Shown here: positions 1-42,965 of the stretch, piece by piece
Layout of the letters: the number at the start of each line of letters is the position of its first letter
How positions within the stretch are numbered: position 1 is the stretch's first letter
Program-made: the position numbers and the translations under genes
Notes under the pieces: model-generated
Told to the model about the DNA's origin: nothing
What the model saw: the letters and a program-made list of their open reading frames with translations, nothing else
Databases searched by the model: none
From: Clostridia bacterium
GTDB lineage: Bacteria; Bacillota; Clostridia; Oscillospirales; Acutalibacteraceae
Direction: 5' to 3'
NCBI GenBank assembly: GCA_017548045.1
Contig: JAFYNR010000063.1
Coordinates: forward strand, 1-42,965
Length of the DNA: 42,965 nucleotides

Positions 1-13
1 CAGCGATATATCA

Positions 14-42
14 TTGTAAATCATAACAAATTATGATATAAT
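14..42 (+). promoter_or_regulatory. Sigma-A-type promoter for the four-helix-bundle/nucleotidyltransferase pair
   Basis: TTGTAA at 14-19 and TATAAT at 37-42 are separated by exactly 17 bases. Transcription would begin near position 49, just before a GAGGG-like ribosome binding site at 52-57. The promoter therefore limits where the first gene can start. Confidence 0.6.
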
Positions 43-64
43 TGTACTAAAAGAGGGTGCTTTT

Positions 65-418
65 ATATCTGAAAACAAATTACTTGACCTGTCTTTTGAG
101 TTTGCAGTTGCAATCGTTAATCTTGTTGACGGCGTAACTGCGCCCAAAAGTTCTTATATGACCGATCAACTCGCACGAGCAGGCACATCGGTTGGCGCCA
201 ATATTCATGAAGCACAATACGCACAAAGTAAGAGAGATTTTGTTGCAAAGTTGGAAATCGCTTTGAAAGAATTTAATGAAACAAGTTATTGGTTAAAGCT
301 GATGTATGAAACCCAAAGAATCGATATCGCCACATATCAATACACAGAGAAACTTTGTGGCAATATTCGCAGATTGCTGATCGCATCCTGCAGAACCGCA
401 AAGGAGAATACCAAATGA
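65..418 (+). CDS. Four-helix bundle protein (23S rRNA intervening-sequence protein family, TIGR02436-like)
   Basis: This small helical protein resembles the family encoded by intervening sequences in some 23S rRNA genes and also found free in genomes. Its molecular role is unknown. Typical features are the conserved stretch around TSVGANIHEAQ, followed by DFVAKLEIALKE and ETSYWLKL. The first ATG in frame is at 158, but family-like sequence (LLDLSFEFAVAIVNLV) continues in frame upstream to about position 65. Between the in-frame stop at 17-19 and position 158 there is no ATG, GTG or TTG in this frame. The codon at the right distance from the ribosome binding site (52-57) is ATA at 65, giving 117 residues, a normal family length. 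So it either starts at a rare ATA codon or has lost its start by ATG-to-ATA change. Its TGA overlaps the ATG of the next gene (ATGA at 415-418), so the two are translationally coupled. There is no rRNA around it. Confidence 0.75.
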   Translation: MSENKLLDLSFEFAVAIVNLVDGVTAPKSSYMTDQLARAGTSVGANIHEAQYAQSKRDFVAKLEIALKEFNETSYWLKLMYETQRIDIATYQYTEKLCGNIRRLLIASCRTAKENTK

Positions 419-1077
419 TAAATATTGAGAACTGGATGGAAACATTTATCGCCAAGTTGAATGAAACCTTTGAAAATCGTGTATGGTTTGTTGGTTTACA
501 AGGCAGTTACGGCAGAGGAGAAGCAACGGAAAACAGTGATATAGATGTGGTCGTAATACTTGACAGATTAACTGTATCGGATATTCAGAAATATAACCGT
601 ATGCTGGATGAATTGCCTCACAGAGAATTGGTCTGCGGTTTTCTTTCGGGAAAGAATGAAATTATGAATTGGGAACCGTCCGATCTGTTTCAGTTTTACT
701 ATGATACTGTGCCTGTAAAAGGCAGTCTTGATGAATTGCTTTCCTTGATTGATGATGAAGCTGTGGACAGGGCAATCAGAATCGGTGCCTGCAATGTGTA
801 TCACGGTTGTGTGCACAATATGCTGTATGATAAAAGCGATGAAATTCTGAAAGGTTTGTATAAATCTGCCTCCTTTACGGTTCAGGCAATCTGCTTTAAA
901 CAGACCAAAAAATATATTCGTTCCCGGATTGATTTGCTTGAATCGGTTTCAGCAGATGACCGCAGAATTGTTGATATTTTTATTAGCTTAAAAAATGGCG
1001 GAACGGTTCATTTTCAGGAAATGTCCGAAATATTATTTGATTGGTCCAAGAAACATATTGCAGGAACGAATACTTGA
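415..1077 (+). CDS. Nucleotidyltransferase-domain protein with helical C-terminal domain
   Basis: The protein has 220 residues. The N-terminal domain shows the polymerase-beta-like nucleotidyltransferase signature GSYGRGEATENSDIDVVV, with Gly30-Ser31 and metal-binding Asp42 and Asp44. Such domains transfer nucleotides to drugs or proteins; examples are aminoglycoside nucleotidyltransferases and the MNT halves of HEPN/MNT pairs. Residues from about 120 on are helical and contain no motif I can name. I chose ATG 415 because AAGGAG at 402-407 lies 7 bases upstream. The in-frame ATG at 355 lies inside the preceding gene. The 4-base overlap with that gene indicates one operon. The substrate is unknown: an aminoglycoside-resistance role is possible but not shown, and a toxin-antitoxin-like role with its small partner is also possible. 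Confidence 0.8.
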   Translation: MINIENWMETFIAKLNETFENRVWFVGLQGSYGRGEATENSDIDVVVILDRLTVSDIQKYNRMLDELPHRELVCGFLSGKNEIMNWEPSDLFQFYYDTVPVKGSLDELLSLIDDEAVDRAIRIGACNVYHGCVHNMLYDKSDEILKGLYKSASFTVQAICFKQTKKYIRSRIDLLESVSADDRRIVDIFISLKNGGTVHFQEMSEILFDWSKKHIAGTNT

Positions 1078-1078
1078 T

Positions 1079-1105
1079 TATCCGAAAAAAGGGTTAAATC
1101 GGATA
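1079..1105 (+). terminator. Weak hairpin after the nucleotidyltransferase gene
   Basis: TATCCGA at 1079-1085 can pair with TCGGATA at 1099-1105 around a 13-base loop. The sequence after it is AT-rich but has no true T run, so termination here is uncertain. Confidence 0.3.
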
Positions 1106-1152
1106 TGATTGTATAATTTATTCAATAATTATGCAGAAAAATCTTAAAAGTC

Positions 1153-1181
1153 TTGCAATATGTTAAAAAATAGTATATAAT
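1153..1181 (+). promoter_or_regulatory. Promoter of the TRAP-TAXI operon
   Basis: TTGCAA at 1153-1158 and TATAAT at 1176-1181 are separated by 17 bases, with start of transcription expected near 1188. A leader of about 55 bases precedes the AGGAGGT ribosome binding site at 1231-1237. Confidence 0.7.
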
Positions 1182-1242
1182 AAATGAACAATCAGATTCC
1201 GATGTGTAAATATTCACCGTCGGATGTCACAGGAGGTAAATT

Positions 1243-2238
1243 ATGAAGAAAAAGTTAGCAATCGTTCTTTCACTGGTTCTTGTTTTTGCAACACTCTTTA
1301 TGACCGCTTGCGGCGGCAACACAGACCCTGCTAAGGATCCCGCTGATGCACAGCAGGTAATCAGCAAAATCAAGGTTGGTACAGGCGGCAACACAGGTAC
1401 ATACTACGCTTTCACAACTGCTGCTTGTCAGCTTCTCGGAACTGATACATACAGCTTTGAAGTTCTTTCAACAGGTGGTTCACAGGCTAACATCGAAGGC
1501 ATTGAAGACGGCGACTACCAGATGGGTATTGTTCAGAACGACGTTATGAACTATGCTTATGAAGGCTCAAACGGTTTCAGCAGTCAGATTACTTCATTCT
1601 CAGCAATCGGTTGTGTATACCCTGAGGTATGCCAGGTTATTGCTACAAAGGCATCAGGCATCAAGACAGTTGCAGACCTTAAAGGCAAGAATGTTGCAGT
1701 TGGCGACGTTGGCTCAGGTGTTTATTACAATGCAACTCAGATTCTTGCAGCCGCAGGTATTGATATTGATAAGGATATCAACAAGACTGCTGCTTCATTC
1801 GGCGATTCAGCTACTCAGCTTAAAGACGGCTCAATCGATGCAGCTTTCATTACTGCAGGTACACCCACAACTGCTATCACAGAGCTTGCAACATCAACAG
1901 AGGTTGTTGCTGTTGACCTTGGCGACGATGTAATTGCAAAGCTTATGAAGGATTATTCATTCTACGCTGAGTATGAAATGACATCAAAAGACTATGATTT
2001 CATTACTGAGCCTGTAAGCACAGTTGCTACTATGGCAACATTCGTTGTAACAAACGATATGAGTGAAGATCAGGCTTATCAGATTACAAAGGACCTTTGG
2101 GAAAAGCAGGCTGATATAGCAACAGCACACGCAAAGGGCAAAGAAATGAATACAGATATTGCAGCTTCCGCTATCGGTAATGTTCCTCTTCATCCCGGTG
2201 CAGAGAAATATTATAAAGAAGCAGGTATAATTGCATAA
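1243..2238 (+). CDS. TRAP transporter substrate-binding lipoprotein, TAXI family
   Basis: This is the extracytoplasmic solute receptor of a tripartite ATP-independent periplasmic-type (TRAP) transporter. In Gram-positive cells it is anchored as a lipoprotein. The first 22 residues are a lipoprotein signal peptide ending in the lipobox FMTAC, with Cys23 as the lipid-modified residue. The mature part begins like TAXI receptors (VGTGGNTGTYYAFTTAACQLL) and keeps the GSQANIEGIEDGDYQMGIVQNDV region. At 331 residues its length is typical. An AGGAGG site sits 6 bases before the ATG. The fused permease follows at 2326. TAXI receptors have been linked to glutamate or 2-oxoglutarate-like substrates in a few cases, but the ligand here cannot be read from the sequence. 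Confidence 0.93.
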   Translation: MKKKLAIVLSLVLVFATLFMTACGGNTDPAKDPADAQQVISKIKVGTGGNTGTYYAFTTAACQLLGTDTYSFEVLSTGGSQANIEGIEDGDYQMGIVQNDVMNYAYEGSNGFSSQITSFSAIGCVYPEVCQVIATKASGIKTVADLKGKNVAVGDVGSGVYYNATQILAAAGIDIDKDINKTAASFGDSATQLKDGSIDAAFITAGTPTTAITELATSTEVVAVDLGDDVIAKLMKDYSFYAEYEMTSKDYDFITEPVSTVATMATFVVTNDMSEDQAYQITKDLWEKQADIATAHAKGKEMNTDIAASAIGNVPLHPGAEKYYKEAGIIA

Positions 2239-2260
2239 TCCACGCTCGCTGAATTTAAGG

Positions 2261-2291
2261 AATGCCGCGATCTGAGATTGCGGCATTTTTT
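2261..2291 (+). terminator. Hairpin attenuator between TRAP receptor and permease
   Basis: AATGCCGC at 2261-2268 pairs with GCGGCATT at 2280-2287, extended by two more pairs around a 7-base loop and followed by a T run to 2291. It has the form of an intrinsic terminator but lies inside the operon. It probably lets only part of the transcription reach the permease, giving excess binding protein, as is common for solute-binding-protein operons. Confidence 0.75.
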
Positions 2292-2325
2292 GTTAGTAAA
2301 ATATTTAAGAAAGGGGAATAGTGCA

Positions 2326-4458
2326 TTGAGTGAAGTGATTAAAAATGACGCTGAACTTGAAGTTGTTGATTCTCAGGCTATAATGCAGGAATTTGACAGG
2401 GAAAGCAATACAAGAGTTTTCACCGGCTGGAGAAAGAAAGTAATAACAGCTCTTATGGCAGCGTTCAGCCTTTATATGATTGCCATGGCTTTGGTTTTTC
2501 CCACCGCAACCAAATATACAAAGCTGACTACCTTTATGGCATTTATCGTATTTATAGGCTTTTTGATTTTCCCTGCATATAAAACCCAGACAAAGAAAAT
2601 TAACCATGTTCCTTTCTATGATATAATTCTGGCGCTTGTCGGGTCGGGATGCTTCCTTTACTATACAATTTTTCAGGAAGATATTATAATGATGAGCAAG
2701 CGAATCGGAACCTTGCAGATGATTGTTGCGCTTGTTGCCATACTCTTGCTTGTTGAACTTGTGCGAAGAGCCGTCGGCTTGCCGATAATCTTTGTTGCCG
2801 GTGCGTTTGTGATTTACGCGGCGGTAAAAGCATATATGGATAATCCGAATACAGCCTTCCGTAACCTTATGTACGGTTTGTTCTATGATGTTTCAAACGG
2901 TCTGTTTTCAACACCCGTATATGTTTGCACAACATTCATTGTTCTCTTTATAATTCTCGGTGCACTGCTTGAAAAAACAGGCATAGGCACATTCTTTGTT
3001 GACCTTGCAAACTCCGTTGCAGGCTCATCGGTAGGCGGACCTGCAAAGGTTGCTGTTATTTCAAGTGCTCTTGAAGGTATGTATTCGGGCTCATCTGTTG
3101 CCAACACAGTCGGCAGCGGCTCAATTACAATACCTATGATGAAAAAGACCGGTTATAAGCCCGAGTTTGCGGCGGCTGTTGAAGCTGCGGCATCAACCGG
3201 CGGTCAGATAATGCCTCCCATTATGGGTGCGGCGGCATTTCTTATGTCAGAAATGACGGAAGTTCCTTATTCAAAAATTGCGGTTGCGGCTATTCTGCCT
3301 GCATTCCTCTACTTTATGGGTATTTTCCTTATGATTCATTTTGAGGCTAAAAAGCTTGGTCTCAAAGGTCTTCCCAAGGATGCAATTCCTAACTTCTTCA
3401 AGCTTATCTTAAAGAACGGCTACCTTCTTCTTCCTATTGTAATACTTGTTGTTTGCATGAATTATTTCAGCGCAGGTGTATCGGCTTGCTTTGCAATTCT
3501 CGGTTCATTGGTGGTAAGCCTTGTGCCTCATGAAATAAGCAAGAAAACTGCGTGGAGATTTATTCTCCCCGTTATCCCTGTTGCAGTTACTCTGGCTATT
3601 TGGCTTCCCTTTGGTGCAAAGAATATGCAGATTGCAGTTTTTGCAGGTATGATAGTATGCGCCCTGCTTTCATTTGTAAGCAAAGGTCATGCACCCCTTG
3701 ACCCTGACACTGTTATCGGTTCGCTTGAAAACGGCGCCAAAAATACAGTCGGTGTTGCCGCAGCTTGCGGAATGGCAGGTCTGATTTCAGGCGTTGTAAC
3801 TATGACGGCACTGGGTCAGCTTCTTATCAACACTCTCGTTCCCATTGCAGAAAACAGCACATTCCTTGCTCTTGTTCTTACAATGCTTTGCTGTATTGTT
3901 CTCGGTATGGGTGTTCCCACAACGGCAAACTACGTTATTATGGCAACGATTACGGCGCCCATTCTTATTAAGATGGGTATTCCTGTTCTTGCGGCTCATA
4001 TGTTTGTATTCTATTTCGGTATTGTTGCGGATATCACACCTCCCGTTGCGCTTGCGGCATATGCAGGCTCAGCTATTGCCAAGTCCAATCCGCTTAAAAC
4101 CGGTGTTACCGCTACCCGTCTGGCTATAACAGCGTTCATTGTTCCTTATATCTTTGCATACAGCCCCCAGATGCTTATCGGAATAGACACGGGAGCACAT
4201 ACCCCCTGGTATGATATCGTTCTTCTTGTTATAACTGCTATCTGCGGTATATATATTATTTCCGCAGGAATGGAGGGTTATATGTTTAAGAAGATGCCCG
4301 TGTGGGAAAGAATTATGGCTCTTGCAGGCGGACTTCTTATGGTTATTCCCGGTTGGCAGACAGACGTTGCAGGTGTTGCATTGATGGCGCTTGTTTTTGC
4401 TTTGCAGCTTATCGGCAGTAAAAAAGAAAAGAATAAAAGCGTGTCCAAAGCGGCATAA
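2326..4458 (+). CDS. TRAP transporter permease, fused DctQ-DctM type
   Basis: This integral membrane protein of 710 residues combines the small and large TRAP permease subunits and drives ion-coupled uptake of the substrate caught by the upstream TAXI receptor. After a hydrophilic N-terminus of about 30 residues come four helices of the DctQ-like part, then the DctM-like domain. Its hallmark stretches include GSSVANTVGSGSITIPMMKK, then GGQIMPPIMGAAAFLM, and a second inverted-repeat copy around GMGVPTTANYVI and DITPPVALAAYAGS. I chose TTG 2326 because AAGGGGAA at 2311-2318 is correctly spaced. The alternative TTG at 2278 lies inside the terminator hairpin and has no ribosome binding site. A strong terminator follows. 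Confidence 0.92.
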   Translation: MSEVIKNDAELEVVDSQAIMQEFDRESNTRVFTGWRKKVITALMAAFSLYMIAMALVFPTATKYTKLTTFMAFIVFIGFLIFPAYKTQTKKINHVPFYDIILALVGSGCFLYYTIFQEDIIMMSKRIGTLQMIVALVAILLLVELVRRAVGLPIIFVAGAFVIYAAVKAYMDNPNTAFRNLMYGLFYDVSNGLFSTPVYVCTTFIVLFIILGALLEKTGIGTFFVDLANSVAGSSVGGPAKVAVISSALEGMYSGSSVANTVGSGSITIPMMKKTGYKPEFAAAVEAAASTGGQIMPPIMGAAAFLMSEMTEVPYSKIAVAAILPAFLYFMGIFLMIHFEAKKLGLKGLPKDAIPNFFKLILKNGYLLLPIVILVVCMNYFSAGVSACFAILGSLVVSLVPHEISKKTAWRFILPVIPVAVTLAIWLPFGAKNMQIAVFAGMIVCALLSFVSKGHAPLDPDTVIGSLENGAKNTVGVAAACGMAGLISGVVTMTALGQLLINTLVPIAENSTFLALVLTMLCCIVLGMGVPTTANYVIMATITAPILIKMGIPVLAAHMFVFYFGIVADITPPVALAAYAGSAIAKSNPLKTGVTATRLAITAFIVPYIFAYSPQMLIGIDTGAHTPWYDIVLLVITAICGIYIISAGMEGYMFKKMPVWERIMALAGGLLMVIPGWQTDVAGVALMALVFALQLIGSKKEKNKSVSKAA

Positions 4459-4461
4459 ATG

Positions 4462-4492
4462 AAAAAACTCCGGGATTTTCCGGAGTTTTTTT
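4462..4492 (+). terminator. Intrinsic terminator of the TRAP operon
   Basis: AAAAAACTCCGG at 4462-4473 pairs perfectly with CCGGAGTTTTTT at 4480-4491 around a 6-base loop. The 3' arm doubles as the T run. Confidence 0.9.
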
Positions 4493-4564
4493 CAATATGA
4501 AGTAATATTCGGGCTGAAAACCGTACTTATGTATGAGGGTCCTCTTAAAGAAAGGAGAATTTCT

Positions 4565-5122
4565 ATGAATGATGCATCAATAATTGAGCTTTATTGGAAC
4601 AGAAATGAAAACGCCATAGAAGAAACTCACAAAAAGTACGGCAGTCTGTGCAATCGGGTGTCGCTTAATATTGTCAACAGCATACCTGATGCGGAGGAAT
4701 GTGTAAACGATTCCTACCTTACCCTGTGGAATTCCATTCCCGATGACAGACCCGAATATTTTTCGGCCTACCTTTGCAGGATTGTCAGAAATCTTTCTCT
4801 CAAGCGCCTCGAATACAATACCGCGCTGAAGCGTAAGCCCGAGCTTGTTGCATCCTTTGATGAGCTTGAAGGGTGTATATCCTCTGCGGATACTCCCGAA
4901 AATTCTCTTGATGCAAAGCTTCTAGGTAAGGCGATAAGTGAATTCCTTTATCTGCAGAACGAGCAGTGCAGGAATATATTCATAAGAAGGTATTGGTATT
5001 TTGACTCCGTTAAAAATATTGCTGAGGATTTCAGAATGAAAGAAGAAAAGGTTTCGGTTTTACTGTTCCGTATGAGAAAGAAACTGAAAAAACATCTTGA
5101 AAAGGAGGGCTTCGGAGTATGA
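4565..5122 (+). CDS. RNA polymerase sigma-70-family factor (ECF-like)
   Basis: This 185-residue protein has a region 2-like segment at about residues 22-85 (DAEECVNDSYLTLWNSIP, then AYLCRIVRNLSLKRLE). A short linker follows. The region 4-like helix-turn-helix is at about 125-180 (IFIRRYWYFDSVKNIAEDF, then EEKVSVLLFRMRKKLKKHL). It should direct RNA polymerase to a small regulon. ATG 4565 is chosen because AAGGAG at 4552-4557 is 7 bases upstream; the in-frame ATG at 4529 has no such site. The stop codon overlaps the start of the next gene (ATGA), the usual arrangement for a sigma factor and its membrane-bound partner. I could not identify a confident autoregulatory promoter in the 70 bases upstream. 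Confidence 0.88.
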   Translation: MNDASIIELYWNRNENAIEETHKKYGSLCNRVSLNIVNSIPDAEECVNDSYLTLWNSIPDDRPEYFSAYLCRIVRNLSLKRLEYNTALKRKPELVASFDELEGCISSADTPENSLDAKLLGKAISEFLYLQNEQCRNIFIRRYWYFDSVKNIAEDFRMKEEKVSVLLFRMRKKLKKHLEKEGFGV

Positions 5123-6357
5123 ACTTAATGGTTGAAGCCATGAGCTTTATTGATGATGAACTCATTGAAAATGCCTGTGTAACGTCAGCAGGCCGTAAAA
5201 GGAATTACGGCAGATATATTGCCGCGGCGGCGGTGCTTGCGGTGGTATTTGCAACAGCCTTCGCAGGTGTAGAATTCATATCGTCAAGAAGGATAGAGCC
5301 TGCACCGAATCCGAATACATCCGATTATTTCGGCACGGGAGATTCGGGAAATTCGGATAAATACACAGGTGATTATATGTTTTTTACCGAAGGATATCAT
5401 ATATCCGATGAAGAAATAAGGGATTACGTTGGATCGCACAAATATGATATGATAGGCGCCATAGCCGCAGAATACGGGGATTTTGAATCGGAGTATAAGA
5501 TATTTGTAAAAGGTTACAGACACATAAATCTGGGCTCGGTTAACACATTGAAATTGAACTTTGTTGATTTGCCCATAATGCGCGGAGATAAAATAATTGC
5601 CTACGCAACACTGTATGAGTATAACGGTGAGCTTCGCAACGATCTTTCTGTCAGAGGAGTGGGTATTGATGAGAAAGGGGATATTTTTAACGAGAATCCC
5701 GATGACGAGCTTGTTTTCCTGTATTACGGAATGAGGGAAATTGTTGTTACTCCCTCAAACAGGATTTATTCGGTCGGCAGTGCGTCGGAAGAAAGCCTCG
5801 GGCTTGATTACAGCATAGATTATTACGGCAACTATAAAACGGAATACAACACTTTTTCGCTTGGCGACCTGAAGAATAAGGATAATTATATTACCGTTGT
5901 GCCTTTACCCGAGGAGAGAGTTACGGGTTACACAAAGGAAGAAACCATAACGGAGGCCGAAACGGAATCATTCGAATTACCGACTCTTGAAAATACGTCA
6001 ACTGCCGATATTACGCTTGATGAAATCATATCGAAGGAAATAGTTTCGGTTGAATGGGGCAACGGCTACAATCTGCTTATGGATAAGCCGCTGAAAAAGA
6101 CAACCGATGAGCAGGCAGAAAGAATAATCGGATTTGTTTACGGAATGAAGCCCGTCAAGGCTGAAAAGGTTGAATATATGGCAGGCGGAGGCTGGCTTGC
6201 CCGCCTTAACTATGCTGACGGCACCTATGCCATAGTTTGCGTAAGAGGTCCCGATCAGATTGTTTTTGAAAATGCCGAAGGATACAGCATAGTGTATGAT
6301 GATTTATCGGGTAATGCAACGAAGCTTGAAAATTATCTGATAAGCCTTGTTGAATAA
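5119..6357 (+). CDS. Membrane-anchored putative anti-sigma factor with large extracytoplasmic domain
   Basis: The protein has 412 residues: a short cytoplasmic segment (1-30, with SFIDDELIENA), one transmembrane helix at about 33-54, and an outside part of roughly 350 residues. The cytoplasmic segment would hold the sigma factor, and the outside part would sense a signal. This role is inferred from the 4-base overlap with the sigma gene and the single-pass topology; I do not recognise the outer domain. A low-complexity acidic Thr/Glu-rich stretch near residues 270-300 (EETITEAETESFELPTLE) separates the middle domain from a compact C-terminal domain containing AGGGWLARLNYADGTYAIV. It could instead be a membrane protein merely controlled by the sigma factor. 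Confidence 0.7.
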   Translation: MNLMVEAMSFIDDELIENACVTSAGRKRNYGRYIAAAAVLAVVFATAFAGVEFISSRRIEPAPNPNTSDYFGTGDSGNSDKYTGDYMFFTEGYHISDEEIRDYVGSHKYDMIGAIAAEYGDFESEYKIFVKGYRHINLGSVNTLKLNFVDLPIMRGDKIIAYATLYEYNGELRNDLSVRGVGIDEKGDIFNENPDDELVFLYYGMREIVVTPSNRIYSVGSASEESLGLDYSIDYYGNYKTEYNTFSLGDLKNKDNYITVVPLPEERVTGYTKEETITEAETESFELPTLENTSTADITLDEIISKEIVSVEWGNGYNLLMDKPLKKTTDEQAERIIGFVYGMKPVKAEKVEYMAGGGWLARLNYADGTYAIVCVRGPDQIVFENAEGYSIVYDDLSGNATKLENYLISLVE

Positions 6358-6361
6358 GAAA

Positions 6362-6393
6362 CTCCCGTGAAATTCTTCTGAATTTCACGGGAG
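6362..6393. terminator. Shared terminator between convergent anti-sigma and proS genes
   Basis: CTCCCGTGAAATT at 6362-6374 pairs perfectly over 13 bases with AATTTCACGGGAG at 6381-6393 around a 6-base loop. It lies between two converging stop codons with T-rich flanks, so it probably works in both directions. Confidence 0.8.
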
Positions 6394-6402
6394 CTTTCAA
6401 TT

Positions 6403-8118
6403 TTATTTAAGTCTTTCAGCAATCATTTCTTTAACCGTATCGATTACCTTTTCAACCTCAACCTTAATGCTTACGCTCTTATCTCTGGTTACGATTTCGC
6501 ATACGCCTTCTTTAAGATTTCTGGGGCTTACGATAACTCTTACGGGGACACCGAGAAGGTCTGCATCCGAGAACATTGCGCCGGGACGGATGTTTCTGTC
6601 ATCATAGATAACTTCCATTCTGTCATCAAGCATCTTCTGATAAAGGTCATCCGATACACCCTTGCATTCCTCGTCGTCGGCTCTCAGACAGCAAATCTGA
6701 ACGTGCCAGGGAGCGATGCTCATAGGCCAGATGGGACCGTATTCGTCGTGATGTGCTTCGCATACCGATGCCGCAAGTCTGCCTACACCGATACCGTAGC
6801 AGCCCATAATGGGGTACTGAAGATTGCCTTCGCTGTCAAGATACTGCATACCCATTGACTTTGTGTATTTTGTGCCGAGCTGGAATATGTTGCCTACCTC
6901 GATACCTCTTGAAATTGAAATTGCAGGCTTGCCGCACTTGGGGCAGATGCCGCCTTCCTTGATTTTTGCAAGGTCGATATATTCAACCTCACCGATATCG
7001 CGGCTGATTTTAAGGCCTGTGTAATGATGGTCAGCCTTGTTTGCACCGCAGGAAAGATTGTGAGTGTTTTCAAGTGATTTGTCAAAAAGCACGGTGAACT
7101 TTTCTCTGTCCATACCGAAGGGGCCGATAAAGCCTGCAAAAAGTCCGCAGTCGTCGGTGATAATTGCGGGGTGAACTGCTTCACCCAGATAATTTGTAAG
7201 CTTTGTTTCGTTGATGTCAAGATCGCCTCTTACAAAGATTACAACGTATTCATCGGTCATATTCTTCTGATACACAACCGCCTTACAGCTCTGCTCAAGA
7301 GGAGTTTTGAGAAAATCGCAGATTTCTTCGATTGTGTGAATATCGGGAGTATAAACAAGCTCAAGCTCCTTTGATTCGCCTTCAATCTTGTTTTCGATAA
7401 TGCTTTCGGCAGCCTCCATATTGGCTCTGTAATCACATTCTCCGCAAACTGCGATTGAATCCTCACCGATGGGGGAGAGAAGCATATATTCGTGTGAAAT
7501 ACTGCCGCCCATCATACCTGAGTCTGATGCAACGGTGATAACCTCGGGGATGCCTGCTCTTGCAAAAATGCGTTCATATGCCTTGTAGCATACGTCGTAA
7601 TATCTTTCAAGGTCTTCCTGCGAGGTGTGGAATGAATATGCATCCTTCATTGTGAATTCACGCACACGGATAAGACCGCCTCTGGGTCTTGCTTCGTCAC
7701 GGAATTTGGTCTGCACCTGGTAAATCATAAAGGGATATCTGGTATAGCTGTTTGCGTATTCTCTGACAAGCTGAACAGCGGCTTCCTCGTGAGTCATACC
7801 GAGAACCATAGGTGAATCGTTTCTGTCCTTGAAACGCATAAGCTCACTGCCGATGCTTTCGTATCTGCCCGATTCTGCCCAGAGTGATGCAGGCATAACA
7901 ACGGGGAACTGAACCTCCTGTCCGTCAATAGCATCCATTTCCTCGCGGATAATGTTTTCGATTTTTCTTGTAATTCTTCTCAAAGGCATAAATGAAGAAT
8001 AAATGCCGTTGGCAACTCCCTTCATATAACCGCCTCTGAGCATAAGTGCGTGGCTGTCTATGACGCAATCCGAGGGCTTCTCCTTAAATCTTTCGCCTGC
8101 AAGTTTGTCGATTTTCAT
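6403..8118 (-). CDS. proS: Prolyl-tRNA synthetase
   Basis: This cytoplasmic class II synthetase charges tRNA-Pro. The protein has 571 residues, the size of the bacterial long form that carries an editing (INS) domain between motifs 2 and 3. Motif 1 lies around EEMDAIDGQEVQFPVVMPA. The motif 2 region reads YQVQTKFRDEARPRGGLIRVREFTMKDAYSF when its parts are joined, and motif 3 is GIGVGRL near the C-terminal third. The start is ATG at 8116-8118 (reverse), preceded by GGAGGTAATATTT. A longer reading frame upstream runs through the T-box terminator and is not used. Expression is controlled by the proline T-box directly upstream. Identification is firm. Confidence 0.97.
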   Translation of the reverse strand: MKIDKLAGERFKEKPSDCVIDSHALMLRGGYMKGVANGIYSSFMPLRRITRKIENIIREEMDAIDGQEVQFPVVMPASLWAESGRYESIGSELMRFKDRNDSPMVLGMTHEEAAVQLVREYANSYTRYPFMIYQVQTKFRDEARPRGGLIRVREFTMKDAYSFHTSQEDLERYYDVCYKAYERIFARAGIPEVITVASDSGMMGGSISHEYMLLSPIGEDSIAVCGECDYRANMEAAESIIENKIEGESKELELVYTPDIHTIEEICDFLKTPLEQSCKAVVYQKNMTDEYVVIFVRGDLDINETKLTNYLGEAVHPAIITDDCGLFAGFIGPFGMDREKFTVLFDKSLENTHNLSCGANKADHHYTGLKISRDIGEVEYIDLAKIKEGGICPKCGKPAISISRGIEVGNIFQLGTKYTKSMGMQYLDSEGNLQYPIMGCYGIGVGRLAASVCEAHHDEYGPIWPMSIAPWHVQICCLRADDEECKGVSDDLYQKMLDDRMEVIYDDRNIRPGAMFSDADLLGVPVRVIVSPRNLKEGVCEIVTRDKSVSIKVEVEKVIDTVKEMIAERLK

Positions 8119-8131
8119 AAATATTACCTCC

Positions 8132-8376
8132 AAAAAAAATGCCCAAGCCCTAAGGCTTGGGACAAACAAAATAGTCTGCGGTACCACCCAAGTTCAGATT
8201 TGTGAAAATCTGCTCTTATGAATCCTGTAACGGGGATTAACCGCCGGCACTTACTTAATTGGGCGCCGAGGCTCAAAGACGGGTTGGGCGGGCTGAATTA
8301 AGGGCTTTCACCTGCCGCCCTCTCTCTGAAAAATCAGAATCCGCTTACTGATTCTTTTCACTGCCTTTAAATATCG
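8132..8376 (-). promoter_or_regulatory. T-box riboswitch, proline-specific, controlling proS
   Basis: Read on the minus strand, the leader contains the AG-bulge region (CAGAGAGAGGGCGGCAGGTG), the T-box core TGGTACCGC at about 8178-8186, and a terminator stem CCCAAGCC/GGCTTGGG (8142-8161) followed by eight T residues. CTTGGG next to the T-box can pair with CCCAAG of the terminator to form the antiterminator. The specifier loop carries an AGUA loop-E-like sequence on its 5' side. On its 3' side is CCC (8281-8283, minus), followed by G and then UCUUU of the lower stem, which pairs with AAAGA. CCC is a proline codon, as expected for proS. Uncharged tRNA-Pro would favour read-through. Confidence 0.92.
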
Positions 8377-8382
8377 GCTAAT

Positions 8383-8411
8383 ATTTTACATCATAGGAGC
8401 TGAATTGTCAA
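8383..8411 (-). promoter_or_regulatory. Promoter of the proS T-box transcript
   Basis: On the minus strand, TTGACA (8406-8411) and TAAAAT (8383-8388) are separated by 17 bases. The predicted start, near 8376, begins the T-box leader. Confidence 0.78.
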
Positions 8412-8492
8412 TCAATTTTTGAATTTTACCGATTTTTCAGACAAAATCAAACAAATGTCAGTAAATTTGTAAAAAAACTGTTACATAAAGTG

Positions 8493-8521
8493 TTGAACTG
8501 TTCCGCTTAATATGGTAAAAT
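8493..8521 (+). promoter_or_regulatory. Promoter of the SDR gene, divergent from proS
   Basis: TTGAAC at 8493-8498 and TAAAAT at 8516-8521 have a 17-base spacer. The -10 lies about 30 bases before the start codon, so the leader is short. With the proS promoter and T-box this accounts for the 436-base gene-free stretch 8119-8554. Confidence 0.7.
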
Positions 8522-8554
8522 AATGTATAGTTTTTGGAAAAGGAGATGAACGGA

Positions 8555-9709
8555 ATGAGTGGGGGACTCAACGTTATAACCGGCGGCAAAGGATACGTCG
8601 GCTTTGCTCTTGTGAAAGAACTTGAAGCGAGAGGCGAAAAGATGCGTCTTCTTCTTCGTACGGACAGCCCTTATTTTGACGGCATCGAATGTGAAAAATT
8701 TATGGGAGACGTTACCGACACCGAACAGCTTGTTCAGGCTTTTGAGGGTGCGGAAACGGTTTATCATATTGCAGGTATAGTTGACATCAGCGGTACTAAG
8801 GATAAGCAGGTATGGAACGTTAACTTCGAGGGAACGAAGAACGTTGTTGCCGCCTGCAAAAAATGCGGTGTCAAAAATCTTATATACTGCTCATCTGTTG
8901 ATGCGATTCCGGCAGGACAGGGGAAAGATGTGCTTACCGAAATCAGTAAGTTTGATCCCGACATGCTTGAGGGTGCCTATGCAAAATCAAAGGCGTGTGC
9001 CACTCAGTACGTGCTTGACAGTGCGGACGAAAGCCTCAAGGTGTGTGTTGTGCATCCCAGCTGCTGTCTCGGACCTTACGATAATAACAACACGTCCAGT
9101 ATGGGAACGATGATTGATCTTTATCTCAAAGGCCTTTTCCCTGTGAGTATGGATTTCGGCGGATATAATTTTGTTGACGTCCGAGACGTTGCAAAGGGTA
9201 TGATTGCCGCTGCCGATAAAGGCAGAAACGGTGAATGCTACATACTCAGCGGCTATGCGCATACGGTTGATGAATTTGTAAGAACTCTTGCCGATATATG
9301 CGGTAAAAAGCCTCCTGAGATAAAGCTCAGCAAGACTCTTGTCAAGCTGTTTTTACCCGTCATAGCAAAAGCGTTTGATATGCTGAAGCTTCCGCCCATA
9401 CTTAACGAATATTCAATCCGTAAGATTTGTGAGAACTGTAATTTTTCTTTTGATAAGGCGAAAAATGAATTGGGCTATGAGCCTCTGACTCTCAAAGAAA
9501 GCCTTGCGGATACAGTTGAATGGATGCAGGAACGGGAAATCGATGAGAAAAAGCGTGAGGCTCAGAAAGAAATCTATAACGAGCTTCTTGAAGAGCTTGA
9601 TAAGCTTGAAAAAGAACAGGAAAAGCTTCAGGAAAAATATAATAAAAAGCTCGGCAAAATTGAGAAGAAAACTCAGAAAGAGCTCGACAAACTGAAAAAA
9701 GACGATTAA
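8555..9709 (+). CDS. NAD-dependent epimerase/dehydratase (extended SDR) with C-terminal coiled coil
   Basis: The 384-residue protein starts with a Rossmann nucleotide-binding motif (ITGGKGYVG) and shows the extended-SDR catalytic set: Ser in IYCSS and YxxxK in YAKSK. It is closest in feel to the dihydroflavonol reductase/sterol-dehydrogenase-like SDRs, which act on nucleotide-sugar, sterol or terpenoid-like substrates; the substrate here is unknown. Residues about 322-384 form a highly charged, heptad-like Lys/Glu helix (around LLEELDKLEKEQEKLQEKY) that these enzymes normally lack. I chose ATG 8555 because AAGGAG (8540-8545) is 9 bases upstream; ATG 8546 abuts that site. It has its own promoter and terminator, so it is probably a single-gene unit. 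Confidence 0.85.
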   Translation: MSGGLNVITGGKGYVGFALVKELEARGEKMRLLLRTDSPYFDGIECEKFMGDVTDTEQLVQAFEGAETVYHIAGIVDISGTKDKQVWNVNFEGTKNVVAACKKCGVKNLIYCSSVDAIPAGQGKDVLTEISKFDPDMLEGAYAKSKACATQYVLDSADESLKVCVVHPSCCLGPYDNNNTSSMGTMIDLYLKGLFPVSMDFGGYNFVDVRDVAKGMIAAADKGRNGECYILSGYAHTVDEFVRTLADICGKKPPEIKLSKTLVKLFLPVIAKAFDMLKLPPILNEYSIRKICENCNFSFDKAKNELGYEPLTLKESLADTVEWMQEREIDEKKREAQKEIYNELLEELDKLEKEQEKLQEKYNKKLGKIEKKTQKELDKLKKDD

Positions 9710-9718
9710 CAGAAAGAA

Positions 9719-9750
9719 AAGGCTTGTACGGAACAAACCGTACAAGCCTT
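9719..9750. terminator. Bidirectional terminator between the SDR gene and the propeller-glycosidase gene
   Basis: AAGGCTTGTACGG at 9719-9731 pairs over 13 bases with CCGTACAAGCCTT at 9738-9750 around AACAAA. T-rich sequence follows on both strands and both neighbouring genes converge on it. Confidence 0.88.
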
Positions 9751-9753
9751 TGA

Positions 9754-11853
9754 TTATTCTTCAATGATGCCGTAGTATCTTGCAAACCAGTAGGGGAGAA
9801 GATAAGGAGTGGGGCTGCAGGCACTCAGTCCGTGACCTTCGTCAACGCGGAAGGGATTGCTGTCATAATTGTGAACAACTCTGGAGTCAATTTCCAGTGC
9901 CTCTTTAAGCTGAACGGGCTCGCCCCATTTTTCCTGCTCGGTGTCGTATACAAGACCCTTTCTTGCCGAATTGAAAAGAGGTCTGTTAAGGAAATCGAGG
10001 GGGAAGTCACGAAGAGTTTTTACCGCTATATCAAGGTCACAGTTGTCATCCGAAAAAGCTCCGTAAACAAGATTGAAAAGAACGCAGTGTTCGGGTCTTT
10101 CGTATTCCCAATGGTGCTTAAGACCCATAAGCAGATATTTTCTGATAGCGGGATCTTTTTCGATGCGGAGAATTGTCATTGTGCTGAGGAAACCGAGGTT
10201 ATCGTCGATGTGGCAGGTATGGCCGTCATCCTTCTTGTGCTGTGCCGCATTGAGGAGGTAATGCTCATCGAAGGCAAGGCGAAGGAATTCTTTTCTGTAT
10301 TTTTCATCGCCCGAAACGTGGTATGCAACGTCAAGGAACGTAAGCATTTCAAGTGAATTAATACATTTTTCCCAAATCCACATATTGTTTCGGTTAAGCT
10401 GCTCGGGATCCCAGATAGCCCAGGTCGTAGGCAGACCGTCAACGTCGCAGAGTCTGTAATTGTTTTCGAGAATGTGGTCTGTTATATCGCAGATGATTTC
10501 TCTGATGTATTCTTTTTCTTCGTCGTTTGCACAGAAATCGTAGTAAAGCGAGAAACCGAAGTAATGACCCGTCATTTCATCGCTTGACGTTTCACCGAGC
10601 CATTCGCATTCACCGTTGGGTGCGGGGTGCCACTCTGCACCGTCACGCTTAACAACCGTGCCGTAGCCTTCTTCGCCTTCAAAGCGAACCGCCCTTGCCG
10701 TAAAGCCCTTTACTCCCGTTACCTTCGTAAGGTAACCCATAGCCTTCATGGAACGTCTTGCAGCTTCAAGAATTTTCTCGTTCTTCGTAACCGCATAAGC
10801 ATATGCAAGTGCGCCGATGTAGGTCTGAGTCCAGAGGCCGTCATTATCGGTTATGCAGGGTAAGCCAGTGTTAATATCACAGTCTTTGATGTGTCTGAGT
10901 CCGGTAACATAGCCCAGTGTTCTCACATACTTTTCTTCGGTGAATTTAAAGCAGTAATCCGCCTTTTCTTCAAGAGTCATTTCTGTTTCGGTGATTTTGC
11001 TTACGCCCGAATCGGTTGCGGTCCAGATTGTATTTCCGCAGGAAACAGCAGCGTTGATTTTACTTTCGCAGGCCCAACGGGTTGCAGGCAGATACTTTCG
11101 TGAACCGTTCTCAAGAATTATAAGACCTGCTTCGGATGAAAGGATAACTCTGCCGTCATCTGCAAAGAAAATGTTGAATATTTCTTCTTCGGGAAGTGCG
11201 TTGAGTTCATTGTGACCGAACCAGTTGCACTTGCAGTCGAATATGTAAACACCCTTATCGGTACCGAGCCAGAGGAAACCTGTGCCGTTATCGAAGGCAA
11301 GGCAGTTTATCTTGAGCACGGGCATATTTGAATGCTCGGGGAATATGCTCATCCAATGCTTTCTTTTGCCGTTTACGATGCTGAGAGATCTGTTTTTGGC
11401 AGATGTGATTCTGGTATCTGAAATTGCAAGGCAATATGCGTCAACATTGTTGTGGAAGAATCTTTCGAACTTTCCGCTTTCAAGTTTGTAAAGTGCCTCA
11501 GAGGTGAGAAGATATACATCGTTGGTGCCGCTCATTGCACGGATTTCGTCGTCAAAGCTCTGCATTTCTTCAATTTTGCCGTCGTTGACGGAATAAACCG
11601 TGTTTTCCGTTGCGAAATAAACAGTGCCCTCTGCCGAGGTGTAGGCTGTTTTTACCGCGTTGCAGGGGAATGAACCCATTGTGCCGTCAGCCTTTGTGTA
11701 ATTAAGACCGCCGTCCGTACCGATGTAAACGTTTCCGTTCTTGTCACAAGCGAGGCAATTTGCCTTGTCACTAAGCAGACCGTTGCCTGAACGGAAGTAT
11801 TCGCAGGTACGCTGAGGGAATTTTTTGCTTTTGTAGCTTCCTTTTCTTTCCAT
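9754..11853 (-). CDS. Beta-propeller joined to an alpha/alpha-toroid glycosidase-like domain
   Basis: The protein has 699 residues and no signal peptide or membrane segment, so it is probably cytoplasmic. Residues about 20-290 contain repeated short blades of the two-component-regulator-propeller type, for example NGNVYIGTDGGLNY, FLWLGTDKGVYIFD and NTIWTATDSGVSKI. Residues about 300-699 form a helical, six-hairpin-glycosidase-like module with GLWTQTYIGALAYAYAV, GLPTTWAIWDPEQLN and a C-terminal NPFRVDEGHGLS. That module is shared with the gene at 31731-33506. The catalytic activity is unproven and no enzyme family can be named with certainty. AAGGAGG precedes the ATG. It is the third gene of a birA-lipoprotein-propeller operon. 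In related sequences propellers of this kind usually sit outside the membrane in hybrid sensors, so a soluble cytoplasmic fusion is unusual. Confidence 0.7.
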   Translation of the reverse strand: MERKGSYKSKKFPQRTCEYFRSGNGLLSDKANCLACDKNGNVYIGTDGGLNYTKADGTMGSFPCNAVKTAYTSAEGTVYFATENTVYSVNDGKIEEMQSFDDEIRAMSGTNDVYLLTSEALYKLESGKFERFFHNNVDAYCLAISDTRITSAKNRSLSIVNGKRKHWMSIFPEHSNMPVLKINCLAFDNGTGFLWLGTDKGVYIFDCKCNWFGHNELNALPEEEIFNIFFADDGRVILSSEAGLIILENGSRKYLPATRWACESKINAAVSCGNTIWTATDSGVSKITETEMTLEEKADYCFKFTEEKYVRTLGYVTGLRHIKDCDINTGLPCITDNDGLWTQTYIGALAYAYAVTKNEKILEAARRSMKAMGYLTKVTGVKGFTARAVRFEGEEGYGTVVKRDGAEWHPAPNGECEWLGETSSDEMTGHYFGFSLYYDFCANDEEKEYIREIICDITDHILENNYRLCDVDGLPTTWAIWDPEQLNRNNMWIWEKCINSLEMLTFLDVAYHVSGDEKYRKEFLRLAFDEHYLLNAAQHKKDDGHTCHIDDNLGFLSTMTILRIEKDPAIRKYLLMGLKHHWEYERPEHCVLFNLVYGAFSDDNCDLDIAVKTLRDFPLDFLNRPLFNSARKGLVYDTEQEKWGEPVQLKEALEIDSRVVHNYDSNPFRVDEGHGLSACSPTPYLLPYWFARYYGIIEE

Positions 11854-11871
11854 TTTTTATATCCTCCTTAA

Positions 11872-12471
11872 TTATGCCACCGTAATTGATGTCTGAATGA
11901 ATTTGTCTGTATTTTTTTCTCTTATAATAACCTTTCTTTCGCCGGTTTCACAGCCTTCCTCTATTGTGAAGCTCCAGCTTGCAATACCCGAATGATCCGC
12001 CTTTACTGATTCAAGACCGCTGTATGCGGCTTTTTTTGTTTCTGTTTCATAAAACTCAATGGTATATGAAGCGTCGGGTGTGCCCGTTATCACGATTGAT
12101 GCGTTGTTGCCTCTCAATACGGGTGATGTTTTTGAAAGAATGTTAATGCCGTTTGCGATTTCCTCAACCTTATCGGATTGTTTTTTTTCTGAGGTTGATT
12201 CGGCTGAAGATGTCACTGCTTCAGCGGTTTCCGCTTTTTCTGTTTTTTCAATTTTGTGCCGTGTCGGAACGGGCGGTGCAACGTGAACGTATTCCGTAAC
12301 GGGCTCCATTGTGAACACCGCATCATTATAGACGTAGCCGTTGCTTTGGGTTGTGCTTACCTGCTCTGCGGTTGTGGTTGCCGTATCGGGTACGTCCTTC
12401 TTGCAGGCGGCAAGTGAAAAAGCCGCTGACAGTGCAAGAATCACGGCAGTGTATATTTTGAGTCTGTTCAT
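11872..12471 (-). CDS. Lipoprotein with Ser/Thr-rich linker and C-terminal Ig-like domain
   Basis: The protein has 199 residues. The signal peptide ends in the lipobox SLAAC, with Cys23 as the lipid-modified residue. Residues 27-110 are a Thr/Ser/Glu/Lys-rich, probably disordered spacer. The C-terminal ~90 residues look like a beta-sandwich (SPVLRGNNASIVITGTPDAS, then GIASWSFTIEEGCETGERKV), resembling an Ig-like or bacterial surface-adhesion domain. The spacer would hold that domain away from the membrane. The start lies 4 bases after the birA stop codon, so the two genes are co-transcribed. Its function is unknown. Confidence 0.75.
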   Translation of the reverse strand: MNRLKIYTAVILALSAAFSLAACKKDVPDTATTTAEQVSTTQSNGYVYNDAVFTMEPVTEYVHVAPPVPTRHKIEKTEKAETAEAVTSSAESTSEKKQSDKVEEIANGINILSKTSPVLRGNNASIVITGTPDASYTIEFYETETKKAAYSGLESVKADHSGIASWSFTIEEGCETGERKVIIREKNTDKFIQTSITVA

Positions 12472-12475
12472 TCTG

Positions 12476-13165
12476 TCACCTCATTTTAATTGATATTTCT
12501 CCCGAGGAGAGTGTTTCTTCGGTTCCGTCGCTGCGGCACACAATCAGATTGCAAAGGCTGTTTATTCCTTTTACCGTTGCGGTGAACTCTGTTCCGTTTT
12601 TTACGTATGTTACTTCTTTTCCGACAACAAAAAGCTTTTTTTCGTACTCAGCGATAATCCGATTGCTGTCGGTAAGCGATAGGAAATTTTTTGATACGGC
12701 AAAAGCGAGTTCTGTTTTGTCGCAGTCAACGTTGATACTGCCGGGATTCGGAATATCAGACGGAAAATCTTTTGTCGTAAGGTTGATTCCTATACCTAAT
12801 GCAATGTATTTTTCAGCGTTATGGAGAAAACATTCCGCAAGAATACCGCAGACTTTTTGCGTACCGATATAAACGTCGTTTACCCATTTGATTTGCGGCT
12901 TTATTCCGTGGTCTTCGAGTGCATTGCATACCGCAACCGCCGCGGCGGGTGTGATAAGCTCACAGCTGTCGGGTGCCTCAAACACAAGGGTCATATAAAG
13001 ACCTGTTCTGTCGGGCGAATAAAAGGATTTGCCCTGTCTGCCTCTGCCTGCGGTCTGTTTTTCGGCAATGATAAGAGAAGGCAGAGTGAGAGCTTCAATA
13101 TTCTGTTTTGCATAGGTATTTGTTGAGTCAACGGTGCTGAGAGATACAAGATTTATAAGCTTCAT
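12476..13165 (-). CDS. birA: Biotin-[acetyl-CoA-carboxylase] ligase, catalytic-domain-only form
   Basis: This enzyme activates biotin with ATP and transfers it to the acceptor lysine of biotin carboxyl carrier proteins. The 229-residue protein has the biotinyl-AMP-binding loop GRGRQGKSFYSP, the family motif KWVNDVY with its catalytic lysine, and a C-terminal SH3-like barrel (around VGKEVTYVKNGTEFTATVKGI). It lacks the N-terminal winged-helix DNA-binding domain, so it should be a ligase without repressor function (class I). GGAG lies about 9 bases before the ATG. It is the first gene of a minus-strand operon under its own promoter. Confidence 0.93.
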   Translation of the reverse strand: MKLINLVSLSTVDSTNTYAKQNIEALTLPSLIIAEKQTAGRGRQGKSFYSPDRTGLYMTLVFEAPDSCELITPAAAVAVCNALEDHGIKPQIKWVNDVYIGTQKVCGILAECFLHNAEKYIALGIGINLTTKDFPSDIPNPGSINVDCDKTELAFAVSKNFLSLTDSNRIIAEYEKKLFVVGKEVTYVKNGTEFTATVKGINSLCNLIVCRSDGTEETLSSGEISIKMR

Positions 13166-13194
13166 TTTGCGCTGCTCCGATGTAAATATAATTT

Positions 13195-13223
13195 ATTCTA
13201 TCATATGAAAAAAATAATTTCAA
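13195..13223 (-). promoter_or_regulatory. Promoter of the birA operon
   Basis: On the minus strand, TTGAAA (13218-13223) and TAGAAT (13195-13200) are separated by 17 bases. It is back-to-back with the glycyl radical operon promoter 30 bases away. Confidence 0.7.
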
Positions 13224-13251
13224 CAGTTTACTCAAATAAAGCAATTTAGTA

Positions 13252-13280
13252 TTGACAGTAAAAAATAAAAGGTTTAGAAT
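13252..13280 (+). promoter_or_regulatory. Promoter of the glycyl radical enzyme operon
   Basis: A consensus -35 box TTGACA (13252-13257), a 17-base spacer and TAGAAT (13275-13280) predict a start of transcription near 13287, about 23 bases before the activase start codon. I see no operator or riboswitch in the short leader, so control, if any, must come from a regulator encoded elsewhere. Confidence 0.8.
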
Positions 13281-13309
13281 TATTTTGATTAGGGAAAGGC
13301 GGTGAGGCC

Positions 13310-14014
13310 GTGAAAATACTTCAAAAAGGGTTTAATTATTCACAGGACGGTCCGGGAAACCGCCTGGTTTACCATCTTCAGGGCTGTAATTTTGCCTGTA
13401 AATGGTGTTCCAATGCAGACAGTATTCCGCCTGAAAATCCCAACGCAAAGGATTGTACGGTTGAAGAAATTTATGACGAAATAATACGCAGCCGTATGAT
13501 GTTTTTTGACGGTGGAGGGGTTACCTTCACGGGCGGTGAGGTGTGTATGCAGGCAGAGGAGCTTATTTCATTGCTGAAAAAGCTTAATGAAAGCGGAATT
13601 CACACCGCCGTTGAAACCAACGCTTCGTTTTATTCGTTGCGTGATGCATCGGAATACATAGATTATCTTATTGCCGATTTCAAGCATTATGATGATGAGC
13701 TTCACACAAAATGGGTTGGAGCTTCCAACAAATCCGTCAAAGAGAATATTGAGTATTTCCTTAAAAGCGGCAGACAGATTCACATAAGGATACCCGTTAT
13801 TCACGGCGTAAACGATACTCCCGACGGCTTTGCGGAATATTTCAGTAAATTTGATACGTCAAATGCAGTTTTTGAGTTCCTTGCTTACCATGAATACGGC
13901 AAGGATAAGTGGCAGGGCAATTATGAAATTGAAAACGGCTTTGTGCCGTCTGACAAAATAGAAGAGTTTACACGGAAATTCAACAGCTGCGGAATGAAAA
14001 CAGTCGTAACATAA
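13310..14014 (+). CDS. Radical SAM glycyl-radical-enzyme activase (PflA-like)
   Basis: The enzyme uses a [4Fe-4S] cluster and S-adenosylmethionine to abstract a hydrogen from the glycine of its partner glycyl radical enzyme, encoded directly downstream. The 234-residue protein has the cluster motif CNFACKWC (Cys26, Cys30, Cys33) and the SAM-binding GGE-type motif FTGGEV. It is as short as PFL activase and lacks the extra ferredoxin-like double-cluster insert that follows the radical SAM motif in many activases of eliminase-type glycyl radical enzymes. The start is GTG 13310. The gene ends 11 bases before the start of the partner. Confidence 0.94.
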   Translation: MKILQKGFNYSQDGPGNRLVYHLQGCNFACKWCSNADSIPPENPNAKDCTVEEIYDEIIRSRMMFFDGGGVTFTGGEVCMQAEELISLLKKLNESGIHTAVETNASFYSLRDASEYIDYLIADFKHYDDELHTKWVGASNKSVKENIEYFLKSGRQIHIRIPVIHGVNDTPDGFAEYFSKFDTSNAVFEFLAYHEYGKDKWQGNYEIENGFVPSDKIEEFTRKFNSCGMKTVVT

Positions 14015-14025
14015 GGAGAATGAAA

Positions 14026-16350
14026 ATGAACAGAATTCTTGACAGTGCAAAAATCACCGAAATGGCAAAAAAACTTTTTGCCGAAAAGAGAGCAGGCAAC
14101 CGCCTTGACGGCTGGTTTATTGCAAAAGAGGCAGAGCTTCGCCTTTCAAAGGAGTTTGAGGGGAAAAACGAAGAGGTCAAAAAGGCGCTTATACTCAGAG
14201 AAATCGTTAAGACAATTCCCATATATCTTAGCGATTATCAGCTTTTTGCCGGCACACAGGACGATGCTTTTGCAAGAAGCTACGCTCTGATTAACCCTAC
14301 ATTCAAGGTTGAAGAATTCAGCGGCTACTGTGACCCTGCGGCTGTTTTCGGTGATATCGACCCCAACGAAGAATTCACTGCCGAAAGAATAGGTGCGGCA
14401 AGGGATGAATTTGCGAAAACCGAATACGCAGTAAAGCTTGGTGAGGTTTACGGCAAAAACGAATGTTACACAAAAGAGGTTATTTTCTTCTTCGAGCAGG
14501 TTACAGGTCATCTTATTCCCGATATGCGTTATGCAATCAAAAACGGCGTTAAGGCTATGATTGAAAAGATTGAGGGTAAGGAGGGCAACGGATATAAGGC
14601 TTTCAGAATTGCTCTTGAAAGTGCAATTATCCTTGCAAACCGTTATGCGGATCTTGCGGCGGAGCAGGCAAAAACAGCTTCCGATGAAAGAAAAGCTCAG
14701 CTTGAAATAATGGAAAAGACCCTTCGCAAGGTGCCTGAAAGCGGTGCTGAAAATCTTTGCGAAGCAATTCAGGCATTCATTATTATGTGGCAGATTATGT
14801 GCCTTGAACAGACTCCCAACCCCTTTGCTTTCTCCGTAGGCAATGCAGACAGAATTTTTGAGCCTTACAGAAACGGACTTGATCGTGATACGGTTGCAGC
14901 CCTTTTCAAGCATTTTCTTGTATTTTTCAATGTTGCGGACAGAAGCTGGGCAATTTCGCAGAATATCATTATCAGCGGCAGAGATATAAACGGCAACGAC
15001 CTTACCAACGATTCATCATATGCACTTATGGATGCATATTACGATATGAACCTTCCTCAGCCTATTCTTTCGGTTAAGCTTCACAAGAATACACCTCGGA
15101 AGCTTTATGAAGAAATGGGAAGATTCCTTTTCACTCCCGGTGCGCTTACTCCCTCATTCTTCAATGACGATTCGCTGTTTACCGTTCTTTCGTCAAAGGG
15201 TGTTGCGGACTGCGACCTTGCGGATATTTCAATAGCAGGCTGTCAGGAGCCTCTTATTATGGGTAAGGATAACGGCAATACCACCAACAGCTGGCTTAAT
15301 CTTCCCAAAATTCTTGAAATGACTCTTACGGGCGGTGTTTCAACCATTACGGGCGAAAAACTCGTTGACGTTGAGCCTTGCAGACTTGAAAACGTGCGTG
15401 AAGCATTCTGGCAGAATGTTGAACGCTTTGTTGCCGCAATGGGTGCGGCTGCAAACGGTGCATCGGCCGCACTTTCAACCCAGAGAGTGCCCTTCCTTTC
15501 CTGCCTTATGGGAGGACTTGAAAACGGCATTGACGCAAGAGATACAAAGGCACAGGGCACTGAATACAACGGCAGCGGATGTCTTATTCACGGTGTATCC
15601 GTCATTGCCGACAGCTTTGCCGCTGTTGATAAACTTCTTGCGGAAAGACCTGAGGATGCTGATAAGCTTGTTGATGCGCTCAAAGCAGATTTCAACGGCT
15701 ACGAGGATTTGAGAGAATTCCTTCTCTCGGCAGATAAATTCGGCAACAATATCGAAGGTGTTGACCGTGAAGCGGGAGAAATAGCATCAAAGGTTGCGGA
15801 TATCGTTTCATCAACCAAGAATTATCTCGGCAATTCATTCAGACCCGATTTCAGTTCACCCTCAACTCATCTGCTTTACGGTTATTGGGTAGGAGCAACT
15901 CCCGACGGCAGAAAGTCAAGAGATATGCTGGGCTACGGTGTTGACCCTCTTTACGGCAGTGCCGAAAACGGTCTGGGCTTCCGTATGCTTTCAAATATGA
16001 AGATGCCCTTTGAAAAGATGAACGGCGGCTACGCTTCACATCTCGGCATTGACCCCAAATATTTTACTTCCGATAACACAGAAGGCAAGGGTGTTGAATT
16101 CAGAGATAAGGTTATCAATCCCTTGTTCTTCAATCCTATGAAGGATGGCGTTTCACCCTTCTATCTTTACGTTAACGTCACTACCGCCGAAATTCTCAGA
16201 AAGGTGCTTGCAGACCCCAAAAAGTATGCACCCAGCGGTGTTTACATTATGAGAATTCACGGCACTTTCGTTAACTTCCTTGACCTTTCACCTGCAATTC
16301 AGCAGGATATAATTACAAGACTTGACCCCAAGTCAACCGTTCTTTGCTGA
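14026..16350 (+). CDS. Glycyl radical enzyme of unknown substrate (PFL-like superfamily)
   Basis: This cytoplasmic, strictly anaerobic enzyme has 774 residues. The thiyl-radical cysteine is Cys406 in AGCQEPL, followed by Glu408, the Cys-x-Glu arrangement of diol-dehydratase, choline-lyase and related C-O/C-N/C-S-cleaving members. PFL itself has a Cys-Cys pair. The C-terminal radical loop reads IMRIHGTFVNFLDLSP, with Gly746 as the radical glycine; the usual RVxGY is altered to RIHGT. The distance from that glycine to the C-terminus and the following QQDIITR match the family. ATG 14026 is used because AAGGAG (14013-14018) is 7 bases upstream; ATG 14020 abuts it. The genes that follow encode a sugar kinase and phosphomannose isomerase, so a phosphorylated sugar, anhydrosugar or polyol is the most economical guess for its substrate. 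It is not a confident match to PFL, CutC, IslA, HypD or HPAD. Confidence 0.9.
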   Translation: MNRILDSAKITEMAKKLFAEKRAGNRLDGWFIAKEAELRLSKEFEGKNEEVKKALILREIVKTIPIYLSDYQLFAGTQDDAFARSYALINPTFKVEEFSGYCDPAAVFGDIDPNEEFTAERIGAARDEFAKTEYAVKLGEVYGKNECYTKEVIFFFEQVTGHLIPDMRYAIKNGVKAMIEKIEGKEGNGYKAFRIALESAIILANRYADLAAEQAKTASDERKAQLEIMEKTLRKVPESGAENLCEAIQAFIIMWQIMCLEQTPNPFAFSVGNADRIFEPYRNGLDRDTVAALFKHFLVFFNVADRSWAISQNIIISGRDINGNDLTNDSSYALMDAYYDMNLPQPILSVKLHKNTPRKLYEEMGRFLFTPGALTPSFFNDDSLFTVLSSKGVADCDLADISIAGCQEPLIMGKDNGNTTNSWLNLPKILEMTLTGGVSTITGEKLVDVEPCRLENVREAFWQNVERFVAAMGAAANGASAALSTQRVPFLSCLMGGLENGIDARDTKAQGTEYNGSGCLIHGVSVIADSFAAVDKLLAERPEDADKLVDALKADFNGYEDLREFLLSADKFGNNIEGVDREAGEIASKVADIVSSTKNYLGNSFRPDFSSPSTHLLYGYWVGATPDGRKSRDMLGYGVDPLYGSAENGLGFRMLSNMKMPFEKMNGGYASHLGIDPKYFTSDNTEGKGVEFRDKVINPLFFNPMKDGVSPFYLYVNVTTAEILRKVLADPKKYAPSGVYIMRIHGTFVNFLDLSPAIQQDIITRLDPKSTVLC

Positions 16351-16359
16351 GGTGATGCA

Positions 16360-17640
16360 ATGAAAATTATCGGACTTGATATCGGCACAACAAGCATATG
16401 CGGTGTTTGTGTCAATGCCGAAAACGGCGAAATACTGAAATCCGTCACAAAGGCAAACAATTCGTTCATTGCAACCGATAAAAGCTATGAAAAAATTCAG
16501 AATCCCGAAGCAATAATGGAAACGGTGTATGCCGTTGTCGATGAATTGGGTTCGGATGAAGTTTCGGCAATAGGCTTTTCGGGTCAGATGCACGGCATAG
16601 TTTATACCGATGCTCAGGGTAAGGCGGTAAGCCCCCTTTACATCTGGCAGGATGAACGTGCCGCAGAAGAATACAAGGACGGCAAGTCCTACGCACAGAC
16701 TCTCGGCTGCTTTGCAGGCTACGGTCTTGCAACGGATTTCTACAATGAACTTAACGGGCTTATTCCCGAAAATGCGGTGAGTCTTTGTACCATAGCCGAT
16801 TATGCGGCAATGTGTCTTTGCGGCTTGAAAAAGCCCCTTGTTCATATTACAAATGCGGCAAGTCTGGGATGCTTTGACGTTACAAAAAACTGTTTTACGG
16901 TTGAAAATCCCCGTCTGCCCGAGGTAACTGCAGATTTTAAGTCTGTGGGAACGTATAACGGTATTCCGGTTTGCGTTGCACTGGGCGATAATCAGGCCAG
17001 CTTTATCGGTTCTGTTTCCGATGCGGACGCCGCACTTATAAACGTTGGTACGGGTTCGCAGATTTCCTGGCTTACTTCCGTGCCCGTTGAAGGCGGTGCG
17101 GTTGAAAACAGACCCTTTGACGGTACCCGTTTTCTTGCGGCAGGCTGTGCACTTTGCGGAGGCAGGGCTTTTGCGATGCTTGAAGGCTTTTTCAGACAGA
17201 TAGCAGGCAGTGAGAATTCGGTTTACGGTTACATAGACGGGCTTCTTGAAAGCAAAGCCGAAACCACCCTCAAAGCCGATTGCCGTTTCTGCGGAACAAG
17301 AAACGACCCGTCCCGGAGAGGTTCCTTCACTAACGTTTCCGAGGAAAACTTTACACCCTCCGATTTTGCTCTTGCGGTGCTTAACGGTATGTCGGATGAG
17401 CTTTATCAGATGTACGAGAAGGGCGGCAAAAAAGCAAAGGGTCTTGTGTGTTCGGGCAACGGAATGAGAAAGAACAGGGCATTACGCAGAATAACGTCGG
17501 AGATGTTCGGCTGTGCAATAAAAATTCCTCGTTATGCAGAGGAGGCATCATACGGCGCGGCGCTTGCGGCATCGGTTGCGGCAGGCAAATTCAAAAATAT
17601 TGATGAGGCGTGCAGTCTTATCGGATATGCGGAGAATTGA
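16360..17640 (+). CDS. FGGY-family carbohydrate kinase, sedoheptulokinase-like
   Basis: This ATP-dependent sugar kinase of 426 residues has the N-terminal ATPase fold motif GLDIGTTS (residues 5-12), IGFSGQMHGIVY near residue 72 and SPLYIWQDER at 91-100. These last two are the form usual in sedoheptulokinase-like members of the FGGY family. It also has GDNQASF near residue 208. It is shorter than xylulokinase or glycerol kinase (about 500 residues). The gene begins 9 bases after the glycyl radical enzyme stop codon. It probably phosphorylates the substrate or a product of that enzyme. Whether the sugar is sedoheptulose, another ketose or an anhydrosugar cannot be told from the sequence. Confidence 0.85.
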   Translation: MKIIGLDIGTTSICGVCVNAENGEILKSVTKANNSFIATDKSYEKIQNPEAIMETVYAVVDELGSDEVSAIGFSGQMHGIVYTDAQGKAVSPLYIWQDERAAEEYKDGKSYAQTLGCFAGYGLATDFYNELNGLIPENAVSLCTIADYAAMCLCGLKKPLVHITNAASLGCFDVTKNCFTVENPRLPEVTADFKSVGTYNGIPVCVALGDNQASFIGSVSDADAALINVGTGSQISWLTSVPVEGGAVENRPFDGTRFLAAGCALCGGRAFAMLEGFFRQIAGSENSVYGYIDGLLESKAETTLKADCRFCGTRNDPSRRGSFTNVSEENFTPSDFALAVLNGMSDELYQMYEKGGKKAKGLVCSGNGMRKNRALRRITSEMFGCAIKIPRYAEEASYGAALAASVAAGKFKNIDEACSLIGYAEN

Positions 17641-17642
17641 TT

Positions 17643-18659
17643 ATGTTTTATAATGAACCTATTTTCTTTGAAAAGAACAGAGTGTTCCGTGTTTACACCG
17701 GCGGAAAGCTTTTTTCGGATTTCTTCGGAGATGATTCAACAGACGGCTTTTATCCCGAAGAGTGGGTTGCCTCAAGCGTTAAAGCGCTCAACGAGGGCAG
17801 CACCGATGAATACGAGGGTGTTTCGAAAATCAGAGGTACGGATATTTACCTGAGCGATGCTGTTGAAGAATACAAAGCCGAAATTCTCGGCGGCAGAGAC
17901 GATTTGGGAATTCTCACAAAGATTCTTGACAGTGCAATAAGGCTTCCCGTGCAGGCACATCCTGACAAGGCATTTTCCGAAAAGTATTTTTCTTCAAAAT
18001 ACGGCAAGGAAGAAAGCTGGATTATCCTTGCAACACGCCCCGATGCAAAAATCTTTTTCGGTTTCAAGGACGGCGTAACTATTGAAGAATTCGAAAAAGC
18101 CATTGACGAAAGCGAAAACGGCGGCGATGCAATGGAAAATCTGCTTTGCTCAATAAGCGTGAAGGCAGGCGACGTAATATATATCCCCGCAAAAATGGTT
18201 CACGCAATCGGCAAGGGCTGTCTGCTTCTTGAAGTGCAGGAGCCTACGGATTTCACGATTCAGCCTGAGCGCTGGTGCGGTGAATACAAGCTGTCGGATA
18301 AAGAAATGTATCTGGGTCTTGACCGCGAAAAAGCCCTTGAATGCTTTGATATGGGCAAAAAATATCCTGCTCCTCTGACTCCCAAAACAATCAGCGAAGC
18401 AGACGGCGTGAAGTATGAAGCGATAATTGATGAAACAATTACTTCAAGCTTTGCGGTGAGAAGCGTTACCCTCAGCGGCGGAGCCTTTGAACTCGGCAGG
18501 GGTGCGGCTGTTTACGTTGTAACCGAGGGTAACGGTGAAATTATCGGTGACGGATACAACACCGCAGTTAAAAAAGGCGATTATTTCCTTATGCCTGAAA
18601 ATGCCAAAAATAAATTTTCGGTAACTGGAAATCTTAAATTGGTTGAATGCTTTGCATAA
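17643..18659 (+). CDS. Mannose-6-phosphate isomerase, class I
   Basis: This zinc enzyme interconverts mannose 6-phosphate and fructose 6-phosphate. It has 338 residues and carries the zinc ligands Gln104 and His106 (PVQAHPDK), Glu124 (ESW) and His187 (VHAIGKG), all intact. The short single-domain form is usual in Bacillota (ManA/Pmi/GmuF type). ATG 17643 is preferred over an upstream start inside the kinase gene; GGAG lies 8 bases before it, 2 bases after the kinase stop. In this operon it could feed fructose 6-phosphate or a related ketose phosphate into glycolysis, or act on an unusual aldose phosphate. It could equally connect to mannose released by the alpha-mannosidase at 33519. Confidence 0.92.
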   Translation: MFYNEPIFFEKNRVFRVYTGGKLFSDFFGDDSTDGFYPEEWVASSVKALNEGSTDEYEGVSKIRGTDIYLSDAVEEYKAEILGGRDDLGILTKILDSAIRLPVQAHPDKAFSEKYFSSKYGKEESWIILATRPDAKIFFGFKDGVTIEEFEKAIDESENGGDAMENLLCSISVKAGDVIYIPAKMVHAIGKGCLLLEVQEPTDFTIQPERWCGEYKLSDKEMYLGLDREKALECFDMGKKYPAPLTPKTISEADGVKYEAIIDETITSSFAVRSVTLSGGAFELGRGAAVYVVTEGNGEIIGDGYNTAVKKGDYFLMPENAKNKFSVTGNLKLVECFA

Positions 18660-18690
18660 TACCAACAATAATATATAAAGGAGGTAATTT

Positions 18691-19869
18691 ATGAACACAA
18701 ATGCAATGTTTAAAATCGGTTACGGTCTTTACGTTCTGACCGCAAGGGAAAACGGCTTTGATAACGGATGCGTAATCAACACCGTGACACAGGTTACATC
18801 AAACCCCAACAGAATAACCGTTGCCGTCAACAAGGCAAACAAAACCCACGATATGATTCTTGCAACCAACGAATTCAACGTGAGTATTCTTACAACGGGC
18901 GCAAAATTTGAGCTTTTCAAGGCTTTCGGCTTCAGAAGCGGCAAAGATGTTGATAAGTTTGAGGATTTCAATGCAAAAGAAAGAAGCGAAAACGGTATTT
19001 ATTATATTACCGATTCGACCAATGCATATATTTCCGCAAAGGTAGTTTCAGCAACAGATCTCGGTACTCATACTCTTTTCCTTGCGGACGTTACGGATTG
19101 TGAAATTCTTTCGGAAGTTCCGAGCGTGACTTATGACTACTACCATAAGTATATCAAACCAAAGCCCGAAGTAAAAAAGACCGCAAAGGTTTATTACCGC
19201 TGTAAGATATGCGGCTATATTTATGAGGGCGACGAGCTTCCCGCAGATTTTATCTGCCCTCTGTGCAAGCATCCCGCTTCCGACTTTGAAAGGGTTGAGG
19301 CGGTTGAAGAAAATACAAACAAAGGAGAAATAACAATGAATCTTAAAGGCACAAAAACAGAACAGAATCTTATGACTGCATTTGCAGGCGAGTCACAGGC
19401 AAGAAACAAGTACACATATTTTGCATCGGTTGCAAAAAAGGAAGGCTTTGAGCAGATTTCAGCTATTTTCACCGAAACTGCAAACAACGAAAAAGAGCAC
19501 GCAAAAATGTGGTTCAAGGCTCTCGGTGAGCTTGGCGATACCGCACAGAATCTTCTCCACGCGGCAGAAGGCGAAAACTACGAATGGACCGATATGTATG
19601 CTACGTTTGCAAAGGAAGCCGAAGAAGAAGGCTTTGCTGAGCTTGCAGAAAAATTCCGTATGGTAGCCGCTATTGAAAAGACACACGAAGAAAGATACCG
19701 TGCACTTCTCAACAACGTTGAAATGCAGAAGGTGTTTGAAAAGGCAGAAGAAACAATGTGGGAATGCCGTAACTGCGGTCACCTTGTAATGGGTAAGAAG
19801 GCCCCCGAGGTTTGCCCCGTTTGCGCTCATCCTCAGGCTTACTTCGAAGTAAGAAAAGAAAACTATTAA
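18691..19869 (+). CDS. Flavoprotein-rubredoxin-rubrerythrin fusion with internal translation start
   Basis: The 392-residue protein joins three known parts. Residues 1-155 are a flavin-reductase-like FMN-binding domain of the high-molecular-weight rubredoxin type. Residues about 168-198 are a rubredoxin domain with Cys171, Cys174, Cys189 and Cys192. Residues 216-392 are a complete rubrerythrin: a diiron four-helix domain with [25 protein letters not shown] and IEKTHEERY, then a second rubredoxin-like domain with CRNC and CPVC. Together they make an NAD(P)H-fed peroxide and oxygen reductase on one chain. Inside the frame, AAAGGAG (19321-19327) stands 8 bases before ATG 19336, so free rubrerythrin (177 residues) may also be made. 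An AAAGGAGG site precedes the first ATG. Only 31 bases separate it from the isomerase gene, with no terminator between them, so it probably belongs to the same operon. Confidence 0.9.
19321..19338 (+). promoter_or_regulatory. Internal ribosome binding site and start codon for rubrerythrin
   Basis: AAAGGAG followed 8 bases later by ATG lies within, and in frame with, the fusion gene, exactly at the domain boundary. It has the form of a separate gene start retained after two genes fused. Confidence 0.7.
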
Positions 19870-19890
19870 TCGTTATATTTTGATTTTATT

Positions 19891-19920
19891 TCCGGGAACG
19901 ATTTGTTCCCGGATTTTTTT
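19891..19920 (+). terminator. Terminator of the glycyl radical enzyme/rubrerythrin operon
   Basis: TCCGGGAAC at 19891-19899 pairs perfectly with GTTCCCGGA at 19905-19913 around a 5-base loop. Seven T residues follow. Confidence 0.92.
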
Positions 19921-19951
19921 GCAAATTTTTGATGAACATTCAAAAATACTG

Positions 19952-19980
19952 TTGCTATTTTGTTCCTCAAAATATATAAT
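19952..19980 (+). promoter_or_regulatory. Promoter of the cyclophilin/SecB-like operon
   Basis: TTGCTA at 19952-19957 and a perfect TATAAT at 19975-19980 are separated by 17 bases. An AGGAG site (19999-20003) and ATG 20015 follow. Confidence 0.72.
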
Positions 19981-20014
19981 TGATATGTAGAATAAAATAG
20001 GAGAGTATGGACTT

Positions 20015-20695
20015 ATGAAAAAACTTATCAGAATTATTGCGCTTTCACTTGCACTTGTTTTTGTTTTCGGTGCCTGCGGCAATACGGAAAAACCCGTTAC
20101 CGACGGTGATAAATCAACGTCGGATACTGCTCAGTCAAACAAAAATTCAAGTGTATCCGGTAACACAAAGGTTAAGTTTACAATGGAAGACGGCAGTGAG
20201 TTTGTTATTGAGCTTCACCCCGAATACGCACCGCAGACCGTTGATAACTTTGTGAAGCTTGTGTCGGAGGGATTCTATGACGGACTTACCTTCCACAGAA
20301 TAGTTGACGGCTTTATGGCGCAGGGCGGTGACCCCAACGGTGACGGCACAGGCGGAAGCCCCGATGAAATTTACGGTGAGTTTGCTTCAAACGGCTATAT
20401 GGATAACAAGCTTTCACACACAAGAGGCGTTGTTTCAATGGCACGTAAAGGTGATCCTCAAAAGGCGTATACGGGCTATGAATCGTCTGAATACACCAAT
20501 TCCGCATCCTCACAGTTCTTCATCTGTTATGCGGATGCAACCTTCCTTGACGGCGATTATGCCGCATTCGGTGTTGTTACCGAGGGTATGGAGGTTGTCG
20601 ATTCATTCCTTGACGTTGCCAGAACATACGGTAATGACGGCGCGCTTTCAAAACCTGTTACACCTATCGTTATTGAAAAGGCAGAGGTGATCTGA
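20015..20695 (+). CDS. Cyclophilin-type peptidyl-prolyl isomerase lipoprotein
   Basis: This foldase catalyses cis-trans isomerisation of prolyl bonds in exported proteins at the outer face of the membrane. The 226-residue protein has a lipoprotein signal peptide ending FGAC (Cys21), a Ser/Asn/Thr-rich spacer to about residue 52, and a single cyclophilin domain. Landmarks are the catalytic Arg in FHRIVDGFMAQGGDP, then SMAR, SSQFFICYADATFLDG and AFGVVTEGM. It is the first gene of a tight run; the SecB-like gene begins directly after its stop codon. The pairing with an export chaperone fits a role in secretion and folding. Confidence 0.92.
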   Translation: MKKLIRIIALSLALVFVFGACGNTEKPVTDGDKSTSDTAQSNKNSSVSGNTKVKFTMEDGSEFVIELHPEYAPQTVDNFVKLVSEGFYDGLTFHRIVDGFMAQGGDPNGDGTGGSPDEIYGEFASNGYMDNKLSHTRGVVSMARKGDPQKAYTGYESSEYTNSASSQFFICYADATFLDGDYAAFGVVTEGMEVVDSFLDVARTYGNDGALSKPVTPIVIEKAEVI

Positions 20696-21088
20696 TTGGC
20701 AAACAATATTGTTTTCAAGGGTTATAAAGCAAGCGAAATCGAGTTTGTCAATAAGTGTGAAAACGGTGCGAAGCTTGAGTTTGAAACCAAGTATTCATAC
20801 AACGTTAAGTATTCACCCAACAACACCTGCCTGGGCGAATTTACCGTTGAGGTAAACGACAAGGCAGATAAAGAAAGATTCAAAATTAAAGCGGTCATTC
20901 ACGGTATTTTCACGTTTAATCCCGAAATAAAAAAGGAACTGCTTCACGTTCAGACCTTTAAGGAGCTTTTTCCCTACGCAAGAACTATGATTTCATCCCT
21001 TACGGTCAATGCGGGTGTACCGCCCGTCATCATTCCTAATTTTGATATCGAATCACAGAGTATATATAAGTTCGGTAAGAACTGCTGA
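20696..21088 (+). CDS. SecB-like export chaperone
   Basis: The 130-residue protein resembles SecB, the tetrameric cytoplasmic chaperone that keeps proteins unfolded for SecA. Two segments support this: a beta-rich core (FKIKAVIHGIFTF, residues 62-74), and the C-terminal helix and signature region YARTMISSLTVNAGVPPVII (94-113), which parallels SecB's AR..ISDL...GGFPPL and is followed by PNFD. It starts with TTG at 20696, touching the cyclophilin stop codon, with AGAGGTGA at 20683-20690. Classical SecB belongs to Proteobacteria, so this is a divergent Gram-positive relative. It is not next to a toxin, unlike SecB-type antitoxin chaperones. The similarity is by eye and needs a profile search. 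Confidence 0.68.
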   Translation: MANNIVFKGYKASEIEFVNKCENGAKLEFETKYSYNVKYSPNNTCLGEFTVEVNDKADKERFKIKAVIHGIFTFNPEIKKELLHVQTFKELFPYARTMISSLTVNAGVPPVIIPNFDIESQSIYKFGKNC

Positions 21089-21106
21089 GAAAGGAAAGAG
21101 TAAATT

Positions 21107-22540
21107 ATGGATATTATGGATCTCGCCTCAAAAGGCATAGTTGCAATAACTAAATCATTCGGCAAGAAAGTGTGTAAGAACGAAACCGCTCCCGAAATCG
21201 AAAAGGTTGCACCCACCGTAATCAGCGGTAACGGATACAGGGCAGGCTTTGCAACCGATGAAATTATGCCCGACCTTGAAAGCGGTAAAACCTATTGGAT
21301 TGCAGGCCACGGCTCGGGTCACAAAATGGAAGGCGTGCTTTCACCCGTTTACATAAGCGCAGTGTGGATTGACTGCGGTGATGATGAGGGTATGCTCTGG
21401 CTCGGTGCTGATATTGTCGGTATGACAAGAGTTGAAGTCAACAAAATCCGTTCAATGATTATGGCATCACCCAAAATCAAGGGATGCAAATGTATCAATT
21501 TCAGCTGTACCCACAGCCACTCGGGTATTGATACACTCGGTTACTGGGGCAAGCCCAATTTTGTAAGCATTCCTTCAGACGGTAAAGACCCTGAGTATAT
21601 GGATATGCTTATGAATAAGGCTGTCAAGGTTGCGGAGGAGGCTTATGCCGCAAGAAAGAACGGCAAGCTTTACACAGGCGATATCAAAATTGAAGACGGT
21701 CTCCAGACCCGCAGAGGCTTCCTTGATAAGCATGAAATTCTTACAAGATTCCGCTTTGTACCTGATGACGGCAGTGCGGAAACCTGGATTATGAATTTCG
21801 GTGCACACCCCAATTCGCTTGGCGGCTCAAACCGTATGCTCAGCGGTGAATATCCCTATTTTATGCGTGAGCAGATTAAAGCCGAAAAGGGTGCGAACGT
21901 ACTTTTCGGTATCGGTGCCATCGGTGCCATGGATGCGGCTGAACTTGACGAAAAAGACAATGTAAACTGCATAAAGCTTCAGGCAAAAATGATTGCCGAT
22001 GCGGCATTGAAGATTGATAACGATAAAGAATTACAGCCCGAAATGAAGGTTATGCAGCAGCCCTTCTATCTTCCCGTAGGTAACTACGTTCTTACTCTGC
22101 TTGCAATGCGCCACGTTATGAGCTTCAAGGCATATCCCTGCAAGGAAAGTGATATCGGCATTGCAATGATGACCGAGATGACTTACATGTCAATCGGCGG
22201 CAAGAAGGTTCTTCTTCTTCCCGGTGAAAGCTTTGTGTCAACTGTTTACGGCGGCTATAAATCGGCAGAAACCTCACCTACGGGTAAGGGCGGAGAAATC
22301 AACCCCACACCTCTTGCTGAGATTGCAGGGGAGCCTGAAATGGTTGTTTTCGGCGTATCAAACGATATGACAGGCTACGTTGTACCTCCCAACGATTTCA
22401 TTCTTAACCCCACACAGCCCTATCTTAACGGCTATAAGGATAAGTTTGATCTTAACCATTACCACGAAACAAATTCAATGGGTATTGCGGCTCAGCAGGT
22501 TATTGCAGATGCCTTTGCCGATATGGTAAGCAGATTCTGA
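21107..22540 (+). CDS. Neutral/alkaline ceramidase-like hydrolase, no signal peptide
   Basis: The 477-residue protein resembles the N-terminal catalytic domain of neutral ceramidases, zinc enzymes that cleave the N-acyl bond of ceramide. Diagnostic stretches are the early GHGSGHKMEG, then WLGADIVGMTRVEVNKIR, the zinc motif region FSCTHSHSGID (usually THTHSGPGG) and NFGAHPNSLGG. The C-terminal Ig-like domain of full-length ceramidases is absent and there is no signal peptide, so it is probably cytoplasmic. Members like this exist in many Bacillota without known sphingolipids, and their substrate is unknown; any amide or ester would be a guess. It follows the SecB-like gene by 18 bases and precedes the TauE/SafE gene by 1 base. 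Confidence 0.75.
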   Translation: MDIMDLASKGIVAITKSFGKKVCKNETAPEIEKVAPTVISGNGYRAGFATDEIMPDLESGKTYWIAGHGSGHKMEGVLSPVYISAVWIDCGDDEGMLWLGADIVGMTRVEVNKIRSMIMASPKIKGCKCINFSCTHSHSGIDTLGYWGKPNFVSIPSDGKDPEYMDMLMNKAVKVAEEAYAARKNGKLYTGDIKIEDGLQTRRGFLDKHEILTRFRFVPDDGSAETWIMNFGAHPNSLGGSNRMLSGEYPYFMREQIKAEKGANVLFGIGAIGAMDAAELDEKDNVNCIKLQAKMIADAALKIDNDKELQPEMKVMQQPFYLPVGNYVLTLLAMRHVMSFKAYPCKESDIGIAMMTEMTYMSIGGKKVLLLPGESFVSTVYGGYKSAETSPTGKGGEINPTPLAEIAGEPEMVVFGVSNDMTGYVVPPNDFILNPTQPYLNGYKDKFDLNHYHETNSMGIAAQQVIADAFADMVSRF

Positions 22541-22541
22541 T

Positions 22542-23321
22542 ATGCTTGCGGCAATATATTCGGCGGTAATTCTTGTTGCTACAACTCTCGGTGCCTTTGT
22601 GGGCTTGGGCGGGGGAGTGATAATAAAGCCGATTCTTGATTTCATAGGTGCAGAGCCCAGAATGCAGGTTGATTTTCTTTCGGCAATGGCAGTGTTCACT
22701 ATGTCTGTTGTTTCAACATTGCGTTATATGAAGAAAAAGGTTGATTTCAGAAAAGATATCATTCTGTTCATTTCCGTCGGCTCAATAGCAGGTGGCTGGC
22801 TTGGCAGTAAAGCGATGGATTTGCTGAGTAGCCTTATTCCTCAGGAAAGGGTAAGATGCGTTCAGGCTTTTGTGCTGGCGGCGTTGCTTCTGGCGGTGTG
22901 CTTTTATGTGAGTAAAGAACGCCGATCCTTTCACGTGAAAAACAATGCCGCCATTCTGCTTGTGGGTCTTATGCTGGGATTCTTTGCATCGTTTCTCGGA
23001 ATAGGCGGCGGACCCATCAACGTTGCGGTGCTTACCTTGTTTTTCTCTTTGAATGTTAAGGAAGCGGCGGTATATTCGGTTGCGATTATCTTCTTTTCAC
23101 AGCTTTCAAAGCTTGTAACGCTGTTTGCTTCAACGGGAATCGAACCTTATGCACATCAGTGGAAAACCCTGATATTTATTCTGCCTGCGGCAATACTGGG
23201 CGGAATCATCGGCTCAAAATTCAACCGCAGGTTTGATGATAAGCTTATCCGCAAAGTTTTTTCGGCAGTTATGATGCTGCTTGTGGTGCTGAATATTTAT
23301 AACGGTATAAGTTACATCTAA
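22542..23321 (+). CDS. TauE/SafE-family membrane transporter
   Basis: The 259-residue integral membrane protein has the two-repeat architecture of the TauE/SafE (DUF81) family, proposed to export sulfite, sulfonates or other organosulfur or carboxylate anions. The first repeat contains AFVGLGGGVIIKPIL and the second FLGIGGGPINVAVLTLFF, the glycine-rich signatures of the family. Eight or so hydrophobic segments are visible. The ATG lies one base after the ceramidase-like stop codon, so it is translated from the same message. It may export a product of that enzyme, but nothing in the sequence identifies the cargo. Confidence 0.9.
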   Translation: MLAAIYSAVILVATTLGAFVGLGGGVIIKPILDFIGAEPRMQVDFLSAMAVFTMSVVSTLRYMKKKVDFRKDIILFISVGSIAGGWLGSKAMDLLSSLIPQERVRCVQAFVLAALLLAVCFYVSKERRSFHVKNNAAILLVGLMLGFFASFLGIGGGPINVAVLTLFFSLNVKEAAVYSVAIIFFSQLSKLVTLFASTGIEPYAHQWKTLIFILPAAILGGIIGSKFNRRFDDKLIRKVFSAVMMLLVVLNIYNGISYI

Positions 23322-23326
23322 AGCAA

Positions 23327-23359
23327 ATCCCCCCGGATTTAATCCGAGGGGATATTTTT
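23327..23359 (+). terminator. Terminator of the cyclophilin-to-TauE operon
   Basis: ATCCCC...CGGAT (23327-23338) pairs with ATCCG...GGGGAT (23342-23353) with one internal mismatch, and ATTTTTT follows. It lies between convergent genes and may serve both. Confidence 0.78.
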
Positions 23360-23898
23360 TATTCGTATTTGGCTCTTTCGCCGCCGATGTATTTAGGTCT
23401 CGTTTTTGCGGCGGAAAGCTTTGCTTCGCCTACGGTGTTGTTTTCAAGTCTGAGAGGTACGGCAACTCTTTTAAGGTGCATACCGATAAGAGTTGTGCCG
23501 ATGTCAATGCCTGCATCCGCCTTGATTTCTTCAACCGCAACGGGGCTTTTCATTGATTGCCATGCGGCTGTTGCAAACGAGCCTCCCGCACGGGGATGAG
23601 GTACAACGCAGACCTGCTCAAGACCGAGAGCATCAGCCTTTTCTTTTTCAATTATAATCGCTCTGTTGAGATGCTCACAGCACTGTGCGGCAACGTATAT
23701 TCCTTTTTCGGAGAATGCGGCATTAAGACCGCCGAATATTTCAAGCGCTACGTCAAGAGTACCGCTTGTGCCGATTTTTTCGCCGATAACTTCACTGGTT
23801 GAGCATCCGATAACGGCAACGTTACCGCTGACAATACCGGATTTTTCAATAAGCTCAGATGCGGCAGAATATGCCTGATTATAAATTTCGTTCATCAT
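23359..23898 (-). CDS. YwlG/UPF0340 family protein (TIGR01440)
   Basis: The 179-residue cytoplasmic protein matches the conserved family of unknown function known as YwlG in Bacillus. Landmarks are AVIGCSTSEVIGEKIG, the CCEHLNRA stretch and VPHPRAGGSFATAAW. The Cys-Cys-Glu-His-Leu-Asn motif is a hallmark and could bind a metal or cofactor, but no activity is established. AAAGGA precedes two adjacent ATG codons (23898 or 23895); the first is used here. The start overlaps the stop codon region of the ECF S-component gene by 4 bases, showing coupling. Confidence 0.88.
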   Translation of the reverse strand: MMNEIYNQAYSAASELIEKSGIVSGNVAVIGCSTSEVIGEKIGTSGTLDVALEIFGGLNAAFSEKGIYVAAQCCEHLNRAIIIEKEKADALGLEQVCVVPHPRAGGSFATAAWQSMKSPVAVEEIKADAGIDIGTTLIGMHLKRVAVPLRLENNTVGEAKLSAAKTRPKYIGGERAKYE

Positions 23899-24437
23899 TT
23901 GTTTCCTTTCTCGAAGAAATCCGAAAGAGTCTTGCTTCTCTTTGTTGCGGCATCAAGTGCGGCACTCAAAGCAAATGCGGCAACAATGCCCACAATGCCC
24001 TGAATAACATTGGGGATAATGCTTCCGGCAGCAGCCATTCCGTATTTGAGAATAACCGCTTCATATAAGAAATATCCGCCGACCATAATAACCTCAGCCG
24101 CCAGACCGCCGAGAATTTTTGCGCCGATTTGAGTCTTTTTGCTCAGAGATTTGAATACAAGGCAGGCGAAAAACGCCATAAGCGCCTTAATAACGAAGGT
24201 TGCAGGTGCATACTGCGAATAGCCTGCAAGCATATCCGCAAGGGCTGAGCCGAGACCTGCGGCAAGTCCGCCGTAGCCGTAGCCCAGATACATACCTGCA
24301 ATAAGCACAAAGCAGTCACCGAGATTAACGTATCCGCCCGTAGCAGGTGACGGAATCTGTACAATAAACGTTGCAACGCAGATTACGGCAGTGAAAAGTG
24401 CGGCGACAACGGTTTTGGTTAATTTCTGAAATTTCAT
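23895..24437 (-). CDS. ECF transporter S component (vitamin/cofactor uptake)
   Basis: This 180-residue membrane protein binds a vitamin-like substrate for an energy-coupling-factor transporter, whose ATPase and T subunits must be encoded elsewhere. It has about six hydrophobic segments. Conserved features are PATGGYVNLGDCFVLIAG, GGLAAGLGSALADMLAGYSQYAPATFVIKAL and an N-terminal LTKTVVAALFTAVIC, typical of the group of S components that includes pantothenate, thiamine-precursor and riboflavin-type members (when the longer stretch is read in pieces). The substrate cannot be fixed. ATG 24437 with AAGGA upstream is preferred; an in-frame start 16 codons further lies at the promoter. No riboswitch is visible in the short leader. 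Confidence 0.88.
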   Translation of the reverse strand: MKFQKLTKTVVAALFTAVICVATFIVQIPSPATGGYVNLGDCFVLIAGMYLGYGYGGLAAGLGSALADMLAGYSQYAPATFVIKALMAFFACLVFKSLSKKTQIGAKILGGLAAEVIMVGGYFLYEAVILKYGMAAAGSIIPNVIQGIVGIVAAFALSAALDAATKRSKTLSDFFEKGNK

Positions 24438-24473
24438 TTTTATTCCTTCTTTTTCTTTTTTCCCTTGGAATAA

Positions 24474-24502
24474 AGTATAATCCAAACATTGATTTATTTC
24501 AA
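24474..24502 (-). promoter_or_regulatory. Promoter of the ECF S component/ywlG operon
   Basis: On the minus strand, TTGAAA (24497-24502) and TATACT (24474-24479) are separated by 17 bases. The predicted leader is only about 30 bases. Confidence 0.72.
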
Positions 24503-24547
24503 GGTCTGTTTTGTTGTCATTTTTACCATAAATATGCTTTCTTTGCC

Positions 24548-27616
<3,069 letters not shown>

Positions 27617-28663
27617 ATGCTGAAATTTGAGATTGATGAAAAGTCATCCTGGGAAAAAATAAAAGAAAGCACCTTGCCCGTTGTGGTTTACGGAATGGGC
27701 AACGGCGCTGATAAGGTTATTGATGAGTTCAACCGTCTCGGCATTACCGTCAAGGGCGTTACCGCCAGCGACGATTTTGTGAGAGGTCAGAGCTTCAGAG
27801 GCTTTACGGTGAAAAAGCTTTCCGAATTTGAAGGTGAGTTTATCGTCGCCGTAGCCTTTGCAACCTGTATTCCCGAGGTTATGAACCGTATTTATTCCCT
27901 CTGTGAGAAATACAGAGTTATTGTGCCGTGTGTACCTGTTTTCGGTGACGAAATATTCAACCGTGATTTTATTGAACGCAACAAAGACGGAATAAATGCA
28001 GCATACGACCTTTTTGATGAACCGTCAAAAAAGATTTTTGAAGGCTGTGTCAACTTTATGTTCGGCGGAGAGCTTGAAGTGCTGAAAAAAATAACCACCG
28101 ATAAAGACGAAGTTTTCGGCGGTGTATTCTCAATGGGCAAAAACGAGAGTTTTCTTGACCTCGGCGCATACCGAGGGGACACGGTTGAGGAATTTCTGCG
28201 TTACTGCGGCGGTGAATACGGCGAGATAGTTGCCCTTGAGCCCGACAGACGGACTTTTAAGAAGCTTTGTGCTTATCTTGAAAACGTACCCCGTTCAACG
28301 GCTGTGCAAAAGGCGATTTACAGCGAAAAAATCACGCTTACGTTCAGCAGTAAGGCAGGCAGACAGTCAACCATTTCAGACAGGGGAGAGCAGATTGAAG
28401 CAGCAACCGTTGACGAAATCTGCAAGGATAAAGAAATAACCTATATCAAAATGGATGTTGAGGGTGCGGAGAAAGAGGCTCTTGACGGTGCTGTCCAAAC
28501 ACTGAAAACTCAAAAGCCGAAGCTTAATATTGCACTTTATCACAGAAGTGCAGATATATTTGAACTGCCGCTTAAAATTGCAGAAATCAATCCGAATTAT
28601 AAATTCCATATCCGCAGGCATCCGTATATTCCGTGCTGGGATATGAATTTGTATTGTGTATGA
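27617..28663 (+). CDS. FkbM-family SAM-dependent methyltransferase with N-terminal Rossmann-like domain
   Basis: The 348-residue protein begins directly after the GH2 stop codon. Residues about 20-110 form a Rossmann-like domain (VVVYGMGNGADKVIDEF) resembling the nucleotide-binding half of sugar O-acyltransferases or PglD-like proteins. Residues about 170-320 are an FkbM methyltransferase, with the SAM-binding FLDLGAYRGDTVEEF, acidic loop IVALEPD and IKMDVEGAEKEAL. FkbM enzymes usually O-methylate sugars or polyketides. Its place behind a glycosidase suggests a carbohydrate substrate, which is an inference only. The same two-part architecture occurs in proteins of surface-glycan clusters. Confidence 0.85.
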   Translation: MLKFEIDEKSSWEKIKESTLPVVVYGMGNGADKVIDEFNRLGITVKGVTASDDFVRGQSFRGFTVKKLSEFEGEFIVAVAFATCIPEVMNRIYSLCEKYRVIVPCVPVFGDEIFNRDFIERNKDGINAAYDLFDEPSKKIFEGCVNFMFGGELEVLKKITTDKDEVFGGVFSMGKNESFLDLGAYRGDTVEEFLRYCGGEYGEIVALEPDRRTFKKLCAYLENVPRSTAVQKAIYSEKITLTFSSKAGRQSTISDRGEQIEAATVDEICKDKEITYIKMDVEGAEKEALDGAVQTLKTQKPKLNIALYHRSADIFELPLKIAEINPNYKFHIRRHPYIPCWDMNLYCV

Positions 28664-28683
28664 TTATTCAGCGGAGGAACAAA

Positions 28684-29259
28684 ATGAGAAATGATGAAAT
28701 GTATCTGCAGCTTTATATAATCCGTCACGCGGAAAGTCAGGGCAACGTTGATCCTGACGGGGATTTTGATAAATCAAATCCTTTGCTTACGCCTCACGGT
28801 GAAGCCCAGGCAAAGGCTTTGGGTGAACGGTTTTCGGGCTTTGAAAACTATACGCTGTATGCAAGCCCCCTTACAAGAGCAATAAAAACCGCAAAATGCA
28901 TTTCGGATAAAATGATAATTGATTCCGAGCTTCTTGAATGGGGAGTAAGGCAGACCGAAAACGGCTTTGAGGATTTCAGTGAAAGCGCCGAAGAAGCACT
29001 TGAAAGAGCAAAAAAGGTTATTGAAAAGCTGAAATCAAGGCATAATAAGAAAGAAAACGTGATTATCGTAACACACGGTATGTATACTCAGTTTCTTCTT
29101 AAAGCCGCACTGGAGATAAGCGATACAATGCGTTTTTCGGTTTACAATGCATCGGTGTCAAAGGTGAATTTCAGTTATGATTATCCGCCCAAGCTCGCAT
29201 TGCAGAATGATATATCGCATCTTAAAGAAACAGACGGCGAAAAGCTTTTCTGGATGTAA
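28684..29259 (+). CDS. Histidine phosphatase superfamily protein (phosphoglycerate-mutase-like)
   Basis: The 191-residue enzyme has the phospho-histidine motif RHAESQGN near its N-terminus, the phosphate-binding SPLTRAIKTA, and the second catalytic histidine in IIVTHGMY. It probably dephosphorylates a small phosphorylated metabolite; a true glycolytic mutase role is unlikely because it is too short and lacks the mutase-specific insert. ATG 28684 is chosen for the GGAGGA site (28672-28677) at proper spacing; an in-frame ATG at 28633 lies inside the preceding gene. It is the last gene of the GH2 operon, followed by a terminator. Confidence 0.88.
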   Translation: MRNDEMYLQLYIIRHAESQGNVDPDGDFDKSNPLLTPHGEAQAKALGERFSGFENYTLYASPLTRAIKTAKCISDKMIIDSELLEWGVRQTENGFEDFSESAEEALERAKKVIEKLKSRHNKKENVIIVTHGMYTQFLLKAALEISDTMRFSVYNASVSKVNFSYDYPPKLALQNDISHLKETDGEKLFWM

Positions 29260-29267
29260 AAAAATAT

Positions 29268-29296
29268 GCCCACAGGTCATTGACCCGTGGGCTTTT
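29268..29296. terminator. Terminator of the GH2 operon, shared with the convergent lipoprotein operon
   Basis: GCCCAC...GGTCA pairs with TGACC...GTGGGC (29268-29292) with one mismatch. TTTT follows on the plus strand, and an A-rich 5' flank gives T residues on the minus strand. Confidence 0.78.
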
Positions 29297-29303
29297 ATCT
29301 TTA

Positions 29304-29858
29304 TCAGAGCTTAATCATCTGCATATCCCTGCAGATTTTATCAAGTGTCTTTTCGTCCATATTGTCGTTGCCGTCAAGCTTAACGGTGAAATATGCCGAA
29401 ACATTTTCGGAAAGGGGATAGATAACGTTAACGTCAATCGTATCTTTTCCCGGTTCATCCACATAGGTGAAGATGTAGGTTACATCCTTGTATTCGTGCT
29501 TAACGCCCTTGGTAACGTCATTTTCGTCAAAGTCCATTGAAAGACCGCTGATAACGGTTGCCACAGAGTCTTTGTGGTATCTGATATTGGCAGTGATGCC
29601 CGAATATGTAAAGCCGCTTTTGCCTTCAACGGAGCCTTCAAGGGAATATGCTATTTTGTTATCCGCAACGTGGAATCTGATGTCATCCGTATCTTCATAA
29701 TCTGCAAGCATTTCGGGCAGATATCTCATATAATCGGGTATCTGCGAATTGGTTGATTCTATGTGATTTGTGAAAAACTCAACGTTTTTTGCCGTGCCGC
29801 AGGCGGTCAGCATAAGAGCGCAGAGAGCAACGCATAAAAATGATTTGAATATTTTCAT
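29304..29858 (-). CDS. Small lipoprotein of unknown function
   Basis: The 184-residue protein has a lipoprotein signal peptide ending LTAC (Cys20). The mature part is soluble and mixed alpha/beta, with no motif I recognise; it is acidic and contains several short beta-like stretches (FTYSGITANIRYH, YIFTYVDEPGKDTIDVNVIY). ATG 29858 is used because AAGGAG stands 9 bases upstream, overlapping the stop codon of the preceding isomerase-like gene; a GTG three codons earlier abuts that site. It is the last gene of a three-gene minus-strand operon. Confidence 0.72.
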   Translation of the reverse strand: MKIFKSFLCVALCALMLTACGTAKNVEFFTNHIESTNSQIPDYMRYLPEMLADYEDTDDIRFHVADNKIAYSLEGSVEGKSGFTYSGITANIRYHKDSVATVISGLSMDFDENDVTKGVKHEYKDVTYIFTYVDEPGKDTIDVNVIYPLSENVSAYFTVKLDGNDNMDEKTLDKICRDMQMIKL

Positions 29859-29870
29859 AAACAACACTCC

Positions 29871-30695
29871 TTAAGGCATATAGGGATTATCGTCAAATTC
29901 GTAATCCTCGGGCATTATGAAGGGGCGGAAGTAGTTGATTGTGTAATCAATACCCCACTGACCTTTTTTGCCGTGCCAATAGCTTGAATGAGGCTCGATG
30001 GAAAGCATACCGTTATAATCCTTGGTGTAGAGAATGTCCATTGCGGCACCCCAGTTTATGCAGTCAAGGCCTGCAGGGGCATCGTCATAAACGTCATTGT
30101 CAAAGTATACGCAGCCCTTGAGATGGAAATGATAGAATCTGTGACCCCAGTCACGCATTTCCGCAAGGTAGTTGCCGTTGTCGTAAATGCAGTGCGAGAT
30201 ATCGTATTTGATACCAAGCTCGGGCAGTGCGGAAAGCACGATTTCCCACACCTTCGGCTCAACTATGAAGTTTTCCCAGCGGCAGTTATAAACGGCAATT
30301 TTAACTCCCTTATCCTTTGCAAAATCAATCAGCTTGCCGAGATAATCAATGGCAATATTGCAGTTTTCGTAAAAGCTTTTGCCGTCAATGTAATTCACGC
30401 CGCAGTTATAAACGGGGCAGCCGATAATTGATGCGGCTTCGATTACGTTTTTGTCTGCCTGCAGAGCTTCGGGAATAATGTTACCGTTATCGTCGATACG
30501 TGTCATACCCCATCTGCCCATTGAGCCGACGGCAACACCGTATTTTTCACTGTATCCCTTTATTTCGTGAGCCTTCGCAAGAAATTCAGCAGAGTCATAG
30601 TTGTGGTTGACGCAGAATTCAACGGCATCAAGACCTTTATCGTGAACGTATTTGATGCAGCCTTCGCTCCAACCGTTTATAATACCGAGTTTCAT
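29871..30695 (-). CDS. Sugar phosphate isomerase/epimerase-like TIM barrel (AP-endonuclease 2 fold)
   Basis: The 274-residue protein belongs to the xylose-isomerase-like TIM barrel superfamily. Probable metal ligands lie in GLDAVEF, KYDISHCIYD, FYHFHLKG and MLSIEPHSSYW, the order expected for Glu, Asp/His, His and Glu around the barrel. Members isomerise or epimerise keto sugars, inositols or their phosphates. The substrate is unknown, but surrounding glycosidase genes favour a sugar. The ATG touches the stop codon of the upstream DUF2156 gene (TAAATG), with AAAGGAA inside that gene's end, so the two are translationally coupled. Confidence 0.85.
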   Translation of the reverse strand: MKLGIINGWSEGCIKYVHDKGLDAVEFCVNHNYDSAEFLAKAHEIKGYSEKYGVAVGSMGRWGMTRIDDNGNIIPEALQADKNVIEAASIIGCPVYNCGVNYIDGKSFYENCNIAIDYLGKLIDFAKDKGVKIAVYNCRWENFIVEPKVWEIVLSALPELGIKYDISHCIYDNGNYLAEMRDWGHRFYHFHLKGCVYFDNDVYDDAPAGLDCINWGAAMDILYTKDYNGMLSIEPHSSYWHGKKGQWGIDYTINYFRPFIMPEDYEFDDNPYMP

Positions 30696-31586
30696 TTAAT
30701 CATTCCTTTCAATAAATACGGTGTTTTTCTCTATAAGCTCAACGGGATGATATGAGAGCTTTGATTTTCTCAGCCCTTCATCGCCGCAGTCTTCTTCGCG
30801 GTTAACAAACTTCACTTCGTCGCTGTCGGCATACATACGTAGAAACTGATTTGTCAGCATCTGATATGCGCCTGCGTAAGAAATATCAGCCTTTTCAATA
30901 TGGCTGAAAACTGTGTCACCTACTGTTTCACCGATGGAATATGCAATTATCTTTCCGCCGACTCTGAGTGCGCCGCCCTGCATTGCGTATGCATCGTATT
31001 TTTCGAGAACCTCCATACACATCTGAAGCTCAAGCGATGCACTTTCGTCTTTCTCGGCACCGAAGGTGAAATTCCGTGTAAACTCAATAAGCTCGGGAAT
31101 ATTCTCGGCACAAATCGGTTCAAAGCTCCAATCCGTATAGAGCTTTTTGAATTTGTTTATGTGATTTCGGGGTGTGCCGTATTTTCTGCCCGAAAGGTTA
31201 AGCATAGCCTCTTTTTCGTAAAGATAGTCAAACCAATCCCTGTCAGCGTCTACCGTTATTTTACCGAAGCGTTTTTTAAGCACGGGTAATTCGGTTTTGT
31301 TGACAGTGCAGAAAACAAGGGGAATGCTAAGCTCATTGCAGTGTTCTTCAAGCCTATCAAGTGCGTTGCTTACATTCTTTCCTATGGGGAATGAAAAACA
31401 CACTTCATCCTTGAAATTGCTGGAAAATATTATTGTTCCGTCAATAACCGCAAAGCAGTTTTCAAAGTAGTTTCTCCACATTGCGGTTGCACCTGCCGAC
31501 CTGTCGCACTGCCTTGACGGATATGCCGAAAAATATGCTTTGAGTATGGGGATATCGGTCAGTTCAATTTTTTTGAAGTCAATCAT
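30696..31586 (-). CDS. DUF2156 (GNAT-like) protein, phosphatidylglycerol lysyltransferase C-domain-like
   Basis: The 296-residue soluble protein resembles the cytoplasmic catalytic domain of MprF-type lysyl-phosphatidylglycerol synthases, here without the membrane flippase part. Typical elements are the RKYGTPRNHINKFKK stretch, the GGKIIAYSIGE core strand of the second acyltransferase fold, AYQMLTNQFLRMY, and VNREEDCGDEGLRKSKLSYHP split around its Asn-Arg-Glu-Glu-Asp and Leu-Arg-Lys-Ser-Lys motifs. Stand-alone versions are widespread in Clostridia and their acceptor is unknown. They may move an aminoacyl group from tRNA to a lipid, peptide or sugar. AGAGGAAA precedes the ATG. It is the first gene of the operon. 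Confidence 0.85.
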   Translation of the reverse strand: MIDFKKIELTDIPILKAYFSAYPSRQCDRSAGATAMWRNYFENCFAVIDGTIIFSSNFKDEVCFSFPIGKNVSNALDRLEEHCNELSIPLVFCTVNKTELPVLKKRFGKITVDADRDWFDYLYEKEAMLNLSGRKYGTPRNHINKFKKLYTDWSFEPICAENIPELIEFTRNFTFGAEKDESASLELQMCMEVLEKYDAYAMQGGALRVGGKIIAYSIGETVGDTVFSHIEKADISYAGAYQMLTNQFLRMYADSDEVKFVNREEDCGDEGLRKSKLSYHPVELIEKNTVFIERND

Positions 31587-31618
31587 ATTTCCTCTTTTTT
31601 GGTTTTATTTTCTGAATT

Positions 31619-31647
31619 ATTATACCACCGCAAAACTCCGATGTAAA
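31619..31647 (-). promoter_or_regulatory. Promoter of the DUF2156 operon
   Basis: On the minus strand, TTTACA (31642-31647) and a perfect TATAAT (31619-31624) are separated by 17 bases. Confidence 0.7.
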
Positions 31648-31670
31648 TATGATAAATGTTAATTTTTATA

Positions 31671-31699
31671 TTGCATATATTTTTCCTTTCTGCTATATT
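31671..31699 (+). promoter_or_regulatory. Promoter of the mannosidase/rhamnosidase operon
   Basis: TTGCAT at 31671-31676 and TATATT at 31694-31699 are separated by 17 bases, divergent from the DUF2156 promoter. Confidence 0.6.
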
Positions 31700-31730
31700 A
31701 TAAGTAATCTTTTATTTTATGAGGTGCCAT

Positions 31731-33506
31731 ATGATAAAGCCGTATAAGCTTAAATCACATGTGTGCAGATTCTGCACCTTCTTTCAGGCGGGAGATGAGA
31801 AAATTCCCGAAGCCCTTTTGAAAACAGAAAATCAGAAGCCGGATCTTGAAGGCTTTGCCTATCCGTTACCCTCAAAGAAAAGCGATTACACCTGCTATGC
31901 AAAGACGGGTGAAATCGAATGGTACGGTGCATCAAACGGTCTTACACGCTACGATGCGAATGCGGAGCGTGAAGAAGACATCGTTATGTATTTCAGCGCC
32001 CCCAGAGATTTGCTTGATAACAATGTCAAGGCAATTATGCCTGATGGTGAAAACGTATGGGTGCTTACCGATACGGGTGCGGCATACATTGAAATGCGTC
32101 TTGTGGATGCTGAAGAAAAGGCGGATATTCTTCTTGAAGAAACACTCAAATACGTTGACCGCAGAGGTATGGTAAGCCAGAAACGCCTTTTTGAGGGCAG
32201 AAATCTTGAGTCAATCAAGCCCTACGGTCATTCGGATAATGACGGCACTTTCACCGGCAACTTTGCTTTCGGTGAAATGTTCCGCTATGCAACGTTCAAG
32301 CGTGAGAAAGGCGAGGAGCATCCCGATACGGTAAAGGCAAGAGCAGTTGCAACAAGAGCCGTGGAAGCCTGCCTTCTTCTTCTTCATATTCACAGCAGAG
32401 GCGACGGCTTTGCCGCAAGAACGTATCTCTGTGCCGATGAGCCCGTTCCCGATGACGGACTTTTCCTCAGAATTACAGACGGCAAGGCAACCTGCCTCAA
32501 AACCACCGATTCGGAAAAGAGGGGAGTTACGGGCACTGTTATCGATGCATCCGCACCCGTTCCCGAAAGGCTTGCAAAACTCTATACCGAAAAGGGCTAT
32601 ACAATCAACGATATCATATATAAGGCTGATACCAGCAGTGATGAAATTACGCATCATTTCATCAATCTTCTTACAGCTCACGAAATTCTCGGTGACGATT
32701 CTGAGCTTGATGAAATCATCGTTTCTTCAACAAAAAAGCTGATGATGCATATTATTGACCACGGCTACGAGCTTCACGATTTCACGGGCAAGCCTACCAC
32801 CTGGGCAAAGTGGAGCACAAGCTACTTCAATACCGAATTCGGCTGGGTTGACGGTACTCTCAACTCTGCTCAGCTTCTTATGTACCTGCTTGTAACAATG
32901 AAGGTTACGGGCGAAGAAGGCATATGGCGTGAGCATTATGACCGTCTTATCAACGAGCTCGGTTATGCCGACAGAGCCGAAAAGCATTTTGACCGTCTTT
33001 ATCAGGCAAGCCTTTCGATGGGCTTTGATTATTTTGAAGATATTATGTACGGCGATCATATGCTTGCAACCCTTGCTTATTACGGAATCTGTACTCTTGA
33101 AAAGGACGAAAAACTTCTTGCAAAATACAGAAAGGGCTATAAGGCTTGGAGAACTTCAATCGAGAGAGAGCATAATCCCGGCTATGACCTTCTTTATGCA
33201 GTTGCCTGCCCCGATGAAGAGGTTGACCTTGACCGCCACGCAGAGTGGTTTTACAGAACAAACGCAAGCCGTCTTGCGGCAGGTGTTTCACTCGTAGGCA
33301 GGCACGATGTTCCTGTCAAAAAGCTTCGTGCAGGTGCAGAAGAAATCTCAACCCTTCTTCCTCCCGACGAAAGATTTATTTCAAAATATGACCGTAATCC
33401 CTATGACCTTAAGAATGAGGATTCGGGCGGAATAATGTGTGTTGAAAGCTGTTACGTCTACACGTTGGCGTATTGGTTCGGCAGATACCACGGATTTTTT
33501 GAATAA
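31731..33506 (+). CDS. Glycosidase-like protein with shortened propeller, paralogue of the 9754-11853 gene
   Basis: The 591-residue cytoplasmic protein shares the C-terminal module of the propeller-glycosidase: NDGTFTGNFAFGEMFRYA corresponds to NDGLWTQTYIGALAYAYA, and GKPTTWAKWSTSYFN corresponds to GLPTTWAIWDPEQLN. Only one or two propeller-like blades remain at residues about 60-140 (EIEWYGASNGLTRYD, NVWVLTDTGAAYIEM), against five or more in the paralogue. The N-terminus contains HVCRFCTFF, a Cys-x2-Cys pair. ATG 31731 is used because GAGGTG precedes it; ATG 31719 is upstream of that site. It heads the alpha-mannosidase operon with 12 bases between the genes, which supports a role in glycan breakdown. 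No named hydrolase family can be assigned. Confidence 0.7.
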   Translation: MIKPYKLKSHVCRFCTFFQAGDEKIPEALLKTENQKPDLEGFAYPLPSKKSDYTCYAKTGEIEWYGASNGLTRYDANAEREEDIVMYFSAPRDLLDNNVKAIMPDGENVWVLTDTGAAYIEMRLVDAEEKADILLEETLKYVDRRGMVSQKRLFEGRNLESIKPYGHSDNDGTFTGNFAFGEMFRYATFKREKGEEHPDTVKARAVATRAVEACLLLLHIHSRGDGFAARTYLCADEPVPDDGLFLRITDGKATCLKTTDSEKRGVTGTVIDASAPVPERLAKLYTEKGYTINDIIYKADTSSDEITHHFINLLTAHEILGDDSELDEIIVSSTKKLMMHIIDHGYELHDFTGKPTTWAKWSTSYFNTEFGWVDGTLNSAQLLMYLLVTMKVTGEEGIWREHYDRLINELGYADRAEKHFDRLYQASLSMGFDYFEDIMYGDHMLATLAYYGICTLEKDEKLLAKYRKGYKAWRTSIEREHNPGYDLLYAVACPDEEVDLDRHAEWFYRTNASRLAAGVSLVGRHDVPVKKLRAGAEEISTLLPPDERFISKYDRNPYDLKNEDSGGIMCVESCYVYTLAYWFGRYHGFFE

Positions 33507-33518
33507 TGAGGTGCAGAT

Positions 33519-35990
33519 ATGAATAACAAAATACATATTATCAGCAATGCTCATCTTGACCCCATCTGGCTCTGGAGATGGCAGGAAGGATGCGGCGAAG
33601 TGCTTCAGACGTTCAGAAGTGCCGTTGAAAGAATCAAAGAATACAAAGGAATGATTTTTACCTGTTCGTCGGCATCGTACTATAAGTGGGTAGAAGAAAT
33701 TGACCCCGAGCTTTTTGAAGAAATCAGAAAGCTTGTTAAAAAAGGTAAATGGGTGCCCGTCAACGGCTGGTGGGTACAGCCCGATTGCAATATGCCTTCG
33801 GCAGAAAGCTTTGCCCGTCAGGCGCTTTACAGCCAGCTTTATTACTATGAAAAATTCGGTGAAATCTGCAAGACGGGTTACAACGTTGATTCCTTCGGTC
33901 ATAACGCAATGCTTCCTCAGCTTCTCAATAACGGCGGTATGCGTTGCTACGTTATGATGCGTCCCGGTATGAACGAGAATTCCGAAATTCCCGAAAACCT
34001 TTTCTGGTGGGACAGCCCCGACGGCTCACGTGTTCTCACTTACAGAATTCCTTACAGCTACGGTGTTAACGGTAAGGGTGATATTGACAGAGAGCTTCCT
34101 TTGCTTAAGGAACGTGTTAAGAATACGGGTCACGGAATGATGTTTTTCTTCGGTGTAGGTAACCACGGCGGCGGACCTACAAAGGGTGACCTTGACTATA
34201 TTCTTGAACTCAAAAAAGACGGTTATGAGGAGCTTGAGTATTCAAGCCCCGACGAGTATTTTTCGGAGATGTGTGCAGACAGGCTTGATCTCCCCACCTG
34301 GAGCGATGAGATGCAGCACCATGCAAGCGGCTGCTACTCCGCAACGTCAATGGTGAAGCAGCTTAACAGAAAAGCGGAATACTGGCTTGCAAATGCAGAA
34401 AAATGGAATACCGTATCCGCAAAGATATCCGATCTGCCCAAGGCAACCGAAGAATTCGGCAAAGCCTGGCAGGAGGTATGCTTCAATCAGTTCCACGATA
34501 TTCTTTGCGGCTGTTCGATTATGGAAGCATATGAGGATGTGCGTGATTCCATGGGCTATGCAATGAAGATTGCCGCCAACGAAGAAAACAAGGCAATGCT
34601 CAAAATTGCACAGCAGGTTGATACCTGGCTTGACGGCGTAACCGATGCACAGTCAAGTATTGCACGCCATCACTGCCGCAATCTTAAATTCCCCAGACCC
34701 GTTATCGTTTTCAACCCCAATTCCTTTGAGGTTGAAGCACCCGTAAGAACCTATCATCCTTCAAGAAAGGTTGAGGATTCCGAGGGTAACGAGGTGCTTT
34801 TCCAGAACGTGCGTTCATCACGCTCAAACGATTCTCACCTTGACACGGTGTTCAACGCAAAGGTACCCGCACTGGGTTACGCAACCTATTGGCTGTGGCA
34901 CGAGGATTCGGAATTTACCGAGAGAAGCACTCTTGACGGCGGTATTTCCGCAGAGGGTCTTACCGTTGAAAACAAACACATAAAGGTTGAGTTTGACGGA
35001 GAAACAGGCGGTATAAAGAGCCTTGTTTCAAAGGCGGACGGCACGGAATTTGTTGGCGGAGAATTCTGCGTTCCCACCGTTGTTGATAATTCACAGCCCG
35101 ATACCTGGGCACATAATATTTTCAAATTTGATAAAACAATAGGTAAGATGAGCCTTAAATCGGTTGAGCTTGTTGAATGCGGTGCGCTCAGAGCAGTTAT
35201 GCGTGTGAAGCATACCTACGGCGGCTCATATCTTACTCAGGATTTTATTCTCGGTGCAGACAGCAAGAATATCAGAGTCAAGTGCCGTGTTCTCTGGCAG
35301 GAGCCTCTGACGATACTTAAAATGCCTGTTACCGTTGAGGGCGAGAATCCCGTTTCAACCTATGAAATTCCCGCAGGCTTCATCAAGCGACCCTGCAACG
35401 GTGAAGAAGAACCTGCTCTTACCTGGGGCGATATTACCGCAGGCGGCGAAAACCGCAAGGGTGTTGCAATTATAAGCGATGCAAAATACAGCTATGATTG
35501 TCCCGGTAACACTCTCAGACTTACAATGCTAAGAAATTCAATTTTTGCCGACCATTATTCAGACCGTCCCGATGCTGATTTCAGCTATTGTGATGAGGGT
35601 ATTCACAGGTTTGAATATGCGGTTTATCCTCACGTCGGTGAGGCGGAAGATAGCGGAATTCAGCGTATTGCGGCAGCCTTCAATTCAAAGCTTGTTGCAG
35701 TGCCCGTAAGCTATCATAAGGGTACAATGCCTCTCAAAAAGAGCTTTATCAGCATCAACAAGCCCAATATCCGCCTTGAAGCATTCAAGTTCTGCGAGGA
35801 CGGCTCGGGTGACGTTGTGATGCGTCTTTGCGAAACAGACGGTAAGCCCGTGAAGGCGGCGATTGTCTGCGATGTTGCAGAGGCAGGCTTCTATGCTGAT
35901 TTCAGAAAGCTTGAAGTAAAAACCTTCCGCATAAACAGCGAGGGTTACGTAACCGAAACAAACTACCTTGAAGGTATAGTTGAAGAATAA
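33519..35990 (+). CDS. Glycoside hydrolase family 38 alpha-mannosidase
   Basis: The 823-residue protein carries the zinc-binding NAHLDPIWLWRW at its N-terminus and the nucleophile Asp in YNVDSFGHNAMLPQLL. It also has the NHGGGPTKGD loop, and QFHDILCGCSI, the histidine-aspartate motif of the catalytic domain. A GH38 C-terminal beta-sandwich follows (ENKHIKVEFDGETGGIKSL). It cleaves alpha-linked mannose and, lacking a signal peptide, works on imported oligosaccharides. Mannose released could be funnelled via the phosphomannose isomerase at 17643 after phosphorylation. It follows the glycosidase-like gene by 12 bases with a GAGGTG site. Confidence 0.95.
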   Translation: MNNKIHIISNAHLDPIWLWRWQEGCGEVLQTFRSAVERIKEYKGMIFTCSSASYYKWVEEIDPELFEEIRKLVKKGKWVPVNGWWVQPDCNMPSAESFARQALYSQLYYYEKFGEICKTGYNVDSFGHNAMLPQLLNNGGMRCYVMMRPGMNENSEIPENLFWWDSPDGSRVLTYRIPYSYGVNGKGDIDRELPLLKERVKNTGHGMMFFFGVGNHGGGPTKGDLDYILELKKDGYEELEYSSPDEYFSEMCADRLDLPTWSDEMQHHASGCYSATSMVKQLNRKAEYWLANAEKWNTVSAKISDLPKATEEFGKAWQEVCFNQFHDILCGCSIMEAYEDVRDSMGYAMKIAANEENKAMLKIAQQVDTWLDGVTDAQSSIARHHCRNLKFPRPVIVFNPNSFEVEAPVRTYHPSRKVEDSEGNEVLFQNVRSSRSNDSHLDTVFNAKVPALGYATYWLWHEDSEFTERSTLDGGISAEGLTVENKHIKVEFDGETGGIKSLVSKADGTEFVGGEFCVPTVVDNSQPDTWAHNIFKFDKTIGKMSLKSVELVECGALRAVMRVKHTYGGSYLTQDFILGADSKNIRVKCRVLWQEPLTILKMPVTVEGENPVSTYEIPAGFIKRPCNGEEEPALTWGDITAGGENRKGVAIISDAKYSYDCPGNTLRLTMLRNSIFADHYSDRPDADFSYCDEGIHRFEYAVYPHVGEAEDSGIQRIAAAFNSKLVAVPVSYHKGTMPLKKSFISINKPNIRLEAFKFCEDGSGDVVMRLCETDGKPVKAAIVCDVAEAGFYADFRKLEVKTFRINSEGYVTETNYLEGIVEE

Positions 35991-35994
35991 TCTT

Positions 35995-36036
35995 TCAGCC
36001 CGGATTCACAGGAGTTCGGGCTGATTAAATAATCAG
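35995..36036 (+). promoter_or_regulatory. Two overlapping, mutually exclusive hairpins before the rhamnosidase-like gene
   Basis: TCAGCCCG (35995-36002) can pair with CGGGCTGA (36017-36024). Alternatively CTGATT (36021-36026) can pair with AATCAG (36031-36036). The two share CTGA and cannot form together. The second adjoins the AGGCGGTG ribosome binding site at 36035-36042. No T run follows, so this may be a processing or translation-control element instead of a terminator. Confidence 0.4.
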
Positions 36037-36047
36037 GCGGTGAAAAT

Positions 36048-38174
36048 ATGCCTTGGATATGGCTTGACGATAAACTTTATCCTCAGATTCAGCGCAATCG
36101 GTATAATATTCTCTATGATTGCGAAAACAAAAATACGGAAGAATTCAGATATGCCGTTGCGGATATATCAAAAACATTTCGTTTTGACAGGACGGTTGAA
36201 AAAATAAAAATCCGTGTCAGTGCGGATAATACCTATATACTCCGCATAAACGGCAAATTTATCGGTATCGGGCCTGCGTCATCCGGCGGTGATTTCCTTT
36301 GTACGGGCAAAACACCGAAGCACTATGCCGATATTTATGAGCTGGACTTTGAAGATGTTGACGTTCTTGATATAGGGGCGAAGGTCAGCCTTCAGCCTGA
36401 AATGCTTACCAATTATTCGAGAGGACACGGCGGATTTTATCTTTCGGGAACGGTGAAATTCAAAGACGGAACGTCGGAAGGAATAGAAACCGATTCAACC
36501 TGGTGTGCCGTACCCGATATGGCATACAATGATTTCAGAAACTACAACTCGGAAAATAAAATAATTCAGATTGCGGATGCCTTTGAGACCGAAGATATAT
36601 GGGGCGTTGAGGATGCGTATATTCCGTCAAGGTCGTATAGCAAAATATTCGGAACCGAATATTCAGTCGGCGCAGGCAAAACCGAAGCCTTTGATTTTGA
36701 GTTTGACAGGATTTACGGTGTTCATCCCGTATTGAGTTGTGACGGCAGATGCGGAATTACGCTGGAAACATACGAACTCAAAGGGCAGGAAAAAACCGTG
36801 GAAAAGGTTGTTTTCGACAATCGTGACGAGGAATATTTTTCGTTCCGTATGCACAGCGCCGGTGAGGGTAAACTCATTATTGAAAACAAAGATTCATACG
36901 ATATAACGGTTAAACTGTCGTTTATTGCGCCCTGGTATCCCGTAGAAGCGGAAGGCAGCTTCAAAACAAGCAGTGAAGAACTGAATAAGATATATGACGT
37001 GTGTAAGCATACTCTTAAAATCTGCCGTCAATCCCTTCATCTTGACAGCACAAAGCATCAGGAGCTTCTTGCCTGCACGGGAGACTACAACATCGAAAGC
37101 CTTATGACGATTTTTTGCTACGGCGATATGCGCCTTGCGGAATTTGACCTTATGCGTACGGCAGACTGGCTTGTTGCCAATAAGGGTGTTATGTTCCACA
37201 CAACTTACAGCCTGATATGGGTGCAGATGCTTCACGACGTTTACGTTGCAACGGGCAGAAAGGACCTTTTGCTTTATTGCCGTGAGGCGCTCGGAACCCT
37301 GCTTGCAAGGTTTGAAACCTATATCGGAGAAAACAGCGTTATCGATAATCCGCCGGATTTTATGTTTGTTGACTGGACGGTTATTGACGGCTTTTCAATG
37401 CATCATCCGCCGAAGGCACTGGGGCAGACGGTTCTCAACTGCTTTTACTATAATGCCCTCATTTATGCCGTGAAAATATATTCATATCTTGATGAAAACG
37501 CTGTTGCCGATAAACTGAAAAATAAAGCCTCCGTTTTCAGAAAAAGGTTCAATGAAGTTTTTTATGATGAGGAACGCAAACTTTATTTTGACGGTCTCGG
37601 TACTCCCTACGGCGGCGAAAAGCATTATCATCCCGCCAACACAGATAAAAAGTATTTTTCAAAATATCCCAATATCCTTGCTTCCCTTTACGGCCTTGCC
37701 GACGATGAGCTTGCCGCTGATATTCTTGAAAGAATTATATTTGACGGCTCGCTGCAGGATATTCAGCCGTATTTTATGCACTACATGCTGTGTGCATTGC
37801 GCAAGCATAAGCTTTTTGATAAATATGGAATGAAAATTCTGATGCGATGGGCGGATGTTGTGAATGAATGTGACAAGGGTCTCAAGGAAGGCTGGATTGC
37901 TCCCGAAGAAAGCTATTCGTTTGACCATTCACACGCGTGGGGCGGTACGCCCGCTTACCATATGCCTTCGGCAATAACAGGTATGGAAATTCTTGAACCC
38001 GGAATGAAAACACTTAAATTCAGTCCGGCTCTTTACGGGCTTGACTATGCCGAAATCAACATTCCCACTCAGTACGGAATGATTAATTTCAGTTGTGAAA
38101 AAGGCAAGCCTGCGGTGATAAATGCTCCCGAATGCATTAAAATATTAATGGGTGATAATTATGAGAATTCTTGA
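36048..38174 (+). CDS. Glycoside hydrolase family 78-like alpha-L-rhamnosidase
   Basis: The 708-residue protein opens with a beta-sandwich (residues about 1-150, with YILRINGKFIGIGPAS, the carbohydrate-binding-like part of rhamnosidases). It continues into a six-hairpin alpha/alpha barrel: LHLDSTKHQELLACTGDYN is the counterpart of the catalytic Asp/Glu region, then FMFVDWTVIDGF and HSHAWGGTPAYHMPSAITG, and finally a closing beta-sandwich. It has no signal peptide. The usual RDER stretch is changed to KHQE, so specificity for rhamnose is not assured and another deoxy- or uronic-type sugar is possible. The stop codon overlaps the next gene by 14 bases. Confidence 0.82.
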   Translation: MPWIWLDDKLYPQIQRNRYNILYDCENKNTEEFRYAVADISKTFRFDRTVEKIKIRVSADNTYILRINGKFIGIGPASSGGDFLCTGKTPKHYADIYELDFEDVDVLDIGAKVSLQPEMLTNYSRGHGGFYLSGTVKFKDGTSEGIETDSTWCAVPDMAYNDFRNYNSENKIIQIADAFETEDIWGVEDAYIPSRSYSKIFGTEYSVGAGKTEAFDFEFDRIYGVHPVLSCDGRCGITLETYELKGQEKTVEKVVFDNRDEEYFSFRMHSAGEGKLIIENKDSYDITVKLSFIAPWYPVEAEGSFKTSSEELNKIYDVCKHTLKICRQSLHLDSTKHQELLACTGDYNIESLMTIFCYGDMRLAEFDLMRTADWLVANKGVMFHTTYSLIWVQMLHDVYVATGRKDLLLYCREALGTLLARFETYIGENSVIDNPPDFMFVDWTVIDGFSMHHPPKALGQTVLNCFYYNALIYAVKIYSYLDENAVADKLKNKASVFRKRFNEVFYDEERKLYFDGLGTPYGGEKHYHPANTDKKYFSKYPNILASLYGLADDELAADILERIIFDGSLQDIQPYFMHYMLCALRKHKLFDKYGMKILMRWADVVNECDKGLKEGWIAPEESYSFDHSHAWGGTPAYHMPSAITGMEILEPGMKTLKFSPALYGLDYAEINIPTQYGMINFSCEKGKPAVINAPECIKILMGDNYENS

Positions 38175-39585
38175 AGGACTTAAACCCAAAAAGGTGTTTT
38201 ACTATTTTGAAGAAATATCCGCCATTCCCCGCGGCTCGGGTAAAACCGACGAGGTAAGGAATTACTGTGCGGATTTTGCAAAGGCAAGGGGTCTTGAATA
38301 CGTTACCGACGATGCAGGTAACATTATTATTTTCAAGCCTGCCTGCGGTAAAGAAGGTGAGCCTGTTATTATTCAGGGTCATCTTGATATGGTGTGGGAA
38401 AAGGATGAAACCTGCCGTATTGATTTTGAGAAAGACGGTCTTGAGCTTTTTATTGAAAACGGATATATAGGTGCAAAAGGCACAACTCTCGGTGCGGATG
38501 ACGGCATTGCGGTGGCTATGTGCCTTGCACTGCTTGATTCCGATGATATTGTTCATCCGCCGCTTGAAATCGTTTTTACAGCCGACGAAGAGGTGGGCAT
38601 GACGGGTGCAACAGGACTTGATTGCTCCGTACTCAAAGGCAAACGTATGATTAACCTTGACTCCGAGGAAGACGGCGTTATGTGGGTAAGCTGTGCAGGC
38701 GGTGTCCGTGCAGATGTTTCTCTTGATATTGAATTTGCAGAAAACAAGTTTGATTGCTTTGAAATCAGCGTTTCGGGTCTTCACGGCGGTCATTCGGGTG
38801 CCGAAATCCATAACGGCTATGCCAATGCCAATAAGGTTCTGGGCAGGGTTCTTTCGGCACTTGCAGAGAAGGCGGATTTTGCCTTGTGCCATATAAACGG
38901 CGGCTCTATGGATAATGCCATAACCCGTGATTCGAAATGCACGGTTGCTTCTGATTCCGATATATGCAGAATTGTCAGCGGCATTTATGATGTGATTTCA
39001 GCCGATTACAGGAAAGCGGACCCCGATATTAAAATTTCCGCTTCACCCTGCGGCAAAGCGGAAAAATCAATGAGTGCTGAATCTTCTGAAAATGTTATTG
39101 CGCTTCTTAACGACCTGCCCAGCGGTGTTGTTGCAATGAGCAAGGATATTGAGAATTTTGTTGAAACGTCACTTAATCTGGGTGTCCTTAAAACCGTGGG
39201 TGATGCTGTTTCTTACAGCTTTGCCGTCAGAAGCGGTGTGGATGCCGAAAGAGAAAAGCTCTGCGAAAGACTTAAAGAAATTGCGGGTAAATACGGTGCG
39301 AAAATCGGTTTCAGAACTCCTTATCCTGCCTGGGAATTCAAGGAAGGCTCTGAGCTTCAGGAGTTGATGAAAAAGATTTATTCAGATATCAACGGCAGGG
39401 AGCTTGTTGTGACGGGTATCCACGCAGGCCTTGAGTGCGGAATGTTCTGCGGCAAAATAAAGGGTCTTGACTGCGTATCCTTAGGACCCGAAATGCACGG
39501 AATCCATACTCCGCAGGAAAGGCTCAGCATTGAATCCTGCGAAAAACTCTGGAATTTTCTTCTTGCTGTTTTGAAAACAATCTGA
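38161..39585 (+). CDS. pepD: Aminoacyl-histidine dipeptidase (PepD, M20 family)
   Basis: This cytoplasmic zinc dipeptidase of 474 residues cleaves Xaa-His and other dipeptides. Metal-binding motifs are complete: GHLDMVWEKD, LGADDGIAVA, the catalytic Glu-Glu in ADEEVGMTGA, NLDSEEDG and the C-terminal GPEMHGIHTPQERL. The lid domain contains GLHGGHSGAEIHNGYAN. ATG 38161 is preferred, with GGGTGAT 5 bases upstream; an in-frame GTG lies three codons earlier. It begins inside the end of the rhamnosidase-like gene, so it is in the same operon, and its last 62 bases overlap the convergent flippase gene. Confidence 0.94.
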   Translation: MRILEGLKPKKVFYYFEEISAIPRGSGKTDEVRNYCADFAKARGLEYVTDDAGNIIIFKPACGKEGEPVIIQGHLDMVWEKDETCRIDFEKDGLELFIENGYIGAKGTTLGADDGIAVAMCLALLDSDDIVHPPLEIVFTADEEVGMTGATGLDCSVLKGKRMINLDSEEDGVMWVSCAGGVRADVSLDIEFAENKFDCFEISVSGLHGGHSGAEIHNGYANANKVLGRVLSALAEKADFALCHINGGSMDNAITRDSKCTVASDSDICRIVSGIYDVISADYRKADPDIKISASPCGKAEKSMSAESSENVIALLNDLPSGVVAMSKDIENFVETSLNLGVLKTVGDAVSYSFAVRSGVDAEREKLCERLKEIAGKYGAKIGFRTPYPAWEFKEGSELQELMKKIYSDINGRELVVTGIHAGLECGMFCGKIKGLDCVSLGPEMHGIHTPQERLSIESCEKLWNFLLAVLKTI

Positions 39586-40876
39586 TGTTGCAGATTTTAA
39601 TCAGTCTGCCGAAGCTGAGATAGAAATTTATTATTTCGCTGGCATACAGAATAAAAATATAACCCTTGACGGAATATCGGGGTAAAAGAAAATATACGAG
39701 ACCTACGCAGAGTGCAGAGTCGATTATATTGTATCGCATGGAGCTTATCTGCTGGTCAAGACCCTTGAGCATTCCGTCGGTTATCATATCGGTATACATT
39801 ACGGGAACAAGCGGTGAAAGTATTCTTATATACATCACCGCTTCGTTTGATTTATAAACGAGTTTCGAAATAAGCGGTGCGAAAAACGCAAAAACCGCGG
39901 AACAAAGAACAGAAAAAAGCAAGGATTTTTTCAGATATTTCTCAACGGTGTCATTGATTTTTTCATTTTCTTTTTTTTCGTTCATTGAGGCAAGCTCAGG
40001 TACAAGCAGTGCAGACAGCGATGAAAGAACGGCACCGGGGAAAAGCAGTACGGGCAGTGCAAGACCGTGAATGTTGCCGTATGCCGAAAGAGCCGCTTTG
40101 CTTCCTTCACCCGATTTCTCAAAGCCCTTCGGGATAAGCAGATGTTCAATCGTAAGCAGTATGCTTCTTGCACAGGTGCCTGCGGCGTCGGGAAGTGCAA
40201 CCCTCAGCATTTTCCCGATGTCAAGAATCGGCTTTGAGCTTTTACGGGGGATTGTGCGGTGCTTCAGAATTGACGAGAGCGTGAACGAAAACATTTCTGC
40301 GGCGGTCATACCCGTAACCACGGCAACGCAGGAATACAGGCTGCGTTTTTCTGTTGCGTTACCGAGAATAATTACTGTCAGAATGATTTTGAAAATCTGT
40401 TCAATCATCTGTACGGCGGAATACTGAGGTATCTTTTCCGCGGCGGTGAAATATCCGCCCAGTGCGGATGACATTGCAACGAAAGGCAGGCTGAGAGAAA
40501 GAATACGCAAGGGGAGTGCGGTCTGAACATCCGATATCCAGCGTATGCCTATAAAATCGGCGAGAGTAAACAGCAAAAAACCTATCAGGCATCCGCATAT
40601 GCCGGCGTAGGTTACACACATTGCAACAGATTTGTTCATATCGTTTCTGTTATGTGTGTTGATTTCAACCGCAACTCTTGTTGTTGCAAGTCTTACTCCG
40701 GCGCTTGAAAATGTAACCGTAAGAGAATAAACCGTCATCACAAGCTGAAAAAGACCCATACCCGATGAGCCGATTTTGGCAGTGAGATAGGCGTTGAAGC
40801 CCACACCCGCGGCACGCATAACAAGATTTACGGCTGTCATAATTGCCGTGTGTTTCATCAGCTTGTTTATTCTCAT
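39524..40876 (-). CDS. SpoVB-like lipid flippase (MVF/polysaccharide-transporter family)
   Basis: The 450-residue integral membrane protein has about 12-14 hydrophobic segments and the family features of stage V sporulation protein B and related lipid II or undecaprenyl-sugar flippases: an N-terminal INKLMKHTAIMTAVNLVMR, then GMGLFQLVMTVYSL, a central KMLRVALPDAAGTCARSILL and ALPVLLFPGAVLSSLSALLVPE. It would move lipid-linked glycan precursors, possibly in spore cortex formation. ATG 40876 with AAAGGAA is used; the longer frame upstream crosses the neighbouring promoter and signal-peptide region. Its stop codon lies inside the opposite-strand pepD gene. No confident promoter is seen in the 61 bases upstream. 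Confidence 0.88.
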   Translation of the reverse strand: MRINKLMKHTAIMTAVNLVMRAAGVGFNAYLTAKIGSSGMGLFQLVMTVYSLTVTFSSAGVRLATTRVAVEINTHNRNDMNKSVAMCVTYAGICGCLIGFLLFTLADFIGIRWISDVQTALPLRILSLSLPFVAMSSALGGYFTAAEKIPQYSAVQMIEQIFKIILTVIILGNATEKRSLYSCVAVVTGMTAAEMFSFTLSSILKHRTIPRKSSKPILDIGKMLRVALPDAAGTCARSILLTIEHLLIPKGFEKSGEGSKAALSAYGNIHGLALPVLLFPGAVLSSLSALLVPELASMNEKKENEKINDTVEKYLKKSLLFSVLCSAVFAFFAPLISKLVYKSNEAVMYIRILSPLVPVMYTDMITDGMLKGLDQQISSMRYNIIDSALCVGLVYFLLPRYSVKGYIFILYASEIINFYLSFGRLIKICNIRLFSKQQEENSRVFRRIQC

Positions 40877-40893
40877 ATATGTTCCTTTCAAGC

Positions 40894-40921
40894 TTGAAAA
40901 AAATATTTGATATGATATAAT
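40894..40921 (+). promoter_or_regulatory. Promoter of the secreted alpha/beta hydrolase gene
   Basis: TTGAAA at 40894-40899 and TATAAT at 40916-40921 have a 16-base spacer. Only 16 bases lie between the -10 box and ATG 40938, so the leader is very short (about 10 bases) and just reaches the AGGGTGA site. Initiation may start close to the ribosome binding site. Confidence 0.55.
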
Positions 40922-40937
40922 TGAGCAGGGTGATTTT

Positions 40938-41768
40938 ATGAAAAATATCAAAAAAACACTTGCGCTTTTACTTGCAGCGGCAATGATGCTTTGTATGTGC
41001 CCTTCATCATTCGCACAGGAAGGTGTACCGGAAATGAAAGAATACGGATTTGTTGACTGCAACGGTGCGAAAATCGAATACGGAATTTACGGCAACCTCA
41101 ATGGTGAGCCCTTGCTTCTTCTTCCTCCCAACGGGGGAGATATGCATTGCTTTGATGACAGCATTCTGCCTGAAATGTCAAAGCACTTCAAGGTTATTGC
41201 CGTTTCTCCCAGAGGCACGGGTAACTCCGATTGGGTTGAAGGCACAATGAATTTTGAAACAATGAGTGACGACCTTGCAATAATCCTTGATTACCTTAAA
41301 ATTGAAAAGACAAACATTTTCGGCTTCAGTGACGGCGGTAATCTCGGCGTTGTTTTTACTCTCAGATATCAGGACAGAGTAAAATCACTTGTCATAATGG
41401 GCTCAAATATCAACACGCTGGGAACAAACACTTTTGACCAGATTCAGATTACCTGGCAGTATCTTGTGCTTTGCGTTGAAGCGTGGATAAAAGGCGACAG
41501 AGACACGAAAATCCGCCGAGACATCAAAGGGATGATGGTTGGTCAGCCGAGCCTTACGTTCAAGGATATTTCTGCAATAAAAGTTCCCGTGCTTAATATT
41601 TACGGTGAGCACGATATGATTCAGCGCTGGCATTCGAAGATGATTACAAAGTCAATCGAGGGTGCGGAAGAATTGATGATTGTCGGCGGAGGACACAGCA
41701 CCTGCTTTGAATACACCGATACGATCATCAATCCGGCTTTGCTTGATTTTTACGGTGTTACCGCATAA
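40938..41768 (+). CDS. Secreted alpha/beta hydrolase
   Basis: The 276-residue protein begins with a signal peptide (KKTLALLLAAAMMLCM, cleavage likely after SSFA at residue 26) and continues as an alpha/beta-hydrolase domain. The nucleophile serine lies in GFSDGG, the acid Asp in YGEHD and the catalytic His in GGGHST; the oxyanion region is PPNGGD. It probably hydrolyses an ester or amide outside the membrane. The signal peptide also has cysteines before the cleavage site (MLCMCPSS), so a lipoprotein form is conceivable. It is a single-gene unit between divergent spoVB-like and the valS T-box. Confidence 0.85.
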   Translation: MKNIKKTLALLLAAAMMLCMCPSSFAQEGVPEMKEYGFVDCNGAKIEYGIYGNLNGEPLLLLPPNGGDMHCFDDSILPEMSKHFKVIAVSPRGTGNSDWVEGTMNFETMSDDLAIILDYLKIEKTNIFGFSDGGNLGVVFTLRYQDRVKSLVIMGSNINTLGTNTFDQIQITWQYLVLCVEAWIKGDRDTKIRRDIKGMMVGQPSLTFKDISAIKVPVLNIYGEHDMIQRWHSKMITKSIEGAEELMIVGGGHSTCFEYTDTIINPALLDFYGVTA

Positions 41769-41776
41769 AAATTATA

Positions 41777-41805
41777 TTGACAACACCGTGTTTGTATGAT
41801 AAAAT
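41777..41805 (+). promoter_or_regulatory. Promoter of the valS T-box transcript
   Basis: TTGACA at 41777-41782 and TAAAAT at 41800-41805 are separated by 17 bases, with start of transcription expected near 41812. Confidence 0.78.
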
Positions 41806-41811
41806 ATCAAA

Positions 41812-42090
41812 AACTTAATATAAAGGTTTTGACGGGGAGGGCGGCATAAGGTGCGTTCTCAGAGAGTCGGCGGCAGGTGAGAGCCGATGAACAGCGTGTG
41901 TCAGTTGTAGCCCCCGAGCCGAAGGGAAGAAAGCTTTAAGCGAGTAGAACCCTTCCGTGATTGCTGCGTTAATGCATAGGGCTTGTCAGAGCCCAAAGAG
42001 CGGCGCGATTCTGCGCAATTTGAGTGGTACCGCGGGTATGATTTATTACTCGTCTCATTGATTTTATTATCTGTGAGGCGAGTTTTTTTC
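41812..42090 (+). promoter_or_regulatory. T-box riboswitch, valine-specific, controlling valS
   Basis: Stem I is closed by CGGGG (41833-41837) pairing with CCCCG (within 41911-41916). Immediately before the 3' arm the specifier loop gives GUA (41907-41909) followed by G (41910); GUA is a valine codon, matching the gene downstream. The AG-bulge region CAGAGAGTCGGCGGCAGGTG and the T-box core TGGTACCGCG (42025-42034) are present. The terminator is ACTCGTCTCA (42048-42057) pairing with TGAGGCGAGT (42074-42083), then seven T residues. Together with the promoter this fills the gene-free stretch 41769-42120. Confidence 0.94.
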
Positions 42091-42120
42091 GTTTCACAAA
42101 AAGAAAGGATTGATTTCAGA

Positions 42121-42965
42121 ATGGCAAAAGAGCTTGCCAAGCAGTACGATCCCAAAAACGTTGAGGACCGTATTTACGACTTCTGGCTGAAGGGAAAGTA
42201 TTTCCACGCCAAAACAGAAAATGACAAAAAACCTTACACAATCGTTATTCCTCCCCCCAACATCACGGGTCAGCTTCATATGGGTCATGCCCTTGATAAC
42301 ACTTTGCAGGATATCCTTATCCGCTGGAGAAGAATGCAGGGCTATGATGCACTCTGGCTTCCCGGTACAGACCATGCTTCGATTGCAACGGAAGCAAAGA
42401 TTGTTGAAGCAATGGCAAAAGAGGGTCTTACAAAGGATGATCTCGGCAGAGAGGGCTTCCTTGTACGTGCATGGGATTGGAAGGAAAAGTACGGCGGACG
42501 TATTATTGAACAGCTCAAGAAGATGGGCTCATCCTGTGACTGGGACAGAGAGCGTTTCACTCTTGACGAGGGTTGCAGCAGAGCAGTCCGTGAAGTTTTC
42601 GTAAGGCTTTACGAAAAAGACCTCATTTACAGAGGCAACAGAATGGTTAACTGGTGCCCCTACTGCGAAACTTCAATCTCGGATGCAGAGGTTGAATACG
42701 AAGAGCAGGACGGCAACTTCTGGCATCTTCTTTACACTGTTAAGGAAACAGGCGAAAAGCTTGAGCTTGCAACAACCAGACCCGAAACAATGCTGGGCGA
42801 TACCGCAGTTGCAATCAACGCAGAGGATGAAAGATATGCTCATCTTCACGGCTGTCACGTAATTCTTCCTCTTCTTAATAAGGAAATTCCCATTGTCTGC
42901 GACGAACACGCAGATATGACAAAGGGTACAGGTGTTGTTAAGATTACACCTGCCCACGACCCAAA
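42121..42965 (+). CDS. valS: Valyl-tRNA synthetase, 5' part (truncated by window end)
   Basis: This class I synthetase charges tRNA-Val. The first 281 codons are present. They include the N-terminal [19 protein letters not shown], the HIGH-type ATP site in [16 protein letters not shown], the [13 protein letters not shown] stretch, a zinc-ribbon-like [13 protein letters not shown], and the beginning of the editing domain ([17 protein letters not shown] and the start of ITPAHDP). The ATG follows AAAGAAAGGATTGA with GAAAGGA as ribosome binding site. The reading frame is open to the last base of the window. Confidence 0.97.

Follow-up and report, generated by a model that had tools for sequence, protein, structure and literature searches.

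A glycyl radical enzyme family and its FGGY kinase partner form a conserved gene module in Clostridia, with a possible role in the breakdown of a sugar-like compound

Glycyl radical enzymes (GREs) that act on sugar phosphates have been reported only recently. In the review PMC12441222, which cites Ma et al., YbiW and PflD are described as 1,5-anhydroglucitol-6-phosphate and 1,5-anhydromannitol-6-phosphate lyases. These systems use the PTS, whereas the module family described here has a kinase and ABC-type transporters instead. The Gly_radical Pfam domain is recognised in YbiW and PflD but not in the GRE of our locus, which in phmmer scores no more than 124 bits with PflD and 88 with YbiW; PflD itself has at least 288 bits against 28 of 31 PDB chains among the matches listed for it. 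The best sequence matches, and tied-best fold matches, of our GRE are the B12-independent glycerol and propane-1,2-diol dehydratases. Their Cys, their Glu and the histidine of Gly-His are retained, while three positions differ that we take to belong to the substrate site. The kinase has the same domains (FGGY_N and FGGY_C) as described FGGY kinases (xylulokinase, gluconokinase) but scores below every NCBIfam cut-off, the best match being xylulokinase (102.6 bits, cut-off 380). A third protein belongs to the family of class I ManA, from which it departs in ways detailed below. No paper on this gene set was found among the open-licence PMC matches listed.

The window, i.e. the whole stretch of DNA analysed, comprises 42,965 nucleotides from a bacterium related to strains from the guts of plant-eating animals. 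The relevant features are as follows.

13252..13280, + strand: sigma-70-type promoter-like site, TTGACA-17-TAGAAT (11 of 12 matches; consensus match only)
13310..14014, + strand: GRE activase (radical SAM) of the short type, 234 aa, GTG start (Pfam Radical_SAM, 67.7 bits)
14020..16350, + strand: GRE, 776 aa, with Cys408-Gln409-Glu410 and the predicted radical Gly748 in the loop RIHGT
16360..17640, + strand: FGGY-family carbohydrate kinase, 426 aa (Pfam FGGY_N 67.4 bits, FGGY_C 49.0 bits)
17643..18659, + strand: phosphomannose-isomerase-like protein (type I family, divergent), 338 aa (TIGR00218 and Pfam MPI models)
18691..19869, + strand: flavin reductase-rubredoxin-rubrerythrin fusion (Pfam and NCBIfam matches)
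19891..19913, + strand: terminator-like hairpin with a T run (10-pair stem, 3-base loop, T-rich tail)

The initial annotation had described the activase, GRE, kinase and phosphomannose-isomerase-like genes as one tight operon, and the open reading frames bear this out. All four are on the + strand, with gaps of 9 bases between GRE and kinase and 2 bases between kinase and isomerase-like gene. The gap between activase and GRE is 5 bases, or 11 if the GRE starts at 14026 (14026-16350, 774 aa), where the Shine-Dalgarno spacing is better. Residues are numbered here from 14020; counted from 14026, Cys408 and Glu410 become Cys406 and Glu408, as in the initial annotation. The site TTGACA-17-TAGAAT ranks first among all 20 promoter-like sites in 13000-20100 (shuffled sequences average 10 sites). 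The transcript may continue across the gene at 18691-19869 to the hairpin at 19891-19913. Operon membership of this flavin reductase-rubrerythrin gene is weak because its cluster is present in only 7 of 80 loci. The activase scores 160.6 bits against TIGR02494, slightly below the cut-off (174.35), with its best stretch at profile positions 101-263 of 293. In 70 of 74 loci, its gene precedes the GRE by no more than 2 kb. Arginine-biosynthesis-like genes, which look like chromosomal neighbours, are located divergently upstream in about 10 loci.

The GRE had been considered uncharacterised, a view that clustering with a characterised family would have contradicted. No such clustering occurred. 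The protein is below every curated cut-off, with 56 bits against the PFL model TIGR01255 (cut-off 994), 146 against CutC (1050), 166 against HypD (1100), 175 against HpsG (1000) and 163 against PRK09983 (1109), which we take to be the PflD equivalog model. Family members are 59-98% identical, and the remaining GREs of related genomes reach at most 32%. Across 391 genomes of the class and 398 of the phylum (at most two candidates scored per genome), members with full-length frames reach 1345-1466 bits and those with partial frames 341-1090, and the GREs that follow do not exceed 266; sequences bridging to other GREs were not found in this set. The best 15 of 131 plasmid records listed for the GRE are only 24.6-27.5% identical. 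A structural ranking does not place the enzyme, as no more than 1.4 Z units separate the first 14 PDB entries. Judged from sequence comparison, the GRE is a discrete, uncharacterised family of a distinct type.

Its assignment to the superfamily is nevertheless clear. The Pfam PFL-like domain is matched with 329 bits, and structural comparison also shows the PFL-like fold of the superfamily. All 39 aligned orthologues keep Cys408 and Gly748, and an activase is encoded upstream. Cys-Gln-Glu is likewise invariant in all 39, which agrees with the earlier assignment as a Cys-x-Glu enzyme rather than one with the Cys-Cys of PFL. The Pfam model Gly_radical (PF01228) has no match up to an E value of 10 in the GREs from the window and from loci L057 and L083, while the controls PflD and YbiW score 108 and 113.5 bits. 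The radical loop is altered (RIHGT) and has a short insertion. We read the missing match as divergence rather than absence of the domain because the C-terminal region still aligns in sequence with other GREs.

The kinase is a near-obligate partner of the GRE. Of 71 orthologous loci, 65 encode it beside the GRE (58 of these within 150 bases) and 6 lack it. Among the genus genomes, it occurs in 24 of 24 that have the GRE versus 1 of 13 that lack it; the corresponding figures for the class sample are 14 of 14 versus 19 of 377. Activase, GRE and FGGY kinase thus form one conserved module. The isomerase-like gene was found in 38 of 67 loci and is missing from 29; within the genus, it is confined to GRE-bearing genomes. 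It is an optional partner. An absence of kinase and isomerase around GRE orthologues, which the initial annotation had named as a refuting result, was not observed.

The label "phosphomannose isomerase" is justified in part. The protein passes the MPI cupin-domain model PF21621 (29.3 bits, cut-off 27) and retains the metal-site residues Gln, His, Glu and His, as do all 40 isomerase-like proteins, but it passes neither the type I catalytic domain (21.0 bits, cut-off 22) nor the ManA model TIGR00218 (91.3 bits, cut-off 116.2). The canonical Ser of the LSVQ motif is replaced by Pro in 40 of 40 proteins, and the TYR-Y-D segment, which includes an Arg, is exchanged for FTIQPE. An ordinary phosphomannose isomerase that feeds glycolysis, as originally suggested, is a weak interpretation, since the operon copy lacks these ManA-typical residues and the genome from which the window originates codes elsewhere for a separate, normal ManA.

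The FGGY kinase, in which the motifs Gln-Met-His-Gly and Gly-Asp-Asn are kept in 19 of 19 sequences, is probably a ketose kinase. A fructose-like substrate is more likely than sedoheptulose because, in GRE-free genomes, the kinase gene is coupled or fused to GH32 and adjoins DUF2961. In 7 of 18 GRE-free kinase loci, the neighbour is an enzyme able to release a ketose. GH32 is coupled to the kinase in L181 and L187 and fused to it in L194, as a single open reading frame of 1038 aa; DUF2961 adjoins the kinase in L186, L190, L192 and L196. The remaining 11 of the 18 have neither. Known fructokinases fall in families other than FGGY, so that a GH32-fused FGGY ketose kinase would be unusual. DUF2961, which also occurs within the GRE operon of L199, corresponds to GH172, for which a listing entry gives alpha-fructofuranosyl or D-arabinan activity. 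In a single FastTree, GRE-linked kinases interleave with those linked to GH32 or DUF2961; therefore, the two groups likely share one kind of substrate. Other kinase neighbours do not agree with fructose, namely N-acetylneuraminate lyase with GH51 in L136 and rhamnose genes in L034. The best 15 of 68 plasmid records listed for the kinase are only 25.5-28.3% identical.

A link to sugar metabolism and to chemistry of the YbiW/PflD kind, as initially proposed, gains from a fructose-6-phosphate aldolase that is encoded in two orthologous operons, as it is beside ybiW in E. coli. In L083, its gene is inserted between GRE and kinase (gap of 9, overlap of 4), and in L057 (Blautia schinkii DSM 10518) it overlaps the kinase; both proteins are above a cut-off. 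It was found in these two operons only. The corresponding model TIGR00875 has no match in the genome of the window or in 12 of the 23 other GRE-positive genus genomes; the other 11 have matches, none of which reaches the cut-off. GRE-negative genus genomes have matches as well (7 of 13). A hydroxyacetone route is thus not general, and an aldolase step common to all members was rejected, as no genus genome has a TIGR00875 match above the cut-off.

A GH38 gene is located inside the operon in 9 loci (in L200 between GRE and kinase). Within the genus, it is not linked to the GRE: GH38 occurs in all 37 genomes, which weakens a mannose theme. GH32 also shows no such link within the genus (9 of 24 GRE-positive versus 5 of 13 GRE-negative genomes) and is absent from the genome of the window. 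Ribose-type ABC transporter-like genes adjoin the module in L054, L062, L064, L065 and L075, as read by eye and from clusters, with one binding protein scanned. PTS genes were not recognised by eye beside the module. In view of both observations, the sugar probably enters the cell in unphosphorylated form.

We tentatively propose that the GREs are a new subfamily of glycyl radical eliminases that act on sugars. They would convert an unphosphorylated polyol or anhydro-alditol into a fructose-like ketose, which would then be passed to the kinase. The activase would generate the radical on Gly748, from where it would be transferred to Cys408. The Cys408 thiyl would abstract a hydrogen from a C-OH carbon of the unphosphorylated substrate, Glu410 would accept the hydroxyl proton and an adjacent C-O bond would be cleaved. 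The product may most simply be a 1-deoxyketohexose, by analogy with the products reported for YbiW and PflD on phosphorylated substrates. This ketose would be phosphorylated by the FGGY kinase and, in some species, fructose-6-phosphate aldolase might cleave the resulting compound into glyceraldehyde 3-phosphate and hydroxyacetone. The isomerase-like protein may supply this ketose pool from an aldose of mannose configuration. We infer the order of GRE before kinase. Confidence is limited because only 7 of 18 GRE-free kinase loci have a neighbour able to release a ketose and no genus aldolase is above the cut-off. That all parts (an outlying GRE with a remodelled loop, an undescribed FGGY ketose kinase and a repurposed phosphomannose-isomerase paralogue) work together in a radical sugar pathway that needs no PTS is doubtful.

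The reverse order, which is closest to that of the initial annotation, is possible, though rather unlikely and not favoured. The kinase would phosphorylate an anhydro-alditol or ketose, and the GRE would then open or dehydrate the phosphate ester, as in the pathway reported for YbiW and PflD but without a PTS. Such an order would agree with the absence of PTS genes recognised by eye beside the module, with the aldolase in two operons and with the 6-phosphates on which YbiW and PflD are reported to act (in PMC12441222 and the titles of 8id7 and 8id0). However, the GRE-free kinases that adjoin fructosidases indicate that the kinase product does not always depend on a GRE, and no phosphate site in common with PflD and YbiW is readable from the sequence alignment. 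The substrates of FGGY kinases also speak against it: those known to us are ketoses, linear polyols or acids, not pyranose anhydro-alditols. A heptulose pathway, with sedoheptulose 7-phosphate as the kinase product and a heptulose or heptitol dehydrated by the GRE, is very improbable. In its favour, the kinase belongs to the FGGY family without reaching the xylulokinase cut-off, and the initial annotation noted a likeness to sedoheptulokinases, for which the NCBIfam, Pfam and PDB matches of the kinase offered no model or sequence for comparison. Sedoheptulose handling may be unusual, given that 13 of 24 GRE-positive genus genomes lack a match to TIGR00875 (transaldolase/aldolase). A heptulose substrate is nevertheless disfavoured by the GH32 fructosidases to which kinase orthologues are coupled or fused in three GRE-free genomes, and inspection by eye of the neighbourhoods viewed revealed no heptose gene.

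Two further readings assign the GRE a different chemistry. As a small-polyol dehydratase, it would act on glycerol or propane-1,2-diol and dispose of electrons from sugar fermentation. Glycerol dehydratase is its best PDB sequence match (194 bits), the structural matches tied for first place include glycerol and propanediol dehydratases, and genes for an alcohol dehydrogenase and an aldo-keto reductase precede the GRE in L064 and L065. Yet Phe269, Ala270 and Thr422 stand at the positions aligned with His281, Ser282 and Asp447 of glycerol dehydratase (numbering and substrate-site roles as we assume them), and the dehydratases 1r8w, 5i2a and 9rco all keep His-Ser and His-Asp there. Inspection by eye of the neighbourhoods viewed revealed neither a microcompartment nor an aldehyde dehydrogenase gene. 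We regard this function as improbable. There is a similarly small chance that the GRE attacks a sugar conjugate, e.g. a deoxyhexityl amine or sulfosugar, at a C-N, C-S or C-C bond and thereby frees a ketose. The Cys-x-Glu motif is common to C-N and C-S lyases, and in the fold comparison HypD, CutC, HpsG and isethionate lyase fall no more than 3.3 Z units short of the top match, but the scores against CutC, HypD and HpsG are far under the cut-offs, and by eye none of the operon members was recognisable as an amine or sulfite gene.

What anaerobic gut bacteria are able to do with C-O, C-N and C-S bonds that are otherwise inert depends on GREs, and to our knowledge many GRE families are without a known substrate. 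For the family described here, the gene context points to an undescribed breakdown route for a sugar-like compound. The near-obligate kinase partner is an unusually strong handle, and the fructosidase-coupled, GRE-free relatives of this kinase narrow the product to what may be a fructose-like ketose. The glycyl radical domain is missed by the standard model, so that similar enzymes may be overlooked. If our tentative proposal of a GRE followed by a ketose kinase is true, a kinase-based route would join the PTS-based radical breakdown of anhydro-hexitols that was reported recently, and would account for a gene set that is present in many herbivore-gut Clostridia.

The operon in the window is tightly packed, and its features are as follows.

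Features of the operon and its immediate surroundings
13252-13280: promoter-like site, agreeing at 11 of 12 consensus positions
13310-14014, + strand: ORF, activase
14020-16350, + strand: ORF, glycyl radical enzyme (GRE); the ribosome site is better spaced for the ATG at 14026
16360-17640, + strand: ORF, FGGY kinase
17643-18659, + strand: ORF, phosphomannose-isomerase-like gene
18691-19869: flavin reductase-rubredoxin-rubrerythrin fusion, immediately 3' of the operon
19891-19913: terminator-like hairpin, the strongest of the stretch, 3' of the flavin reductase-rubrerythrin gene

The gene set proposed in the initial annotation is confirmed by the ORFs, the short intergenic gaps (5 or 11, 9 and 2 bases, in gene order), the promoter-like site and the terminator-like hairpin. 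The fusion protein may protect the oxygen-sensitive GRE. A 477-aa protein (21107-22540) has no Pfam match at E 1e-4, and near relatives keep it 3' of the operon (cluster c9, 11 loci). The window also codes for a GH38 alpha-mannosidase (33519-35990; 39% identity to the GH38 from the operon at L021, L numbers denoting loci in other genomes), neighboured by a 595-aa protein without Pfam match (31719-33506) and a rhamnosidase-like protein (36048-38174).

By sequence, the GRE family is discrete. A scan of a genome collection (84,980 species) with short peptide patterns from the query, which is thus biased to close relatives, returned 83 relatives, and 80 loci with 59-98% identity were retained. The names given for these are Clostridia, Oscillospiraceae, Ruminococcaceae, Lachnospiraceae, Blautia, Bilifractor and similar taxa, one being named Bacillota only; for many, the named source is the gut of goat, sheep, cattle, deer, yak, buffalo or horse. 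The family is present in 14 of 391 class genomes (counting the window's own) and, in a phylum sample of 398 genomes, in the window's own genome only. The gene set had rightly been regarded as separate. Other GREs reach at most 32% identity in 60 related genomes and at most 266 bits in the phylum sample. Two order-level relatives among these 60 (G051 and G057) have unusually many GRE-like matches (11 and 9). One orthologue (L094; G024:C12:31085-33409) has a single in-frame TAA, which may reflect either an assembly error or decay.

The FGGY kinase is a near-obligate partner of the GRE. It is found in 65 of the 71 GRE loci that extend 3 kb or more downstream, 58 times within 150 bases, and is absent from six (L036, L059, L061, L069, L070, L074). 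The activase is found in 70/74 loci with 1 kb upstream, and the isomerase-like gene in 38/67 with about 4.4 kb downstream. Within the genus (37 genomes, 24 with and 13 without the GRE; tables counted by reading), the kinase (E < 1e-60) occurs in 24/24 versus 1/13 genomes and the isomerase-like gene (E < 1e-100) in 17/24 versus 0/13, with Fisher p values (7e-9 and 2e-5) that ignore relatedness and incomplete genomes. The GRE and the isomerase-like gene are on different contigs in three of the genomes (G003, G009, G019). In the class sample, the kinase occurs in 14/14 genomes with and 19/377 without the GRE (p 5e-17).

Eighteen of these 19 GRE-free kinase loci were inspected. In L181, the kinase and a GH32 beta-fructosidase share 4 bases; in L187, the two are 6 bases apart. 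In L194 (3363-6479), a single 1038-aa ORF fuses a GH32 fructosidase (123-409) to the FGGY kinase (583 on), which suggests what the kinase acts on. A DUF2961 protein adjoins the kinase in four loci from one genus (Pfam for L190; near-identical starts for L186, L192 and L196) and is also found within the GRE operon of L199. DUF2961 corresponds to GH172, for which difructose dianhydride I synthase/hydrolase activity on alpha-fructofuranosyl links and a D-arabinan-degrading family are reported. The remaining 11 of the 18 loci have neither GH32 nor DUF2961. GRE-free and GRE-linked kinases appear interleaved in a tree of 96 sequences. Because of this interleaving and of the adjacency or fusion to GH32 or DUF2961, a fructose-like ketose is the most likely substrate of the kinase, and the heptulose considered initially is probably wrong. 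In the only GRE-free genus genome with the kinase (L136:4874-8650), the kinase is flanked by N-acetylneuraminate lyase (over cut-off) and a likely arabinofuranosidase; in L141, the gene 3' of a GRE-linked kinase codes for a Pfam-confirmed protein whose start closely resembles that of this arabinofuranosidase.

The label phosphomannose isomerase is doubtful. The protein passes the Pfam MPI cupin-domain model (29.3, cut-off 27) but misses the cut-offs for the catalytic domain (21.0 of 22) and ManA, the class I mannose-6-phosphate isomerase (91.3 of 116.2); a second copy in the same genome is a proper ManA (165.6 bits). The four metal residues are retained in 40/40 isomerase-like proteins. The Ser of the LSVQ motif, present in 5/5 canonical copies, is Pro in 40/40, and FTIQPE stands where canonical copies have a TYR-Y-D segment. 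We take the protein for a specialised aldose-ketose isomerase. Three GRE-containing genomes (L132, L133, L134) have a second isomerase-like clade (38-42% to the window's protein) beside a transporter reading as MFS, accompanied in L132 and L133 by a gene that is L-rhamnose-isomerase-like by sequence likeness.

Other sugar genes join orthologous operons. Fructose-6-phosphate aldolase, over an NCBIfam cut-off in both cases, separates GRE from kinase in L083; in L057, it shares bases with the kinase. GH38 alpha-mannosidase (Pfam for L021 and L080, cluster or similarity elsewhere) lies 3' of the isomerase-like gene or kinase in L021, L022, L023, L026, L077, L079, L080 and L033, and between GRE and kinase in L200. 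The first six form one clade of the kinase tree, so that the GH38 placements represent at most about four separate events; their weight is lowered further because GH38 is common in these genomes (37/37 in the genus). Single cases are GH32 in L036 (which has no kinase), GH2 in L031, GH51 in L141, and L-rhamnose isomerase with rhamnulose-1-phosphate aldolase in L034. In L054, L062, L064, L065 and L075, the module is flanked by genes reading as ABC-type sugar transporters, and a dehydrogenase and an aldo-keto reductase are upstream of it in L064 and L065.

GREs yield carbonyl compounds by elimination, and to our knowledge YbiW and PflD are the two known sugar-acting members. Fructose-6-phosphate aldolase can cleave compounds of the 1-deoxyfructose 6-phosphate kind. 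The latter is the reported product of YbiW and PflD (PMC12441222). Since the sugar enzymes recurring beside the kinase (GH32, DUF2961, isomerase-like protein) can each deliver a ketose, the GRE may, by analogy, deliver one too. Gene pairing, motifs and fold are observations; for the chemistry, we infer each step. In the simplest pathway, the GRE would convert a free anhydro-alditol or alditol to a 1-deoxyketohexose, the FGGY kinase would phosphorylate this to a 1-deoxyketose 6-phosphate, and the aldolase, where present, would split the latter. Several results count against this pathway: an aldolase profile search of the 24 GRE-containing genus genomes gave no match in 13 and matches below cut-off in the other 11, GH32 was not found in the window's genome, and some kinase neighbours do not fit fructose. 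The GRE module itself is real, conserved and, to judge from the present searches, undescribed. It falls within the GRE superfamily and is not a new kind of system.
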